From contig KI547173.1 in NCBI GenBank assembly GCA_000497835.1, forward strand, positions 83,257-147,256: 64,000 bases of DNA, written 5' to 3'. This document shows positions 1-64,000 of the stretch, piece after piece. Below the pieces are notes generated by a model that did not search any database, was not told where the DNA came from, and saw only the letters and a list, made by a program, of their open reading frames with translations. Each line of letters opens with the position of its first letter. The first letter of the stretch is position 1. This DNA is from a gamma proteobacterium L18. Lineage in GTDB: Bacteria > Pseudomonadota > Gammaproteobacteria > Pseudomonadales > Pseudomonadaceae. The translations under genes were made by a program, and so were the position numbers.

Positions 1-48
1 CGCCAATGGCCTCACTAATCAAACTCTGTACGATTACCGAGTATGGGC

Positions 49-960
49 CTAGTGAACAGTGCTACTGGTTGTAGGTGATCCGACTGCGTATGCCAATGAC
101 GTGTTTGCTGAATGGTGCCCCATCCGCTCGCTCATTTGGCGCATCAAGTCAGCATAACCATCGGTGGTCTTGCGTACGCGATGAGGTGTGACCAGGGACG
201 CATCAATATCCGCTTTCCGAGCCCACGAGACACAGATTTTTCTCAGCGCTTCAGACGATAGTGGACGCTCAGGGCCATTAGTCGCACGGAACAGATACTC
301 TCCGTCCGACAACTTCGAGGTCTTGATGTACCGCTCGAACACCGACCTGTGCCCCTCGGGAATTGCATCGAGTACCTTCTTGGTATCAAGGATCTTCACG
401 CTACACACAGCAGCGCCATGTTGCATTCTCGCCGATAGGAATTCGCTTTGCCGTAAAGCGCCCAGCATGCATGCGAACAGCGCTCGATCTCTTAAGCTCC
501 CAGATTCGGCAAGGATCTTTTCCAGTGTCGGAACGTGCTCCTTGGACAACCCCGGCTGAGCCCCGCGAACCAGTTCAGATAACACGCTATGACCAGCTTC
601 CGGAGAAACCTGCATACGTTTGAAGGCTACGAGCTTTTTCAGGGATAGATCGTTTACAAGCCGTTCCAGCTTTTGTTGATCCAGAGGCAGAGAGGCTTCT
701 GGTTGAAGGGTAGCTTTTATGGCTGAACGAATTGCCTGCCTGACATCGGCTTCTGGCGGCACAGGTTCACCAGGTTGGCAGACCTTTGATGTCTCGCTGA
801 GATCGTAGAAGCTCTTGTAGCCCAGTCCCTGCGCGAGAGCTTTTTGAGCATCTGCAAGCGAGATTGGGGTTGGGCCACACCATTGCTGTTGCAACTGCTT
901 GGATAGGCTTTTGAAGCCACGATTACGGATCAGGTCGTTTGGATAAATTGGGACGCGCAT
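49..960 (-). CDS. Tyrosine recombinase/integrase-like protein
   Basis: A 303-aa protein whose C-terminal half has the tyrosine-recombinase layout: an Arg in the context LGALRQSEF, then the H-x-x-R motif in VTPHRVRKT, then GHHSANTSLAY supplying the second His and a candidate nucleophilic Tyr. The N-terminal 100 residues include a short helical motif (SLADAQKALAQGLGYKSF) that I cannot assign. It is transcribed away from the cargo and lies at the left edge of the window. It could be a stand-alone integrase of the island, or belong to another element next to it. It is unrelated in length to the large recombinases at the right end. The start is the ATG at 960; no strong ribosome-binding site is visible. 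Confidence 0.7.
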   Translation of the reverse strand: MRVPIYPNDLIRNRGFKSLSKQLQQQWCGPTPISLADAQKALAQGLGYKSFYDLSETSKVCQPGEPVPPEADVRQAIRSAIKATLQPEASLPLDQQKLERLVNDLSLKKLVAFKRMQVSPEAGHSVLSELVRGAQPGLSKEHVPTLEKILAESGSLRDRALFACMLGALRQSEFLSARMQHGAAVCSVKILDTKKVLDAIPEGHRSVFERYIKTSKLSDGEYLFRATNGPERPLSSEALRKICVSWARKADIDASLVTPHRVRKTTDGYADLMRQMSERMGHHSANTSLAYAVGSPTTSSTVH

Positions 961-1098
961 GGCAATTCTCCGGTCGCCAGGGTGTCGGCTGCCCGCTGAC
1001 TATCGTCGAAATGCGTGCGATAAAGAGGTGTTGCAATCTGTGGCTTTTGAGCCTTCACGAGCCGACCGTTTGATCCAGGAAGATCAGAGAGGCGGCAA

Positions 1099-1170
1099 AG
1101 CTAGCATGCGAATCTGCAGCGCGTCTACGATAGGCACTAGCCGGGTGAATCGCGGAGCAGCGTGCTAGCT
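1099..1170. repeat. 11-bp inverted repeat in divergent intergenic region
   Basis: Arms at 1099-1109 (AGCTAGCATGC) and 1160-1170 match at 10 of 11 positions and are 50 bases apart. They lie in the 262-base region between the divergent integrase-like gene and the restriction-endonuclease gene. The 10-mer AGCTAGCATG also occurs in reverse orientation at 3979-3988, over the stop codon of the ATPase gene. It could be a binding site for a shared regulator or recombinase accessory protein. Nothing else of note was seen in 961-1222. Confidence 0.3.
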
Positions 1171-1222
1171 AAATTGGGCCGTATTGGCGGTCAGACTAGC
1201 AACGTGATCCTGGATTAGGTTC

Positions 1223-2137
1223 ATGCCTTCAGCGAACTGGAAAATGAGGATAGGTGTGGCGAATTTCAAATCGACAGAGATGCGATTCCTTGATTCGATC
1301 TTCGACATGGGCGGCGGATACGTCCTCGATTTCTCCAACCGCACCATGGACGAATTCTTCATGGAGGAGCTTGAGATCGACATCTCCCACGAGATGTTTT
1401 CCAAGGATGGCACCTCCAAGGCCAGGCGTGTCAGATGCCTCCTGCAAAACGCCGATCACCCCACAGTGGCCCGAGTGCTCGAAGCCCTCTGGAAATACCG
1501 GCAAACTATCCGGGCAGAGAGCAACACGACGGAAGACGTGGTGAACGCCGAAGGCCGCTTTCTGTCCCTGCTCGAATCAATAAGATCACCAGGGCAGCAC
1601 GCCCAGGTGGTACGAAATCCTTTCGCTGCTGCAGCGGTGGTTGATCAGGGCGCGATCCTTGATGACCTGAAGCAGCGGTTATATGACCTGCGCGACCTGC
1701 CACCGCAAAAGCGTGGCTACGAATTTGAAGTATTCCTCAAAGAGCTTTTTGACTCCTCCAAGCTCCAGGCGCGTTCGCCGTTTAGCCTGGTTGGCGAGCA
1801 GATAGACGGAAGCTTTCAGCTTGGAAACGAAACTTACTTGATCGAGGCCAAGTGGGTCAGAGATCCGATTGGGGCAGCCGAGCTCCATACGTTTCAAGGC
1901 AAACTCGATCAAAAGGCTGCCTGGGCGCGTGGCGTTTTCATCAGCTATGGCGGGTTCACCCAAGAAGGCCTCCACGCGTTTGGCAGAGGGCGAAAGGTGA
2001 TCTGCATGTCCGGCGAGGACATCTACAAGGCGCTGGGACGCCGGATACCCATTGCGGAGGTGATCGAGCGCAAAGTCAGGGCTGCCGCAGAATCGGGCGC
2101 TGCATTCGTGCCGCTGGACGAGTTGTTTAAATCGTGA
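1223..2137 (+). CDS. Restriction endonuclease (Mrr-like) with Abi-type N-terminal domain
   Basis: A 304-aa two-part protein. Residues about 160-265 form a PD-(D/E)xK nuclease core of the Mrr/REase type: an acidic Asp at 195 (QIDGSF), then the E-x-K pair at 208-210 (LIEAKW), followed by a Gln/Lys-containing helix (FQGKLDQKA). The N-terminal 95 residues (RFLDSIFDMGGGYVLDFSNR at 21-40, then a Thr-Ser-Lys-Ala-Arg-Arg segment) resemble a module often found at the front of abortive-infection proteins, which I think is a recognition or regulatory domain. Type IV-like cleavage of foreign or modified DNA is the likely job. It heads a plus-strand run of cargo genes. The start is the first in-frame ATG and gives the complete N-terminal module. 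Confidence 0.75.
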   Translation: MPSANWKMRIGVANFKSTEMRFLDSIFDMGGGYVLDFSNRTMDEFFMEELEIDISHEMFSKDGTSKARRVRCLLQNADHPTVARVLEALWKYRQTIRAESNTTEDVVNAEGRFLSLLESIRSPGQHAQVVRNPFAAAAVVDQGAILDDLKQRLYDLRDLPPQKRGYEFEVFLKELFDSSKLQARSPFSLVGEQIDGSFQLGNETYLIEAKWVRDPIGAAELHTFQGKLDQKAAWARGVFISYGGFTQEGLHAFGRGRKVICMSGEDIYKALGRRIPIAEVIERKVRAAAESGAAFVPLDELFKS

Positions 2138-2295
2138 CCTGACTGAGGCGCACGATCAGCGGTCTGGCGTCGCCTGCTATTCATTCGGTTGGCTGTCCGC
2201 CATGGTTGGAGAATACGGCCACGTCATCAGGCCAGTCGACATGTTGGCTGCATTCTGGAAGGACACGGGATAATGGATGTACGGAGGGCGCGGCG

Positions 2296-2781
2296 ATGAT
2301 CTACTTCTTCATTGAAGACAGTAATGAGCAAGTGAAAATAGGCCGTGCCAAGGACATCGAGAAACGCAAAAAAGGCCTCCAAACCGGGAATCCAAGAAAG
2401 CTATTACTTCTGGGATGGATTCGTACCGATGATGACGTGCGGCTGGAAAAGGAGATTCACCGGCACTTCTCTCATCTGCGTGGGTCTGGTGAATGGTTCA
2501 CGCTGGATCCGGCGGACATTTTGCCGATCCTTGAGCACTTCGGCATTGATGGGTTCGTCGGCACGACTGATGACTCGTTCGAGGTCACCGGCCATGATCG
2601 GGATGGTGTACCCGAATACTTGGGCGTTTGGAGCTGGGGAGATCTGGAGTGGGATGAGTGCTGCCCTTTCTGCGGAAGCTTTTGTGGCATGCACTTCCAG
2701 GACGCCTCCAGCATGTACCACTGCCTGAACTGCGACACGCTGACAACCTTTGACTTCCTGACTCATCAGGAAGACGTGTGA
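2296..2781 (+). CDS. GIY-YIG (MUG113/T5orf172-type) protein with C-terminal zinc ribbon
   Basis: A 161-aa protein. The first 75 residues match the MUG113/T5orf172 branch of the GIY-YIG nuclease fold: MIYFFIEDSNEQVKIGRAKD supplies the two short strands (YFF and KIG), then an Arg-containing helix, and a conserved Glu with HRHFSHLRGSGEWF. The C-terminal end has four cysteines in two pairs (CPFC about 115 and CLNC about 139), which look like a zinc ribbon for DNA binding. The frame is open from 2206, but the ATG at 2296 has a good ribosome-binding site (GGAGGG at 2283-2288) and starts exactly at the domain. The family occurs widely in phages and islands; the substrate is unknown. Confidence 0.7.
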   Translation: MIYFFIEDSNEQVKIGRAKDIEKRKKGLQTGNPRKLLLLGWIRTDDDVRLEKEIHRHFSHLRGSGEWFTLDPADILPILEHFGIDGFVGTTDDSFEVTGHDRDGVPEYLGVWSWGDLEWDECCPFCGSFCGMHFQDASSMYHCLNCDTLTTFDFLTHQEDV

Positions 2782-2873
2782 TGTCGTATCGATATTTATA
2801 ATGGCCGCAATCGCATGTGCATGAAAATGCTCTTGAGGTCATGTTCTTGGCGTAAAATTTCGCGCTGAACATT

Positions 2874-2905
2874 CCCACGCTGACTGATGATCTGAGCAGC
2901 GTGGG
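2874..2905. terminator. Terminator-like hairpin after the GIY-YIG gene
   Basis: Perfect 9-bp arms CCCACGCTG (2874-2882) and CAGCGTGGG (2897-2905) enclose a 14-base loop, between two plus-strand genes. There is no long T tract after it, so it may be a weak terminator or an RNA-stabilising hairpin. The remainder of 2782-3037 shows no gene. Confidence 0.4.
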
Positions 2906-3037
2906 GTTTCCACCTGCTGCTGACCGAAACAGACCCAGTTGAAGCTCTGCTGGGTTGAAGATCACTTGTGCACGCCCCATGTACAGTCCTGCGAGTCCAA
3001 AGATAGGGCATTGTTAGAACTTTTCTTGGGGGGAAGC

Positions 3038-3871
3038 ATGGGTAAAACGGTTGAGTACGAAAAGCGGCTGACGCTGTTTATTGATTTCCTAGGTTTCAGT
3101 GAAATCGTCAAAGAAACAGTTTCTGACGCTGAAGGTCTGGGTGATCTGATTAATGCCCTCAAGGACGCGGCAAAGATAGCGAGCCTTGGTGATGCTGCAG
3201 ACTTCATGATGACGCAGTTCTCTGACTGCATCGTCATTTCCTATAAGGCTGACAGGCCTGCTGCGCTTTTTCAGCTCGTGAATAAGCTCAGCCTGCTTGT
3301 GGTAAGCATCGCAGATAGCGGCTATCTTCTGCGGGGCGGTCTTACCTTCGGAGATCTTCTCCACACCGACAAGATTGTAGTCGGGCCTGCATTGCTTCGA
3401 GCGCATGAGTTGGAGTCCACGGTCGCTGGCGTTCCTCGCGTCATCATCGATCCAATTGCATTCGATACGGTGCTGACGAATCCTTCGTATCAGCATGAGC
3501 CCTCTGAAGAACTTGAGTATGTCCGAAGCTTTTTGAAGCAAGATAACGACGGATTCTGGTTTTTTGACTACTTCTCATGGGACACCGTGGTTCATGCGAC
3601 AGGTGTTGATAATCTTCGCTATCCCGAGTATCTGACAACCTTATCCGGGTTGATTGAACGTGGCCTCAAGAACCCAAGCGCCAAAGTCCTAAAAAAGTAC
3701 ATTTGGATGCACAAGCTCTACAATGTTGCACGAGAGCCGTTCGTAAATGTCCCTACTGAACACTCCTCTCGGACGACTTACCCAGGGTACGCAGATACCA
3801 TTGCGGCGCTGCCCTCACTGGATCAGCCCGCGTCTAAAGCACTCGAGGCGATAGATAAGGCTGAAGCCTAG
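3038..3871 (+). CDS. Class III nucleotide cyclase-fold protein, defence-island type
   Basis: A 277-aa protein with the core pattern of class III nucleotidyl cyclases. LFIDFLGFSE carries an Asp at 16 in the place of the first metal ligand (F-x-D-I-x-G-F). FSDCIVIS carries Asp 63 in the place of the second. RGGLTFGDLLH (99-109) and VGPALLRAHELES (115-127) match the R-x-G-x-x-x-G-x-x and G-x-x-V-N-x-A-A-R-L segments. The Asn/Arg pair that stabilises the transition state in adenylate cyclases is not visible, so the nucleotide and even the activity are uncertain. Pycsar cyclases share this fold, but no effector gene of the PycTM/PycTIR kind is adjacent. The start at 3038 follows a strong GGGGGGAAG ribosome-binding site; the upstream in-frame extension has none. 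Confidence 0.6.
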   Translation: MGKTVEYEKRLTLFIDFLGFSEIVKETVSDAEGLGDLINALKDAAKIASLGDAADFMMTQFSDCIVISYKADRPAALFQLVNKLSLLVVSIADSGYLLRGGLTFGDLLHTDKIVVGPALLRAHELESTVAGVPRVIIDPIAFDTVLTNPSYQHEPSEELEYVRSFLKQDNDGFWFFDYFSWDTVVHATGVDNLRYPEYLTTLSGLIERGLKNPSAKVLKKYIWMHKLYNVAREPFVNVPTEHSSRTTYPGYADTIAALPSLDQPASKALEAIDKAEA

Positions 3872-3930
3872 CGACAGGACGCCCGGTAGAGCTCTAGTGG
3901 GTGGGTTGTTCCTAAGCTTACATAGTTGCC

Positions 3931-3964
3931 GGCCAGAATCATGAGTCTTGTCATGACTCTGGCC
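3931..3964. terminator. Hairpin between convergent cargo genes
   Basis: A 14-bp stem with one mismatch (3931-3944 against 3951-3964) and a 6-base loop lies between the cyclase-fold gene (ends 3871) and the ATPase gene (ends 3983 on the minus strand). The position suits a bidirectional terminator, although no T tract is present on either strand. Confidence 0.55.
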
Positions 3965-3982
3965 CTTGCTCAGTGAGCCATG

Positions 3983-6580
3983 CTAGCTGGCTCTCGACCC
4001 AAACTCGGCTATCCACTTTTGCAGAGCTAAGACGTCGGCCTCAAAGACATCCAGTTCTAGAGCGCTGCTGGACAATTCATCCGACTGGGCATGCTCAAAT
4101 ACCGAATAGCGTGTCATCAGGTCGTCAATGAATACGCAGTCCTCATTCGTCACCTTGGCGACCTTGTGCAGCTTGCCCTGAGTGTTTATTGCACGCCTGA
4201 AACGTCCTACGACATCTGCCAGCAGGATGAACTCAATCGTCTTTTCAACGATGATCCTGAAGTCACTGCACGCACTCTTTCCAAGGGCCTCGTAAGCATC
4301 GACCTCTGCATTTTCCTGGTGCTTCTTGAGGCGTGTAATAGCGTTATCGATCAGCCCGCGCACCGCACTTTCCGGCTTTAGGTCTCGAGCGCTTGCAGTC
4401 GCGACGATCCCGGCAGTCTTCGCCATCCTCTGGAGGGACGTTAGCGTTGGCTTGACTGAAGGCATACCTGGGATCGACTCCCATTTTTTGGCGACGGCTT
4501 CTACCTGAGCCATCAGAGAAAGCCGGTGAGTGAAAATGATGACCTGCCTCGTCTGCGACAGAGCTACGAGACGCTCAACCACTTTTTCTTCGAAGTCCTG
4601 ATCGAGTGAAGAAATAGGGTCGTCGAAGATAAACGGGGCTAGTTGGTTTGAGCCTGTAGTGTCCGCAAGGAACGCGGCCAGCGCAGCGATCCTGGTCTCT
4701 CCTTCACTCAAGATGTAGTCCAGCCCATGGGTGCCATTCGCGCCCACCAAGTTCAAGCCGAAGGTGATCTTGCCCTTGCCCCCGGATTTACTTTGCGGCG
4801 CGATTGGAAGGCGGTGGCCGCCTAGGCGCTTCAACTCATCTAGGAATCGAGATTGATAGCCGGCATCAAGCTCGGTCTTCGCCAGCTCGTTTTTCTTCGT
4901 AGTCAGGGCATTGGTGGCGGCTGAGCGCGAAGCTTTATCAATTGCTGCAACCGCGATCAACCTAGCCCTTTCAGCAACAATTGACGCTTTGTTTTGAGAG
5001 AGCCACTGCTTGGCTTGGAGTTGCCGGACTAGACCCTGCATTGCCTGTCGATGCTCATCTTTCAATAGAGACGACAGGTTTACCTCCTCCTCGACCAGCC
5101 CTGTCGACTTGGCTTTGGCCGCTTCGTTTATCCTCGACCAGTCGAATGGTTGCAAGGTGGTGGTAGGGCTTCCGAGTACGATCTGATCGCGCCTAGATTT
5201 GAGGGTGCCAAGCCAAGCAATCCCGTCAGCTTCCTCGAACTCCAAGGTGGACATATGAACAATCCAGTCCGCTTGCCCTGGTAGCGTTGGCAGCCGTTTT
5301 TTACGATCAGCAAAATCATTTTCAGCTTTCTTGGCGGCAGTCTCGAGGCCGTCTGTTACAAACTTCTCAAACCCTGTCAGCCGGGCTTTGGCATCCTCGC
5401 TAAGGGTTTGGTGACACAGCACGCAACGTGAGTCCGCTGAAACATTGGGGAAGTCCATCTCGACATAGGCTGTGGCGGTGGAGTAGGCCCGTGCTTGCTG
5501 CCACATTTGCTGCCAGGTAGCTGTGCCTACACCTTCCAGCTCTGCCTTCCCAAAAATAGCCGCCGCCGCCTCGTCGCAGACACTCCTTGCCTTGGCAGCT
5601 GTGTTTTTCAGGTTTTCCAGCTCAATTCCCACCGCATCGTTTAACCCCAGTTGAAGCGCGGAGAGTGCTGCGACAATATTGGTTAGCGCAGTTTTTTCTT
5701 TCCCGATGGCCATAAGGCGACCGGCAATATCTTTCTCTGCGAGCAAGGCTTCGCTATCTATCCGTTCCCGATCATGTTGATCCGTGTACAGGCATTCCTT
5801 TTCAATGGTCGCAAGGGTGGTCGTACCCTTCAGGCCCAAAAGCCATTTCGCTTCGGCAGTTTGATTTAGGCCCTCAGGTACGGCGGGTAGCGCTTTACTG
5901 AGCAACGCCTTTTCTCCGGCGAGCTCAGCACTTACGGCGTCTGCTGTGGCGATCAAGGCTGATACAAATTTCATCCGGCTTGGCTCGTAGCATGCCTCCG
6001 TCCTGCCCATGTACTGCTGGGCAGCCTTGCTGTCGAACACTTGTGCATGCCGTAAGGCTTTGTGAGGGCCGCTGGGGATGTCCCAATGAACATCGTTGGG
6101 CTTTCCGTCGATGGACACCTTGAAGTGGGCACGGCATGCCGTAGGTGCCGGATCAAAGACGTTGCTGTGAATCTCGTCCTTGGAGCGGGAGCCGCAGATC
6201 TGCTTGAGCAACCTTGCAAACCCGCTCTTGCCGGTTCCATTTTGTCCGTAGATAACAGACAGGTTGCTTTTACCGAATGGTAGGTTCGCCCCGGGCTTGA
6301 TCGCGTTTAGCCCATGCACGTCCAGAATCTCGTCGATGCGAAGCAAGGGCCGGTTGGCCGCCTTCGACAGCGTGCCAGGAGTAACTGTCAGAAATCCTGG
6401 ATCAGCGTCGTCTTTGGCTTCGAGCTTGCAAAGCCTTGCCAGGGATTGGATTTCCGCGTGGGTCAGTTGCCGCTTCGCGTCGATCAGCATGCGAGCTGCA
6501 GTCTGCAACCACTTGGGGCGCGTGTTCAGCCACGTCTCAAAATCATCAGCTACTACCGGCCCTACCTCAATTTTTGTCAT
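3983..6580 (-). CDS. PrrC/RloC-like AAA ATPase with zinc-hook CxxC, putative defence nuclease
   Basis: An 865-aa SMC/Rad50-type ATPase. Walker A GQNGTGKS is at 112-119, an ABC-like signature LSEGE at 624-628, Walker B with double Asp (FIFDD) at 650-654 and the H-loop His at 685. A coiled-coil-rich middle carries C-V-L-C at 386-389, a zinc-hook-type motif as in RloC. The roughly 180 residues after the H-loop contain Arg 775 and Glu 779 spaced as in the Arg/Glu of the PrrC anticodon nuclease, and a His at 830. Whether these form an active tRNase is my inference. It stands alone with its own orientation. Likely role: ATPase-gated nuclease causing growth arrest on phage infection. Alternative: a related AAA_13 ATPase without nuclease activity. 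Confidence 0.7.
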   Translation of the reverse strand: MTKIEVGPVVADDFETWLNTRPKWLQTAARMLIDAKRQLTHAEIQSLARLCKLEAKDDADPGFLTVTPGTLSKAANRPLLRIDEILDVHGLNAIKPGANLPFGKSNLSVIYGQNGTGKSGFARLLKQICGSRSKDEIHSNVFDPAPTACRAHFKVSIDGKPNDVHWDIPSGPHKALRHAQVFDSKAAQQYMGRTEACYEPSRMKFVSALIATADAVSAELAGEKALLSKALPAVPEGLNQTAEAKWLLGLKGTTTLATIEKECLYTDQHDRERIDSEALLAEKDIAGRLMAIGKEKTALTNIVAALSALQLGLNDAVGIELENLKNTAAKARSVCDEAAAAIFGKAELEGVGTATWQQMWQQARAYSTATAYVEMDFPNVSADSRCVLCHQTLSEDAKARLTGFEKFVTDGLETAAKKAENDFADRKKRLPTLPGQADWIVHMSTLEFEEADGIAWLGTLKSRRDQIVLGSPTTTLQPFDWSRINEAAKAKSTGLVEEEVNLSSLLKDEHRQAMQGLVRQLQAKQWLSQNKASIVAERARLIAVAAIDKASRSAATNALTTKKNELAKTELDAGYQSRFLDELKRLGGHRLPIAPQSKSGGKGKITFGLNLVGANGTHGLDYILSEGETRIAALAAFLADTTGSNQLAPFIFDDPISSLDQDFEEKVVERLVALSQTRQVIIFTHRLSLMAQVEAVAKKWESIPGMPSVKPTLTSLQRMAKTAGIVATASARDLKPESAVRGLIDNAITRLKKHQENAEVDAYEALGKSACSDFRIIVEKTIEFILLADVVGRFRRAINTQGKLHKVAKVTNEDCVFIDDLMTRYSVFEHAQSDELSSSALELDVFEADVLALQKWIAEFGSRAS

Positions 6581-6810
6581 GGTGCGCTCATTTCACAGAG
6601 GAATTCCTGAGCGTAGGCACGGAATGGCTATTTGCCATGTTTTTTTGCTTCCAAGTTGGTTGCAAAATGTGGCGGTGAAAGCCATTGTGAATGGTAGATA
6701 TCAGGCACAACCGCAAGCGGAGCGCGCCGGCTCAGGATGGGCCAGAGGCTTGAGGATGGAAGCCCACAGGGCCAAAACCAGGCGCAGCCGGGGTTTGGTT
6801 CACGAGAGCC

Positions 6811-6912
6811 GCCCCCCGGAGGGGGCAAGCCCAAACGTACGGCGTAATGATCCCGATACGGGACATTGAAGCCATTTTTGCCCCTTAATGTACCCATATG
6901 GGGGCATTAGGG
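6811..6912. repeat. Cluster of palindromes in the 374-base gap between ATPase and recombinase genes
   Basis: Three inverted repeats follow each other: GCCCCC/GGGGGC at 6811-6826 with a 4-base loop (flanked by GTTTGG and CCAAAC), TCCCGATACGGGA at 6851-6863, and CCCATATGGG at 6893-6902, which is the centre of a larger imperfect palindrome (arms CCCTTAATG and CATTAGGG, 6882-6912). No good coding frame spans 6581-6954. The cluster lies just downstream of the last recombinase gene and upstream of the ATPase start at 6580, so it may end the recombinase transcript or be a recombination or regulatory site. Confidence 0.4.
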
Positions 6913-6954
6913 ATCGCGCCCCATCGCCGAGTGCCGCAACCCTTGTGGTCACAG

Positions 6955-8355
6955 TCATTTGGGCTTAGCGTCATATCTGGATAGCTCAAGATCTCGCAGT
7001 TCCATCAACTCGTCACTCTTGCACACGAACTCATCCTGAGTGACTTTCTTGAGCTTGAACTCTTTGTAGAGAGCATCGTACTTCTTCTGGTAAAGCGCCA
7101 GGGTAGTGGTCTTGTGTACGCTTTCGGTGGCATCACCTATGCCATCGTTTCCTTCAAATACTTTTGTCAGGTAGTCCCTCAAAGATTCGATGCTCTTATG
7201 GCCTGTCCACTCTCTTACCTTACGTAAAAACTCCCTGTCGCTGATCAGTGCAGCTTCAAAATCATCCTTGCTTTCAAATTTGTGTCGTTCTATGAGTAAT
7301 GTGAATAAATTCGTGATGAAAGCGTGACGAAACATGTGCGCACATGCTTGTTCCTCGATGCCGGCAGCCTTTCTTATTCGTAGTATGGACGATGTGATGG
7401 ACTCAACAGCTAATGGGCGCCCTGTTGTCTGAGAGATGAACAGGTAATCGTTGTTGTTTTCTGGATGTTTTTTGATTATTTTCTGTCTTTCGTGAATGTA
7501 TTTCTTCACCTCGTTCAGTGCAATCGCGTTGACAGGGACTTCGCGGATGAAGGCTTCCCCTCGCTTGAGCGTTACCAGCCTCAGCATTGGGTACTTCATC
7601 AGTAGAGCATCTCGTAATGACGACAACGTTAATGACGCAATTTCTGCTCGACGGGCGCCGGTATGCTGCAGTAATGTTATTAGGGCAAGGTGTCGTGCCT
7701 TGAGAAAGTCTGACCTGCTTCCCAAGTTAATAGCCAGTTCCATGCTGTCTATGTTGTGCAGGGGAATAGGGCCGCGTGTATGCTCGCGAAAGGGTAAGGG
7801 GTGCGCATGGTGTGAAGTGGTTTTTGTCACGACGTGGTGATTGTTGAACGTGCGGATAACTTCTTCTGTAGTTAGTTTTATGGTTCCTTTGCGCGAAACA
7901 AAATTAGGGTCACCATGGAAGTCCCCAATCCAAGCAAGAAATTTTAAGCATTCCCTGCCAATGTTGATCGTAGTTCCGTCTTTCCTTTTGGGTTTGTCGG
8001 GACGTGTCGGGTGTGGTTCTTCTATTAATTCGATAATGAAGTCTTCATAAAATTTTTCAGTTATGTGGTAGGGGTCAACGCCATGCTGCCAGCAGCGTTT
8101 TATAAGCAGGCTGATATTGCTAGCATACTGGCCTATAGTCCCGCCTTTACTGTCCTGTCTACGGCCATCAGCGGAAATTTGTTGATGCTTTCTGGAGAGG
8201 TGAAGTAAGTAAAGGTTTGCGATATGGCACGGGTAGTTATTAGGCCATTTGATGTAGGGGAATCTATAGAATGACTTCTTCCGAGCCTTGGTCGCGGAAA
8301 ACCTATGAAATAGATCAGCATGATCTAATGTTTCCACAAGAAATCCGTCAGTCAT
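6955..8355 (-). CDS. Tyrosine recombinase, fourth gene of the island recombination operon
   Basis: A 466-aa site-specific recombinase with the complete catalytic set: Arg 235 in TGARRAEI, His 340 and Arg 343 in H-M-F-R-H, His 386 in WTGHKS and the nucleophile Tyr 395 in RDYL. An N-terminal SAM-like DNA-binding region precedes it (about 40-170), and a Lys/Glu-rich tail of 60 residues follows the Tyr. It is the most canonical of the operon's recombinases and probably cuts and rejoins the island ends. Its ATG at 8355 overlaps the 202-aa gene by 8 bases, indicating translational coupling. By layout it resembles Tn554-type or GMT-type recombinases; I cannot assign a letter name from the sequence alone. 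Confidence 0.85.
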   Translation of the reverse strand: MTDGFLVETLDHADLFHRFSATKARKKSFYRFPYIKWPNNYPCHIANLYLLHLSRKHQQISADGRRQDSKGGTIGQYASNISLLIKRCWQHGVDPYHITEKFYEDFIIELIEEPHPTRPDKPKRKDGTTINIGRECLKFLAWIGDFHGDPNFVSRKGTIKLTTEEVIRTFNNHHVVTKTTSHHAHPLPFREHTRGPIPLHNIDSMELAINLGSRSDFLKARHLALITLLQHTGARRAEIASLTLSSLRDALLMKYPMLRLVTLKRGEAFIREVPVNAIALNEVKKYIHERQKIIKKHPENNNDYLFISQTTGRPLAVESITSSILRIRKAAGIEEQACAHMFRHAFITNLFTLLIERHKFESKDDFEAALISDREFLRKVREWTGHKSIESLRDYLTKVFEGNDGIGDATESVHKTTTLALYQKKYDALYKEFKLKKVTQDEFVCKSDELMELRDLELSRYDAKPK

Positions 8356-8956
8356 TTTTCTTACCCTTGGCCGTGATCGATATGACCGGTGCCTTTTGTA
8401 TAGATGGGATTTGATACATTTCAGGGTTTAAGCTGGTAATCGCGGTAATGCGTTTCAAAATTTCCGCAGCACGAATTTTGCGAGTGGCTTCTTCTGGAGC
8501 GCTAACAACACCATCCAGTTTGCTACGAACGTCGGACAATGTTTGAAGGAGTATTAGGTTTGCGCGTTTGTGTATGTCGAGGTTGAGATTGGCCTCCGCC
8601 AATTGCTCAAGGAGCGCTTCTCTGGTTCTATTGTTTTTCGGAAGTGGCTTCCCCTCTTCCTTTTTGATAGCCAATACAGCGTTTTTACGTAGGCGATCTA
8701 TAGCGTCAAATCCCCCTGGTAGCCGCTCCTCAGATCTTTGCTTAAATGTGTTGAGGCTTAGAGGCAATATTTGCAGCGTTTCACCCTCGACCGTGGTCAG
8801 CAATTCGAGCTTTGCCAACGATGCTTGGCTAATAAGTGCTTCTCTCACCACGCTATTTTCGAGATACTTTGATGGCGTCGAAATGACCGCTAGTAATAAT
8901 TTTCTAGCGTTCTCAATTGACGTGGTTTGAATAACTTTAACTTCATCCCAGTTCAT
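8348..8956 (-). CDS. Small coiled-coil recombination accessory protein (TnpC/GmtX-like position)
   Basis: A 202-aa hydrophilic protein without a recognisable catalytic motif. Residues about 105-150 (TREALLEQLAEANLNLDIHK onward) form a probable coiled coil or long helix, and the tail is rich in Lys. It lies between two recombinase genes and overlaps both (14 bases with the upstream gene, 8 with the downstream one). Tn554 encodes a small third protein, TnpC, that sets orientation and efficiency of transposition, and GMT elements have a third non-recombinase member. By size and position this protein could play that role. This is inferred from context, not from a motif. Confidence 0.6.
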   Translation of the reverse strand: MNWDEVKVIQTTSIENARKLLLAVISTPSKYLENSVVREALISQASLAKLELLTTVEGETLQILPLSLNTFKQRSEERLPGGFDAIDRLRKNAVLAIKKEEGKPLPKNNRTREALLEQLAEANLNLDIHKRANLILLQTLSDVRSKLDGVVSAPEEATRKIRAAEILKRITAITSLNPEMYQIPSIQKAPVISITAKGKKND

Positions 8957-11039
8957 CTTGTTTCCTCAAAACAACAAGTATTTCAACCCGGAAGCCGGTA
9001 TCGCTCTCCAAGAAAATAGGCTCCATGGTCATCTGTCCGGATTCCATAAGAAAATCAAAGTATCCTGCAAGCTTTTCCGGATCCATTACCGATACATTTC
9101 GAGTCCCAAATTTACCCTCAATCAGGTCAATCACATCAGTATAGTGCGTGGCGCCTCCCGTGGTCATTTGCTCACTTACAGCCTGTGCAAGGGTGTTTCG
9201 GAGCTCCTTGCCTGGCAGCTCCTCTGTTATGTAGTTCCAGATGTGCGCCGGGTCAGTGTGCCCGAACATCCATTGGAGGATGCCCGCGTTTGCCCCGTAG
9301 CCACAGTGCAGGAAAACCAAGGCAAAGAACCGCCTCAGCTGATGCTGACGGATGTAGTAGCGGCGCCCCTGGCCGTCACGCTCGACCTCAAAGTAGTCGC
9401 AGAACAGGTCAATGTTCTTGTAGTAGAGGTAAACGTCGCAGGGGGTCAAAGAGCTTGTGCCGATGACGCCAGGGGATGAGAACAGGGGAAGATGGTGATC
9501 GATGAAGCCAATCTCGATCAGCTCTTTCTGGAAGTCGATCAGCGTCTGAACCATCTCCGCTGCAAGAGGATCGATGGGGCGGGCGTTCCGCGCCCTCAGA
9601 CCTTTCAGGCCGCGACTGGACTTCGCGATGCGGGCGATCAACCAGCTTTTGTCCTCGCTGAGGCAGTTGATCGGGTCGAGGCTGCGTAGCTCACTGCCAC
9701 GCTTCGCCATGGTTGCTCCAACCAACAACTGGATGGCCCCGTAGTAAACCCCGATAAGCTCCAGTAGGCCTGCGTTGCCCCGTAACTTGCCAAAGTAAAC
9801 GTCCTTGGACTCTTTGAGTTCAGTTCCAGGATCCCTACCGCTGGAGCGAGTCGAAATGCCCAGGTACTGCACCCCTAGATCAGCGATGGAGGGTTCCAGG
9901 AGCGAGAGAATGGTTTCGTCCGGAATGCCTGTGATGTTCACCTTGTGTTTGACAGAATACTTGGCGATGCTCACATAACTTTTAAGAAGCTGTGGGCCGT
10001 GTTTAAAGTGAAACTCAATCCCATCCTTGATCGACTTGAAGATGATTGGGGTAGGGACGTTTTTGAAGCGCCCCATTTCTGCGCCACTAACTTTAAAGAT
10101 GGCAATATCCCTGAGATCTTGTTTACTGGGGAGCTTGAAGTCGAGGGCCGAGATTTTTTGCAAGAAGGTAAAAGCAGTACGGTACAAGACCAAGTCCCGC
10201 TTGGTCATACGGTCTGGGTTGCCGTTAGTGACTGGGACGCTGTCGAACTCACGAATGAAACGGTCTACACGCCAGACAAAGCCTAATATGCTGTGTAGAG
10301 GCTTAAGCCGATTTTTTCCTGCTAGAGTGTCTTTGTAAAGAAGTGCGCTAACTCGTTTTGAGTTTACGTTAAGTCCACCATTCGGATTGGTATGGTACAT
10401 CTTATTGATATAAAGTGCGGCTCGTACACGCGGGATCAGCCCTAGAGGGATATCCAGCGTATTCTCTTCAAGCTGAAGAGGTGTTATGTCTGCGAGGGGA
10501 GGGTGTTCCTCCAAGCACTTATCAATACTTTCCTCGCTGGTTGTCTGCAAGAGGGACATGCAGTAGTCCGTGAGGCGGTTGTTCCAGTCGTAAGTGCTCA
10601 CGGCAACGGAGCTGCTGGTGCCAATCTGGTCGATGATGTCGCACATCACGTCATAGGTCAGCGCGCTCAGGCCGTGCTCGACCAACTCCAAATCTTCAGC
10701 GCTTTGAAGGATATGATCGATAACCGTGATTGTTCGTCGGAAAGAGGCTGCCTGTGAGGCCCAGCTATTGGTGAAACTAGGCCCTATCGCACTTTCAGTC
10801 GAGGCGATCAGCCAGCATTGCAATGAGTGTAGGAGTTTGACGTGCTGCGGATCTGTTAATAGCGAACCGTCGTACAGGTGGACACGCCAGTCTAGGTCTT
10901 GATCAGTCTTGTAACCAAAATTGTATTTCCATACGGGCTCCAGAAAGCTTGATGTAAGCCAGGGTGCCGACATGAAGTGTGCTATGTCGCGCTTCTTGAA
11001 CAGGCTGGCAAAATGGGCAAGGTGTTCAGGATACTGCAT
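8943..11039 (-). CDS. Large tyrosine recombinase, second gene of the operon
   Basis: A 698-aa protein with a long N-terminal region of unknown function (about 1-420) and a C-terminal tyrosine-recombinase domain. Seen are Arg 447 and Glu 450 in MAKRGSELRSL, His 566 and Arg 569 in QHQLRR, His 594 in MFGHTD and the candidate nucleophile Tyr 603 in WNYI. The unusual Lys-Arg-Gly-Ser-Glu context of the first Arg is typical of the large recombinases of multi-recombinase elements. Its start overlaps the end of the 762-aa gene by 14 bases and its end overlaps the 202-aa gene by 14 bases. It probably works with the other recombinases as a complex at the island ends. Confidence 0.8.
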   Translation of the reverse strand: MQYPEHLAHFASLFKKRDIAHFMSAPWLTSSFLEPVWKYNFGYKTDQDLDWRVHLYDGSLLTDPQHVKLLHSLQCWLIASTESAIGPSFTNSWASQAASFRRTITVIDHILQSAEDLELVEHGLSALTYDVMCDIIDQIGTSSSVAVSTYDWNNRLTDYCMSLLQTTSEESIDKCLEEHPPLADITPLQLEENTLDIPLGLIPRVRAALYINKMYHTNPNGGLNVNSKRVSALLYKDTLAGKNRLKPLHSILGFVWRVDRFIREFDSVPVTNGNPDRMTKRDLVLYRTAFTFLQKISALDFKLPSKQDLRDIAIFKVSGAEMGRFKNVPTPIIFKSIKDGIEFHFKHGPQLLKSYVSIAKYSVKHKVNITGIPDETILSLLEPSIADLGVQYLGISTRSSGRDPGTELKESKDVYFGKLRGNAGLLELIGVYYGAIQLLVGATMAKRGSELRSLDPINCLSEDKSWLIARIAKSSRGLKGLRARNARPIDPLAAEMVQTLIDFQKELIEIGFIDHHLPLFSSPGVIGTSSLTPCDVYLYYKNIDLFCDYFEVERDGQGRRYYIRQHQLRRFFALVFLHCGYGANAGILQWMFGHTDPAHIWNYITEELPGKELRNTLAQAVSEQMTTGGATHYTDVIDLIEGKFGTRNVSVMDPEKLAGYFDFLMESGQMTMEPIFLESDTGFRVEILVVLRKQDELG

Positions 11040-13314
11040 GGATCATGTTCTCGTAAGCACTGGGATTGCAGTTCTTGAGGGCGCACTCCAAGTGGGCGTG
11101 CAGGACTTTGTCGCGGCTTTTGAGGATGTATTTTTCGACTGTGTCGCAGACCCCGGCCCAGTATTTGGCAAGTCCTCGAACAGCTAGCGGCGTCTTACTC
11201 AGCGTGATGGCTTTCCTGATCGACATAAGCGCGGTCATGCTTTCAGATGACACAGCAATACCCACCTCGACAACCTCACCATTTACCAAAAGATTTTCCT
11301 CCCTGGTTTTGAGGTTATCGGGCACCTCCTTGAGCGTGTACCGACTCAAAAACTTGTGAAGCTGTTCGAACCTTTCAAATTTGGAAGCACGAAGCAGGTA
11401 TTTACTGTCTTTCATGGCTTCGCAGATGATGCCCTTCTGGAATATGCGCACGTACCGGGTCGCGAAAAAATCGAAGATCGCGGTGGGCAGATAGGAGTCC
11501 AGCAGGTCTCGGCTCAGGTAGGCATGGCCGAGCTTTCTGGCCAATCTGGTTAGGTTGTGGTTCTGAATGTAATCGGCTACGGCTGCCTGAGCGCGAACTC
11601 TGGAAATCGAGAGCTTCTTGATAAACTCCACCAAGTCCTCGCCTCTCTTGGCTGTATGGGGTGTTAACCGCTCAATGAAGAAATTCCGCTTTTCCGCATT
11701 TTTCTCGACTGCAGTCCGATTCAGAATGTTGCTGTTGGCAGTTATCGGATAGTTGAAGCTATGTCCGCAGGTCAAGAATAACTTTTGCCATGTCGGGTCG
11801 CCCTGCTTTTTAAGGTACTGGCGAAGTGGCTCTGTGATCTGTTCGACCATACGCACGAGCGCAGCTGCCTTAGGATGCAGCAAGATTTTTTGCTCGGAAC
11901 TCTTGCTCCCACGCCGATCCTTGAATCCAATCAGTTCATAGCCATCATCAGTCTTCAGGAATGATACCCTTTTAGGGCCGTCCCATATCACCAAGTCATC
12001 CATAAAGGTGGTGGTGAGTTCCGGATGGTAAAGAGTGAGTAAGCACTGAAACGGCAGCATGCTATAGGTCGTGGGAAGACCAAGTTTTAGTGCGAGTGCG
12101 GGGAGTCTGAATCCGTAACGGAGACGCGCGTCAACGGTCGTGCACATCCCTTCTTCTTCGAAGGTGCGACAGATATTTTCAAAGGCCAAGTTTTCGAAGT
12201 CGAAGTCGTTTTTGGGATTGCGGGCAACGTGCTCTAGAATCATCCCATCCTGGGCGTATCTAATCCGAAGTTTTTGAGCTTTACGGATTTTCAATGCCTC
12301 TGCTAGTCCCCATCGTTTGACGCACAAAAGATCACTGGCAATGTGTCCGTAAAGGAGGTCGATAGCCTGTATGTCCGTGACATACAGCGGTACTTCTGTC
12401 AGAAGTTTGTCTTTGATCTCGATACCAAGTTTGTTCTTCTTGATGTTGAGCTCTGAACCTCGCCGAGAGATTCCGGGAGGCAAAGGTATGGAGTCTTCTT
12501 CACCTGACCAGATGTCGGTTTTGAGAAAGCACCTGATGATTAGGTGGCGCATAGTTCTGAAGGAGCGAGCATTAAGACCTGTGTCCTCATTACGCTCATA
12601 TTCAGTCTCTTGGTAGTGCCAGAAAAAATCCTTGAAAAACTCTTCAAGGATTTCCGGGGACTGGAAAGCTGCCGGGGGGAAGCGAAAGCTATGCTCAGCT
12701 ATGTACATGGCGAGCTTGTTAACCATAGCGCTCGAGACTTTGGCGCGTTTCATAGAGTCGCGCCTGATCGCTTCATGGAAGGATTTGGTGAACTGAGGCC
12801 CGTGCGAGTGATACATCGCAGTCAGTTTGAGATAAACCGGTTTTCCCTTTTTACCCTTGACCGGCCAACCACCCCAGAAGGACACGGTCTCCGGATCTAG
12901 CTTGTGCTTACTCTCTTGCCATACCTGGTCGAAGTGAGGCAGTCGGGCACGAGACCAAGTCACTGGCTGCAGACCAGGAACCTGATCGATCAAACCAGAA
13001 ATCATTTCAGCCGCCGTGATTGAGCGGATCCGGACGACCTCGTCTGCAAGTTGGGTAAGGTCACCAGCATGAAGGCTTCCAAGAAAGCTTTCGATTAGCC
13101 ACGTGAGCTTTTCGGATTCAAGGTTTGACAGGCTGAGGTGCTCGCCTAGGCAGTGGCAGTGACAGTCGAAAAGCTGAAGAGTATTCCCCCTTAGCCTGTC
13201 GAATCTTGTGGGAGTCATCAGAAGCTTGTACGCCAGCTCATCATCAATGGCTTGAAGTGGGTAATGAGGCAGGTAGGCCTTGCTCTTGATGATTGTCACG
13301 GTTTTTTTGTCCAT
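11026..13314 (-). CDS. Large divergent tyrosine-recombinase-like protein, first gene of the operon
   Basis: A 762-aa protein. Near its C-terminus it keeps elements of the tyrosine-recombinase fold: LTPHTAKRGEDL (His 553, Arg 557, spacing one residue longer than the usual H-x-x-R) and KLGHAYLSRDLLDSYLP (His 597, candidate nucleophile Tyr 608). In the place of the first catalytic Arg (about 425-440, LTLYHPELTTTFMDDL) no T-G-x-R-x-x-E is visible. It is therefore either a strongly diverged enzyme or a catalytically dead partner. The N-terminal half has a Cys/His cluster (CHCHCLGEH at 51-59). It opens the four-gene operon and starts only about 70 bases from the hrpB junction. Confidence 0.65.
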   Translation of the reverse strand: MDKKTVTIIKSKAYLPHYPLQAIDDELAYKLLMTPTRFDRLRGNTLQLFDCHCHCLGEHLSLSNLESEKLTWLIESFLGSLHAGDLTQLADEVVRIRSITAAEMISGLIDQVPGLQPVTWSRARLPHFDQVWQESKHKLDPETVSFWGGWPVKGKKGKPVYLKLTAMYHSHGPQFTKSFHEAIRRDSMKRAKVSSAMVNKLAMYIAEHSFRFPPAAFQSPEILEEFFKDFFWHYQETEYERNEDTGLNARSFRTMRHLIIRCFLKTDIWSGEEDSIPLPPGISRRGSELNIKKNKLGIEIKDKLLTEVPLYVTDIQAIDLLYGHIASDLLCVKRWGLAEALKIRKAQKLRIRYAQDGMILEHVARNPKNDFDFENLAFENICRTFEEEGMCTTVDARLRYGFRLPALALKLGLPTTYSMLPFQCLLTLYHPELTTTFMDDLVIWDGPKRVSFLKTDDGYELIGFKDRRGSKSSEQKILLHPKAAALVRMVEQITEPLRQYLKKQGDPTWQKLFLTCGHSFNYPITANSNILNRTAVEKNAEKRNFFIERLTPHTAKRGEDLVEFIKKLSISRVRAQAAVADYIQNHNLTRLARKLGHAYLSRDLLDSYLPTAIFDFFATRYVRIFQKGIICEAMKDSKYLLRASKFERFEQLHKFLSRYTLKEVPDNLKTREENLLVNGEVVEVGIAVSSESMTALMSIRKAITLSKTPLAVRGLAKYWAGVCDTVEKYILKSRDKVLHAHLECALKNCNPSAYENMIHAVS

Positions 13315-13323
13315 GATTTCTGG

Positions 13324-13372
13324 CTTAGTCCACTAAGCGTAGTGGTTAAGTGAAATCCTGACAACATGTCAA
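13324..13372 (-). promoter_or_regulatory. Island right end: two palindromes and a -35-like element
   Basis: The 73 bases between the first recombinase ATG (13,314) and the hrpB junction hold an imperfect palindrome at 13,324-13,350 (core CCACTA-AGCG-TAGTGG), a second one TGACAACATGTCA at 13,359-13,371, and on the minus strand a perfect TTGACA (13,372-13,367). A 17-base spacer leads from it to a poor -10 (TTAACC). A promoter overlapping the recombinase core site would couple expression to the state of the island end. The palindromes and TTGACA are seen; their roles are inferred. Confidence 0.45.
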
Positions 13373-13387
13373 ATCAGCAAACTCTCC

Positions 13388-15532
13388 GAGCGCAGCCTGG
13401 ACGCCGACCTGGCCTTGGCCTTGAGCCTCAACGGCCGCGAGTTGCTGCGCGACGACCCGCCGCTGAAAATCCTGCTGATGTCCGCGACCCTGGAAGGTGA
13501 GCGGCTGGCCGCGATGCTCGACAACGCGCCGGTGGTACGCAGTGAAGGACGCATGTTCCCGGTGGCCATGCGCTGGGGGCGGCCGTTCCAGCCGGGCGAG
13601 TTCATCGAGCCGCGCGTGGTCAATACCGTGCTGGAAGCGCTCAACGACGAGACCGGCAGCCTGCTGGTGTTCCTGCCCGGTCAGGCCGAGATCCGCCGCG
13701 TGCATCAGCAACTCGGCGAGGCTCTGGGCGAAGGCGGCAATGTGCTGCTGTGTCCATTGCACGGTGAGCTGGACCTCAATGCCCAGCGCGCCGCCATCGA
13801 CCCGGCGCCGGCCGGCAAGCGCAAGGTGGTGATGGCCACCAACATCGCCGAGACCAGCCTGACCATTGATGGCGTGCGCGTGGTCATCGACGCGGGCCTT
13901 GCGCGGGTGCCGCGTTTCGACCCGGGCAGCGGCATGACCCGTCTGGACACCCAGCGCATCTCCCGCGCCAGCGCCACCCAGCGCGCCGGCCGGGCAGGGC
14001 GGCTGGAACCGGGTGTGTGTTATCGGCTGTGGTCCGAAGCCCAGCACGAGCAACTGGCAGCCTATGGCGCTGCCGAAATCCTGCAGGCGGACCTTGCCGG
14101 CCTTGCCCTGCAACTGAGCCGCTGGGGCGTTACCCCGGCGCAGTTGAGCTGGCTCGACCTGCCCCCGGCTGCCGCTTACAGCCAGGCGCTGGATTTGCTG
14201 CTGCGCCTGGGAGCGCTGGCCGAGCCGGCGGCAGTCAGCCTGACCGAGCATGGCCAGGCCATGGCCCAGTTGCCGGCCCGTCCGCGCATCGCCCATTTGC
14301 TGTTGCGCGGGCAGTCGCTGGGGCTGGCGGACCTGGCCTGCGACGTAGCCGCATTGCTGGGTGAACGGGACATCGTCCGTGGTGCGGGTGCCGACCTGCA
14401 TAGCCGTCTGGGCCTATTGTCCGGCGAACAGCGCGGTGCCCGTGGCAGCCAGGGCGGCGTACAGCGGGTGCGGCAACTGGCACGGCAATACCGGGGGTAT
14501 CTGAAAGGCGCTGCCCGCGAGCCGGTCGCCGATGCCGATCATCCCCGCTGGCTGGGCGCCTTGCTGGCGCTGGCCTACCCCGACCGAGTGGCCCAGCAGC
14601 GTCGTGCCGGTGGCGGCGAATACCGCCTGGCCAACGGCCGCGCCGCCCAGTTCGGTGAGCCGGACGCGTTGATGAAGCATGAGTGGATCGTCATCGCCGA
14701 CCTGGGCCGCCGCCAGGGGCAACGCGAAGAGCGCATCTACCTGGCCACTGATTTTGATGCGCAACTGTTCGACGGCGTGCTGGCCGAGCAGGTGCGCCAG
14801 GTTGATCAACTGGAGTGGGATGAGCGCGAGGGCGTGCTGCGCGCCGAACGCCAGCGCAAGGTGGGCGAGCTGGTGCTCAGTCGCGAACCGCTGCCTGGAC
14901 TGGATGTTGCCGCGCGCGCCAAGGCGTTGGCTGGCCTGGTCCGCCTTAAGGGGCTGGAGCTGTTGCCCTGGACCCCGGAACTGCGCCAATGGCAGGCGCG
15001 GGTCAACCTGTTGCGCCAGTTGGACCTGGCCAACAGTGCCAGCAGCGAATGGCCGGACGTCAGCGACGCGACCTTGCTGGCCACCCTGGAAGACTGGTTG
15101 GAACCGTATCTGGGCAAGGTCACGCGCCTGAGCCACTTCGGCAACCTGGACCTGTCCTCCATCTTGCGCAACGCCTTGCCCTGGCCGCTGCCGCAACGCC
15201 TGGACGAATGGGCGCCGCAACACCTGACGGTGCCCTCTGGCAGCAACGTGCGGCTGGATTACAGCGAGCACCCGCCGATCCTCGCGGTGCGCCTGCAGGA
15301 GCTGTTTGGCCTGGCCGAAACCCCGCGGGTTGCCAATGGCCGCCAGCAAGTGCTGCTGCACCTGCTGTCCCCGGCACGGCGCCCGGTGCAGGTCACGCAG
15401 GACCTGGCCAACTTCTGGCGCACCACCTATGCCGAAGTGAAGAAAGACCTGAAAGGTCGCTACCCCAAGCACTACTGGCCGGACGACCCCCTGATCGCCG
15501 AAGCCACCGCCCGTATCAAACCCCGCAAATGA
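13388..15532 (+). pseudogene. hrpB: hrpB ATP-dependent helicase, 3' part, split by the island
   Basis: The frame encodes about 715 residues of HrpB, a DEAH-type helicase normally near 840 aa. It begins at ERSLDADLALAL, directly after the DEFH box. Motif III SATL, the QRAGRAGR motif VI and the HrpB-specific C-terminal region are intact. Walker A (motif I) and the DExH Asp/Glu are missing, so this piece cannot hydrolyse ATP. Upstream the frame is open only back to 13,343 and has no convincing start; a TTG at 13,415 exists but makes no family sense. The 5' part presumably lies left of the island, outside the window. Loss of hrpB is tolerated in several Pseudomonas because it is not essential. 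Confidence 0.85.
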
Positions 15533-15538
15533 CCCTTC

Positions 15539-15625
15539 GTGGTAGCGGGTTCTACCCGCGAAAAGAGCCACGCGGTTCGTCAGCCAGTGCGCGGGGTGGC
15601 CTTCGCGGGTAGAACCCGCTCCCAC
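15539..15625. repeat. REP doublet, type A (GCGGGTTCTACCCGCGAAAAG)
   Basis: Two inverted copies of the Pseudomonas REP unit with the core GCGGGTTCTACCCGCG face each other between convergent genes (hrpB remnant and the EEP phosphohydrolase). Further copies of type A are at 44,445, 56,971 and 63,810. The doublet can fold into a large hairpin and may act as a bidirectional terminator. Confidence 0.9.
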
Positions 15626-15640
15626 AAAAGAAAGTCGCGG

Positions 15641-16732
15641 CTACGGGACTGTTGGCGGTGGGAGCAGCAGCCGCGCCGTCAGCGGCAGATGGTCCGAGAT
15701 CTCCTCGGTATCCTCCTGCCGCACCTGCGCGTCGATACGCTTGAGCTTGGGGCTATGGAACAGGTAATCCAGCGTGCGATCGGGCGCCGGTATCGCAGGG
15801 TCGTTGGGGTAGTGGGTGAACCATTCCGCACGACCCTCGCCGCTGGCCTCGGTGTTGTCCGGGATCATCGGGTAGCGATCCCACAACAGATGCAGGTCGC
15901 TGTCGGCAGGGTAGGCCACCCGCTGCGCGGGCGGCAAACGCAAGGCCTGGCCCAGCGGCAGGGCATTGAAATCTCCACCCAGCAACCAGGGCGTGCCATG
16001 GCTTTCCATACGGTCGATCCGCTTGAGAATCGCCTGAATCTGCCGCGCCTGGGTATCTTCGCCCGGTGCGTAGTCATCCAGATGGGTATTGAGCACCGCC
16101 AGTTGCCCACCCCCCTGAATTGGCAGGTAGCTGGTCAGCAGCGCGCGATGCGGATCGAAGGGCGCAGTCAGCCAGTGGCCCTCGCGGCGGGGCAGTTGCT
16201 GACGTTCGGCCTGCACGATCTGATAGCGGCTAAGCGTGGCCAGCTTGCGGCCGACGCTGCCGAGGATATGCGGGTTGGGGATAAAGTCCGCCTTCCAGTC
16301 GAACGCCTCGACGCCGCACGGGTACAGGTCGACGATGCGGGCGCGCAGCAAGGCCAGTTGGTCTTGGTAGTCGCTGGCCTTGGCGTTGTCGTCCAGCTCC
16401 TGCAACAACAGCACGTCGGGCTGCTCGTCGCGGATTACCCGTGTCACTTCATCGAGGTTGTAGGCCAGGTCTTCGCGGGTGGCGCGTTCGTCCGGGCCGC
16501 TGCCGTCGGGCAGGTCGTACCAGAACACGTACTGCTTGCCGGCCAGGTGCTGCACGTTCCAGGTCATCACCTTGAGGGCTTGGCCAGGCACCAGTTGCGG
16601 GGCCTGTGCACGGCACATCTGCGTGAGTTTCTCGCGGGGCTGGGGGCGCCAGGTCAGGGTGTAGACCAGCAGCCCCGCCAGCAATGCCAGGGCCAGCAGT
16701 ACCAGCAGGGAAATGCGCAGTAATCGGGTCAT
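15641..16732 (-). CDS. Endonuclease/exonuclease/phosphatase family protein, membrane-anchored
   Basis: A 363-aa protein with one N-terminal membrane segment (about 5-27, a Leu/Ala-rich stretch) and then an EEP fold. Motifs in order: TWNVQHL (about 57), LLLQELD with the metal-binding Glu (about 110), NTHLDDY (about 218), GGDFNALP (about 250), and the closing ISDHLPL with the catalytic His (about 345). The family includes DNase I-like nucleases, sphingomyelinases and phosphoinositide phosphatases; the substrate cannot be read from sequence. The anchor places the catalytic domain in the periplasm or at the inner membrane's outer face. It is a single gene, convergent with the hrpB remnant. Confidence 0.8.
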   Translation of the reverse strand: MTRLLRISLLVLLALALLAGLLVYTLTWRPQPREKLTQMCRAQAPQLVPGQALKVMTWNVQHLAGKQYVFWYDLPDGSGPDERATREDLAYNLDEVTRVIRDEQPDVLLLQELDDNAKASDYQDQLALLRARIVDLYPCGVEAFDWKADFIPNPHILGSVGRKLATLSRYQIVQAERQQLPRREGHWLTAPFDPHRALLTSYLPIQGGGQLAVLNTHLDDYAPGEDTQARQIQAILKRIDRMESHGTPWLLGGDFNALPLGQALRLPPAQRVAYPADSDLHLLWDRYPMIPDNTEASGEGRAEWFTHYPNDPAIPAPDRTLDYLFHSPKLKRIDAQVRQEDTEEISDHLPLTARLLLPPPTVP

Positions 16733-16796
16733 GGGCTCGGCTTATGGCTTTGCGATGTCACCGCAGCATAACCGAGCCGCTCGTCGCGCCCAAGCC

Positions 16797-17456
16797 TCAG
16801 GCCTGGCCGGTGTCGTCCACGCGCAGCATGAACAGGCGGTACAGCACCACACTGGTGAACAACTGCAGGAAGCCGTTGACGCTGTCCAGCAGCAGTTGCT
16901 GCCAATGGCTGGGCTCCGGCCACACCATGGCGCTGGCCAGTTCGATGGCGCCCAGCGGCAGCATCGCCCCCAGCAGGCAGGTGAGGATGCGCACGAAGTG
17001 CCCCTGGGTCAGCTGGAAGCTCTCGCGCATGGCGGACATGGGCGTCAGGCCGCGCAATACCAGCAGGTATTCGGAAAACACCAGTTTCACCAGCACATAC
17101 AGCCCCGGCAGCATGAACAGCGACAACCCCAGCATGATCAGCACAGTGCTGGTCGCCGCCAGCAAGGCGAAATACGGCCACATGCGCAGGGTGGCCGCCA
17201 GCAGGTTGCGCTTGAGCGGTTGCAGGCCCTTGCTGCGGGCGTCCAGGAACAGAATCAGCGCGCCGGTGTACAACGGATAGAACAGCAGGCCTACGGCGAT
17301 GTCATACATAGGCGAGCCATCGGGGCCGGTCGCCTGTTGCACCATTTGCGCGGCCAGGGCCTCCAGCACCACCAGTGGCAGGCACAATTGGGCGATGGCC
17401 AGCAGGTTGCGGCGGAAGAAATACAGGGAGTCACGCAAGACGGTCAGCGGGTTCAT
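16797..17456 (-). CDS. YciC-type (UPF0259-like) inner-membrane protein
   Basis: A 219-aa hydrophobic protein with about five or six membrane segments (about 20-45, 55-75, 90-115, 120-150, 170-190). It resembles the YciC/UPF0259 family, whose function is not known. The pattern of an N-terminal amphipathic helix with FFRRN, then alternating hydrophobic stretches, fits the family length of about 220-250. I prefer the ATG at 17,456 (MNPLTVL) to the GTG five codons upstream, because family members start at that point. It is divergent from the DUF2076 gene. No operon partner is seen. Confidence 0.7.
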   Translation of the reverse strand: MNPLTVLRDSLYFFRRNLLAIAQLCLPLVVLEALAAQMVQQATGPDGSPMYDIAVGLLFYPLYTGALILFLDARSKGLQPLKRNLLAATLRMWPYFALLAATSTVLIMLGLSLFMLPGLYVLVKLVFSEYLLVLRGLTPMSAMRESFQLTQGHFVRILTCLLGAMLPLGAIELASAMVWPEPSHWQQLLLDSVNGFLQLFTSVVLYRLFMLRVDDTGQA

Positions 17457-17657
17457 CAGTCGGTATCGCACATGTAAAAGCAGGCCGACACTTTAGCCGA
17501 TGCGCCCAGCCGCTCCAACCGCCGTCATCGGCGGCTGCCTGAAGGAAGTTTCATGAGGTGCCGCCATTGAAACCGTCATGGCCGTGCCCCATTTTGTACA
17601 CAGGCCGCCCATACCGGGCCGGGCCGACATTTTTACCGGCAATCTAACGAGGTCGCC

Positions 17658-18383
17658 ATGAACAGCGAAGAGCAAACCCTGATCGATGGTCTGTTTACCC
17701 GGCTCAAGCAAGCCGAAACGGGAGCAGCCCCACGCGACGCCCAGGCGTTCGAGCGGATCAAGGAACATGTGGCCGCGCAACCGGCTGTGCCTTATTACAT
17801 GGCCCAGGCCATCCTGGTGCAGGAAGCGGCCCTCAAGCGCATGGACGAGCAGGTCAAGAAGCTGCAGGCCGACCTGGCGCAAGCCCAGGCTCAGGCGGCT
17901 GCCCAGCAACAGCCGCAGTCGAGCGGCGGTTTTCTGTCGAGTATTTTTGGCGGCGGTTCCCGTGAACAGGCACCTGCTCCCGCGCCGCAGTCCTCGGGCG
18001 GCTGGCGCGAACCTGGCAACCAGTACCAGCAACCGCCGCAACAGCCCCAGTACGCGCCCCCACCACCGCCCCAGCAGGCGGCGGCCCCGGCCGGCGGTGG
18101 CTTCATGCGTGGCGCACTGCAGACCGCCGCCGGTGTGGCCGGTGGCGTGATGCTGGCCGAAGGCATCAGCAGCCTGTTCCACCACAACAACCAGCCGCAG
18201 GAAATCGTCGAAGTGCTGCAAGAGCCAGTGCCGATGCAGGACCAGGGCGGTTGGGGTGGCGAACCCGAGCGTTTTGCCAATAACGACTCTTGGAGCAACA
18301 ACGACAACAGTGGCTTCGCCGACACCGACTTCAACGATGACAGCGGCGGCAGCTTCTTCGACGACGACGACACCTTCGTCTGA
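17658..18383 (+). CDS. DUF2076 family protein
   Basis: A 241-aa protein of the DUF2076 family. Residues 1-80 form the conserved helical domain (MNSEEQTLIDGLFTRLKQAE, then AVPYYMAQAILVQEAALKRM). A Gln/Pro-rich linker follows (about 85-150), then a Gly/Ala-rich hydrophobic segment (about 155-180) that could be membrane-associated, and an Asp/Asn-rich acidic tail ending in DDDDTF. The function is unknown; the family is usually found as a single gene in Proteobacteria. No signal peptide is present. A hairpin terminator follows 16 bases after the stop. Confidence 0.8.
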   Translation: MNSEEQTLIDGLFTRLKQAETGAAPRDAQAFERIKEHVAAQPAVPYYMAQAILVQEAALKRMDEQVKKLQADLAQAQAQAAAQQQPQSSGGFLSSIFGGGSREQAPAPAPQSSGGWREPGNQYQQPPQQPQYAPPPPPQQAAAPAGGGFMRGALQTAAGVAGGVMLAEGISSLFHHNNQPQEIVEVLQEPVPMQDQGGWGGEPERFANNDSWSNNDNSGFADTDFNDDSGGSFFDDDDTFV

Positions 18384-18399
18384 TCCCCCCCTTGGCCAA

Positions 18400-18427
18400 T
18401 GGCCCGCCACCCCCTGGCGGGCCATTT
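18400..18427 (+). terminator. Rho-independent terminator after the DUF2076 gene
   Basis: Perfect 10-bp arms TGGCCCGCCA (18,400-18,409) and TGGCGGGCCA (18,415-18,424) with a five-C loop, followed by TTT. The T tract is short, but stem strength and position fit a terminator. Confidence 0.8.
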
Positions 18428-18514
18428 CGCCAGACAATTCCCAGCACCCGCGTTGCAACTGGCATACTGACGGCCTGATCAAGGTCGAGCGCTTCGGCGC
18501 CACGAGGATGTGCG

Positions 18515-18994
18515 GTGAAAAGAATCGCGGTGTTCGCCGATGTACAAAACCTCTATTACACCGTGCGCCAGGCCTACGGCTGCCATTTCAACTATGCCGC
18601 CCTGTGGGCCGACATCAGCAAGCATGGCCAGATCGTCGAGGCCTACGCCTATGCCATCGATCGCGGTGACAGCAAGCAACAGCAGTTCCAGCAGATCCTG
18701 CGCAACCTGGGGTTCACGGTAAAGCTCAAGCCTTACATCCAGCGCAGCGACGGCTCGGCCAAGGGCGACTGGGACGTGGGCATCACCCTGGACATCATGG
18801 ACGCCGCCGATCACGTCGACGAAGTGGTGCTGGCCTCCGGTGACGGCGATTTCGACATGCTGCTCGAACGCATCATCAGCAAGCACGGCGTACAGGCCGT
18901 GGCCTACGGCGTGCCCGGGCTGACCGCCAATTCGCTGATCCGCGCCGCCAGCCGCTACGTGCCCATCGAAGGCGCGTTGCTGCTCAAGAACTGA
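18515..18994 (+). CDS. NYN/LabA-like (DUF88) PIN-fold nuclease
   Basis: A 159-aa NYN-domain protein. Acidic residues of the PIN-like active site are visible: Asp 9 and Asn 12 in VFADVQNLYY, the Asp pair in KGDWDVGITLD (about 88-95), and SGDGDFD (about 111-117). The family comprises putative RNases, among them LabA of cyanobacteria; the target RNA is unknown here. The start is the GTG at 18,515 preceded by GAGGATG. The next gene, a DEDDh exonuclease, begins 16 bases after the stop, so the two nucleases probably form one transcript. Confidence 0.8.
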   Translation: MKRIAVFADVQNLYYTVRQAYGCHFNYAALWADISKHGQIVEAYAYAIDRGDSKQQQFQQILRNLGFTVKLKPYIQRSDGSAKGDWDVGITLDIMDAADHVDEVVLASGDGDFDMLLERIISKHGVQAVAYGVPGLTANSLIRAASRYVPIEGALLLKN

Positions 18995-19010
18995 ATACCC
19001 TGGAGTTGTA

Positions 19011-19619
19011 GTGGAACGTATTGCTGTCATCGACTTTGAAACCACCGGCATCTCGCCGGGCGCCTACTGCCGTGCCACCGAAATCGCCGTGGTGATGCTC
19101 GAGCGCGGTCAGATCGTGGACCGTTACCAGAGCCTGATGAACGGCGGCGTTGCGGTGCCAGCCTTCGTCACCAGCCTGACCGGCATCAGCACGGCCATGG
19201 TGCGGGCAGCGCCGCCTGCGGCCCAGGTGATGAACGAAGTGGCTGATTTTGTCGGTGACACGCCACTGTTGGCGCACAACGCTTCGTTCGACCAGCGGTT
19301 CTGGGACTTCGAACTGGGCCTGCTGCGCCGCGAGCGCCGTCAGCGCTTTGCCTGCTCGATGCTGCTGGCCCGCCGCCTGATGCCGGCGGCGCCCAACCAC
19401 AAGCTGGGTACCCTGACCCAATGGGCCGGCCTGCCGGACACCGGCACCGCCCACCGGGCCATGGCCGACGCCGAGATGGCGGCCAACCTGATCCAGCACC
19501 TGGCGGGCGAATTGCGCACCACCCACGGCCTGCCCAATGTGTCGCACGACCTGTTCTGCACCTTGCAGAAAGTCCCCGCCGCCAAGATCAGCGATGCCCT
19601 GCGCAAACACCGCGGCTAA
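19011..19619 (+). CDS. DEDDh 3'-5' exonuclease, DnaQ-like
   Basis: A 202-aa single-domain exonuclease. ExoI motif with Asp 8 and Glu 10 (VIDFETTG), ExoII with the Asn/Asp pair (LLAHNASFDQRF, about 90-100), ExoIII-epsilon with the catalytic His and Asp (TAHRAMADAEM, about 144-154). The length is that of the short DnaQ-like/RNase T-like exonucleases rather than the polymerase III epsilon subunit (about 240 aa). The start is GTG at 19,011 with GGAG eight bases before. It follows the NYN nuclease gene in a likely operon. The substrate, DNA or RNA, cannot be told. Confidence 0.85.
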   Translation: MERIAVIDFETTGISPGAYCRATEIAVVMLERGQIVDRYQSLMNGGVAVPAFVTSLTGISTAMVRAAPPAAQVMNEVADFVGDTPLLAHNASFDQRFWDFELGLLRRERRQRFACSMLLARRLMPAAPNHKLGTLTQWAGLPDTGTAHRAMADAEMAANLIQHLAGELRTTHGLPNVSHDLFCTLQKVPAAKISDALRKHRG

Positions 19620-19697
19620 TGAAAAAACTGTGGGAGCGGGCTGCCGCCAACAAGGTAAACTGCCCCCCATTGCAGAACTTCACCTGACGGTACCCCC

Positions 19698-21035
19698 ATG
19701 ACATTCGCCACCCTTGGCCTGATTGAACCCCTGCAGCGCGCCCTGGAAACCCTCGGCTACCAGACCCCGACGCCAGTCCAGGCCCAGGCCATCCCGGCCG
19801 TGCTGGCCGGCCGCGACCTGATGGCCGCCGCCCAGACCGGTACCGGCAAGACCGCCGGCTTCGCCCTGCCGATGCTGCAACGCCTGACCATGGAAGGCCC
19901 GAAAGTGGCCAGCAACTCCGTGCGCGCACTGGTGCTGGTGCCGACTCGCGAGCTGGCCGAGCAAGTGAACGCCAACATCCAGGAATACGGCCAGCACCTG
20001 CCGCTGAGCACCTACGCGGTGTACGGCGGCGTCAGCATCAACCCGCAGATGATGAAGCTGCGCAAGGGTGTCGATCTGCTGGTGGCCACCCCGGGCCGTC
20101 TGCTGGACCTGTACCGCCAGAACGCAGTCAAGTTCAACCAGTTGGAAACCCTGGTGCTGGACGAAGCCGACCGCATGCTCGACCTGGGCTTCGCCGAGGA
20201 GCTGCGTGACATCTACGCCGCCCTGCCCAAAAAGCGCCAGACCCTGCTGTTCTCGGCCACCTTCTCCGACGCCATTCGCCTGTTGGCCGGGCAGATGCTC
20301 AACAACCCGCTAAGCATCGAAGTCAGCCCGCGCAACGTCGCCGCTGCCTCGGTCAAGCAGTGGGTGGTCACGGTGGACAAGAAGCGCAAGCCTGAGCTGT
20401 TCATTCACCTGATGAAGCGCCACAAGTGGCAGCAGACTTTGGTGTTCGCCAAGACCCGCAACGGTGTCGACGCACTGGTGGAGCGCCTGCAGGGCCTGGG
20501 CATCAACGCCGACGGCATTCACGGCGACAAGCCCCAGGCCACGCGCCAGCGCGCCCTGGACCGCTTCAAGGCCAGCGAAGTGCAGATTCTGGTAGCCACC
20601 GACGTGGCGGCTCGTGGACTGGACATCGATGACCTGCCAACCGTGGTCAACTTCGATCTGCCGATCGTGGCGGAAGACTACGTTCACCGCATCGGTCGTA
20701 CCGGCCGCGCCGGCCAGACCGGTGAAGCGATCTCGCTGGTGTGCGCCGATGAAGTGCAACTGCTGTCGGCCATCGAAGTGCTGACCCGCCAGACGCTCAA
20801 GCGTGTCGACGAAGCCGGTTTCGAGCCTGATCACCGGGTGCCGGAAACCAATGCCAGCGGCGACGTGCTGAAAAAGCCGAAAAAGCCGAAGAAACCCAAG
20901 GTCAGCGGCGGCAAGAAAACGCTGGGCAAGTGGATGGACAGCGGCGACACGCCGACCGAAAACGTCGCGCCAGCGGTGAAACCTGTACGCAAGGTGCCGG
21001 CCTTCAACACCGGCCCGCGCAAGCGTAAACCCTGA
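19698..21035 (+). CDS. rhlE: DEAD-box RNA helicase RhlE
   Basis: A 445-aa ATP-dependent RNA helicase. Q motif region (GYQTPTPVQAQAIP, 20-33), Walker A AQTGTGKT (45-52), LDEADRMLDLGF (about 150-161), SAT, and the C-terminal core ending in HRIGRTGRAG. The tail is basic with a Lys-Pro-Lys repeat, typical of RhlE and likely to bind RNA. The family acts in cold adaptation, ribosome assembly and mRNA turnover. It is a single gene ending in a REP doublet. Confidence 0.92.
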   Translation: MTFATLGLIEPLQRALETLGYQTPTPVQAQAIPAVLAGRDLMAAAQTGTGKTAGFALPMLQRLTMEGPKVASNSVRALVLVPTRELAEQVNANIQEYGQHLPLSTYAVYGGVSINPQMMKLRKGVDLLVATPGRLLDLYRQNAVKFNQLETLVLDEADRMLDLGFAEELRDIYAALPKKRQTLLFSATFSDAIRLLAGQMLNNPLSIEVSPRNVAAASVKQWVVTVDKKRKPELFIHLMKRHKWQQTLVFAKTRNGVDALVERLQGLGINADGIHGDKPQATRQRALDRFKASEVQILVATDVAARGLDIDDLPTVVNFDLPIVAEDYVHRIGRTGRAGQTGEAISLVCADEVQLLSAIEVLTRQTLKRVDEAGFEPDHRVPETNASGDVLKKPKKPKKPKVSGGKKTLGKWMDSGDTPTENVAPAVKPVRKVPAFNTGPRKRKP

Positions 21036-21054
21036 TTCTGGCCTAGAGGCTACT

Positions 21055-21149
21055 GGCCTCTCGCGAGCAAGCTTTGCTCCCACAGTGTCGAGGCGTACAC
21101 CCGTATTGGGCTCAACACTGTGGGAGCAAAGCTTGCTCGCGATGAGGCC
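21055..21149. repeat. REP doublet, type B (TCGCGAGCAAGCTTTGCTCC)
   Basis: Two inverted copies of the unit containing GCGAGCAAGCTTTGCTCCCAC, between the convergent rhlE and flavoprotein genes. Type B recurs at 29,740, 31,651, 37,893, 52,539 and 59,615, always outside genes and mostly between convergent ones. Confidence 0.9.
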
Positions 21150-21162
21150 CGCGCCGGCACCC

Positions 21163-22400
21163 TCATTTACTGGCCAGCCACCCCAGCGCGCCTTCTGCGG
21201 CGCGCCGCCCACTGGCAAAGCACGCCGTCAGCAGATACCCGCCCGTCGGCGCCTCCCAATCCAGCATCTCGCCGGCGCAGAACACCCCGGGCAGCGCCTT
21301 CAGCATCAACCCATCATCCAGCCCTTCGAAGCGCACCCCCCCGCCGTACTGATCGCCTCATCCAGCGGCCGTGGCCGCACCAGCACAATCGGCAGCGCCT
21401 TGATCGCCCGGGCCAGCGCCTGTGGATCATCGAACGTGGCCTTGTCGGTCAGCTCGCGCAGCAACGCCGCCTTCACCCCATCAATCCCCAAGGCACTGTG
21501 CAGATGCTTGGCCATCGAGCGTGAGCCCCGCGGCTTGCTCAATGCTGCCGCAACGTTATCCACAGCTCTGTTGGGCAACAGGTCGAGATACACGGTGGAT
21601 TGGCCCGCCGCATTGATCTGCTCGCGAATTTGCGCCGAAAGCGCGTATACCAGGCTGCCTTCAATGCCGCCTGCGGTGACGATCGCTTCCCCCAGGCGCG
21701 GCGCCCCACCGGCCAGGTGCATGGCCACGTTCTTCAACGGTGCCCCGGCAAACTTCTCGCGCAGCAGTTGGCTCCAGGCGGCCACTTCGAAACCACAGTT
21801 GGCCGCCTGCAACGGCGCGATATCCACAGCCCGCGCCTGCAACCAGGGCAGCCATGCGCCATCGGACCCCAACCGTGCCCAACTGGCCCCGCCCAACGCC
21901 AGCAGCGTGGCCTCGGGCTTCAGGGCGATTTCACCCTCGGGATGGGTTATGCACAGGCTGCCGTCCGCGTTCCAGCCCTGCCAGCGGTGGCGGGTGTGGA
22001 TAACCACACCCTGTTCGCGCAGACGCTTGAGCCAGGCGCGCAGCAGTGGGGCGGCTTTCATGTCGGTGGGGAACACGCGGCCCGAAGTGCCGATGAAGGT
22101 GTCGATGCCCAGGCCGTGAATCCACTGGCACAGATCATCGGCATTGAAGCCTTGGAGCAGCGCCGCCACCTGCGCCTGGCGCTCGGCGTAGCGACCGACA
22201 AACGCTGCATAGGGTTCGGAGTGGGTGATGTTCATGCCACCCACCCCGGCCAGCAGGAACTTGCGACCCACCGACGGCATGGCGTCGAACACCTCGACGC
22301 GGGCACCCGCCTGGCTGAGCACTTCGGCCGCCATCAAGCCGGCAGGGCCGCCGCCGATGATTGCGATGTGGTGGGCAGGGGCGGGGCGGGAATCGGACAT
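21163..22400 (-). pseudogene. HI0933/YhiN-type flavoprotein (TIGR03862-like), frameshifted near 3' end
   Basis: The protein starts normally at 22,400 with the FAD-binding motif IIGGGPAGLMAA (14-25) and the family motif GRKFLLAGVGGMNITHSEP, and stays in frame for 355 residues up to ISTAGG. There the run of seven C at 21,336-21,342 (G on the coding strand) is one base short. The frame shifts and stops at 21,306. Reading past the run with one extra G gives [19 protein letters not shown] and on through [16 protein letters not shown] to a stop at 21,163, the expected end of the family. Function of the family is unknown (oxidoreductase by fold). Either a true recent frameshift or a sequencing error; the rest of the gene shows no decay. 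Confidence 0.85.
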
Positions 22401-22551
22401 GGGCGGCTACACGGTGCGAAGTAAGCCGTGCAGTGTATCGCATCGTCGGTGGATAAAAAACGTACAGCAGCCTGCAAGCCCCGCCGTTGCTGGCGTTGCA
22501 GCGCTTTCCCGCAGGTTATCCACAGGCGGCTCCACAGGCGATGTGGGTAAG

Positions 22552-23469
22552 TCACAGCCCCAGGTCTGTCCACACCCGGTGCGCGCTGTGGTGCAACAGC
22601 CCATGACGGCGCGCCAGGGCATGGCGATCCTTGCTGTAGCCGCCACCGATCACACCCATCACCGGTATATCGCGGCCCAGGCAGTGGCGCATTACCCGCT
22701 CGTCACGTGCCGACACCCCGGCGTCGGTCAGTTGCAGGTAACCCAGGGCATCGTCCTTGTGTACATCCACACCGGCGTCGTACAGCACCAGGTCCGGTTG
22801 ATACAGCGGCAGCAGGTAGTTCAGCGTGTCATCCACCACCTGCAGGTAGTCGGCATCGCCCATGCCCATGGGCAAGGGGATGTCCCAGTCGCTGTCGGCC
22901 TTGCGCGCGGGGAAGTTCTTTTCACAGTGCAGCGACACGGTGATGGCGTCCGGCGTATTGGCCAGGATGCGTGCGGTGCCGTCGCCCTGGTGCACGTCGC
23001 AATCGAAGATCAGCACCCGGTTCACCCGGCCGTTGGCCAACAGGTGGTGACTGATGATGGCCAGGTCGTTGAAGATGCAAAAACCCGCCGGATGATCGTA
23101 GTGGGCATGGTGAGTGCCGCCCGCCAAATGGCAGGCCAGGCCATGCTGCAACGCCTGCTCGGCCGCCAGCAGCGAGCCGCCCACGGCCCGCACGGTGCGC
23201 CGCGCCAGCGCTTCGCTCCAAGGCAGGCCCAGGCGGCGCTGGTCTTCGCGTGCCAGTTGGCCGCTCATGAAGCGCGCGATGTAGTCACGGTCATGGGCCA
23301 GCGCCAAGGTATCGGTCGGGCACAATTGCGGGCGCAACAGGGCGTCATCGCTGACCAGGCCACTGTCCACCAGGTGGTCGCGCAGCAGCCGGAACTTGTC
23401 CATGGGGAAGCGATGCTCGGCGGGGAAGGGCGGGCTGTAGTCGTCGTGGTAAATCAGTGGCAGCGGCAT
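22552..23469 (-). CDS. Histone deacetylase-fold amidohydrolase
   Basis: A 305-aa member of the arginase/deacetylase superfamily. Seen are the zinc-site and catalytic motifs GGTHHAHYDHPAGFCIFND (about 117-135) with the His-His pair, DCDVHQGDGT (about 155-164) with Asp and His ligands, YDAGVDVHKDD (about 228-238) and the closing GGGY. In bacteria the family includes acetylpolyamine and acetoin-utilisation type deacetylases; the substrate here is unknown. The start is the ATG at 23,469 rather than the TTG two codons earlier. It is a single gene upstream of the flavoprotein on the same strand, with a 151-base gap that shows no obvious terminator. Confidence 0.85.
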   Translation of the reverse strand: MPLPLIYHDDYSPPFPAEHRFPMDKFRLLRDHLVDSGLVSDDALLRPQLCPTDTLALAHDRDYIARFMSGQLAREDQRRLGLPWSEALARRTVRAVGGSLLAAEQALQHGLACHLAGGTHHAHYDHPAGFCIFNDLAIISHHLLANGRVNRVLIFDCDVHQGDGTARILANTPDAITVSLHCEKNFPARKADSDWDIPLPMGMGDADYLQVVDDTLNYLLPLYQPDLVLYDAGVDVHKDDALGYLQLTDAGVSARDERVMRHCLGRDIPVMGVIGGGYSKDRHALARRHGLLHHSAHRVWTDLGL

Positions 23470-23548
23470 GAGCAATTCGGGTCCGGTGGATGTCCGATTC
23501 TTGCCATCGGCACATTAAACTTCAAGCACTGCATGGGGGACTCGATCA

Positions 23549-24117
23549 ATGAAGCCGATCCTGGAGCTGGAAAGCGCACGCCTGGTGCTGCGCCAGTGGC
23601 GCGACGATGATCTGCCGGAATTTGCCGCCATGTCGGCCGACCCGCAGGTAATGCGCTATTTCCCCGAGCTGCTCAGCCGCCTGGAAAGCGCCGCCCTGAT
23701 TGGCCGCATCCGAGGCCATTTCAATGAATACGGCTTTGGCCTGTGGGCGCTGGAGCGCAAGGACACCGGCGCCTTCATCGGTTTTACCGGCCTCAACACC
23801 GTCAGCTTCGACGCCCCTTTTACCCCGCCGTGGAAATCGGCTGGCGCCTGGCACGTCGCCATTGGGGCCTGGGCTTCGCCAGCGAGGCGGCGTGGACCAG
23901 CCTGCGTGCCGCGTTCGGCCAGTTGGGGCTGGACGAGGTGGTGTCATTCACCGCCCAGTGCAACCTGCCTTCGGAAAAGGTAATGCAGGCCATTGGCATG
24001 CAGCGCGACCCCGGGGATGACTTCGATCATCCGCGCCTGCCGAGCGGTCATGAGCTGCAACGCCACGTGCTCTATCGCATCAATCGTGACCAATGGCGGG
24101 AAACGCTGCACGGCTAG
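23549..24117 (+). pseudogene. GNAT N-acetyltransferase (RimJ/RimL type), frameshifted
   Basis: The first frame (from 23,549) gives the N-terminal half of a RimJ/RimL-like acetyltransferase: LESARLVLRQWRDDDLPEFA and later GAFIGFTGLNTVSFDAP. The second frame gives the remainder, PFYPAVEIGWRLARRHWGLG (acetyl-CoA loop) to the stop at 24,117. Joining requires one more base in the C run at 23,814-23,817, which restores FDAPFYPAVEIGW. The complete product would be about 189 aa, the usual family length. Both halves look intact, so this may be a recent mutation or a base-calling error. Substrate unknown. Confidence 0.8.
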
Positions 24118-24217
24118 ACCAATGTCGTGGCACTGGGGTAGGCGCCCTCAAACGCTGTATCATTTGCCACTACTGTCTCGTCTCACGGGCACTGTTTCTG
24201 TTTTTTGGAGAGTTCGA

Positions 24218-25087
24218 ATGAGCCATGTGTTGGACGATCTGGTCGACCTGTTGACCCTTGAGCCGATCGAGGAAAACCTGTTCCGCGGGCGCAGCCAGGA
24301 CCTGGGCTTCCGCCAGCTGTTCGGCGGCCAGGTGCTGGGCCAGTCGCTGTCGGCGGCCAGCCAGACCGTCGAGGATGCCCGCCACGTGCATTCGCTGCAT
24401 GGTTATTTCCTGCGCCCCGGCGATGCCCAGCTGCCGGTGGTGTACATGGTCGACAAGGTGCGCGATGGCGGCAGCTTCAGCACCCGTCGGGTTACCGCCG
24501 TGCAGAAGGGCCAGCAGATTTTCACCTGCAGTGCCTCGTTCCAGTACGACGAAGAGGGCTACGAACACCAGGCGTCCATGCCCACTGTGGTCGGCCCGGA
24601 AAACCTGCCTACCGAGCTTGAGCTGACCCAGAAAGTCGCGCACCTGCTGCCCGAGCACATCCGCGACAAGCTGCTGTGCCCCAAGCCCATCGAAGTGCGC
24701 CCGGTGACCGAGCGCGACCCCTACAACCCGGTGCCGGGCGATCCGGTGAAGTATGTGTGGTTCCGTGCCGACGGCACCCTGCCGGACATCCCCGCGCTGC
24801 ACAAATACATCATGGCCTACGCTTCGGACTTCGGTCTGCTGACCACTGCCTTGCTGCCCCACGGTAAATCGGTGTGGCAAAAGGACATGCAGCTGGCCAG
24901 CCTCGACCATGCCCTGTGGTTCCACGGCGACCTGCGCGCCGACGACTGGCTGCTGTACGCCATGGACAGCCCGTGGGCCGGCAATGCCCGCGGCTTCTGT
25001 CGTGGCAGCGTGTACAACCGCGCCGGTCAGCTGGTGGCGTCTTCGGCCCAGGAAGGCCTGATCCGCCACCGCAAGGACTGGGCGTGA
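24218..25087 (+). CDS. tesB: Acyl-CoA thioesterase II
   Basis: A 289-aa double-hotdog thioesterase, the usual length of TesB. It hydrolyses acyl-CoA to free fatty acid and CoA in the cytoplasm. Family features are the N-terminal LEPIEENLFRGRSQDLGFRQ, FGGQVLGQSL, HSLHGYFLRPGD, RRVTAVQKGQQIFTCSASFQ, and the C-terminal hotdog with SLDHALWFH (catalytic Asp region) and GSVYNRAGQLVAS. The ATG at 24,218 follows GGAG at 24,207-24,210; the frame is open further upstream but without a site. The stop overlaps the start of the following HAD gene (GTGA), so the two are co-translated. Confidence 0.92.
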   Translation: MSHVLDDLVDLLTLEPIEENLFRGRSQDLGFRQLFGGQVLGQSLSAASQTVEDARHVHSLHGYFLRPGDAQLPVVYMVDKVRDGGSFSTRRVTAVQKGQQIFTCSASFQYDEEGYEHQASMPTVVGPENLPTELELTQKVAHLLPEHIRDKLLCPKPIEVRPVTERDPYNPVPGDPVKYVWFRADGTLPDIPALHKYIMAYASDFGLLTTALLPHGKSVWQKDMQLASLDHALWFHGDLRADDWLLYAMDSPWAGNARGFCRGSVYNRAGQLVASSAQEGLIRHRKDWA

Positions 25088-25677
25088 GCCTGCGCGATAT
25101 CCGCCACTGGGTGTTCGACATGGACGGCACCCTGACCGTGGCGGTGCATGATTTCGCGGCTATTCGCGTGGCCCTGGAGATCCCGCCCGAGGATGACATC
25201 CTCACCCACCTGGCCGGCTTGCCGGCCGAGGTGGCTGCCGCCAAGCATGCCTGGTTGCTGGAGCACGAACGGGAACTGGCAATGGCTTCGCGCGCTGCCG
25301 ACGGCGCCGTGGAATTGGTCCGCAGCCTGGCCGCGCGTGGCCACACCCTGGGCATCCTGACGCGCAATGCGCAGGAGCTGGCACACATCACCCTGCAGGC
25401 CATCGGCATCGCCGACTGCTTCGCCGTGGAAGATGTACTGGGGCGTGACAATGCGCTGCCCAAGCCCGACCCCGATGGCCTGCTCAAGCTGGCGGCCGCG
25501 TGGGGCGTGACGCCAGCGCAGATGGTGATGGTGGGTGACTACCGTTTCGACCTGGACTGCGGTCGGGCGGCGGGGGCCCACACCGTGCTGGTGAACCTGC
25601 CCGACAACCCCTGGCCTGCGCTTGCCGACTGGCACGCACCGACCTGCGCCGACCTGCTCAACCTCGCCAATACCTGA
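25084..25677 (+). CDS. HAD-IA family phosphatase
   Basis: A 197-aa haloacid dehalogenase-type hydrolase. Motif I WVFDMDGTLT (about 9-18) with the nucleophile Asp and acid/base Asp, motif II LTRN, motif III Lys in PKPDPDG, and motif IV GDYRFDLDCG. The cap is small and helical (about 20-85). It resembles phosphoglycolate or other small-metabolite phosphatases, but the substrate cannot be assigned. It starts with GTG at 25,084, overlapping the tesB stop by four bases. Confidence 0.85.
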   Translation: MSLRDIRHWVFDMDGTLTVAVHDFAAIRVALEIPPEDDILTHLAGLPAEVAAAKHAWLLEHERELAMASRAADGAVELVRSLAARGHTLGILTRNAQELAHITLQAIGIADCFAVEDVLGRDNALPKPDPDGLLKLAAAWGVTPAQMVMVGDYRFDLDCGRAAGAHTVLVNLPDNPWPALADWHAPTCADLLNLANT

Positions 25678-25690
25678 CCTCCCTGCACGC

Positions 25691-25772
25691 TGTGGGACCG
25701 GGCGCCAGCTCGGGAAGCTGACGCCGCGGTCCATCCGGCTGGCCTCTTCCCGAGCTTCGCCCGGTCCCACAT
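25691..25772. repeat. REP doublet, type C (GTGGGACCGGGCGAAGCTCGG)
   Basis: Inverted pair with the core GGGAAG...CTTCCC and GGACCGGGC/GCCCGGTCC. Type C recurs at 41,887 and, unusually, inside a coding sequence at 36,807. This copy lies at the start of the 329-base gap 25,678-26,006. Confidence 0.88.
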
Positions 25773-25913
25773 GGGGGGCGATTGCGTTCGTGATTCAGCT
25801 GCACCGCGCCCCGCACAACCTTCGCATACCTCAAAATTAAACTAAACTAACTATTCCGATCATTTTCCTAAATTCCGCAATACAATTTTGTTACCATTGG
25901 TCTTAATCCTCTC

Positions 25914-25938
25914 GGGGTGCGTCATTATGATGCACCCC
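25914..25938 (+). promoter_or_regulatory. Hairpin/operator upstream of the OprB-type porin gene
   Basis: GGGGTGCGTCAT/ATGATGCACCCC form a 25-base palindrome with 11 of 12 pairs and a 1-base centre. It is about 70 bases before the porin ATG. It could be an operator or a leader hairpin. The AT-rich stretch 25,830-25,910 upstream probably holds the promoter. Confidence 0.45.
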
Positions 25939-26006
25939 TCTGTACTGGGCGTAATGCAACTGCCTGCCGATACCCCCCTCTGAATCAATCGAAATCGTAG
26001 AGAATC

Positions 26007-27293
26007 ATGCTGATCAAATCCTCGCGTTGCATCAAGACTTCGGGCCTGGTGGCCGGCCTGTCGTTGGGCTCCCTGGCTGTCTCGGCCCCGGGCATGGCCC
26101 TGGCCGATGACTCCACCATGACCGGCAACTGGGGCGGCACCCGCACCGAGCTGGAGCAAAAAGGCGTCAAGCTGACCGGTGACTACGTGTCCGAAACCTT
26201 CGGCACCGTCCACGGCGGCGAAAGCCATGGCGCACGCTACGCCCAACAACTGCGCCTGGGCGCACGTTTTGACCTCAGCAAGATTCTGGGTGTGGACAAC
26301 GGCGGTGTCGTGCAAGTGACCGTCACCGACCGTCGCGGCAACAGCGCCTCGGCCGACCTGGTAGGCAACCGCCTGCCGGTGCAGGAAATCTACGGCGGCC
26401 AGTACACCCGCATCAGCGAATTCAGCTACGAGCGCACCATCTTCACCCCGGACCTGGACATGAAAGTCGGCTTCATGCCGATGGGTAACGATTTCGGCGG
26501 CATGAGCATCCTCACCAACTTCGTCAACGCCGGCTTCTGCGCCCACCCGTTGTCGATGTCCGGTGGCAGCGGCTGGACCAACGCCCCGACCGGCCACTGG
26601 GGCGGCATGCTCAAATACAAGATCAACGACGAGTGGGCGATCCAGACCGCCGCGTTCGAGGTCAACCCGATCACCAACAGCGAGTCCAAGTACGCGCTGC
26701 GCATGAGCCCGGATCACTACACCGGCACCATCATGCCGATCGAAGCCATCTACACCCGTGGTGGCACCTACGACGGTCAGTACAAATTCGGCTGGTACTA
26801 CGACACCTCCGACACCGCGCGCATCGACGGCAGCGGCAAGGCTGCCGGTCGTTCGGGCTCCTACGTGCTGGCCGACCAGGCGGTATGGCGTTCGGAAACC
26901 GACCCCAAGCGCAACCTGCACGTATTCGGCCAGGCTACCCAGACCGACGCCGCCACTTCGCCGTTCCGTCACTGGTACTCGGCTGGCATCGTGCTGCACA
27001 AGCCGTTCGACAGCCGTCCTGACGACGCCATTGGCCTGGCCTATGGCCGTGCCGTGCTCAACGAGCGCACCCGTGACAACCAGATTGCCGCTGCTTCCAC
27101 CGCCGTTGCGGCCGATGACATCGACAACCTGGACAGCGGCGAGCAGCTGATCGAGCTGAGCTACACCGCCCAGGTCACCAAGTGGCTGACCGTGCGTCCT
27201 GACGTGCAGTACATCAAAGAGCCAGGCGCCTTCTACGGCACCAACACCCAGAACGCCCTGATGGCCGGTGTGCAGATCAAGGCTGCATTCTGA
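26007..27293 (+). CDS. OprB-family carbohydrate-selective porin
   Basis: A 428-aa outer-membrane protein. A signal peptide covers about 1-33, ending ALA before DDSTMTGNWGG. The mature part begins with the OprB hallmark (TGNWGGTRTELEQKGVKLTG) and continues as amphipathic beta strands to a terminal Phe, needed for barrel insertion. OprB proteins pass sugars and related small polar compounds. Because it is a few kilobases from the quinate/protocatechuate genes it may admit quinate or shikimate, but that is only neighbourhood evidence. A palindrome precedes the gene. The next gene is convergent and begins one base after its stop. Confidence 0.85.
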   Translation: MLIKSSRCIKTSGLVAGLSLGSLAVSAPGMALADDSTMTGNWGGTRTELEQKGVKLTGDYVSETFGTVHGGESHGARYAQQLRLGARFDLSKILGVDNGGVVQVTVTDRRGNSASADLVGNRLPVQEIYGGQYTRISEFSYERTIFTPDLDMKVGFMPMGNDFGGMSILTNFVNAGFCAHPLSMSGGSGWTNAPTGHWGGMLKYKINDEWAIQTAAFEVNPITNSESKYALRMSPDHYTGTIMPIEAIYTRGGTYDGQYKFGWYYDTSDTARIDGSGKAAGRSGSYVLADQAVWRSETDPKRNLHVFGQATQTDAATSPFRHWYSAGIVLHKPFDSRPDDAIGLAYGRAVLNERTRDNQIAAASTAVAADDIDNLDSGEQLIELSYTAQVTKWLTVRPDVQYIKEPGAFYGTNTQNALMAGVQIKAAF

Positions 27294-28193
27294 TCACAGC
27301 GCCTTCGCCCCAAAGGTATCGCACTGGTTGATCTGACCCTGTGCGAACCCGGTCTTGAACCAGCGCACGCGCTGGGCTGAAGTACCATGGGTGAACGAGT
27401 CGGGGACCACGCGTCCCTGACTCTGTTGCTGCAAGCGATCGTCGCCAATGGCATTGGCGGCGTTCAGCGCCGACTCCACGTCGCCGGGTTCCAGCCAGTG
27501 CAGCCGCTGCTGCGCATGGTAGGCCCACACCCCCGCCAGGCAATCGGCCTGCAACTCCTGCCTTACCGACAATCCGTTCGCGCCCTCCATGGCTGCGCCG
27601 CGCTGGCGTGCCGCCTGCACTTTGGCCGGTATACCCAACAGGTTCTGCACGTGGTGGCCCACTTCATGGGCAATCACGTACGCCTCGGCGAACTCGCCGG
27701 CGGCATGGAAGCGCTGGGCCATTTCCTTGAAGAAGTCCATGTCCAGGTACACCTGGCGATCACCGGGGCAGTAGAACGGGCCCGTGGCCGAGGTGGCGAA
27801 GCCGCAGGCCGAATTGACCTGGCCGCGGAACAGAATCAGCTTGGGGTCCTGGTATTGGCGACCGCCTTGCTGGAATACCTGCCGCCACGTGTCCTCGGTA
27901 TCGCCAAGGATGGCGCGAACAAAATCGGCCTGTTCGTCACTGGCGGGTGGGGCAGGGCGGTTGCGGGTGTCTACCGGGGCGGTCTGTGGCTGGCTCAGTT
28001 GCCCGGTCAGTTGTCCAAGAATCTGCATCGGGTCCTGGCCGGTCAGCAGGCCGAAGCCGACGATCAACACCACCGCGGTCAGGCTCAGGCCCTTGCCGCC
28101 AATGCGCAACCCGCCGCCACCGCCCCCTGCAGCCGAACCATCATCGCGGGCATCGACCACGTTGTCACTGCGACGGCCTTTTTTCCACAACAT
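27294..28193 (-). CDS. Neutral zinc metallopeptidase (YpfJ/KPN_02809 family)
   Basis: A 299-aa membrane-anchored protease. An N-terminal Arg/Gly-rich cytoplasmic part (MLWKKGRRSDN, then a Gly run) is followed by one membrane segment (about 38-56) and a periplasmic domain with the zinc motif AHEVGHHVQ and the downstream ligand Glu in RQELQADCLAGVW. Four cysteines (CGF, YCPGD, DCLAG, QCD) may form disulfides. The substrate is unknown. The ATG at 28,193 is chosen because MLWKK is the family start; the longer frame to 28,259 adds an unlikely segment. Convergent with the porin gene and divergent from pcaH. Confidence 0.85.
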   Translation of the reverse strand: MLWKKGRRSDNVVDARDDGSAAGGGGGGLRIGGKGLSLTAVVLIVGFGLLTGQDPMQILGQLTGQLSQPQTAPVDTRNRPAPPASDEQADFVRAILGDTEDTWRQVFQQGGRQYQDPKLILFRGQVNSACGFATSATGPFYCPGDRQVYLDMDFFKEMAQRFHAAGEFAEAYVIAHEVGHHVQNLLGIPAKVQAARQRGAAMEGANGLSVRQELQADCLAGVWAYHAQQRLHWLEPGDVESALNAANAIGDDRLQQQSQGRVVPDSFTHGTSAQRVRWFKTGFAQGQINQCDTFGAKAL

Positions 28194-28339
28194 GGCGTAC
28201 ACCCTCCGCGACCGATTGTTAGATAACCATTTGGATATGTATAAGACTGTACTATTCAATTTTCGTTGCAGGGATTTTCATTGAGACTAGTTCGAAGCCT
28301 GTCCGCAGGACCCAATAAATCAAATAATAGGAGAACGGC

Positions 28340-29059
28340 ATGTCTTCCCAAGACACCAGTCGCTTCGTTATCCGTGATCGTAACTGGCACCCCAAGGCCC
28401 TGACCCCCGACTACAAGACCTCAGTGGCCCGCTCTCCGCGTCAGGCCCTGGTCAGCATCCCGCAGTCGGCCAGCGAGTCCACCGGTCCTGATTTCTCGCA
28501 CCTCAAATTCGGCAAATACGACAACGACCTGCTGTTGAACTTCAACAACGGTGGCCTGCCGATCGGCGAGCGCATCATCGTTGCCGGCCGCGTGTGCGAC
28601 CAGTACGGCAAGCCGATCCCGCATACCCTGGTGGAAATCTGGCAGGCCAACGCCGGCGGCCGTTATCGCCACAAGAACGACCGCTACCTGGCGCCGCTGG
28701 ACCCCAACTTCGGTGGTGTCGGCCGCATGGTCACCGACAGCGAAGGCTACTTCAACTTCCGCACCATCAAGCCGGGCCCGTACCCATGGCGCAACGGCCC
28801 CAACGACTGGCGTCCTGCGCACATCCACGTGTCGGTCAGCGGCCCGTCGATCTCCACGCGCCTGATCACCCAGCTGTACTTCGAAGGTGACCCGCTGATC
28901 CCGATGTGCCCGATCGTCAAGTCGATCGCCGACCCGGAAGCCGTGCAGAGCCTGATCGCCAAGCTGGATATGAACCACGCAAACCCGATGGATTGCCTGG
29001 CATACCGCTTCGACATCGTGCTGCGCGGCCAGCGCAAGACCCACTTCGAAAACTGCTGA
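28340..29059 (+). CDS. pcaH: Protocatechuate 3,4-dioxygenase beta subunit
   Basis: A 239-aa iron-bearing subunit. With PcaG it cleaves the ring of protocatechuate between carbons 3 and 4 to give 3-carboxy-cis,cis-muconate, the entry to the beta-ketoadipate pathway. The Fe(III) ligands of the family are present: Tyr in [11 protein letters not shown] and Tyr plus two His in [20 protein letters not shown]. The ATG follows TAGGAGAA. pcaG starts 13 bases after the stop with its own ribosome-binding site. The substrate would be supplied by QuiC, encoded 5 kb to the right. Confidence 0.95.
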
Positions 29060-29072
29060 GGAGAGCGCCACC

Positions 29073-29678
29073 ATGCCTATTACCCTGCTCAAGGAAACAC
29101 CTTCGCAGACCGCTGGCCCATACGTGCACATCGGCCTGGCCCTGTCCGCTGCCGGCAACCCGCCGCGCGACGAGGAAATCTGGAACCAGATGGCCAAGCC
29201 CGGCGCGCCCGGCGAGCACATCATCCTGCTGGGCGACGTCTACGACGGCAACGGCCACAAGGTGCGCGATTCGTTCCTGGAGTTCTGGCAGGCTGACGCC
29301 AACGGCCACTACGACACGGACTACAACCTGGAGAAGCCGTTCAACAGCTTCGGCCGCACCGCCACTACCTTCGACGGTGGTGAGTGGGACCTGCACACCA
29401 TCAAGCCGGGCGTGGTCAAGAACGCCGCCGGCGTGCCGATGGCGCCGCACATCAATGTCAGCCTGTTTGCCCGTGGCATCAACATCCACCTGCAAACCCG
29501 CCTGTACTTCAGCGACGAAGCCGAGGCCAACGCCAAGGACCCGGTGCTGAACCTGATCGAGCAGCCGGCCCGTCGCGAGACCCTGATTGCCACCCGTTGC
29601 GAAGTGAATGGCAAGACGGCCTACCGTTTTGACATCCGCATCCAGGGTGAAGGCGAGACAGTGTTCTTCGACTTCTAA
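29073..29678 (+). CDS. pcaG: Protocatechuate 3,4-dioxygenase alpha subunit
   Basis: A 201-aa partner of PcaH with the same beta-sandwich fold. It lacks the complete iron ligand set and contributes residues to the active-site pocket at the subunit interface. Family features are TPSQTAGPYVHIGLA near the start, DSFLEFWQADANGHY, and FARGINIHLQTRLYF. A GAGGAG site precedes the ATG. A strong terminator follows, so pcaHG is a two-gene operon separate from the other protocatechuate genes of the beta-ketoadipate pathway, which are not in the window. Confidence 0.95.
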   Translation: MPITLLKETPSQTAGPYVHIGLALSAAGNPPRDEEIWNQMAKPGAPGEHIILLGDVYDGNGHKVRDSFLEFWQADANGHYDTDYNLEKPFNSFGRTATTFDGGEWDLHTIKPGVVKNAAGVPMAPHINVSLFARGINIHLQTRLYFSDEAEANAKDPVLNLIEQPARRETLIATRCEVNGKTAYRFDIRIQGEGETVFFDF

Positions 29679-29693
29679 GCCGGGTTGCAGCCA

Positions 29694-29725
29694 CAAAAAG
29701 ACCGCCCTCCAAGGCGGTTTTTTTG
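29694..29725 (+). terminator. Rho-independent terminator of pcaHG
   Basis: Stem ACCGCC (29,701-29,706) and GGCGGT (29,713-29,718), preceded by an A run and followed by a run of T, just after the pcaG stop. The A and T runs extend the stem, so it can work in both directions. Confidence 0.9.
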
Positions 29726-29739
29726 TGCTGTTCTTTCGG

Positions 29740-29826
29740 GCCTCATCGCGAGCAAGCTTTGCTCCCACAGGTGAAACGCTCAAATCGAGTTCACACGGTG
29801 GGAGCAAAGCTTGCTCGCGAGAGGCC
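29740..29826. repeat. REP doublet, type B
   Basis: Inverted type B pair between pcaG and the convergent aldo/keto reductase gene. Its spacer and flanks are nearly identical to the doublet at 31,651-31,733 (one difference in about 83 bases). Confidence 0.9.
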
Positions 29827-29857
29827 CTACAGGCTGGCAAACATCACCCGCGAAGCC

Positions 29858-30679
29858 TCAATCCCACTGCGGGGCAAACGGCGGGCTGACCAGGCGCTGA
29901 TCCTTGGGCAGCGCCGCAATGATCCGGCGATCTTCATCATCCAGCGGCACCTGCAGCGACGCCAGGTTGCTCAGCTGATTGGCCTTGCTGGCCGCCTTCG
30001 GAATCGCCGCCACACCGTCCTGGTCCAGCAGCCACTTGAGCGCCACCTGGGTCGGCAGCACACCGTGCTTCTTGGCGATGGCTTGCAGTTCAGGAATGTC
30101 CGACACCCGGTTGCGCAGCAGCGGGCTGTAAGCCGTCAGGGCCATGTCGTGCTTGCGCGCCAGTTGCAGCAGCGGGGTCTGGTCCAGGGTGACGTGGTAT
30201 TCAACCTGCAGCACCGACAGCGGTGCGCCCAGTTCCTCCAGCACGCGGGTCAGCAGCGGCAACGGGAAGTTGGCCACGCCGATGTTGCGCGCACGGCCGT
30301 CCTCCTTGAACGACACCAGGGTCTCGATGGTGCGCTCCAGGTCCCAGTCCTTGGTCGGCCAGTGGATCATGAACAGGTCGATGTAGTCGCTTTGCAGCGC
30401 TTTCAGGGTGTTGTCGAACGACTGGCGCATGTCGGCCGGGGCCAGTTTGTCCCACCACACCTTGCTGGTGACATGGATGTGCTCGCGCGGCACCGAGGAC
30501 TGCACCAGGGCTTTGCCCACCGCGTCTTCGTTGTTGTAGCCGGCGGCGGTGTCGATGTGGCGATAGCCCACGTCCAGCCCCTGAATCACCGCGGCGGTGC
30601 ATTCCTCGCCCACCATGGGCCAGGTGCCCAGGCCCAGTTTGGGCATGTTCAGCCCGTGACGGTTGGTGATGCTCTGCAT
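29858..30679 (-). CDS. Aldo/keto reductase
   Basis: A 273-aa NADPH-dependent reductase of the AKR superfamily (AKR5-like, 2,5-diketogluconate reductase type). The catalytic tetrad is seen as Asp 43 and Tyr 48 (HIDTAAGYNN), Lys 73 (TSKVWW) and His 106 (MIHWPT). IPKAAS near 226 is the cofactor-binding region. The substrate is unknown. It is divergent from an IclR regulator with a 15-base palindrome in between, so it is probably that regulator's target. Confidence 0.88.
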   Translation of the reverse strand: MQSITNRHGLNMPKLGLGTWPMVGEECTAAVIQGLDVGYRHIDTAAGYNNEDAVGKALVQSSVPREHIHVTSKVWWDKLAPADMRQSFDNTLKALQSDYIDLFMIHWPTKDWDLERTIETLVSFKEDGRARNIGVANFPLPLLTRVLEELGAPLSVLQVEYHVTLDQTPLLQLARKHDMALTAYSPLLRNRVSDIPELQAIAKKHGVLPTQVALKWLLDQDGVAAIPKAASKANQLSNLASLQVPLDDEDRRIIAALPKDQRLVSPPFAPQWD

Positions 30680-30719
30680 GCTCGATCTCCCTGCATTGAT
30701 GGCGGATTCTGTTGTATTT

Positions 30720-30734
30720 TGGAATCAGGTTCCA
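30720..30734. promoter_or_regulatory. Palindromic operator between aldo/keto reductase and IclR genes
   Basis: TGGAATCAGGTTCCA has perfect 5-bp arms around a 5-base centre. It lies 41 bases from the reductase start and 128 from the IclR start, and is a plausible binding site for the divergently encoded IclR protein. It does not resemble the CGATAATCG motif at 33,248 and 41,053. Confidence 0.5.
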
Positions 30735-30861
30735 CATTCTATGGCCGTGTTTCCCACCCGGCCAAGGGGTGGGGCGGCAAAGTTGGGCGAAGATCGGACA
30801 AAGCTTGCACTTCGCCCGCCCGTGGCTACCATCGCCACACTTTTTACCAGGACCCGTGACC

Positions 30862-31638
30862 ATGGCCGGCAGTCAGATCGAACGCGCTTTCAGCCTTCTG
30901 GAAAGCCTCACCAGTGACCCCCGGGGTTTGCCCATGCAAACCCTGGCCGAGCAATTGGACATCCCCAAAAGCGCCACCCACCGCATGCTGGGCGAGCTGA
31001 TGCGCCTGGGCTACGTGCGGCAGAACCCGGACAACAGCCGCTACCACCTGTCCACCAAGCTGGTGGCCATGGGTTTTCGCTACCTGGCCAGCAGCGGTGC
31101 CGACATCGTCCAGCCGATCCTCGACCGGCTGGCGCAGGAGACCGGCGAGCTGGTGCGCCTGGGGGTGATCGATGGCGACCGGCAGACCTGGATCGCCAAG
31201 TCCCAGGGCGCCCGCTCGGGGCTGCGCTACGACCCGGAAATGGGCCAGGACGCGCCGTTGTTCTACACCGCATCCGGCCATGCCTGGCTGGCCAGCATGA
31301 GTGATGAGCAGGCGCTGGCGCTGGTGCAGCAGCAGGGCATCGCCGATCGGGCCGACTTCGGGCCGAATGCGCCGACGTCGAATGAAGATCTGCTGCGCTA
31401 CCTGGAGCAGGCGCGTGGGCGGGGTTATGCGTTGGTGATCGAGAGTTCGGCGGTGGGTACTTCGGCGATTGCGGCCGTGGTGCGGCGCCCGCTGGATGGC
31501 GGGGTGGTGGGGGTATTGAGCGTGGCGGGGCCGACGGCGCGGTTGAGTGAGGCGCGGTTGCAGGAGTTGTCGGTGTTGTTGCTGGCTGCCACTGAAGAGC
31601 TGTCCAGTGCCAGCCCGGCGTCTGAGCTGTTCAGTTAG
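30862..31638 (+). CDS. IclR-family transcriptional regulator
   Basis: A 258-aa regulator. N-terminal winged helix (about 5-65, with LAEQLDIPKSATHRMLGELM as the recognition helix region) and the C-terminal IclR effector domain (about 75-250, including YTASGHAWLASM). IclR proteins sense small organic acids. The ATG at 30,862 gives the usual family length; the open frame to 30,712 overlaps the promoter and is not used. The probable target is the divergent aldo/keto reductase. It is a different IclR subgroup from the one at 41,100. Confidence 0.88.
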   Translation: MAGSQIERAFSLLESLTSDPRGLPMQTLAEQLDIPKSATHRMLGELMRLGYVRQNPDNSRYHLSTKLVAMGFRYLASSGADIVQPILDRLAQETGELVRLGVIDGDRQTWIAKSQGARSGLRYDPEMGQDAPLFYTASGHAWLASMSDEQALALVQQQGIADRADFGPNAPTSNEDLLRYLEQARGRGYALVIESSAVGTSAIAAVVRRPLDGGVVGVLSVAGPTARLSEARLQELSVLLLAATEELSSASPASELFS

Positions 31639-31650
31639 ACCGCGTCGCCT

Positions 31651-31733
31651 GCATCGCGAGCAAGCTTTGCTCCCACAGGTGAAACGCTCAAATCGAGTTC
31701 ACACTGTGGGAGCAAAGCTTGCTCGCGAGAGGC
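31651..31733. repeat. REP doublet, type B
   Basis: Inverted type B pair between the IclR gene and the convergent MFS gene, almost identical, spacer included, to the pair at 29,740-29,826. Confidence 0.9.
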
Positions 31734-31758
31734 CGGTACAGATTGAAAGCAGTTTCTA

Positions 31759-33075
31759 TCAATCCACCACCGGCACCTTGCGCGGCGCCATCAGGTACAG
31801 CCACGTCAGGGCAATGAAATACATCCCCGGAATGATCATGAACAGCACGTGATAGTTGTTGTTCGTCACGGTCAGGATGTAGCCCACGATCTGGGTCATG
31901 AACATGCCCCCGATCGCCGCACACATGCCGCCAAAGCCGAACACCGTACTCATCATGTGCTTGGGCGTGTAGTCCATCACCACCGCCCAGATGTTCGCCG
32001 TCCACGCCTGGTGCGCGGCAATCGCCAGGGAGATCGCCAGTACCGCCACCCACAGGTTGCTGGTGCCGGCTGCGCCCACCACGGCAATGATGCACAGGGC
32101 GAACAGCAGCATCGAGGTCAGGCGCGCCTTGACCGGCGATACGCCACGGCCGATCAGGAATGACGACAGGATGCCACCGCCGACGCTGCCGAAGTCGGCG
32201 CTCAGGTAAATGATGATCAGCGGGATGCCCATCTGGGTCACGTTGATGCCCAGTTGGTATTGCTGGTTCAGGAACGGCGGCAGCCAGTACAGGTAGAACC
32301 AGAACACCGGCGCGGTGATCGAGTAGGCCAGGGCGAAGGCCCAGGTGCCGCGCATGCGCAGGATCTTGTGGAACGGCACGGCCTGCTGGTCAGGCTCGGC
32401 CTCGCCCTGCACGTAGTCCAGTTCGCTCTGCTTGACCCGTGGGTGATCTTCGGGGTTGTAGTACTTCAGGCCCCAGAACACCACCCAGGTCAGGCCCAGG
32501 CAGGCCATGCAGACAAACGCGGCTTGCCAGCCCCACACGGTGAGGATCAACGGCAGCATCACCGGGGTGATCATGGCGCCGACGTTGGTGCCGGCGTTGA
32601 AGATGCCGGTGGCCACGGCGCGTTCGCCGGCCGGGAACCACAGGCGGGTAGTCTTCACGCAGGCCGGGTAGTTGGCGGCCTCGGTCAGGCCCAGGATGAA
32701 CCGGCACACCATGAAGCCGGCGGCTGAGGTGGCCAGGCCGTGCAGGCCGGTGGCCAGGCTCCACAGCAGCACCGCGCAGAAGAACACGCGTTTCACGCCC
32801 ACCTTGTCGATCAGCCGGCCTTGCAGCACGAAGCCGATGGCGTAGCCCACCTGGAACCAGAAGTTGATGTTGGCGTAGTCCATCGCCGTCCAGCTCATTT
32901 CCTTGGCCAGGATAGGCTGCATGACGCCCAGGGCGGCACGGTCGATGTAGTTCAGGGTGGTGGCGAAGAACACCAGGGCGAGCATGCCCCAGCGGGTCTT
33001 TCCGACGGCCATGGCGCCGCGGATTTTCTCGCCCATGCTGGCATGGCGAGACGCAAGAACATTTACAGCTTGCAT
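31759..33075 (-). CDS. MFS transporter, anion:cation symporter (ACS) type; probable quinate/shikimate or aromatic-acid uptake
   Basis: A 438-aa inner-membrane transporter with 12 predicted segments. The ACS signatures are present: LNYIDRAALGVMQPIL near segment 1, GRLIDKVGVKRVFF in the loop 2-3, and RFILGLTEAANYPACVKTTR. Members take up hexuronates, 4-hydroxyphenylacetate, phthalate or similar organic acids with protons. It is divergent from quiC, and the shared 351-base region has two operator-like motifs, so quinate, shikimate or dehydroshikimate is the likely substrate. The start at 33,075 gives a complete cytoplasmic N-terminus; a Met at residue 14 is an alternative. Confidence 0.85.
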   Translation of the reverse strand: MQAVNVLASRHASMGEKIRGAMAVGKTRWGMLALVFFATTLNYIDRAALGVMQPILAKEMSWTAMDYANINFWFQVGYAIGFVLQGRLIDKVGVKRVFFCAVLLWSLATGLHGLATSAAGFMVCRFILGLTEAANYPACVKTTRLWFPAGERAVATGIFNAGTNVGAMITPVMLPLILTVWGWQAAFVCMACLGLTWVVFWGLKYYNPEDHPRVKQSELDYVQGEAEPDQQAVPFHKILRMRGTWAFALAYSITAPVFWFYLYWLPPFLNQQYQLGINVTQMGIPLIIIYLSADFGSVGGGILSSFLIGRGVSPVKARLTSMLLFALCIIAVVGAAGTSNLWVAVLAISLAIAAHQAWTANIWAVVMDYTPKHMMSTVFGFGGMCAAIGGMFMTQIVGYILTVTNNNYHVLFMIIPGMYFIALTWLYLMAPRKVPVVD

Positions 33076-33247
33076 GGTAGTTACCCGATTCTTGAAATTT
33101 TTATGGAGTAGCGCTCTCTGAAATTCTCTGGGTATGAGAACTTCAGATTCATTTGCCGGTTGGCTTTTGGCCGCCTGACAGACTTCAATGAGGGGTGGGG
33201 ATGTTGGCGATTGGTCGAAAAATCGTCAATTGAACCGGCCGCTTTTC

Positions 33248-33262
33248 GGTCGATAATCGCAC
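33248..33262. promoter_or_regulatory. CGATAATCG operator-like motif (IclR/PcaR type), MFS-quiC region
   Basis: GGTCGATAATCGCAC shares the core CGATAATCGCA with the perfect palindrome at 41,053-41,069 next to the IclR gene. As I recall it, it differs at one position from the 15-base PcaR site of P. putida. It lies in the 351-base region 33,076-33,426 between the MFS and quiC genes, next to the TetR-type motif at 33,264. Confidence 0.55.
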
Positions 33263-33263
33263 A

Positions 33264-33283
33264 CAAAACTAACTGGTTCGTAC
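33264..33283. promoter_or_regulatory. TAACCAGTTA palindrome, probable TetR operator, overlapping the quiC -35 region
   Basis: On the minus strand GTACGAACCAGTTAGTTTTG matches the motif upstream of aroQ (43,352-43,371) at 17 of 20 positions. The shared part contains the hyphenated palindrome AAC-CA-GTT, which is extended to TAAC-CA-GTTA in the aroQ copy. A -10-like TATAAA is at 33,299-33,304 on the quiC strand, so a protein bound here would cover its -35 region. The TetR gene is directly downstream of quiC. Confidence 0.6.
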
Positions 33284-33426
33284 GCGCCCGAATTGCGGTA
33301 TAAATTACTATCCAAGAATTCTTTCAACCCGCCGCAGGTGCACCTGACACCTCGCAGCGGACACCGGTTAGCTGCCGAAGTACGCACCCTTCAAGTGCCC
33401 GTGCAGCAGCCCCATGGAGCTGAAAC

Positions 33427-35337
33427 ATGCATCGTTCGATTGCCACCGTCTCCCTGAGCGGTACCCTGCCGGAAAAACTCGAAGCCATCGCCGCGGCGGG
33501 GTTCGACGGCGTCGAGATTTTCGAAAACGATTTGCTGTACTACGACGGCAGCCCTCGTGAGATCCGCCAGATGTGCGCTGATCTGGGCATCGCCATCACC
33601 CTGTTCCAGCCGTTCCGTGATTTCGAAGGCTGCCGCCGCGACCGTCTGGCCCGCAACATCGAACGTGCAGAACGCAAGTTTGACCTGATGCAGGAACTGG
33701 GCACCGACCTGGTGCTGGTGTGCAGCAACGCCTCGGCCGACTCGGTGGGCGACCGCCAGATCCTGATCGACGACCTGCACCTGCTGGCCGAACACGCCGG
33801 CAAGCGCGACCTGCGCATCGGCTATGAAGCCCTGGCATGGGGCAAGCACGTCAACACCTACCAGCAGGTCTGGGACATCGTCAAAGCCGCCGACCACCCT
33901 AACCTGGGCGTGCTGCTGGACAGCTTCCACACCCTGTCGCTGAAAGGCGACCCGGCGGCCATCGCCGACATTCCCGGCGACAAGATCTTCTTCGTGCAGA
34001 TGGCCGACGCGCCGATCCTGAACATGGACGTGCTGGAGTGGAGCCGCCACTTCCGCTGCTTCCCGGGCCAGGGCGAGTTCGACCTGCCAGGTTTCCTGGC
34101 GCCGATCATCAAGTCCGGCTACACCGGCCCGCTGTCGCTGGAAATCTTCAACGACGGCTTCCGCGCCGCACCGCCGCGCGCCAACGCCGCCGATGGTCTG
34201 CGTTCGCTGCTGTACCTTGAGGAAAAAACCCGCAAGCTGCTGGAAAAGGAAGCAACCCCGGTTCCCAACCTGGACATCCTGTTCTCGCCGCCCGAGGCCG
34301 AGCAGTACGATGGCGTCGAGTTCCTGGAATTCGCCGTCGACGAAGCCCAGGGTGCCAAGCTGGGCAACTGGCTGGAGCAACTGGGCTTCGCCAAGGCCGG
34401 CCAGCACAAGTCCAAGGCCGTGAGCCTGATGCGTCAGGGCGACATCAACCTGATCCTCAACTCCGAGCCGTACTCGTTCGCCCACAACTTCTTCGAGTCC
34501 CACGGCCCGTCGCTGTGCGCCACCGCCATCCGCGTGAAAGACAGCGCCAAGGCGCTGGAACGGGCCGTGGCCTACAAAGGCCAGCCGTTCCGTGGCCTGG
34601 TAGGCCCCAACGAGCGTGAGCTGGCCGCCGTGCGCGCCCCCGATGGCAGCCTGATCTACCTGGTGGACCAGGACGACCAGGGCCGCACCATCTACGACAC
34701 CGACTTCAGCATCCAGGACGTCAAGCCGAGCGCCCTGGGCCTCAAGCGCATCGACCACATGGCCATGGCCCTGCCGCCGGACAACCTGGACAACTGGACG
34801 CTGTTCTACAAGAGCCTGCTGGACTTCACCGCCGACGACGAAGTGGTGCTGCCTGACCCGTATGGCCTGGTGAAAAGCCGCGCCATCCGCAGCCGCGACA
34901 GCTCCATCCGCCTGCCGCTGAACATCTCGGAGAACCGCAACACGGCCATCTCCCACGCGCTGTCCACCTACCGTGGCTCGGGCGTGCACCACATCGCCTT
35001 CGATTGCGACGACATCTTCGCCGCCGTCACCAAGGCCAAGGAGGCGGGCCTGGCGCTGCTGGACATCCCGCTCAACTACTACGACGACCTGGCCGCACGC
35101 TTCGACTTCGACGACGAGTTCCTCAGCGAGCTGGCCTACTACAACGTGCTCTACGACCGTGATGCCAACGGCGGCGAGCTGTTCCACGTGTACACCGAAC
35201 CCTTCGAAGACCGCTTCTTCTTCGAAATCATCCAGCGTCGCAATGGTTATGCCGGCTACGGTGCGGCAAACGTGGCGGTGCGTCTGGCAGCCATGGCCAA
35301 GGCGCGCAGCAAGGGTGTTCGTCACGCCAAATTGTAA
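33427..35337 (+). CDS. quiC: 3-dehydroshikimate dehydratase fused to HPPD-like VOC domain
   Basis: A 636-aa fusion. Residues 1-285 are a xylose-isomerase-like TIM barrel with metal ligands Glu 134, Asp 165, Gln 191 and Glu 239, the positions known for Pseudomonas QuiC1. It converts 3-dehydroshikimate to protocatechuate. Residues 290-636 are a 4-hydroxyphenylpyruvate dioxygenase-like pair of VOC domains with the metal triad His 444, His 522, Glu 600 intact; the reaction of this half is not established. The product feeds PcaHG. The ATG has GGAG at 33,416-33,419. It is the first gene after a regulated divergent promoter. Confidence 0.93.
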   Translation: MHRSIATVSLSGTLPEKLEAIAAAGFDGVEIFENDLLYYDGSPREIRQMCADLGIAITLFQPFRDFEGCRRDRLARNIERAERKFDLMQELGTDLVLVCSNASADSVGDRQILIDDLHLLAEHAGKRDLRIGYEALAWGKHVNTYQQVWDIVKAADHPNLGVLLDSFHTLSLKGDPAAIADIPGDKIFFVQMADAPILNMDVLEWSRHFRCFPGQGEFDLPGFLAPIIKSGYTGPLSLEIFNDGFRAAPPRANAADGLRSLLYLEEKTRKLLEKEATPVPNLDILFSPPEAEQYDGVEFLEFAVDEAQGAKLGNWLEQLGFAKAGQHKSKAVSLMRQGDINLILNSEPYSFAHNFFESHGPSLCATAIRVKDSAKALERAVAYKGQPFRGLVGPNERELAAVRAPDGSLIYLVDQDDQGRTIYDTDFSIQDVKPSALGLKRIDHMAMALPPDNLDNWTLFYKSLLDFTADDEVVLPDPYGLVKSRAIRSRDSSIRLPLNISENRNTAISHALSTYRGSGVHHIAFDCDDIFAAVTKAKEAGLALLDIPLNYYDDLAARFDFDDEFLSELAYYNVLYDRDANGGELFHVYTEPFEDRFFFEIIQRRNGYAGYGAANVAVRLAAMAKARSKGVRHAKL

Positions 35338-35448
35338 CCATTTGTAGGCAACTGCAAGCCTTTGGTTGTATACCGGGGCTTGCAGGCTTCCTTCACAACG
35401 CTGGCCGCTCCATAATTGCCGCTGTTTAACGATGGCCGTGAGCCCAGA

Positions 35449-36120
35449 ATGACAACAATGACAGAACGCTCCGTGGATACCGCTGAAGCCGCACCACGCA
35501 AGAGCCGCAAGAACAACCCCGAGAAAACCCGCGAGAACATCCTGCAGGCGGCAATCGCCGAGTTCGTTCAGCAGGGCCTGGCCGGTGCCCGGGTAGACGC
35601 CATTGCCGAGCGTACGCAAACCTCCAAACGCATGATCTATTACTACTTCGGCAGCAAGGAACAGCTGTACGTCGAAGTACTGGAAAAACTCTACGGCGAC
35701 ATCCGCAGCACCGAGGTGGACCTGCACCTGGGCGAGCTGGCGCCATGCGAAGGTATCCGCCGCCTGGTGGAATTCACCTTCGATCACCACGATCGCAACG
35801 TCGACTTCGTGCGCATTGTCTGTAACGAAAACATGCACAAAGGCGAGTACATCAAGCAATCCTCGGCGATTCGCGCGATGAACAAGACCGTGCTGCATGC
35901 CCTCGACGAAGTGCTGGAGCGTGGCGCCAAAAGCGGCCTGTTCCGCCAGGGCCTGGACGCGCTGGACGTGCACCTGCTGATCAGCTCGTTCTGCTTCTAC
36001 CGTGTGTCCAACAAGCACACCTTCGGCGAAATCTTCCAGATCGACTTCAGTGACGAGCAGCACAAGGTGCGTCATCGCGAGATGATCGTGGAGACGGTGC
36101 TGCGCTTTCTGAAGCCCTGA
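35449..36120 (+). CDS. TetR-family regulator, probable controller of quinate/shikimate genes
   Basis: A 223-aa repressor. Residues about 25-72 form the TetR helix-turn-helix (ENILQAAIAEFVQQGLAGAR, then QTSKRMIYYYFGSKEQLY). The C-terminal ligand domain (about 90-220) ends in RHREMIVETVLRFLKP. It starts 111 bases after quiC, and a palindrome of TetR type lies at the quiC/MFS and aroQ promoters, so autologous control by a pathway intermediate is likely. The start is taken as ATG 35,449; ATG 35,458 is possible. The 3' end overlaps the convergent flavoprotein gene by 74 bases. Confidence 0.85.
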   Translation: MTTMTERSVDTAEAAPRKSRKNNPEKTRENILQAAIAEFVQQGLAGARVDAIAERTQTSKRMIYYYFGSKEQLYVEVLEKLYGDIRSTEVDLHLGELAPCEGIRRLVEFTFDHHDRNVDFVRIVCNENMHKGEYIKQSSAIRAMNKTVLHALDEVLERGAKSGLFRQGLDALDVHLLISSFCFYRVSNKHTFGEIFQIDFSDEQHKVRHREMIVETVLRFLKP

Positions 36121-37855
36121 GTGGTGCCTGCGCCAGGCTCAGGCCGGCCAGGTAACCGAAGGTCAACGCCGGCCCCAGGGTGATGCCACCGCTGGGGTAA
36201 TGGCCGGCCATGATGCTGGCCATGTCGTTGCCCACCGCATAAAGCCCGTTGATGACCTGACCTTGGGTATCCAGTACCCGAGCCTGGCTATCCGCGGCCA
36301 GCCCGGCGAAGGTGCCCAGGCTGCCGGGTTCCAGCTTTACCGCGTAATACGGCCCCGTGCGCAGCTCGCCCAGTGACGGGTTGGGGGCGTGCAGCACTTC
36401 GCCCTGGGCACGGTTGTAGGCGGATGCGCCGCGCTGGAATTCATCGTCCCGCCCGGCCTGGGCGCCCTTGTTGAAGTTATCCACAGTACACTGCAATTGC
36501 GCGGCGTCGATGCCGCAGCGTTCGGCCAATTGCGCCAACGTGCGACCCTTGCGCAGGTAGCCCTGGCGTTGCAGGCCCCAGTTGAGAAATGGGAACGGTC
36601 GCGCTGCGCCCAGGCCGTAGCGGCGTTGGGCGCGGTGGTCGCAGATCAGCCAGCAGTGCGGCTGGCGGGTGTGGGGCAGGGCGGCGAACAATGCCTGCAT
36701 GAAATCGTGATAGGAGTCGGCTTCGTTGGTGAAGCGGCGGCCGTTGTCCAGCACGGCGATGAAGCCGGGTTTGGCGCGGTCCAGCAGGTGGGGGAACGCG
36801 GCGCGCCCTTCCCGAGCTTCGCCCGGTCCCACAGGAGTACTGCGATCCATGTGGGACCGAGCGAAGCTCGGGAAGGCAGCGCCACGGACTACTTTGGACA
36901 CAGGCGCCCAAGCCGCCGCATGAGCCAGCTTCGGCACTACCCCTCCCGCCTGCTCGCCCAACCGCAACCCATCCCCCGCGTTTTCCACAGGCGCCGCCGA
37001 CAGATGATTGTCGTGCCCGAACAGTGAAGCGATCCGCTGCCGGTCGTGGGCAAACCCGCCCGCTGCCAGCACCACCCCCCGACGCGCCCGAACCTGGCCT
37101 GTGGACAACTGTGCCCCCACCACCCGGGCGCCTTCGCACAGCAAGCCATGCGCAGCGGCGCCGGTGCGCAGCTCCACCCCCACATCCAAGGCGCTGCGCA
37201 GCAACCGCGCCACCAGCGCATTGCCGTTCACCAGGTGCATCCCGCGCCCATGCACCACGCGATCACGCCAATGCCGCAACAACCGCCCCGCCACGTACAC
37301 CGCTGAACGCAGCGAACGCGTGGCATTGAAGAAATGCGCCAGGTCCACGCCACCGGCAATGCCCATGCCGCCCAGGCTGATCAGGTCCAGCGGTGGCCGC
37401 AGCCGCTGCAGCCACGGCCCCAGCAGGCGACCGTCGAAGGGTTGGGCACACAATGAGCGCCCACCACTGGCGGCCCCCGGCGAGGCGTGCATGTCGGGCA
37501 TGCGGCTGCCGGAATGGAACTGCACCTGGGTGTGCTGCTGGAAGAACTCGACCATTTGCGGCGCCTGTTGCAGGTAGGTCTGCAGGCGCTCGTCGAGCAC
37601 GTCGGTGTGCAATTCGTGGCGTAGATAGGTGTCCACCGCACCGGGCGTTTCCGACTGCCCATCGGCCACCGCCAGCGGGTTGCCCGGCACCCACAACCAA
37701 CCGCCGGACCAGGCGCTGGTGCCGCCCAGTTGATGATGCTTTTCGGCGACGATCACCTTCAGCCCCTGATGGGCGGCGGTCACGGCAGCGGCCAGCCCTG
37801 AGGCGCCCGAACCAATGACCAGAACATCGCAGTCGTACAAATCGGAAGCGCTCAT
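36047..37855 (-). CDS. FAD-dependent oxidoreductase, KstD/fumarate-reductase flavoprotein type, with in-frame REP insertion
   Basis: A 602-aa flavoprotein. FAD motif VLVIGSGASGLAAAVTAA (12-29) and GGTSAWSGGWLWVPG are typical of the ketosteroid 1-dehydrogenase/fumarate reductase flavoprotein group; near the C-terminus is YAVGNDMASIMAGHYPSGG. Relative to the paralogue at 38,401-40,128 it has about 24 extra residues near position 340-365 (PVGPGEAREG and neighbours), and these are encoded by a REP doublet (36,807-36,876). The frame is kept, so a product is possible. The C-terminal tail after LAGLSLAQ runs into the tetR gene on the other strand. Function unknown; oxidation of an alicyclic ketone from the shikimate branch is a guess from context. 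Confidence 0.75.
   Translation of the reverse strand: MSASDLYDCDVLVIGSGASGLAAAVTAAHQGLKVIVAEKHHQLGGTSAWSGGWLWVPGNPLAVADGQSETPGAVDTYLRHELHTDVLDERLQTYLQQAPQMVEFFQQHTQVQFHSGSRMPDMHASPGAASGGRSLCAQPFDGRLLGPWLQRLRPPLDLISLGGMGIAGGVDLAHFFNATRSLRSAVYVAGRLLRHWRDRVVHGRGMHLVNGNALVARLLRSALDVGVELRTGAAAHGLLCEGARVVGAQLSTGQVRARRGVVLAAGGFAHDRQRIASLFGHDNHLSAAPVENAGDGLRLGEQAGGVVPKLAHAAAWAPVSKVVRGAAFPSFARSHMDRSTPVGPGEAREGRAAFPHLLDRAKPGFIAVLDNGRRFTNEADSYHDFMQALFAALPHTRQPHCWLICDHRAQRRYGLGAARPFPFLNWGLQRQGYLRKGRTLAQLAERCGIDAAQLQCTVDNFNKGAQAGRDDEFQRGASAYNRAQGEVLHAPNPSLGELRTGPYYAVKLEPGSLGTFAGLAADSQARVLDTQGQVINGLYAVGNDMASIMAGHYPSGGITLGPALTFGYLAGLSLAQAPLRASESAAPSPRSSRDDAPCAARH
36807..36876. repeat. REP doublet, type C, inside the flavoprotein coding sequence
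   Basis: CTTCCCGAGCTTCGCCCGGT and its inverted partner at 36,851-36,875 match the intergenic type C doublets at 25,691 and 41,887. It lies entirely within an open frame and adds residues in frame without a stop. Confidence 0.9.
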
Positions 37856-37892
37856 GGCAGCCCTTTCAAATTGTTTTTCAGCTTTCGGGCGC

Positions 37893-38063
37893 CATCGCGA
37901 GCAAGCTTTGCTCCCACAGTGCCAAGGCTCGCATCGGTGGTTGCCTTGGGGCTGCGGGAGCTGGTGAACCTCCAAGGCTTGCCCGAAACCGTAGAATCTC
38001 CCTCGGTGTAAAGCCATATATCAGTGTTCGCTTCACACTGTGGGAGCAAAGCTTGCTCGCGAT
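37893..38063. repeat. REP doublet, type B, with long spacer
   Basis: Outward-separated type B units at 37,893-37,920 and 38,037-38,063, with about 115 bases of unrelated sequence between. It fills the gap between the NIPSNAP and flavoprotein genes, which point the same way, and could cut or stabilise the operon transcript here. Confidence 0.85.
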
Positions 38064-38075
38064 GAGGGCGCCGCG

Positions 38076-38396
38076 TTACTTGAGCGGCGAAAACGCCGTA
38101 GGCCGCATCATCCGCGACTCCAGCTTCACCACCGCATCCAGCTCCTTGTTCTTGCGGCTGAACTCCATCCAGCGGCTGTCCGCCGCCATCGCCGTGCGGC
38201 GGGCCATGCGATCGTCCAGGCTTTTCCAGGCCCAGATATGCACCACCTGGTTGACGTCGCCGATTTCGGTGGTGAAGAAGCCGATCAACTGGCCCAGGTG
38301 CTCGGTCTGCACCGCCAGCGCGTCGCTGTGGTACAGCGCCAGCCAGTCGGCCAGCTTGGTGGGTTTGAGGGTGTAGGTGCGCAATTCGTAGAACAT
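38076..38396 (-). CDS. NIPSNAP family protein
   Basis: A 106-aa single NIPSNAP domain of the dimeric ferredoxin-like fold: MFYELRTYTLKPTKLADWLA at the start, then GFFTTEIGDVNQVVHIWAW and SRWMEF. Bacterial members often accompany catabolic oxidoreductases and may act as small monooxygenases or isomerases; none is proven for this context. It begins four bases after the stop of the upstream flavoprotein gene, so it is in the same operon. Confidence 0.85.
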   Translation of the reverse strand: MFYELRTYTLKPTKLADWLALYHSDALAVQTEHLGQLIGFFTTEIGDVNQVVHIWAWKSLDDRMARRTAMAADSRWMEFSRKNKELDAVVKLESRMMRPTAFSPLK

Positions 38397-38400
38397 GGGG

Positions 38401-40128
38401 TCAAGCCTCTTGTGTGGCGTGGGTGCCGCTGCGCAAGCGCTGGGCGACGTGGGTAGCGGCGATGTAGCCGAAAGTCAGGCCCGGGCCGATGGTGATGCCG
38501 GGGCCGGGGTAGGTGCCGTCCATGATCGAGTTCATGTCATTGCCGGCCGCGTACAGGCCGGGGATCGGCTGGCCTTGCTGGTCGAGCACAGTGGCGTTGG
38601 CGTCGGTGACCAGCCCGCGTGCCGAACCCAGGTCGCCGGTCTCGATGCGGATGGCGTAGAACGGCGGCCGGGTCAGCGGCGCCAGACACGGGTTGGGGCG
38701 GTGGTGCGGGTCGCCCAGGGAAAGGTTGTAGCTGTTGCCGCCCTTGGCGAACTGGCTGTCGGTGCCGGCCAGGGCGTCGGCGTTGTGCTGGCGCAGGGTA
38801 GCGGCCAGGCCCTTGGGATCGACGCCGATCAGGTGTGCCAATTGTTCAGGGCTGTCGGCGCGCAGCAAATAACCCGCCTCGATCAGCGCGCTGTTATCCA
38901 CAGGCTTGGGCCGCGCCAGGCCCATGCCGTACGCGTTCAAGGCCTGGGCGTCGGCGATCAGCCAGCACGGCGCGTTGCCCTGCGCCTGCATGGCCTGGAC
39001 GAAGCAGTGGTAGGAGTTTGACTCGTTGACGAAGCGCTGGCCTGCGCGGTTCACCGCGATGATGCCTGGTTTGGCGCGGTCGGTGACCAGGTGCGGGAAG
39101 CGCTCGACGTCACCGTTGGCGTGGCGCAATTGCGACACCGGCGCCCAGAAGAAGTCTGCCGCCAACCCCTCACCCAACTGGGCACCTACCGCCTTGGCCA
39201 GGGCCAGGCTGTCGCCGTTGTTGGTGGGCGGGGACATGGTCAGGTGGCCGCTGCCAGTGGCCGGGCGGCGCTGCCCGGCATCGGCAGCCGCGGCAAAGCC
39301 ACCGGCTGCGCACACCACGCCGCCACGTGCCTGTACCCGCAGGGTCCGGCCTTCGTGGCGAATCGTCAGGCCGGTGACGACACCGTTGTCGATCACCAGC
39401 GATTGCGCCTGGGCGTTCAGCCACAACTGCACGCCTTTTTCGAACGCCGTGGTGGCCAGTCGCGCGATCAGGGCATTGCCCACCGTCAGTCGGGTGCCAC
39501 GTTCATGGCGCAGGCGATCGCGGCCGTAACGCGCCATCAGTTTCACGCAGTGCCACAGCGAACGCGGCGAACGCCGGAAGCTGAGGAAGTGCTGGATATC
39601 CACGCGGTTGACCATCATCCCGCCGAACAGCAGCATCCCTGCCGGTGGTTTGCGCAGGTGCTTGAATGCCGCGCCCAGACGGCGGCCGTCGTACTCGACC
39701 ATCTCCAACGCCCGCCCGGTGTCGGTGGCGCCCGGTTCGTCGGGGTAGTAATCGGGCGAGAAAGGGCGCAGGGCATATTTCAGCTCGCTGTGGCTTTCCA
39801 GATAACGCAACGCCTCGGCGCCACGCTCGATGTAGGCGTCGATCAACTCGGCGCGGTAGCCGCGGCCGATGGTGGTTTTCAGGTAGGTGCGCACGGCGTC
39901 GGCGCTGTCCGTGACGCCAGCCGCGCAAGCCTGGTCGGTGCCGTAGACCCACACGGCACCGCCCGAGATGGCCGAGGTGCCGCCGAAGGTGTCGGCCTTT
40001 TCCACCAGCAGCACGCTCAGGCCACGGCAGGCCGCCGTGGTGGCAGCAGCGAAGCCTGCGGCGCCACTGCCCAGCACCACCAGATCGAAATCATGGGTCC
40101 AGCCCGGTGAAGGTACGGGTGCGTTCAT
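38401..40128 (-). CDS. FAD-dependent oxidoreductase, KstD/fumarate-reductase flavoprotein type
   Basis: A 575-aa flavoprotein, paralogous to the product of 36,047-37,855. FAD motif DLVVLGSGAAGFAAATTAA (15-33), GGTSAISGGAVWVYG, the conserved NRAGQRFVNES region and the C-terminal GLYAAGNDMNSIMDGTYPGP. The group includes 3-ketosteroid delta-1-dehydrogenases and flavin fumarate reductases. It lies 10 bases after the shikimate dehydrogenase-like gene and four bases before the NIPSNAP gene. A substrate derived from dehydroshikimate is plausible from context but not shown by the sequence. Confidence 0.82.
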   Translation of the reverse strand: MNAPVPSPGWTHDFDLVVLGSGAAGFAAATTAACRGLSVLLVEKADTFGGTSAISGGAVWVYGTDQACAAGVTDSADAVRTYLKTTIGRGYRAELIDAYIERGAEALRYLESHSELKYALRPFSPDYYPDEPGATDTGRALEMVEYDGRRLGAAFKHLRKPPAGMLLFGGMMVNRVDIQHFLSFRRSPRSLWHCVKLMARYGRDRLRHERGTRLTVGNALIARLATTAFEKGVQLWLNAQAQSLVIDNGVVTGLTIRHEGRTLRVQARGGVVCAAGGFAAAADAGQRRPATGSGHLTMSPPTNNGDSLALAKAVGAQLGEGLAADFFWAPVSQLRHANGDVERFPHLVTDRAKPGIIAVNRAGQRFVNESNSYHCFVQAMQAQGNAPCWLIADAQALNAYGMGLARPKPVDNSALIEAGYLLRADSPEQLAHLIGVDPKGLAATLRQHNADALAGTDSQFAKGGNSYNLSLGDPHHRPNPCLAPLTRPPFYAIRIETGDLGSARGLVTDANATVLDQQGQPIPGLYAAGNDMNSIMDGTYPGPGITIGPGLTFGYIAATHVAQRLRSGTHATQEA

Positions 40129-40138
40129 GGCGGGCTCC

Positions 40139-40948
40139 TCAGGCGTCTTCCGGGGTCACGCCCATGAAGGCGCCCAGGTTGCCCATCTGCGCCCTGGCCA
40201 TTTCCGGGCCGGTCTGGATGCGGCAGCCCTGCGCCTTGGCCTGGGCCAGCAGGGGGGTGATCTGCGGCGAGGTCACCACGTCGGCGACCAGGGTATGCGG
40301 GCGCAAGGTGGCGACCTGGTCTGTGGGCAGTGACATCTGCCCGGTGTCGCCCATGCCCACGGGCGTGGCGTTGACCACCAGATCGAAGGCGCTCAGGTCA
40401 GTGTAGGTGGCCTGCACGTCCAGGCTTGGGAAGGCCTTGAGCAGCACGCCTTGCAGGGCTTCGACCTGCGGCTGACGCATGTCCACCAGCGACAGATGCT
40501 GTACGCCTTGTTCCGCCAGTGCGTAGGCAATTGCCGCGCCTACGCCGCCAGCACCCACCACCAGGGCACGCTTGCCGGTGGGGTGGAAGTCATGGGCTGC
40601 AGCAGCCTTGAGGAAGCCGGTGCCGTCCAGATGGTCGCCCACCAGGCGGCCGTCGGCCTCGCGGCGAATCACGTTGGCCATGCCCAGGGCGGCGGCGCGG
40701 TCCGTCAGCGCGTCCAGCAGTGGCGCCACGGCCTGTTTGTAGGGCACGGTCACCACGCAGCCGCGCAAGTTGTTCCAGCCGCGCAGGGTGTCGATGAAGG
40801 CCGGCAGCGCCTGGGCACCCAGGTCGATGGGCAGCATGGCGATATCGCGGTCGTTGTCGGCGAACCAGCGGTTGAAGTTTTCCGGGGATTTAACCTGGGC
40901 GATGGGCGTGCCGAGAATGGCCACCAACTGCGTCGAGCCGCGAATCAT
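40139..40948 (-). CDS. Shikimate dehydrogenase-like protein
   Basis: A 269-aa AroE-family NAD(P)-dependent oxidoreductase, probably interconverting shikimate or quinate and the 3-dehydro compound. The substrate domain has VKSPENFNRWF in the place of the usual S-x-S motif, the catalytic Lys in TVPYKQ, and the Asp in DHLDGTGF. The nucleotide domain has VVGAGGVGAAIAYAL. The divergence from AroE suggests a catabolic member rather than the biosynthetic enzyme. The ATG at 40,948 follows CAGGAGATCG; the longer frame is not used. It heads an operon with both flavoproteins and the NIPSNAP gene and is divergent from the IclR gene. Confidence 0.82.
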   Translation of the reverse strand: MIRGSTQLVAILGTPIAQVKSPENFNRWFADNDRDIAMLPIDLGAQALPAFIDTLRGWNNLRGCVVTVPYKQAVAPLLDALTDRAAALGMANVIRREADGRLVGDHLDGTGFLKAAAAHDFHPTGKRALVVGAGGVGAAIAYALAEQGVQHLSLVDMRQPQVEALQGVLLKAFPSLDVQATYTDLSAFDLVVNATPVGMGDTGQMSLPTDQVATLRPHTLVADVVTSPQITPLLAQAKAQGCRIQTGPEMARAQMGNLGAFMGVTPEDA

Positions 40949-41052
40949 GTCGATCTCCTGGACCGTTGTCTGTTGTTGTCGGTCCATGGTGCGGCGGGGG
41001 TGGAAAGGCGACAACGCGGCTGTCGGCGCTTTGGGTTGTTATTCGCGGGGGC

Positions 41053-41069
41053 ACTGCGATAATCGCAGT
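41053..41069. promoter_or_regulatory. Perfect 17-bp palindrome ACTGCGATAATCGCAGT, probable IclR operator
   Basis: Arms ACTGCGAT and ATCGCAGT around a single A, between the dehydrogenase (40,948, minus) and the IclR gene (41,100, plus), 31 bases before the latter. The core CGATAATCGCA recurs at 33,250-33,261 in front of quiC and the transporter. Confidence 0.7.
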
Positions 41070-41099
41070 CATCGTCGATATTTACTGTTCGGGGTTCTG

Positions 41100-41867
41100 A
41101 TGAAGCAACCGACCATCCATGACCGCGACTTGATCGTGGGCCTGCAGAAGGGCCTGGGGTTGATGCAGTTGTTCAGCGAGGACCATCCACGCCTGACCGT
41201 GCCGCTGGCGGCGACGCTGTCGGGCCTGACCCAAAGCGCGGCGCGGCGTTTTCTGCTGACCCTGGTGCATGAGCGTTTCGTGGAGACCGACGGCCGCCAG
41301 TACTGGCTGACCGCCAAGGCACTGCGCATTGGCCAAGCCTACGTTGATTCGGCGCAACTGCCGCGCATGCTGCGGCCGATCGTCGAGCAGGTGGCGCGGA
41401 CCACCCAGGAGCATGTATCGGTGGGCGTGCGCGATGATGACGACATCATTCACGTGGTTCGCAGCCGCTACAGCCACGTGTCGTCGTTGTCGATCCGGCC
41501 GGGTTCGCGTTTGCCGCTGTATTGCACGGCGAGTGGGCGGGTGTGGCTGGCGGCGCTGGAAGCGGCCGAGTTGCAGGCCTATCTGCAGCGTGTGGAATTG
41601 CGCGCGCTGACGCCTTACACCAAGACCACAATGGCGGCGCTGCAAGAGGAACTGGCGCGGGTGCGCGAGCAGGGCTTCTGCTGCGTGGACCAGGAATTCG
41701 AAGTAGGCATGGCCGTGTTGAGCGTGCCCCTGCGGGACCGCAAGGGCGAGCTGAAGGCGACGTTGTCGATTACCACCCAGGTGGCCAGGCTTAGCACCCA
41801 GGCCATGCAGCAGCGCTACCTGCCGGCGCTCTACGAAGCCCAGGCGCTGCTGCGCCCCGTGTTGTGA
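41100..41867 (+). CDS. IclR-family regulator (PcaR/PobR-like), probable controller of the shikimate catabolic operon
   Basis: A 255-aa regulator of the PcaR/PcaU/PobR branch of IclR proteins. Helix-turn-helix about 25-60 (VPLAATLSGLTQSAARRFLL), effector domain about 80-250 with LPLYCTASGRVWLAAL. Members of this branch respond to protocatechuate, beta-ketoadipate or hydroxybenzoate. The adjoining perfect palindrome and a related site at quiC suggest it controls its own gene, the divergent dehydrogenase-flavoprotein operon, and quiC/MFS. The ATG at 41,100 lacks a strong ribosome-binding site. Confidence 0.87.
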   Translation: MKQPTIHDRDLIVGLQKGLGLMQLFSEDHPRLTVPLAATLSGLTQSAARRFLLTLVHERFVETDGRQYWLTAKALRIGQAYVDSAQLPRMLRPIVEQVARTTQEHVSVGVRDDDDIIHVVRSRYSHVSSLSIRPGSRLPLYCTASGRVWLAALEAAELQAYLQRVELRALTPYTKTTMAALQEELARVREQGFCCVDQEFEVGMAVLSVPLRDRKGELKATLSITTQVARLSTQAMQQRYLPALYEAQALLRPVL

Positions 41868-41886
41868 TGCAGGGTTGCGGTTACCT

Positions 41887-41967
41887 CTGTGGGACCGGGC
41901 GAAGCTCGGGAAGCGACCGGCGCGGTGGTCGTGCTGTCCTCTTCCCGAGCTTCGCCCGGTCCCACAG
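41887..41967. repeat. REP doublet, type C
   Basis: Inverted type C pair (GTGGGACCGGGCGAAGCTCGG) between the convergent IclR and shikimate dehydrogenase genes; same units as at 25,691 and inside the gene at 36,807. Confidence 0.9.
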
Positions 41968-41987
41968 GTGGGTGACGTCGGGCGGGA

Positions 41988-42842
41988 TTACATGCTGTTG
42001 AAATGCGCCGTCATGCGATCCGCATCCGGCACGATGTCGCTGAACAGTTCAAACGCTTTCACCGCCTGGAACACCGCCATGGTGCCGCCGTCCAGGGTGC
42101 GGGCGCCGAGGGCACGGGCAGTACGCAGCAGTTCGGTTTCCAGCGGGAAGTAGACGATCTCGGCTACCCACAGGTCCTTGCGCAGCAATTCGGCCGGCAC
42201 CGGCATGCCTGGCAGCTTGGCCATGCCCATCGGCGTGGTGTTGACCATGCCGTCGGCTTCGTTCATGGCCACGGCCAGGTCGCTGCCGGCACGGGCGCGG
42301 TTGCCCGGGAAGTGCTGGTTGAGGTTGTCAGCCAGGTCCTGTGCACGGCTGGCGTCCACGTCGAAAATGGTCAACTGCTGCACACCTTCGATCAGCAGCG
42401 CGTGCGCCACGGCCGCACCTGCGCCACCGGCCCCCATCTGCACCACGCGTTCACGCGCCGCGCCTTCCATGCCACGGCGGAAGCCTTCGGCAAAGCCCAG
42501 GCAGTCAGTGTTGTGGCCGACGCGCTTGCCGTCCTTGAGCACCACGGTGTTCACCGCGCCAATGCCACGGGCTTCCGGCGACAGATCGTCGAGCAGCGGG
42601 ATGATCGCCTGCTTGCACGGGAAGGTGATGTTCAGGCCGGTGTAGGCCATGCGCTGGGCGGCGGTCAGCAGTTCTTCCAGGTGGCTGGTGTCGAGCTTGA
42701 GCTGGTCCAGGTCGATCAGGCGGTACAGGTAACCCAGGCCTTGGGCGGCGCCTTCGCGCTCGTGCAGGGCAGGGGTGCGGGAAGCCTGGATGCCAGCGCC
42801 AATCAGGCCGGCCAGTACGCTGGTTTTATTGTTCTGGGACAT
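41988..42842 (-). CDS. Shikimate/quinate dehydrogenase (catabolic AroE-like)
   Basis: A 284-aa NAD(P)-dependent dehydrogenase. The substrate motif GAGIQASRTPALHE with Ser-Arg-Thr instead of Ser-x-Ser is characteristic of the QsuD/RifI-type branch. The catalytic Lys is in NITFPCKQ, the Asp in HNTDCLGF, and the dinucleotide loop is MGAGGAGAAVAHAL. It likely oxidises quinate or shikimate to the 3-dehydro acid. It follows aroQ by five bases on the same strand, and the pair makes a two-step module from quinate to 3-dehydroshikimate. A second AroE-like gene is at 40,139. Confidence 0.87.
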   Translation of the reverse strand: MSQNNKTSVLAGLIGAGIQASRTPALHEREGAAQGLGYLYRLIDLDQLKLDTSHLEELLTAAQRMAYTGLNITFPCKQAIIPLLDDLSPEARGIGAVNTVVLKDGKRVGHNTDCLGFAEGFRRGMEGAARERVVQMGAGGAGAAVAHALLIEGVQQLTIFDVDASRAQDLADNLNQHFPGNRARAGSDLAVAMNEADGMVNTTPMGMAKLPGMPVPAELLRKDLWVAEIVYFPLETELLRTARALGARTLDGGTMAVFQAVKAFELFSDIVPDADRMTAHFNSM

Positions 42843-42847
42843 GCGAG

Positions 42848-43294
42848 TTAACCTTTCTTGTTCAACAGGTGGCTGACGTGTTCAAGCGCCAACCGATAAC
42901 CATGGGTGCCAAAACCACACAGCACAGCCACGGCCATGCCGGAGATGTAGCTGTGGTGGCGGAACGTTTCGCGCGCGTGCACGTTGCTGATGTGCACCTC
43001 GATCACCGGCAGGTCGCTGGCGGTCAGGGCATCGCGAATGGCAATGGAGGTGTGGGTCCAGGCACCTGGATTGATCACGATCGCTGCGCAGCGACCGCGG
43101 GCCTGGTGAATCCAGTCGATGGCTTCGCCTTCGTGATTGCTCTGGCGAAACTCGACCACCAGGTCGTGTTCTTCGGCAGTGCGCGCGCACAAGGCAGAGA
43201 CGTCGGCCAGGGTTTCGTGGCCATAAGTGGCAGGTTCACGAGTACCCAGCATATTGAGGTTCGGGCCGTTGAGCACCAGTACGGTACGGCTCAT
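42848..43294 (-). CDS. aroQ: Type II 3-dehydroquinate dehydratase
   Basis: A 148-aa dodecameric dehydratase that converts 3-dehydroquinate to 3-dehydroshikimate. [17 protein letters not shown] carries the catalytic Arg 19 and Tyr 24; the catalytic His lies in [11 protein letters not shown] (His about 102), and [16 protein letters not shown] is the substrate-binding segment. Because it is in an operon with a catabolic dehydrogenase and has the TetR-type motif upstream, it is probably the catabolic copy; the biosynthetic aroQ usually sits with accBC elsewhere. The start is ATG 43,294. Confidence 0.92.
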
Positions 43295-43351
43295 GGAGAC
43301 TCTCCCTTGTTATTTTTGGTGTGAGACTGTGGAGCGAGGTGTACATAAATT

Positions 43352-43371
43352 GTACTAACCAGTTAATTTGG
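43352..43371. promoter_or_regulatory. TAACCAGTTA palindrome upstream of aroQ, probable TetR operator
   Basis: GTACTAACCAGTTAATTTGG on the plus strand matches the motif at 33,264-33,283 (read on the minus strand) at 17 of 20 positions. It is 58 bases upstream of the aroQ ATG, where it could block the aroQ-dehydrogenase promoter. Confidence 0.6.
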
Positions 43372-43439
43372 TCAAATTAATTTGTATCGCCGGTCAGCTC
43401 GATCGATCGGAGGCGGCCGTTCAACATGGTGTTACATTT

Positions 43440-43458
43440 GATAATGTTTCTCGATAAG
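43440..43458 (+). promoter_or_regulatory. Possible Fur box upstream of hasI
   Basis: GATAATGTTTCTCGATAAG agrees with the 19-base Fur consensus at about 12 positions, including the first hexamer GATAAT. It is directly upstream of hasI, as expected for an iron-starvation sigma factor gene. Confidence 0.4.
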
Positions 43459-43476
43459 CCCTAAGATGCCGGCTTC

Positions 43477-43998
43477 ATGCGTCATTTTTTCCAGGGAATC
43501 GGTTTGTCGGATATGGAACTCACGGGCCTGTTCCTGGGCCACGCCCGCGCCTTGCGCGGCTACCTGGCAAGGCGGCTGGGCGACCCGCAACTGGCGGCGG
43601 ATCTTGTGCAGGAAAGCTTCCTGCGCCTGGCCGAACAACAGCACCTGGGCAAGCTGCAGTACTCGGCCGGTTACCTCTACCGCACCGCCCGCAACCTGCT
43701 GGTGGACCACCTGCGCCAGCAAGCCCGGCGCAACACCCACGCGGTGCCTCCCGAGGCCCTGCTGACGGTGGAAGACCCCGCCGCCTGCATCGAGCTGGCC
43801 GCCATGGCCCAACAACAGCGCCAGGCCCTGCGCGACGCCATCGCACAGCTACCGCCCCGCACCCGCGAAGTGCTGCGACTCAACCGCCTGGAAGGCCTGA
43901 CCCATGCCGAGGTCGCCAGTAAACTGGAAATTTCCGACAGCTCCGTGCAGAAGCATCTGGCAAAGGGCCTGGCAATGGTCATGCAGCGTTTGCAGTGA
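43477..43998 (+). CDS. hasI: ECF sigma factor of the has locus (FecI type)
   Basis: A 173-aa iron-starvation ECF sigma factor. Region 2 (about 20-85, LRGYLARRLGDPQLAADLVQ, then SAGYLYRTARNLLVDHLRQQ) binds the -10 element and core enzyme; region 4 (about 118-170, LPPRTREVLRLNRLEGLTHA) reads the -35. It is followed by the hasS remnant and hasR, so it should transcribe hasR-hasADEF on haem-loaded haemophore. The start is unsure: ATG 43,477, TTG 43,504 (with GGGA seven bases before) or ATG 43,513, which matches family length best. Confidence 0.88.
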   Translation: MRHFFQGIGLSDMELTGLFLGHARALRGYLARRLGDPQLAADLVQESFLRLAEQQHLGKLQYSAGYLYRTARNLLVDHLRQQARRNTHAVPPEALLTVEDPAACIELAAMAQQQRQALRDAIAQLPPRTREVLRLNRLEGLTHAEVASKLEISDSSVQKHLAKGLAMVMQRLQ

Positions 43999-44075
43999 CT
44001 CTGTGGGAAATGCCCTACGACAAGTGTAGGGCGTGAATGGCATAGTAGGCCCACAACGCACTGTCGAGCCCTGCC

Positions 44076-44258
44076 GTGAATCAACAGCCATTACCCCCAG
44101 ACCTGATCGAAACCGCTGCCCAATGGGTGGTGCGTCAGGACGCTGGCGAACTCAACCAGATCGAGAAAGCCGAACTGGCCAAATGGCTGGCCCAGGACCC
44201 GCGCCACGCCGACGCCCTGGCCTTCGCCCGCCAGACCTGGGCCGCCTTGGCCTTGTAG
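44076..44258 (+). pseudogene. hasS: hasS anti-sigma factor (FecR type), truncated at 60 codons by a REP doublet
   Basis: The frame encodes only the N-terminal anti-sigma domain of a FecR-type regulator: LIETAAQWVVRQDAGELNQI and LAKWLAQDPRHADALAFARQ. It ends TWAALAL where the first REP unit (44,253) supplies the stop. Normal FecR-type proteins are about 320 aa with a Trp-containing membrane segment and a periplasmic domain that contacts the receptor's signalling domain. Nothing matching that part is found in the next 400 bases. In some systems the isolated N-terminal domain promotes sigma activity, so the fragment may still matter. Confidence 0.85.
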
Positions 44259-44334
44259 CAGCTGCCGAAGGCGGCGTCACAGGCCCGGCTCAATGCGCGT
44301 TGCCCGCGACGCAGCCTTCGGCAGCTGCTACAAA
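44253..44334. repeat. REP doublet, type D (TAGCAGCTGCCGAAGGC)
   Basis: Inverted pair with arms TTGTAGCAGCTGCCGAAGGC and GCCTTCGGCAGCTGCTACAA. It is the only copy of type D in the window and forms the 3' end of the hasS remnant. Confidence 0.88.
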
Positions 44335-44344
44335 ACGGCGTCGT

Positions 44345-44410
44345 CTGCATCGCGGCCAAGGCCGGCTCCTACCGCGAACGGTGTAGGAGCCGACCTTGGT
44401 CGCGATGCAG
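44345..44410. repeat. REP doublet, type E (CATCGCGGCCAAGGCCGGCTC)
   Basis: Inverted pair with arms around CGCGGCCAAGGCCGGCTCCTA and TAGGAGCCGACCTTGGTCGCG, 10 bases after the type D pair. A single half-unit of this type is at 52,713-52,737. Confidence 0.85.
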
Positions 44411-44444
44411 GCACCGCTATTTATCCTGCTACCACTCCGCACCT

Positions 44445-44531
44445 GTGGGAGCGGGTTCTACCCGCGAAAAGAACACCGCGGAGTATCTGAACCACCACGG
44501 CGTCCTCTTCGCGGGCAGAGCCCGCTCCCAC
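44445..44531. repeat. REP doublet, type A
   Basis: Third doublet in the 402-base gap 44,259-44,660 between the hasS remnant and hasR. The remaining 130 bases before hasR are AT-richer and should hold the hasR promoter, but I cannot place it. Confidence 0.9.
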
Positions 44532-44660
44532 ATAAAGACTGTCGCTGCCACAGCACCGCGCCTCCCCAAACCAAAAATAATTTACTGAGTTTCCCCCCGT
44601 CAGGCGTCTTGCTACCGAGATCCATTCTCATCACAAGAATCTGCCAACAAGGGAAGCTCA

Positions 44661-47381
44661 ATGACTGTCATCCAACGCAAGGCAACCCCGGTCACCCGCC
44701 GGCTGGCCCTTGCCATCCACATAGGCATATTCGCGCTGCTGGCCGGGGAAGGGCTGGCCTACGCCGACGAACAACGGCGCAGCGCCGCCGGCCAGCCACG
44801 CACCACCCTTTTCGATATCCCCGCCCAGCCCCTGCAACAGGCCATCGAGCAATTCACCCAACGCACCGGCCTGATCCTGCTCTACGACAACCGCCTGCTG
44901 GCAGGTCTGCGCAGCACCCCCGTGAAGGGCAGCTACACCCCGGACGCCGCCCTTGAGCTACTGCTCCAGGGCCACCCCTTGATCCACCGCCGCAACGCGG
45001 AAGGTCTGATCACCCTGATGCCCCGCCCCGGCGCCAGCGACGGCGGTGCCATCGAACTGGACATGATCGACATCAGCGCCGAAGCCGACTCGAGCAAGCC
45101 CGGCGACTGGGTCTACCAGCAGCCCCGCGCCGTGTCGCACATCAGCCGCCAAATGATCGACAACCGCCCCCCGCGCCACGCCGCCGACATGCTCGAGGAA
45201 ACCACCGGCGTCTACACCGCCGTCAACCAGCGCGACCCCGGCCTGTCGATCAACATCCGCGGCATCCAGGACTACGGCCGGGTCAACATGAACATCGATG
45301 GCATGCGCCAGAACTTCAACGTCAGCGGCCACCAGCAGCGCAACGGCGTGATCCTGGTAGACCCGGAGATGGTCGCCGGCATCGACATCGAAAAAGGCAC
45401 CCAGGCGGGTCAGGGTGGAGCGGGGGTGTTGGGAGGCATCGCCACCTTCCGCACGTTTGAGGCGCGGGACTTTCTCGAGGATGGCAAGGATGTTGGTGGG
45501 CGAGTGCGGGTGGGGCATGGGATCGGCAACTTGGGGAATGGCACGCACTTCAATGGCAGTGGGTTGTTTGCGGTGGGGGATGAGCGTGGGGACATTTTGC
45601 TGGGGGTGAGCGAGCGAAGGTTTGGGGATTATCGGGCGGGGAATAACAATGATCGGCGGCTGGGGGAGCAGTTGGGGTTTCGCGATTTATGGCCGCAGAC
45701 GTTTCATGATTGGTTGGCGGCGGATGTGGATTTCATGGACGGTGCAAATCGGTCGCAGATGGTGAAGTTTGGATTGAATTTGCCGAATGATCAGCGGTTG
45801 CAGGCTAGCTATTTGCGTACCAGTGCGGATGGTGGGACGGCAGGGCCGAATCTAGGCCCGACCTTTCTTGGCTATCGACGGATTGCCAGGGACAAAATGA
45901 ACGTCCAGAACTACGCATTGGACTACAGCTACCAGCCCGAGAACCCGTTGATCGACGCTAAAGCAAAGCTGTATTTCGTCAACACTCAGCTGGATCGTTG
46001 GAGCGCCGGGAAGGCTGCGTCAAAAGACTCCGGCAATTACATCGCCCCTTTCGACTCGCAGTATCAGACCGTGACGTGGGGGTTGCAGGCTGAAAATACC
46101 GCTAGCTTTGATCATGGCGTAGCGGGTGTTTCCCGATGGACCGTGGGCGGTGAAGTATTCCACGACAGCTTTAACCCAAAGACTGGCTACGTGCCGGCAG
46201 AAAATCAGGATACAACGCCAATCATCATTGGCGCGACCCCTCACGGCAATCGGAGCATGGCAGCCATCTTCAACAGGTTGCAGTACGAATATGGTGACTG
46301 GCTCACCGTCGACGCGGGCCTGCGTCATGACCAGTACCGTGTTTACGGGGAAGCGCACTCGACAATTTATGAGTTTCCACCGGTGGGCACCCATAAATTT
46401 ATAAAACGCCCGGTTGAGCATCGATACAACGTTGATCGCAAAGGGGGGCGCTGGTCGCCCAACTTCGGCATAGGTATCAAGCCAGGGCTCGAGTGGGCAC
46501 AAATTTATGGAAGTTGGGGGAGGGGGTGGCGACCACCTAGCGTAAGTGAGGTATTTATGTCGGGCAGCCCGCATGCTGGCGGCGGAAGCGCTTTGTTATT
46601 TCCCAATCCCACGTTGCAACCTGAGTCCTCGGAAAACTGGGAGTTGGGGGTCAATATATTCAAACGTGCTGTGCTGTTTGCTGATGACCGCTTGGCTATG
46701 AAGGTCAATTACTTTGATACGCGCATCGATAAGATGATGTTCATGATGCTGGGCGTAATTCCGCCGCGTTCTGATGTGAATAATAGTTACACAAACCTTG
46801 CGAACGTTAATAATCTGAAACAAGTCAGGTATCGCGGTGTTGAGTATCGGGTTGATTACGATGTTGAACGGGTTTATGCTGGGCTCACTTACACGAGAAT
46901 GATTGGGCAAAACGAATTTTGCGGTCTTGAAAATTATATGGCTGGCGCCACGAAGTGGACCGCAATCCCAGGTAATCCTAATCTGCATATATGGTCCGAC
47001 GACCATAAAGCTAATATGAAGTCCCAGTGTAATTATATTGTCGGGAGTGCTACCTATACGCCCGCAGATCGTGGCTCTTTAACGTTGGGTGCCCGCTTCT
47101 TCGATAAAAGGCTAGATGTGGGCGTACGCACCAGATATAGCGCTGGATTTGGCAATGACTTGGATAAAGGTGCTCAGAAGGTAAGGTGGGATCTTGCCGC
47201 TTGGCCTTCTTATGTGGCCTATGATTTGTACGGGAGTTACGCAGCAACCAAGGATCTTACAGTCTTCCTGGCATTGGAGAATGCAACGGATGAAGCGTAC
47301 TTTGTGCCTAAAGCTGATTTCGAGAACCTGGCAATAGCGCGTGGCCGGACATTGACGGGCACGCTGCAATACACATTTTGA
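44661..47381 (+). CDS. hasR: TonB-dependent haem/haemophore receptor HasR
   Basis: A 906-aa outer-membrane receptor. Signal peptide about 1-36 (ends AYA before DEQRR); secretin/TonB N-terminal signalling domain about 50-115 (FDIPAQPLQQAIEQFTQRTG) that talks to the anti-sigma factor; plug about 130-260 (ETTGVYTAVNQRDPGLSIN, IRGIQDYGRVNMNIDGMRQN); barrel to the terminal Phe. It takes haem from HasA and imports it with TonB energy. The signalling domain is kept although its partner HasS is truncated. The 5' third is GC-rich, the part from about 45,870 on clearly AT-richer. Confidence 0.93.
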   Translation: MTVIQRKATPVTRRLALAIHIGIFALLAGEGLAYADEQRRSAAGQPRTTLFDIPAQPLQQAIEQFTQRTGLILLYDNRLLAGLRSTPVKGSYTPDAALELLLQGHPLIHRRNAEGLITLMPRPGASDGGAIELDMIDISAEADSSKPGDWVYQQPRAVSHISRQMIDNRPPRHAADMLEETTGVYTAVNQRDPGLSINIRGIQDYGRVNMNIDGMRQNFNVSGHQQRNGVILVDPEMVAGIDIEKGTQAGQGGAGVLGGIATFRTFEARDFLEDGKDVGGRVRVGHGIGNLGNGTHFNGSGLFAVGDERGDILLGVSERRFGDYRAGNNNDRRLGEQLGFRDLWPQTFHDWLAADVDFMDGANRSQMVKFGLNLPNDQRLQASYLRTSADGGTAGPNLGPTFLGYRRIARDKMNVQNYALDYSYQPENPLIDAKAKLYFVNTQLDRWSAGKAASKDSGNYIAPFDSQYQTVTWGLQAENTASFDHGVAGVSRWTVGGEVFHDSFNPKTGYVPAENQDTTPIIIGATPHGNRSMAAIFNRLQYEYGDWLTVDAGLRHDQYRVYGEAHSTIYEFPPVGTHKFIKRPVEHRYNVDRKGGRWSPNFGIGIKPGLEWAQIYGSWGRGWRPPSVSEVFMSGSPHAGGGSALLFPNPTLQPESSENWELGVNIFKRAVLFADDRLAMKVNYFDTRIDKMMFMMLGVIPPRSDVNNSYTNLANVNNLKQVRYRGVEYRVDYDVERVYAGLTYTRMIGQNEFCGLENYMAGATKWTAIPGNPNLHIWSDDHKANMKSQCNYIVGSATYTPADRGSLTLGARFFDKRLDVGVRTRYSAGFGNDLDKGAQKVRWDLAAWPSYVAYDLYGSYAATKDLTVFLALENATDEAYFVPKADFENLAIARGRTLTGTLQYTF

Positions 47382-47467
47382 CTGTTTGCGTGAAAGGATA
47401 ATAAGTTTTGCCCCTGTCGGGCGAAGAAGTGACGGCTTTATCCGTCGAACGTACCAGAGGTACTGTT

Positions 47468-48100
47468 ATGAACATTTCTGTTAGCTATAAACCAGAGTTG
47501 GGCGCTTCCAAGATCAGCGACTATCTGCAAAGTTGGGAGGCCGGTTTCGTAACCGCCGGGCATGGGGCGGGGGCAACCGGAGGGTTTAATACCTCCAGCA
47601 TGATTCTTCCTCCCACCACCGGCGATCAATACGCCACCGGAAGTAAAACTTCGAACTACGCAATGATTGCTGAGAGCGATACTGCTAATGGCCTGAATTA
47701 CGTATTCAAAATGTTTGGCGCGCCGAGCCCCAACATGAACCACTACCTGTGGGGCACGTTGGACAACATCCAACTCGGCCAGGACCTCAACGGCGGCAAA
47801 GGCACCAACTTTACCCTCGCTGAAAACAACGTCTCCTTCAACGGCCTAAACCTCTCCGCCCCCGATGGCGCCGGCCGCGAAGGCAACCCCGTCCACGAAG
47901 TCGTCTACGGCCTGATGAAAGGCAACGCCGACCCTCTGGAAGCCACCCTCAACAAACTCCTCGCGGAGTACAACCTGTCCACCGCCGCAACCTTCGACCA
48001 GGTCGCAGCCGCAGCCCCCGTGGCAGCACCCGTGGCCATGCCGAACCTGGTACTGGCCAGCGCCGACCAATCCTGGTGGGACTGGGCCTTCGCTGCCTAA
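47468..48100 (+). CDS. hasA: Haemophore HasA
   Basis: A 210-aa secreted haemophore exported by HasDEF without a cleaved N-terminal signal. His 32 (AGHGAG) and Tyr 78 (LNYVF) fit the axial haem ligands His 32 and Tyr 75 of HasA proteins; His 92 (MNHYLWG) fits the His that supports the Tyr. The loop between Tyr and His has 13 residues, against 7 in the Serratia protein. NPVHEVVYGLMKGNADPLEA is the conserved C-terminal core. The tail ends in DWAFAA, a longer and Trp-rich secretion signal than usual. It is 86 bases downstream of hasR. Confidence 0.93.
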   Translation: MNISVSYKPELGASKISDYLQSWEAGFVTAGHGAGATGGFNTSSMILPPTTGDQYATGSKTSNYAMIAESDTANGLNYVFKMFGAPSPNMNHYLWGTLDNIQLGQDLNGGKGTNFTLAENNVSFNGLNLSAPDGAGREGNPVHEVVYGLMKGNADPLEATLNKLLAEYNLSTAATFDQVAAAAPVAAPVAMPNLVLASADQSWWDWAFAA

Positions 48101-48115
48101 ACCCCAGGCATAAAA

Positions 48116-48147
48116 AAGCGAGTGGAAGATTTCTCTCCCACCCGCTT
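48116..48147 (+). terminator. Hairpin between hasA and hasD
   Basis: Arms AAGCGAGTGG (48,116-48,125) and CCACCCGCTT (48,138-48,147), nine of ten pairs, in the hasA-hasD gap, without a T tract. Such a hairpin may protect or attenuate the transcript so that more HasA than transporter is made. Confidence 0.45.
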
Positions 48148-48279
48148 CGCTGACACAGCGCTGTGACCCGAGGTTCTCTAGGCCAGGGTCATGGCGCTCT
48201 TGAATTGTGGGGAACGCCGGGCATTCCGTCAACGCCGCTCGGCGGGCTCCTGTGGATATCTTTGCAAGGAAACCCCTGA

Positions 48280-49956
48280 ATGATCCGCTCTGGCAATGAA
48301 TTGCGCAGTGCGCTGGCGGCTGCCCGGCGTTCGTTGGTGGACATTGGCGTGTTTTCGGCGGTGATCAACCTGCTGATGCTGGCGCCAGCGCTGTACATGT
48401 TGCAGGTGTATGACCGGGTGCTGGCCTCTGGCAACGAGATGACGCTGCTGATGCTGACGCTGATGATCCTTGGCGTGCTGGCGCTGATGGGCGCGCTGGA
48501 ATGGTTGCGCGGTTTGTTGGTGATTCGCCTCGGGGCGCGCCTGGAAATCACCTTGCAAGGGCGGGTGCACGACGCCGCCCATGCCGCGCAGTTGCGCGAG
48601 GGGCAGGGCGCAGCGGGGCTGGCCTTGCAGGACCTGTCCAGCCTGCGGCAGTTCGCCAGCGGCACGGCGTTGTTCGTCTTGTTCGACGCGCCATGGTTTC
48701 CGCTGTTTCTGTGGGTGATGTTTCTGTTTCACCCTGCGTTGGGCGGACTGGCGCTGGGCGGCGCGGTGCTGCTGGTGCTGCTGGCCTGGCTCAACGAGCG
48801 GTTGTGCGGGAGGCATCAGGCGCAGGCTGGGCAATTGGCGCAGGCAGCGGCCCAGCAGGCCACCGCACACTTGGCCAACGCCGAGGCGGTGCAGGCCATG
48901 GGCATGCTCGATGCCTTGCGCGGGCGCTGGCAGGTGCAGCAGCAAGGCTTTCTGGCGGTGCATGGGCTGGCCAGTGAGCGGTCGGCGGCGGTAGGCGCCT
49001 GGTCCAAGGGCATCCGCCTGGCCTTGCAGTCGCTGGTACTGGGACTGGGCGCGTGGCTGGCAGTGAACCAGCAGATCAGTCCCGGGATGATGATCGCTGG
49101 CTCCATCCTGATGGGGCGGGTGCTGGGGCCCATCGATCAACTGATCGGGGCGTGGAAGCAATGGGGCCCGGCTCGCGATGCCTATCGGCGGCTGGGGCAA
49201 CTGCTCGATGAGCATCCGCCAGCGCCTGATCCACTGCGTCTGCCTGCGCCCAAAGGCGCAGTGGTGTTGCAAGGTGTGGACGCTGGGCCGCCGGGCCGCA
49301 GCCAGCCGACGTTGCACGGGCTGGCGTTCAGCCTGCCAGCGGGTAGCGTGCTCGGGGTGATCGGCCCATCGGGCAGCGGCAAGTCGACCCTGGCACGGGT
49401 GCTGGTGGGGGTGTGGCAACCCAGCGCTGGCCAGGTGCGTCTGGACAGCGCCGAGCTTGCCCAGTGGCCGCCCCGGCAACTGGGGCCGCAGATCGGCTAC
49501 CTGCCCCAGGATATTCAGTTGTTCGCTGGCACGGTGGCGGAGAACATCGCCCGTTTCGGGCCTGCCGACGGCGGCAAGGTGCTGGCCGCCGCAGCCTTGG
49601 CCGGGGTGCATGAGCTTGTCTTGCAATGGCCTCGAGGCTATGACACTCGTCTGGGCGAAGGCGGTGCCGGGCTGTCCGGTGGGCAGAAACAACGTATCGC
49701 GCTGGCCCGCGCACTTTATGGGCTACCGGCGCTGATCGTGCTGGACGAACCCAACGCCAACCTCGACGAAGCGGGGGAGCACGCACTGCTGGCAGCCATC
49801 GACCAGCTCAGGGCATTGCAGCGCACGGTCATCCTGATGACCCACCGGGCCAATGTGCTGAGCCGCGTCGATCACCTGCTGATCCTGCGTGACGGCCAAC
49901 TGCATCGCTTTGGCCCTGCCGCCTCGGTGCTGGCCCACCAGGAGGTGGCTGCATGA
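48280..49956 (+). CDS. hasD: Type I secretion ABC transporter HasD
   Basis: A 558-aa inner-membrane ABC exporter of the PrtD/HasD type. The membrane domain covers about 15-290 (segments near 22-45, 55-75, 130-150, 155-172, 250-270), without the C39-like N-terminal domain of HlyB. The ATPase has Walker A GPSGSGKS at 362-369, the signature [15 protein letters not shown] and Walker [13 protein letters not shown]. It powers export of HasA with HasE and HasF. The stop overlaps the hasE start (ATGA). Confidence 0.93.
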
Positions 49957-51212
49957 GCCCGATACCCAACGAACGAGCCGCCGCCCGCCTGGGCTGGACC
50001 CTGTTGCTGCTGGGCCTGGGCGGCTTTTTCGCCTGGGCCATGTGGGCGCCGCTGGACCAGGGCGTGGCGGTGGCCGGGCACCTCACCGTGGTGGGCCAGC
50101 GGCAGACGGTGCAACACGCCAGCGGCGGGGTGGTGGAAAGCATCCTGGTCAGCGACGGTCAGCCGGTGGAGGCTGGCCAGCCATTGATGCGGTTGCAGCA
50201 ACCGATCCTGCAGAGCCAGGTACGCAACCTGCGTCACCAGTGGCAGGCGGCCGAAGCGCAGATGGCGCGCTTGAGCGCCGAACAACACGGTGAAACACCC
50301 GTGTTCCCGGCGAATCTGGACCCGGCTGTGCAGGCTTTGCACCAGCAACTTTTCGAGCGCCGCGCCAGCAGCCTGCTCAGTGAACGCCAGGCGCTCAACG
50401 CCAGCCTGCTCGGCAGCCAGTCGCAACTGAAAAGCGTGCAAGCGGCGCTCTCAGGCCAGCAACAACAGCAGCGCAGCCTGCAAGGCCAGGTCAACAGCTT
50501 GCAGAGCTTGGCCAGCGAAGGTTTCGTCAGCCAGCATCGCGCATTGGAGTCGGGGCGCCAGCTCAGTCAGCTGGGAGTAGCCATAGACGAGAGCCACGGG
50601 CGCATCGGCCTGCTGCGCCGCCAGATTGAAGAACAGCAGGTGCGTTACCGCCAGCTTGAAGAAACCTTCCGCCGCGACGCCACCAGCCAACTGGCCGACA
50701 CCCGCCAGCAGGCTGAAGACCTGCGCCATCGCCTGGCCGTGGCCGAGCGCGAACTGGCCGCCAGTACCTTGCTGGCGCCGGTGGCCGGGCGCGTCAGCGG
50801 CTTGCAGGTCAGCACCTTGGGCGAAGTGGTCAAGCCCGGCCAGGTACTGCTGGATATCGTGCCGCGCGGCAAGCCCCTGCAGGTGGAAGCGCGGCTGCCC
50901 GTGGACACGGTCGACAAGGTCCGCATCGGTTTGCCGGTGGCGCTGCTGTTCCCGGCTTTCAACCAGAGCACCACGCCGCGCGTGCCCGGCAGGGTGACCC
51001 TGATCGGCGCCGATCGCCAGCAGGACGAGCGCACGGGCGAGCCGTACTACCTGCTGCGTGCCGAGGTCAGCGGCCAGTCGCAACTGGGCGGCCTAACCTT
51101 GCAGCCGGGCATGCCGGTGCAGGCGTTCATCCGCACGGGCGAGCGCTCGTTGCTCAATTACCTGCTCAAACCGCTGCGTGACCGCAGCCGCCTGGCGTTG
51201 GTGGAGGAATGA
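49953..51212 (+). CDS. hasE: Type I secretion membrane fusion protein HasE
   Basis: A 419-aa HlyD/PrtE-type adaptor. A short cytoplasmic N-terminus and one membrane segment (about 14-33, [20 protein letters not shown]) are followed by a lipoyl half-motif, a long coiled coil (about 85-290, Gln-rich) and a beta-barrel domain ([20 protein letters not shown]). It bridges HasD and the outer-membrane channel. It overlaps hasD and hasF by four bases each. Confidence 0.92.
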
Positions 51213-52519
51213 TGAAGACGCGAATAGCCGTGTTGCTGATCTGCCTGGCCCCCAGCGCCCAGGCCCTGAGCTTGCTCGACGCCTACCAGTTGGCGCAACG
51301 CAATGACCCTGCCTGGCAGGCCGCCAGCGCTGCCCGCGACGCGGGGCTTGAACATCAGGCCATTGGCCGCGCTGCCTTGCTGCCCACCCTGAACTGGAGC
51401 TACAACACCTCACGCAACCAGTCCGAGGTGAGCCAAGGGGCTCAGCGCCAGGACCGCGATTACCGCAGCCATGCCGCCACCTTGAGCCTGCAACAACCGT
51501 TGCTGGATTTCGACGCCCTGGCGCGCTATCGACAGGGCAACGCCCAGGCGGAGATGGCGCGACGGCAATGGCAGGGTGAGCAGCACGCCTTGCTGGCCAA
51601 GGTGGTGCGCCTGTACAGCAACGCCCTGCTGGCGGCCCGGCGGGCGCAGTTGGTGCGTGAGCGCAAGCATGCCCTGGGCGAGCGCCTGGCGCTGAATCAA
51701 CGGCTGCTGGCGGGCGGCGCGGGCACCCACACCGACGTGCTGGAAACCCAGGCACGGCTGAACCTGGCGGTGGCGGAAGAGATCGAGGCCCTGGACGCCC
51801 AGGATGTGGCTGCACGCACGTTGCAGGGGGTGATCGGGGAGCGTGTCGCCCTGTCGCAGTTGCAACCGCTGGCAGACGGATTCGCGTTGCCGTCCCTGAT
51901 CCCTGCCGACTTCGACAGCTGGCAACGCCTGGCCTTGCAGCGCAACCATCAGCTGGCGGCGCGGCAGCAGGGCCTGGCGGTGGCAGAACAGGAAGTACAG
52001 CGCCAGCGCGCCGGGCATCTGCCCAAGGTCAGTCTCTACGCCAGCAGCCGACAGTCCCGATCGGAATCGGAAAACACCTACCAGCAGGCCTTCGACACCC
52101 ACAGCATCGGCGTGCAAGTGAGCGTGCCATTGTTTGCCGGTGGCGGCGTCAGCGCGGCGACCCGCCAGGCCGGCAACCGCCTGTCCCAGGCGCGGCATGA
52201 ACTGGACGGTCAGATCGTCGCCACCCTCGACACCCTGCGCCGCCATTACAACGCGGCGCGCAGCGGCCAGGCGCGGGTAGCGGCCTACGGCATGGTCGCC
52301 GCCAGCGCCGAAGCGCAACTGCAGGCCACGCGCAAAAGCCTGCTGGGGGGCGAACGCATCAACCTGGACGTGCTGGATGCCGAACAGCAACTGTACCGCG
52401 CGCGATTGCAGCTGCGCGAAGCGCAACATGCGTGGCTGCTGGCCTGGGTAGACCTGCAGGCCACCGCTGGCACTTTCGACGAAGACGGTTTACGCCGCAT
52501 AGCAACCCATTTCCGCTGA
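51209..52519 (+). CDS. hasF: TolC-family outer-membrane channel HasF
   Basis: A 436-aa outer-membrane efflux protein. Signal peptide about 1-19 (ends AQA before LSLLDAYQLAQRNDP). Two OEP repeats build the barrel-tunnel: about 20-210 and 225-425, with QPLLDFDALARYRQG and VSVPLFAGGGVSAATRQAGN at equivalent places. It completes the HasDEF type I exporter. The last gene of the has operon; a REP cluster follows 20 bases later. Confidence 0.92.
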   Translation: MMKTRIAVLLICLAPSAQALSLLDAYQLAQRNDPAWQAASAARDAGLEHQAIGRAALLPTLNWSYNTSRNQSEVSQGAQRQDRDYRSHAATLSLQQPLLDFDALARYRQGNAQAEMARRQWQGEQHALLAKVVRLYSNALLAARRAQLVRERKHALGERLALNQRLLAGGAGTHTDVLETQARLNLAVAEEIEALDAQDVAARTLQGVIGERVALSQLQPLADGFALPSLIPADFDSWQRLALQRNHQLAARQQGLAVAEQEVQRQRAGHLPKVSLYASSRQSRSESENTYQQAFDTHSIGVQVSVPLFAGGGVSAATRQAGNRLSQARHELDGQIVATLDTLRRHYNAARSGQARVAAYGMVAASAEAQLQATRKSLLGGERINLDVLDAEQQLYRARLQLREAQHAWLLAWVDLQATAGTFDEDGLRRIATHFR

Positions 52520-52538
52520 CATTGGTCCCAGCTGTACC

Positions 52539-52690
52539 GGCCTCATCGCGAGCAAGCTTTGCTCCCACAGTGGAAAGCCCGCCACCGCGGATGGCACACC
52601 ACTGTGAGAGCAAACTTTACCCTTGTGCTTAAGCCCAACACCTTAGACTGGCTCAACACTGTGGGAGCAAAGCTTGCTCGCGATGAGGCC
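52539..52690. repeat. REP cluster, type B, three units
   Basis: Type B units at 52,541-52,572 and 52,660-52,690 in inverted orientation with a third, degenerate unit (GTGAGAGCAAACTTTACC) near 52,603-52,620. A half-unit of type E follows at 52,713. The cluster separates hasF from the convergent LysR gene. Confidence 0.88.
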
Positions 52691-52733
52691 CTATCTGACA
52701 CCCTGCTGCCTGCATCGCGACCCAGGTCGGCTC

Positions 52734-53621
52734 CTACTGCGGCGCCAAATGCGCCACCATGAACTCGATAAACGCCCGGGTCTTCTGCGGTACCCGCCGC
52801 GCCGACGGATACACGGCGTTGATGCTGATCGGCGGCGCCTGCCAGTCGCACATCACCGCCACCAGGCGCCCCTCGGCCAGGGCCTGTTCGACAATAAACG
52901 CCGGCAACAGCGCAATGCCCATCCCGCCCTCGGCCGCCGTGGCCAGCAGGTCGCCGTTGTTGGCATGCAAAGGCCCGGTCACGTGCACCCGCTGGGTATC
53001 GCGGCCATTGCTCAATTGCAGGCTGACGCCACTCTGCAGGTAGCCATAGTTCAGGCATTTGTGGGCAATCAGGTCCCGCGGCTCCTGCGGCGTGCCATGG
53101 CGCTCCAGGTAGGCCGGTGAAGCCACCAGCACCCGCGGCGCCGGGGCCAGTTGCTTGGCCACCATGCTGGAATCGCCCAGGCTGGCAATGCGGATGGTCA
53201 CGTCGAAACCGCCGCGCACCGGGTCCACCTGCTGGTCGCTGAGCACCAGTTGCAGTTCGATCTGCGGGTGCTGTTCATGAAACAGCGGCACCAGCGGGCC
53301 CAGTTTGCACAGCCCGAACGACATCGGCGCGTTGACCCGCAACACCCCACGGGCCTCGCCCAACCCACTGCGCGCACGCTGCTCGGCCTCGTCCACCGAG
53401 GCCAGCACTTCACGCACCGCTTCGTAGTACTCGGCGCCCGCCTCGGTCAGGTGCAGGCTGCGGGTGGTGCGCTGCAGCAATTGCACGCCCAGGTCCTCTT
53501 CCAGCGCCTGTATCTGCTTGCTGATTTTCGAGCGCGGTACGTCCATCGCACGGGCGGCGGCAGCGAAGCCGTTTTCGTTGACGGTGGTGACAAACGCGCG
53601 CATGGCGTCGATACGGTCCAT
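52734..53621 (-). CDS. LysR-family transcriptional regulator
   Basis: A 295-aa regulator. Helix-turn-helix in residues 1-60 (MDRIDAMRAFVTTVNENGFA, then RSKISKQIQALEEDLGVQLL) and a periplasmic-binding-protein-like effector domain about 90-292. It belongs to the large CrgA-like group. It is divergent from the isochorismatase-family gene; a palindrome between them fits a LysR binding site. The inducer is unknown. Confidence 0.9.
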   Translation of the reverse strand: MDRIDAMRAFVTTVNENGFAAAARAMDVPRSKISKQIQALEEDLGVQLLQRTTRSLHLTEAGAEYYEAVREVLASVDEAEQRARSGLGEARGVLRVNAPMSFGLCKLGPLVPLFHEQHPQIELQLVLSDQQVDPVRGGFDVTIRIASLGDSSMVAKQLAPAPRVLVASPAYLERHGTPQEPRDLIAHKCLNYGYLQSGVSLQLSNGRDTQRVHVTGPLHANNGDLLATAAEGGMGIALLPAFIVEQALAEGRLVAVMCDWQAPPISINAVYPSARRVPQKTRAFIEFMVAHLAPQ

Positions 53622-53637
53622 CGGTGTCCCCAAATTG

Positions 53638-53650
53638 GAATCAATGATTC
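53638..53650. promoter_or_regulatory. Palindrome GAATCAATGATTC, probable LysR site
   Basis: Perfect 6-bp arms around one base, 17 bases upstream of the LysR start in the divergent region 53,622-53,786. Confidence 0.5.
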
Positions 53651-53786
53651 TCAATTCTATGGAATTGTCTCGGATATTGCACGCGCCTACATTAGCACCA
53701 AGCCGGACGCACACAGCTCCCCAAGACGGGCACCCGCATCCGCCACCTTGAACCCTGAACTCTCGACATCTGAAAAGGAATACACC

Positions 53787-54431
53787 ATGTCCATCCGCGA
53801 ACTGCTGAACCCAACCAACGCCGCCCTGATCCTGATCGACCACCAGCCACAGATGGCCTTCGGTGTGCAGTCCATCGACCGTCAGACCCTGAAGAACAAC
53901 ACCGTAGGCCTGGCCAAGGTCGCCAAGATCTTCAACGTGCCGACGATCTACACCTCGGTGGAAACCGAAAGCTTCAGCGGTTTCATCTGGCCGGAGCTGC
54001 TGGGTGTCAACCCAGGCCAGAAGCCCATCGAGCGCACCTCGATGAACAGCTGGGAAGACGCCAAGTTCGTGGAAGCGGTGAAGGCCACCGGCCGCAAGAA
54101 GCTGATCATCGCCGCCCTGTGGACCGAAGTGTGCCTGACCTTCCCGGCGCTGGAAGCCATGGCCGAAGGCTACGAGGTGTACATCGTGACCGACGCCAGC
54201 GGCGGCACCACCCAGGAAGCCCACGACATGTCGGTGCAACGCATGATTCAAGCCGGTGCGGTACCGGTGACCTGGCAGCAAGTGTTGCTCGAATTCCAGC
54301 GCGACTGGGCCCACAAGGACACCTATGACGCGGTCATGGGCCTGGTGCGCGAGCACAGCGGCGCCTACGGCATGTGCGTGGACTACGCCTACACCATGGT
54401 CCACAAAGCCCCCCAGCGTCAGGTCAACTAA
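53787..54431 (+). CDS. Isochorismatase-family hydrolase (YcaC-like)
   Basis: A 214-aa cysteine hydrolase. The triad is seen as Asp 18 (LILIDHQPQM), a Lys in KAT GRKKLI and Cys about 118 (ALWTEVCLTFPAL), with the TEV-C context of YcaC-type proteins. YcaC substrates are unknown. The ATG follows AAAAGGAATAC. The next two genes on the same strand (monooxygenase-fold and amidohydrolase) are spaced by 64 and 40 bases and probably form an operon under the divergent LysR regulator. Confidence 0.88.
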   Translation: MSIRELLNPTNAALILIDHQPQMAFGVQSIDRQTLKNNTVGLAKVAKIFNVPTIYTSVETESFSGFIWPELLGVNPGQKPIERTSMNSWEDAKFVEAVKATGRKKLIIAALWTEVCLTFPALEAMAEGYEVYIVTDASGGTTQEAHDMSVQRMIQAGAVPVTWQQVLLEFQRDWAHKDTYDAVMGLVREHSGAYGMCVDYAYTMVHKAPQRQVN

Positions 54432-54495
54432 GCCCGGCGTCCGGGGCCGCCAGGCCCCGGTTCGCCTTACCGCATCCGTGTGAAAGGAGTCAGGC

Positions 54496-55062
54496 ATGAA
54501 CATCGAAATGGCAGATGGCGTGGTCACCCTGCTGGTACGCCACCGCATCAGCAAAGGCCGTGAACCGGCTTACGAAGAATGGCTGCGCCGCATTATCGGC
54601 ACTGCCCGCAGCTACCCCGGCCATCTGGGCATCGATGTCATGCGTGGCCAAAGCGACGGCCTGCAACTGTTCACCAGCGTGCTGCGCTTTGCCAGCACCG
54701 AACAGCTGCAAACCTGGCTCGACTCCAGCGACCGCATGCGTCTGGTGGAAGAAGCCAAGCCCATGCTGGCCGACGGCGACCAACTGGAAATCAACAACGA
54801 TCGCGAATTCTGGTTCACCCCGGTGGACGCAGGCGCCCCCCAGCCACCGCGTTGGAAGCAGGCCTGCGTGACCTTCATGGTCATTCTGCCGCTGAGTTTC
54901 ATCGTGCCGCTGCTGTGGGGCCCGATCTTCAAGCTGATTCCCTGGCTGGGCGGTTATGCCCCGTCCAACACCGTCATCACCCTGAGCGTCGTGCTGCTGG
55001 TGGTCTACGTCTTCATGCCGCGCGTCACCCGCTGGCTGAGCGGCTGGCTGCAAGCCCGTTGA
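54496..55062 (+). CDS. Antibiotic-biosynthesis-monooxygenase-fold protein with two membrane segments
   Basis: A 188-aa protein. Residues about 8-100 form a dimeric ferredoxin-like (ABM) domain: VVTLLVRHRISKGREPAYEE and SYPGHLGIDVMRGQSDGLQL. Two hydrophobic segments follow (about 120-142 and 157-176), so the domain faces the cytoplasm from a membrane anchor. Function is unknown. A GAAAGGAG site precedes the ATG. Confidence 0.8.
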   Translation: MNIEMADGVVTLLVRHRISKGREPAYEEWLRRIIGTARSYPGHLGIDVMRGQSDGLQLFTSVLRFASTEQLQTWLDSSDRMRLVEEAKPMLADGDQLEINNDREFWFTPVDAGAPQPPRWKQACVTFMVILPLSFIVPLLWGPIFKLIPWLGGYAPSNTVITLSVVLLVVYVFMPRVTRWLSGWLQAR

Positions 55063-55102
55063 CCCCAACGCCCGTTGAACCCGGACAATAAGGAACCCTG
55101 TC

Positions 55103-56953
55103 ATGAACACCCCCGTCATCGCTGATCTGATCCTGCACAACGGCCGCCTGCACACCGTCGACCGCGCCAAACCCAAGGCCAGCGCCGTGGCCATCAAGGA
55201 CGGCAAGTTCGTCGCCGTAGGCACCGACGCTGAAGCCATGGCCCTGCGCGGCAGCGCCACCCAGGTCATCGACCTGCGCGGGCGCACGGTGATCCCCGGG
55301 CTCAACGACTCGCACCTGCACCTGATCCGCGGTGGCCTGAACTACAACCTGGAACTGCGCTGGGAAGGCGTGCCGTCGCTGGTCGATGCCCTGGCCATGC
55401 TCAAGGAGCAGGCCCTGCGCACCCCGGCGCCGCAGTGGGTGCGCGTGGTGGGTGGCTGGAACGAATTCCAGTTCGCCGAAAAGCGCATGCCCACCCTGGA
55501 CGAACTGAACAAGGCCGCGCCCGACACCCCGGTGTTCGTGCTGCACCTGTACGACCGCGCCTTGCTCAACCGCGCAGCCTTGCGCGTGGTGGGCTATGAC
55601 CGCAACACGCCCAACCCACCGGGTGGCGAGATTCAGCGCGATGCCCAGGGCAACCCCACCGGCATGCTGGTGGCGCGGCCCAATGCGATGATTTTGTATT
55701 CCACCCTCAGCAAAGGCCCGAAACTGCCGCTGGAATACCAAGTCAACTCCACCCGCCAGTTCATGCGTGAGCTCAATCGCCTGGGCGTCACCAGCGCCAT
55801 CGACGCCGGCGGCGGCTTCCAGAACTTCCCCGATGACTACGAGGTGATCAACGAACTGGCCGCTAAAGACCAGCTGACCGTACGCATCGCCTACAACCTG
55901 TTCACCCAAAAGCCAAAGGAGGAGCTGGCCGACTTCCAGCACTGGACCGCCAGCACCCGCTACGGTCAGGGCAACGACTTTTTGCGCAACAACGGTGCCG
56001 GCGAGATGCTGGTGTTCTCCGCCGCCGACTTCGAAGACTTCCTGGAACCGCGCCCGGACCTGCCCGCCACCATGGAGCAGGACCTGGAACCGGTGGTGCG
56101 CCACCTGGTGGAGCAGCGCTGGCCGTTCCGCCTGCACGCCACCTATGACGAATCCATCTCGCGGATGCTGGACGTGTTCGAGAAGGTCAACCGTGACATT
56201 CCCTTCAACGGGCTGCCCTGGTTCTTCGACCACGCCGAGACCATCACGCCGAAGAACATCGAACGGGTGAAGGCCTTGGGCGGCGGCATCGCCATCCAGG
56301 ACCGCATGGCCTTCCAGGGCGAATACTTCGTCGACCGCTACGGCAAGAAGGCCGGCGAACAGACCCCGCCGATCCAGCGCATGTTGGCCGAGGGCGTGCC
56401 AGTGGGCGCGGGCACCGATGCCACGCGGGTGTCGAGCTACAACCCGTGGACCTCGCTGTACTGGATGGTCAGCGGCAAGACCGTGGGCGGCCTGGAGCTT
56501 TATCCACAGGGCTTGGAGCGTGACACGGCGCTGGAGCTGTACACCCACGGCAGTGCCTGGTTCTCATCGGAGCAGGGCAAGAAGGGCCAGATCAAGGTTG
56601 GGCAACTGGCGGACCTGGTGGCGTTGTCGGCGGACTATTTCAGCGTCGAGGAAGAGGCGATCAAGTGGATTGAATCGTTGCTGACCGTAGTAGACGGCAA
56701 GGTGGTGCACGCGGCGGGCGAGTTCGACCAGTTGGCACCGCCGACCATTCCGGTCACCCCGGACTGGTCACCCGTAGCGATCGTGCCGGGCCATTGGCGG
56801 CCGCAGTCGCCGGTATTGCAGCAGGTGCATCAGTGCAGCGGGCCATGCGGCGTGCATGCCCACAGCCACGACAGGGCGCGGCAGTCGAGCGTACCGGTCA
56901 GTGATTTCCAGGGGTTCTGGGGGGCGTTTGGTTGTTCGTGTTTTGCGTTTTAG
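55103..56953 (+). CDS. YtcJ-like amidohydrolase
   Basis: A 616-aa metal-dependent hydrolase. NDSHLHL (about 72-78) gives the first two metal ligands (His-x-His); later HATYDESI, FFDHAE and GAGTDATR provide the other His and Asp ligands of the barrel. Bacterial YtcJ-like proteins act on amides or carbamate-like bonds, with unknown natural substrates. The tail after about 565 contains Cys/His residues (HQCSGPCGVHAHSHD) of uncertain role. Last gene of the putative operon, followed by a REP doublet. Confidence 0.85.
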   Translation: MNTPVIADLILHNGRLHTVDRAKPKASAVAIKDGKFVAVGTDAEAMALRGSATQVIDLRGRTVIPGLNDSHLHLIRGGLNYNLELRWEGVPSLVDALAMLKEQALRTPAPQWVRVVGGWNEFQFAEKRMPTLDELNKAAPDTPVFVLHLYDRALLNRAALRVVGYDRNTPNPPGGEIQRDAQGNPTGMLVARPNAMILYSTLSKGPKLPLEYQVNSTRQFMRELNRLGVTSAIDAGGGFQNFPDDYEVINELAAKDQLTVRIAYNLFTQKPKEELADFQHWTASTRYGQGNDFLRNNGAGEMLVFSAADFEDFLEPRPDLPATMEQDLEPVVRHLVEQRWPFRLHATYDESISRMLDVFEKVNRDIPFNGLPWFFDHAETITPKNIERVKALGGGIAIQDRMAFQGEYFVDRYGKKAGEQTPPIQRMLAEGVPVGAGTDATRVSSYNPWTSLYWMVSGKTVGGLELYPQGLERDTALELYTHGSAWFSSEQGKKGQIKVGQLADLVALSADYFSVEEEAIKWIESLLTVVDGKVVHAAGEFDQLAPPTIPVTPDWSPVAIVPGHWRPQSPVLQQVHQCSGPCGVHAHSHDRARQSSVPVSDFQGFWGAFGCSCFAF

Positions 56954-56970
56954 TTCACAGAGGCCCATTT

Positions 56971-57058
56971 GTGGGAGCGGGCTCTGCCCGCGAAAAGCAC
57001 ACCGCGATTTATCTGAAACTACGCGGCGGTCTTTTCGCGGGCAGAGCCCGCTCCCACA
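56971..57058. repeat. REP doublet, type A
   Basis: Inverted type A units between the convergent amidohydrolase and trmA genes. Confidence 0.9.
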
Positions 57059-57084
57059 ATGGTTAGCTGTGAGGTTTGCGTGCC

Positions 57085-58170
57085 TTAGCGGCGAACCAGC
57101 AGCACACCCGATTCCATGTGATGGGTATACGGGAACTGGTCAAACAACGCGCAACGCTCGATACGGTGGGTATCGTGCAACTGGGCGATGTTGGCCGCCA
57201 GCGTCTCCGGGTTGCAGGAGATATACAGGATGTTGTCGAAACGACGAGTCAGCTCGCAGGTATCCGGGTCCATGCCCGCACGCGGCGGGTCGACGAACAC
57301 GCTGCCGAACTCGTAGCTCTTCAGGTCAACGCCCTGCAGGCGACGGAACGGACGCACCTCGTTCAGCGCTTCGGTCAATTCCTCGGCGCTCAGGCGCACC
57401 AGGGTGACGTTATCCACAGCGTTGTCGGCCAGGTTGTTCAGCGCCGCGTTCACCGAGGTCTTGCTGATTTCGGTGGCCAGCACCTTGCGCACACGAGTGG
57501 CCAGGGGCAGGGTGAAGTTGCCGTTGCCGCAATACAGCTCCAGCAGGTCGTCATCACGCTGGCCCAGGGCTTCATAGGCCCAGGTCAGCATCTTCTGGTT
57601 CACCGTGCCGTTGGGCTGGGTGAACGCGCCTTCGGGCTGCTGATAACTGAATACGCGGCCTGCCACGTCCAGCTTTTCCACGGCGAAGTCGCGGCCAATC
57701 ACCACGCGCTTGCCCTTGGAACGGCCGATCAGGCTGATGCCCAGATCGGCGGCCAGTTGCTCGGCGGCCACTTGCCAGTGCTCGTCCAGCGGGCGGTGGT
57801 AGCACAGGGTGACCATGGCATCGCCGGCCAGGGTGGTCAGGAACTCCACCTGGAACAGTTTGTTGCTCAGCGCGTCATTGGCTTGCCAGGCGGCTTTCAG
57901 CTTGGGCATCAGTTCGTTGATGCGCAGGCTGGCGATCGGGAATTCCTCGATCAGGATGGCCGTGTGCTTCTCGCCCGGGGCAAACATGGCGTAGTGACGC
58001 TGGCCGTCCTGGCGCCACAGGCGGAACTCGGCGCGCAGGCGGTAGTGCTCGCGCGGCGAATCGAACACCGCCGGTTCCGGGGCATCGAACGGCGCCAGCA
58101 GCTCGCGCAGGCGCGCCGTTTTCTCGTCCAGTTGGCGGCTGTAGTCCGCCGGGTTCACTACCGTACTCAT
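57085..58170 (-). CDS. trmA: tRNA (uracil-5-)-methyltransferase
   Basis: A 361-aa SAM-dependent enzyme that makes 5-methyluridine at position 54 of tRNA. The SAM pocket is [16 protein letters not shown]; the catalytic Cys 319 lies in YISCNPETL and the base Glu 353 in HHMESGVLL. It has no N-terminal TRAM or iron-sulfur domain, which separates it from RlmC/RlmD. Its ATG overlaps the purine permease stop by four bases (ATGA), so both are one transcript. Confidence 0.93.
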
Positions 58171-59462
58171 GCGTTGAACCAGCCCAGCTTGATGACGAAC
58201 AGGATCGACAGAATGATCAGCGCCGGGTTCAGGTCACGGGTACGGCCCGACAGCAGCTTGATCAGTGTCCAGGAAATGAAGCCGAAGGCAATGCCGTTGG
58301 CGATCGAGTAGGTGAACGGCATGGCCAGGGCGGTGACCACCACGGGCGCGGCCTCGGTGATGTCGTCCCAGTTGATTTCCGCCAGGCCCGACATCATCAG
58401 CACGGCTACGAACAGCAGGGCAGGGGCGGTGGCGAAGGCCGGCACGCTGCCCGCCAGCGGGGCGAAGAACAGCGCCAGGATGAACAGCAGGGCCACCACG
58501 ATGGCAGTCAGGCCGGTACGGCCACCGGCGCTCACGCCGGCTGCCGACTCGATGTAGCTGGTGGTGGTCGAGGTGCCCAGCAGGGAACCGGCCATGGCCG
58601 CAGTGCTGTCGGCGATCAGGGCACGGCCCATTTTCGGCATGTGGCCGTCCTTGCCCATCAGACCGGCGCGCTTGGCCACGCCGATCAGGGTGCCGGAGTT
58701 GTCGAACAGGTCAACGAACAGGAAGGCGAAGATCACGCTGACCAGGCCCACGTTCAGTGCGCCCTTGATGTCCAGCTGCAGGAAGGTCGGGGCCAGCGAA
58801 GGGGGCATGGACACCACGCCGCCGAACGGGCTGAAGTGCATCAGGATCGAGACGATGGTCACCGCCAGGATGCCGATCAGCACCGCGCCGCGCACTTTCA
58901 GGGCCTCCAGGCCCACGATCAGCACAAAGCCCAGGGTGGCCAGGATAGGCGCAGGCTGTTTCAGGTCGCCCAGACCCACCAGGGTGGCCGGGTTGCCGAC
59001 CACGATACCGGCGTTGTGCAGGGCGATCAGCGCCAGGAACAGGCCGATACCAGCCGCAATGGCCGAACGCAGGGGCAGGGGGATGCTGTTGACGATCCAT
59101 TCGCGGATGCGAAAGATCGACAGCAGGAAGAACAGCACCGCCGAGATGAACACCGAACCCAGCGCGGTCTGCCAGGTGTAACCCATGTGCAGCACCACGG
59201 TGTAGGTGAAGAAGGCGTTCAGGCCCATGCCCGGCGCCAGGGCGATCGGGTAGTTGGCGATCAGGCCCATCACGGTGGAGCCGATGGCGGCGGCCAGGCA
59301 GGTGGCGACGAACACCGCGCCCTTGTCCATGCCGGTCTCGCCGAGGATGCTCGGGTTGACGAACAGGATGTAGGCCATGGCCAGGAACGTGGTGATGCCC
59401 GCCAGTATCTCGGTACGCACGTTGGTGTTGTGTGCTTTTAGTTGAAACAGCCTTTCCAGCAT
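58167..59462 (-). CDS. NCS2-type purine permease (AzgA/PbuG-like)
   Basis: A 431-aa transporter with about 12-14 membrane segments. The AzgA-like features are [16 protein letters not shown] in segment 1, [37 protein letters not shown] and the [20 protein letters not shown] motif. It probably imports hypoxanthine, guanine or adenine by proton symport. The ATG at 59,462 (MLERLF) is the family start; the upstream in-frame extension of 18 codons lacks support. Co-transcribed with trmA. Confidence 0.9.
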
Positions 59463-59614
59463 GCCTGATCCCCGTGGCGCGCCCCGGCGCCGTGAATGAA
59501 TTGACCCCTCAAGCAAAGCACAAGCTCGCGCGGGGGCCGAAAAAAGCCGCGCATCATACCAGCATGGTTGGCTTGGGGTGAACGTTTGCCCGTCTTTTCG
59601 GGGGGGATGCTGAT

Positions 59615-59709
59615 GGCCTCATCGCGAGCAAGCTTTGCTCCCACAGTGTGATGCCATCCACGGTGGTTGGCTTGACACTGTGGGAGCAAAGCTTGCTCGC
59701 GATGAGGCC
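59615..59709. repeat. REP doublet, type B
   Basis: Inverted type B pair between the permease start and the 3' end of the MFS exporter gene, both on the minus strand. Confidence 0.9.
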
Positions 59710-59718
59710 GGCAAGGCG

Positions 59719-60945
59719 TCAACCAGGATTGCGGTTATGCATATGATCGCGCTTGGCCAGGGTAGGGAACAGTTTGATCCAGATCCCGGTAATCGCCAGC
59801 GTCCCCACGCCACCCAGCACCACCGCCGGCACCGTGCCGAACCAATGCGCCGTCAGCCCCGACTCAAACTCGCCCAGCTGGTTCGAAGCCCCGATAAACA
59901 GCCCGTTCACCGCACTCACCCGCCCCCGCATCTCATCGGGCGTCTCCAGCTGCACAAATGCCCCGCGAATCACCATGCTGATCATGTCTGCCGCGCCCAG
60001 CACCGCCAGGGTCGCCAGGCTGAACCAGAACGAAGTGGACAGCCCAAAGGCAATCGTAGCCACGCCAAACACACCCACGCCGGTAAACATGATGCGCCCC
60101 ACCTTGCGCTCGATGGGGAAGCGCGACAGCCAGAACGACATCAGCAACGCCCCCACCGCTGGCGCCGAACGCAGCAGGCCCAGGCCCCACGGGCCGGTCA
60201 GCAGGATGTCGCGGGCAAACACCGGCAGCAGCGCCGTGGCGCCGCCCAGCAGCACGGCAAACAGGTCCAGGGAGATGGCGCCGAGGATATCCGGGCGGCT
60301 GCGGATGAAATTGATGCCCGCCAGCAAGGATTGCAGGGTGGCCTTGCCCTTGTTCAGCGGGGTCTGGCGCGCAGGCAGGCTAAGCATCAGCGACAGCGCG
60401 ATCACGTACAGCACCACCGTGGGGCCGTATACCCAGACGCTGCCGAAGGCATACAGGAAGCCACCCAGGGCCGGCGCGACGATGGTCGCGGTCTGCATGG
60501 CCGACGCCGAGGCCGCCACCGCGCGTGGGAACAGCTCGGCAGGGACGATATTGGGCAGCAGCGCCTGGGTGGTGGGCATTTCAAACGCCCGGGCGGCGCC
60601 CAGCAAGAAGGCCAGCACAAATATCATGTCGCGGCTGACGTTGTCGGTACTGCTGCCAATCACCAGGGCCAAGGCGATCAGGGCCTGGGCGGCCTGGCAC
60701 AGGGCTGCCACCTTGCGGCGGTCGTAGCGGTCGGCCACGTGGCCGGTGTGCAGCATGAACAGCACGCGGGGGGTGAACTCGACCAACCCCACCAGACCCA
60801 GGTCCAGCACGCTGCCGGTCAGTTGGTAGAGGTGCCAGCCGATGGCCACGGTGAGCATCTGGAAACCGCTGGCGGTAAACACCCGCGCCAGCCAGAAGGC
60901 CATGAAAGGACGGTGACGGCGCAGCAGCACAGCAGAACTGGACAT
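59719..60945 (-). CDS. MFS exporter, EntS-like (MFS_3)
   Basis: A 408-aa inner-membrane transporter with 12 predicted segments. The MFS_3 features are FMAFWLARVFTASGFQMLTV in segment 1, GHVADRYDRRKV in the loop 2-3 and RGRVSAVNGLFIGASNQLGE. The best-known relative is EntS, the enterobactin exporter, but general drug exporters share the fold. A Fur-like half site just upstream would support a siderophore role; no siderophore synthesis gene is in the window. The ATG at 60,945 is chosen because it starts directly before segment 1. Confidence 0.82.
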   Translation of the reverse strand: MSSSAVLLRRHRPFMAFWLARVFTASGFQMLTVAIGWHLYQLTGSVLDLGLVGLVEFTPRVLFMLHTGHVADRYDRRKVAALCQAAQALIALALVIGSSTDNVSRDMIFVLAFLLGAARAFEMPTTQALLPNIVPAELFPRAVAASASAMQTATIVAPALGGFLYAFGSVWVYGPTVVLYVIALSLMLSLPARQTPLNKGKATLQSLLAGINFIRSRPDILGAISLDLFAVLLGGATALLPVFARDILLTGPWGLGLLRSAPAVGALLMSFWLSRFPIERKVGRIMFTGVGVFGVATIAFGLSTSFWFSLATLAVLGAADMISMVIRGAFVQLETPDEMRGRVSAVNGLFIGASNQLGEFESGLTAHWFGTVPAVVLGGVGTLAITGIWIKLFPTLAKRDHMHNRNPG

Positions 60946-60978
60946 GGGACAGGGCGACCTCGCGAGCGGAATGCGCGA

Positions 60979-60989
60979 GATTATCATTA
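60979..60989 (-). promoter_or_regulatory. Possible Fur site upstream of the EntS-like exporter
   Basis: The minus strand reads TAATGATAATC, identical to 11 consecutive positions of the Fur consensus, 34 bases upstream of the exporter ATG. The third hexamer is not conserved. Confidence 0.45.
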
Positions 60990-61159
60990 CTTTGTAACGC
61001 CAGGTTACGGAAAAACAGGTCGATGACGTTCGCCGCCATCCTCTCGCCCGATCCCCGAAAATCGCTGCAAGCCCTGCTTTAGCAGGGTGAGGCAACCTGC
61101 CGCGTGACAATCGACCACGCGGTTATATGGGCAGATTGGGTCTACTCTTTCACTGGTAA

Positions 61160-61173
61160 TTGATCCAGATCAA
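61160..61173 (+). promoter_or_regulatory. Anr/FNR box upstream of cioAB
   Basis: TTGATCCAGATCAA is a perfect TTGAT-N4-ATCAA site, 163 bases before the cioA ATG, in the 391-base region 60,946-61,336. Anr is known to repress cio at low oxygen in P. aeruginosa. No other feature was seen in the rest of this region apart from the Fur-like site. Confidence 0.75.
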
Positions 61174-61336
61174 TACGCTGTGCCAAGGCACGGTGTGCTG
61201 ACCGCTGGTCATTGCCGCACTTGCACACCAAGAACACTTTTCGCGCGCCGCACTCATTAACCGTGAGGGCCGTCGGCGCGGTATGACGGGGGCGTCCCCG
61301 GCACACGCAGATGAATCATCTGATAGAGGAAACCAT

Positions 61337-62776
61337 ATGTTCGGCTTAGAGGCTCTAGATCTCGCCCGAATGCAGTTCGCGTTTACGGTATCGTTTCACA
61401 TCCTGTTCCCTGCCATCACCATCGGTCTGGCCAGTTTCCTGGCTGTGCTCGAAGGCCTGTGGCTCAAGACCAAGGATGACACCTATCGCGACCTGTACCA
61501 TTTCTGGTCGAAAATTTTCGCCGTCAACTTCGGTATGGGCGTGGTCTCGGGCCTGGTCATGGCCTACGAGTTCGGCACCAACTGGAGCCGTTTCACCGAC
61601 TTCGCAGGCGCGGTCACTGGCCCGCTGCTGACGTATGAAGTGCTGACGGCGTTCTTCCTGGAAGCCGGTTTCCTCGGCGTCATGCTGTTCGGCTGGAACC
61701 GCGTGGGCCGTGGCCTGCACTACTTCTCCACCGTCATGGTGGCCGTGGGCACGCTGATCTCCACCTTCTGGATCCTGGCGTCCAACAGCTGGATGCAGAC
61801 CCCGCAGGGCTACGAGATCGTCGACGGTCGCGTGATCCCGGTGGACTGGCTGGCGGTGATCTTCAACCCCTCGTTCCCGTTCCGCCTGGCGCACATGGCC
61901 ATCGCCGCCTTCGTCGCCACCGCGTTCTTCGTCGGCGCCTCGGCGGCCTGGCACCTGCTGCGTGGCCGCGACAACGCTGCCATCCGCAAGATGTTCTCCA
62001 TGGCCATGTGGATGGCGCTGATCGTCGCGCCTATCCAGGCCTTCGTCGGTGACGCCCACGGCCTGAACACCCTGGAGCACCAGCCGGCCAAGATCGCCGC
62101 CATCGAGGGCCACTGGGAAAACGTCGGCAACGAGCCGACCCCGCTGATCCTGTTCGGCATCCCGGACATGAAGGAAGAGAAAACCAAGTACGCCATCGAA
62201 GTGCCGTACCTGGGCAGCCTGATCCTGACCCACAGCCTGGACAAGCAGATCCCGGCGCTCAAGTCGTTCCCGCCTGAAGACCGTCCGAACTCGCTGATCG
62301 TGTTCTGGTCGTTCCGCATCATGGCCGGCCTGGGCATGCTGATGATCGCCGTGGGCCTGTGGAGTGCCTGGCTGCGCTGGCGCGGCGGGTTGTACACCAA
62401 CCGCCTGTTCCTGACCCTGGCCATGTGCATGGGGCCATCGGGCCTGATCGCGCTGCTGGCCGGCTGGTTCACCACCGAAATCGGCCGTCAGCCGTGGGTG
62501 GTCTACGGCCTGATGCGCACCACGGACGCGGTGTCCAACCACAGCGCCGCCCAGATGAGCATCACCCTGGTGCTGTTCGTGCTGGTCTACTTCTCGCTGT
62601 TCGGTACCGGTTTCGGCTACATGATGCGCCTGGTGCGCAAGGGTCCGAAAACCCACGAAGGCGCCGAAGCTACCCACGGTGGTCCTGGCCAGAACCGCAC
62701 GCCTGCACGTCCCCTCTCCGCTGCCCACGAAGGCACCGAAGAAGGCACCGTCGACAGCCTGAACAAGGGGAACTGA
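61337..62776 (+). CDS. cioA: Cyanide-insensitive terminal oxidase subunit I
   Basis: A 479-aa bd-type quinol oxidase subunit with about nine membrane segments. His 21 (FTVSFHILFP) is the likely haem b595 ligand; the conserved Glu residues and GWFTTEIGRQPWVVYG follow. The quinol loop (about 225-320) is the short type of CioA rather than the long loop of E. coli CydA. Oxidises ubiquinol and reduces oxygen to water, tolerating cyanide. The ATG has AGAGGAAA before it. cioB starts three bases after the stop. Confidence 0.93.
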   Translation: MFGLEALDLARMQFAFTVSFHILFPAITIGLASFLAVLEGLWLKTKDDTYRDLYHFWSKIFAVNFGMGVVSGLVMAYEFGTNWSRFTDFAGAVTGPLLTYEVLTAFFLEAGFLGVMLFGWNRVGRGLHYFSTVMVAVGTLISTFWILASNSWMQTPQGYEIVDGRVIPVDWLAVIFNPSFPFRLAHMAIAAFVATAFFVGASAAWHLLRGRDNAAIRKMFSMAMWMALIVAPIQAFVGDAHGLNTLEHQPAKIAAIEGHWENVGNEPTPLILFGIPDMKEEKTKYAIEVPYLGSLILTHSLDKQIPALKSFPPEDRPNSLIVFWSFRIMAGLGMLMIAVGLWSAWLRWRGGLYTNRLFLTLAMCMGPSGLIALLAGWFTTEIGRQPWVVYGLMRTTDAVSNHSAAQMSITLVLFVLVYFSLFGTGFGYMMRLVRKGPKTHEGAEATHGGPGQNRTPARPLSAAHEGTEEGTVDSLNKGN

Positions 62777-62779
62777 GTC

Positions 62780-63787
62780 ATGGGTATTGATCTGCCACTG
62801 ATTTGGGCAATCATCATTATCTTCGGCGTGATGATGTACGTGATCATGGACGGTTTCGACCTGGGCATCGGGATTCTCTTCCCGTTCCTGAAGGGCGAAT
62901 CGGACCGTGACGTGATGATGAACACCGTCGCCCCGGTATGGGACGGCAACGAAACCTGGCTGGTACTGGGTGGCGCGGCACTGTTCGGCGCCTTCCCGCT
63001 GGCCTACTCGGTGGTGCTGGAAGCCCTGTACCTGCCGCTGATCTTCATGCTGATCGGCCTGATCTTCCGCGGCGTGGCGTTCGAGTTCCGCTTCAAGGCG
63101 CGTGACAACAAGCGCCACATCTGGGACAAGGCCTTCATCGGCGGCTCCCTGGTTGCCACCTTCTTCCAGGGCGTGGCCCTGGGTGCCTTCATCGATGGTA
63201 TCCCGGTGGTCAACCGTGCCTACGCCGGTGGTGGCCTGGACTGGCTGACGCCGTTCAGCGTGTTCTGTGGCCTGGCGCTGATCGTGGCCTACGCCCTGCT
63301 GGGGTGCACCTGGCTGATCATGAAGACCGAAGGCAGCCTGCAGGAGGCCATGCACAAGCTGGCCAAGCCGCTGACCCTGGTGCTGCTGGTGGTGACCGGT
63401 ATCGTCAGTATCTGGACGCCGCTGACCCACGCCGACATCGCCAGCCGCTGGTTCAGCATGCCTAACCTGCTGTGGTTCATGCCGGTGCCGCTGCTGGTGC
63501 TGCTGTCGGTGTACGCGCTGCTCAAGTCGGTGTCGCAGCGCGCCCACTACATGCCGTTCATCATGACCCTGATCCTGATCTTCCTGGGTTACAGCGGCCT
63601 GGGCATCAGCCTGTGGCCGAACATCATCCCGCCGTCGATCTCGATCTGGGATGCTGCTTCGCCGCCGCAAAGCCAGGGGTTCATCCTGGTGGGCACGCTG
63701 TTCATCATCCCGTTCATCCTGGTGTACACCTTCTGGAGCTACTACGTGTTCCGCGGCAAGGTGAAACCAGAGGATGGCTACCACTGA
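62780..63787 (+). CDS. cioB: Cyanide-insensitive terminal oxidase subunit II
   Basis: A 335-aa CydB-type membrane subunit with eight or nine segments, paired with CioA. Typical features are MYVIMDGFDLGIGILFPFL, NTVAPVWDGNETWLVLGG and the C-terminal FWSYYVFRGKV. It supports haem insertion and stability of the complex. A REP doublet separates it from the small third gene. Confidence 0.93.
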   Translation: MGIDLPLIWAIIIIFGVMMYVIMDGFDLGIGILFPFLKGESDRDVMMNTVAPVWDGNETWLVLGGAALFGAFPLAYSVVLEALYLPLIFMLIGLIFRGVAFEFRFKARDNKRHIWDKAFIGGSLVATFFQGVALGAFIDGIPVVNRAYAGGGLDWLTPFSVFCGLALIVAYALLGCTWLIMKTEGSLQEAMHKLAKPLTLVLLVVTGIVSIWTPLTHADIASRWFSMPNLLWFMPVPLLVLLSVYALLKSVSQRAHYMPFIMTLILIFLGYSGLGISLWPNIIPPSISIWDAASPPQSQGFILVGTLFIIPFILVYTFWSYYVFRGKVKPEDGYH

Positions 63788-63809
63788 TAGTGCTGTGTGA
63801 CGGTACTGG

Positions 63810-63900
63810 CTGTGGGAGCGGGTTCTACCCGCGAAAAGGGCAATGCGTTATCACAGTGAGTACGCTGTGTTCTTTTCGCGGGCAGAGCCCGCTCCCACAG
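63810..63900. repeat. REP doublet, type A
   Basis: Inverted type A units in the gap between cioB and the following small gene, on the same transcript. Confidence 0.9.
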
Positions 63901-63940
63901 ACGCCGTCACCGATTTCGGCGACGTTTGGAGGATTTTGAC

Positions 63941-64000
63941 ATGAGCATCAAGGAACACGAACCCGACCCGGCCGCCAACACCCCCTGGTGGAAGCGCGTG
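63941..64000 (+). CDS. Start of a small third cio gene (DUF2474/CydX-like), cut by the window edge
   Basis: Twenty codons are visible: a hydrophilic start ending in TPWWKRV, just where DUF2474-type short proteins enter their single membrane segment. TTGGAGGATT with a good spacing precedes the ATG. Such peptides of 40-50 aa are found after cioAB. The assignment depends on position and the short N-terminus. Confidence 0.6.
   Translation, partial: MSIKEHEPDPAANTPWWKRV

Follow-up and report, generated by a model that had tools for sequence, protein, structure and literature searches.

Many integrative elements avoid harm to their hosts by using gene ends or tRNA genes as sites, or by restoring the end of the gene. 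Four-gene recombinase classes are already in print, namely the GInts (PMC5385486) and the strand-biased circularizing integrative elements, or SEs (PMC10214605). SEs, as described in PMC10214605, have the gene order intA-tfp-intB-srap and a six-base footprint, in which the core-gene end has the native six bases and the opposite end the six that the element carries; pAQU1 is given there as a carrier. GInts, as described in PMC5385486, are ordered ginA-ginB-ginC-ginD, with all four genes needed, a GinC that lacks the first Arg and a small GinD. The definitions used here also hold that GInts are flanked by direct imperfect repeats of 10 to 17 bases and that the circle of an SE forms with no empty site left behind. 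Tn6571 and Tn6488 are used as names for ginABCD elements in PMC8865565 and PMC10121019. Here, we report a four-gene module at one end of a genomic island in a gamma proteobacterium (L18), which is likely to be an element of the SE/GInt class with a permuted gene order, one that inserts into conserved genes, splits them, and brings a replacement resistant to recombination.

Four-gene module

The window is the whole stretch of DNA analysed (64,000 nucleotides of contig KI547173.1). Four genes lie on its reverse strand: A, the first gene of the operon (11026..13314; 762 amino acids [aa], Tfp-like), B (8943..11039; 698 aa, a large, IntB-like tyrosine recombinase), C (8348..8956; 202 aa, a small helical protein, weakly Srap-like), and D (6955..8355; 466 aa, an ordinary, IntA-like tyrosine recombinase). 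Neighbouring genes overlap by 14, 14, and 8 bases; the list of open reading frames bears out the codon counts and overlaps given in an earlier, sequence-only reading of this DNA.

A relative of B (E ≤ 0.001) was present in 33 of 298 genomes of the same family. Regions fetched for a check of gene order comprised 20 from these 33 genomes and 4 from the 18 plasmid records with a B match. Relatives of A, B, and D had identical order and strand in 24/24 loci (20 genome, 4 plasmid), including one locus that ends at a contig edge (L043), one with A and B broken (L046), and one with D interrupted (L056). A small open reading frame lay between B and D in all six checked loci where BLAST gave no C. Scanning named genomes gave 97 confirmed relatives, and 80 were retained; the order was A, B, C, D in these 80 loci (A was absent from the matches in 1, C in 3, and D in 4), in a summary that took same-strand matches only and in which no contrary order was seen. 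The conserved four-gene neighbourhood for which the sequence-only reading had proposed a genome survey is thus found in both sets, and the block is a conserved module, far beyond chance. Hosts include Pseudomonas, Stutzerimonas, Marinobacter, Shewanella, Methylophilus, Burkholderia, Photobacterium, and Vibrio.

Under even sampling of class and phylum genomes the module was sparse: a profile of gene A matched no genome but the window's own among 321 class genomes, and a profile of gene B matched that genome and one other among 249 phylum genomes. No relatives of gene B were found in the phages collection.

Signatures and predicted folds of the four proteins

Three recombinase signatures had been claimed for the operon, and they differ in strength. 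D is clear by HMM (Phage_integrase PF00589, E = 2.8e-17). B gave a weak HMM signal (Pfam, E = 0.22; phrog_216, E = 0.0037), and its catalytic residues are conserved: when the window's protein was aligned with 19 relatives (20 rows), every row kept both Arg, Lys, His, and Tyr, and 19/20 kept the second His. The catalytic set of D was kept in 17 to 19 of the 20 rows, one of which is a truncated copy. HMM searches gave A no recombinase match and gave neither A nor C a relevant family. When the alignment was read by eye, the first-position Arg of A was missing; Lys, the second Arg, and Tyr were kept in 20/20 rows and His in 17/20.

A structural model of A (mean pLDDT, 79.1; pTM, 0.54) aligned with tyrosine recombinases (Z of 10 to 11, approximately residues 172 to 628); Foldseek alone returned no significant match for it (best E = 0.09). 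A thus has a tyrosine-recombinase fold that is evident by structure prediction only. C was modelled with a mean pLDDT of 80.5 and predicted long C-terminal helices, and its comparison with the PDB gave no meaningful match.

Relation to described elements

SE-type proteins for comparison were taken from four loci: L087, which belongs to pAQU1, and L094, L096, and L097, which were assigned via gene order and BLAST. The best profile matches were one-to-one (pairwise E-values): A with Tfp (2.3e-4), B with IntB (5.8e-6), C with Srap (1.8e-3), and D with IntA (3.6e-15), the counterparts of A and C being matched weakly (44% and 15% probability). The locus further resembles SEs in its imperfect inverted terminal motifs, its six-base spacer, and its few target sites. 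It differs in gene order (tfp-intB-srap-intA, the SE order with intA shifted to the end), in the placement of the six bases, native at the far end and carried at the module end, which reverses the SE arrangement, and in the spare copy of the target that it carries, none being described for SEs in PMC10214605.

With GInts the locus shares a set of four genes, three of recombinase type and one small, with one protein lacking the first Arg, as well as large, varied cargo and high site specificity. GInt targets are given as gene ends or starts in PMC5385486, whereas here a gene is split mid-way and a spare copy is present; by eye, the island ends show inverted motifs. The module is set apart from GInts by published description (order and targets), not by sequence. 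A search for GInt sequences via DUF6262 in 99 genomes yielded one SE-like operon (L094) and one match without adjoining recombinase genes.

Tn554, compared by description only, likewise combines an ordinary and a large recombinase with a small protein and has a six-base footprint, but PMC10214605 describes it with three genes (tnpABC) and without a counterpart of Tfp; with four genes here, this identity was dropped. RIT elements, described there as three recombinases of 315 to 410 aa that all have the catalytic Tyr, were also dropped as an identity for four genes encoding 762, 698, 202, and 466 aa. The sequence-only reading had suggested a related four-member class as one of two options; this was right as to the kind of element, but four-gene classes were not new. 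That reading missed the place of the operon at one end of an island in hrpB, its departure from both published gene orders, and the altered spare hrpB beyond the window.

Island in hrpB

Junctions place the module at one end of an island of approximately 36.1 kb inside hrpB, a bacterial helicase gene. A terminal motif of the TTGACAA/GCAAATGGCAAA type lies at the module end (13359..13381, position counted by hand), followed by the six-base spacer CTCTCC (13382..13387), which differs from the native hrpB bases, and by the 3' part of the split host hrpB (13388..15532, forward strand; from the junction and open reading frame). Island cargo occupies positions 1..6954 of the window, and the island extends approximately 22.7 kb further left. 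The 5' part of the host gene is at G000:C10:60256-60597, with a frameshift or assembly error, and an intact spare hrpB is at G000:C10:60869-63388; the spare lies between the two hrpB parts, outside the window, at the far end of the island.

Reading of junctions placed the module in hrpB in 17 of the 298 family genomes. At the far end, relatives inserted in hrpB read hrpB..GAATTCCAY, mostly GT, and then TTTGCCATTTGCAC-like..CTTGTCA; at the module end they read TTGACAA-like..GCAAATGGCAAA-like, six bases, and then GAGCGCAG. Far ends carry the native six bases. Among 25 named loci in hrpB, 24 were run and 21 had readable junctions; the native six bases formed the module-end spacer in 0/21, and ATGCGT was common to 7/21. 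A module stretch of 5,049 bp was identical in six genomes (L012 to L017), with adjoining hrpB that differs in part and a spacer of ATGCGT in five and ATGCGA in the sixth (G231). The identical module beside partly different hrpB, with ATGCGT in common, shows recent movement, and the element appears to keep its six bases when it moves.

The crossover in hrpB falls between the codons of DEFH and ERSLD, and native sites share TTCNNN|GAR with few variants. hrpB is given as an island site in Pseudomonas aeruginosa in PMC8373256, and it is not mentioned in the main text of PMC10214605, PMC5385486, or PMC9345347.

Second hrpB and its altered site

HrpB was searched in 16 genomes, ten of them with the module in hrpB. 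A second long hrpB was present besides the fragments in 10/10 of the latter (the copy in G077 aligns only from residue 46). Second copies read DE[FY]H-L-R in 10/10 and native genes DEFH-E-R in 5/5, a change of the Glu codon beside the crossover to Leu. In an alignment of 15 Leu-type and 6 native sequences, residue 128 was the only column that fully separated the two. Past the site, dN/dS was 0.061 and 0.115 for two carried pairs (a third was saturated) and 0.06 to 0.10 for native and host pairs.

The Leu pattern occurred in 22 of 298 family genomes (0 for a backward control), with 17/17 among genomes with the module in hrpB, 0/16 among other B-positive genomes (the insertion site was not looked at in four of these, G020, G153, G247, and G268), and 5/265 among B-negative genomes. 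Fisher's test gave p = 1.3e-23, but many of the 17 genomes share one element and are not independent. Of the five B-negative genomes with the pattern, G223 has a Leu-type copy beside a module in SE order that seems to break hrpB close to the 3' end; G227 has a recombinant hrpB, which is of carried type up to residue 240, resembles the host gene from there on, and has low-G+C DNA upstream of it; and the Leu-type copy of G185 is island-like but sits in the native region. In G201 and G124, a Leu-type hrpB with host-like G+C occupies what looks like its native place, which counts against the explanation we prefer. A class-wide search of 229 genomes returned eight with the pattern: the window's own, a divergent HrpB (G519), and six others that gave no HrpB match at E ≤ 1e-10.

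The named set, which overlaps the family-genome set, held 13 full-length copies, 12 with Leu and 1 with Ser (L173); the Ser copy suggests at least two origins of the site change. Several independent Glu-to-Leu origins were also considered, as the trees need at least three or at least four label changes, but windowed identity shows that carried hrpB copies recombine, so these label changes give no count of origins.

A full-length copy lay within the examined stretch in 11 of the 25 named hrpB loci. The 14 loci with none seen in that stretch count against a strict rule that every split gene is replaced; in the window's genome the copy sits at the far end. G243 also counts against such a rule, with an hrpB fragment joined to an element end and no intact hrpB. 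The gene is therefore dispensable there, and since hrpB is not indispensable, the benefit of a spare copy may be one of fitness and not of survival. A literature search over titles and abstract openings of open-licence papers found no description of a carried, altered hrpB.

yggL and other targets

In the named set, gene A neighbours hrpB in 25 loci, yggL in 8, and NhaP in 3, with 44 further loci besides. A sister group of elements is inserted in yggL in five genomes (G070, G101, G146, G142, and G243). A full-length second yggL is present in all five, against a single yggL in each of two controls. The second copies read CAGGAATTGGG in 6/6 (two are in G243) and native genes CAGGAGCTGGG in 2/2, a synonymous change that leaves the protein unchanged there. 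Copy and module are approximately 23 kb apart on both replicons of G243 and approximately 60 kb apart on the same contig in G142; in G070, G101, and G146 the copy is on another contig than the module, which we count against the preferred explanation. The NhaP-inserted genome G271 has only a fragment and no second copy, a further point against a strict rule. For comM as a target, 20 kb was searched at each of two loci: L050 gave only the fragment, and L049 the fragment and one weak match of 12 residues.

Proposed mechanism and alternatives

The four overlapping genes appear to move the island. The sequences show a conserved module, its ends and insertion site, a spare copy of the target with its site altered, and low dN/dS. 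From these we propose that B and D would act as the strand-exchanging recombinases, A as a subunit with the recombinase fold, probably a DNA binder that lacks full catalysis, and C as an accessory protein. The four would assemble on the ends of a circular intermediate, and this circle would be exchanged into TTCNNN|GAR inside a conserved gene, so that the native six bases would remain at the far end and the element's own spacer would lie at the module end. The host gene would be split and lost, and the full-length copy in the island, which presumably makes a working protein, would replace it. The altered half-site beside the crossover (Leu or Ser in place of Glu in hrpB, a synonymous change in yggL) would block integration of the circle into its own copy or recombination with it; the island probably cannot hit its own hrpB copy.

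The same locus could be taken for a GInt in the published sense (ginABCD, with the Tn6571/Tn6488 subfamilies), its second hrpB being ordinary cargo from relatives and the site difference drift. GInts do consist of three recombinase-type proteins and a small one, with a GinC lacking the first Arg and cargo mostly from related bacteria (PMC5385486), and the counts in PMC8865565 and PMC10121019 may already take in some of these modules. In the order given in the published text, however, the Arg-less protein comes third and the small one fourth, and here they are first and third. Drift gives no reason for the sole fully separating column to lie at the crossover, nor for the yggL copies to be altered at the site too, and we judge this account improbable. 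We are also doubtful, if somewhat less so, that some other advantage favours Leu-type hrpB as a functional variant of the helicase, with no part played by self-immunity. The changed residue comes directly after the DExH motif, the replacement is nearly always Leu, and 5 of 265 genomes that lack the module have Leu-type hrpB; against this stand the Ser copy and the yggL copies, which are altered at the matching site with the protein unchanged.

The other option of the sequence-only reading, a GMT element with an extra recombinase, has one likeness in its favour: GMT loci also have one ordinary and one large recombinase and a small protein. The HMM check proposed in that reading found no match to the GMT families in NCBIfam at E ≤ 1 for any of the four proteins, and real GMT proteins were recognised as positive controls (NF040693, NF047926, and NF040692). 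Against single GMT proteins the best match was D with GmtY (E = 0.007, 5% probability), a generic recombinase signal at most. With the gene order also different, GMT identity was dropped; it is refuted at the sequence level and carries almost no weight.

Implications

We lean, by a modest degree, towards a broader statement of the preferred explanation: that this is a break-and-rescue element that splits hrpB or yggL and carries a rewritten replacement that it cannot target, that this rule arose for two or more host genes with no relation to each other, and that leftover copies may become the host gene after the element decays. Rescue gene drives and self-replacing homing elements are selfish elements that likewise break a gene and provide in exchange a version beyond the reach of their own enzyme. 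Those systems use nucleases, whereas here the break would be the recombinase insertion itself. If this is true, the element would deal with the harm of integration in a different way, cutting a conserved gene in its middle and repaying the host with a complete but altered substitute, a logic shared with engineered rescue gene drives. Site choice, self-immunity, and gene replacement would become testable from natural sequence pairs, and the module would add a further gene order for sorting out the role of each protein of the SE/GInt class.

The cargo part of the island, to the left of the four-gene recombination module (tfp-intB-srap-intA-like) in window coordinates, carried an 865-amino-acid gene with a match to the candidate defense family PDC-S06 (window 3983-6580; 1127.6 bits), genes with nuclease-type domains (window 1223-2137 and 2206-2781; Mrr_cat, E = 6.2e-8, and MUG113/T5orf172), and a gene for a 303-amino-acid protein (window 49-960) with a weak C-terminal match to an integrase (phrog_216, E = 3.8e-6). 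A second dip in G+C content, with values of 0.56 to 0.52 in 2-kb windows, was found at window 45001-48000, within surroundings of 62-67%.

In Marinobacter persicus (locus L199, 3522-5612), the module was adjoined by the 3' part of an hrpB of only 49% identity, which began at about the same residue. Two distant modules with the gene order of the window (L049 in genome G126 and L050 in genome G132) began beside the 5' end of a gene labeled comM-like on the basis of its translation. A divergent module, also of window-type order, was located on Providencia plasmid pZ26CR2253_NDM (L054, 5925-12369), with a class A beta-lactamase gene on one side and umuD on the other.

Intact spare hrpB copies had decayed pieces of another hrpB next to them at four loci (L034, L035, L175, and L183), a pattern that would fit successive replacement of the spare copies. 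At locus L129 (genome G223, contig C33; 7033-15485), hrpB is apparently split close to the 3' end by a module in the published SE order, intA-tfp-intB-srap (proteins of 496, 636, 683, and 142 amino acids). The small gene of this module is directly followed by a full-length hrpB of Leu type, in which the Glu codon beside the crossover is changed to Leu. This is a second element type that has a spare hrpB.
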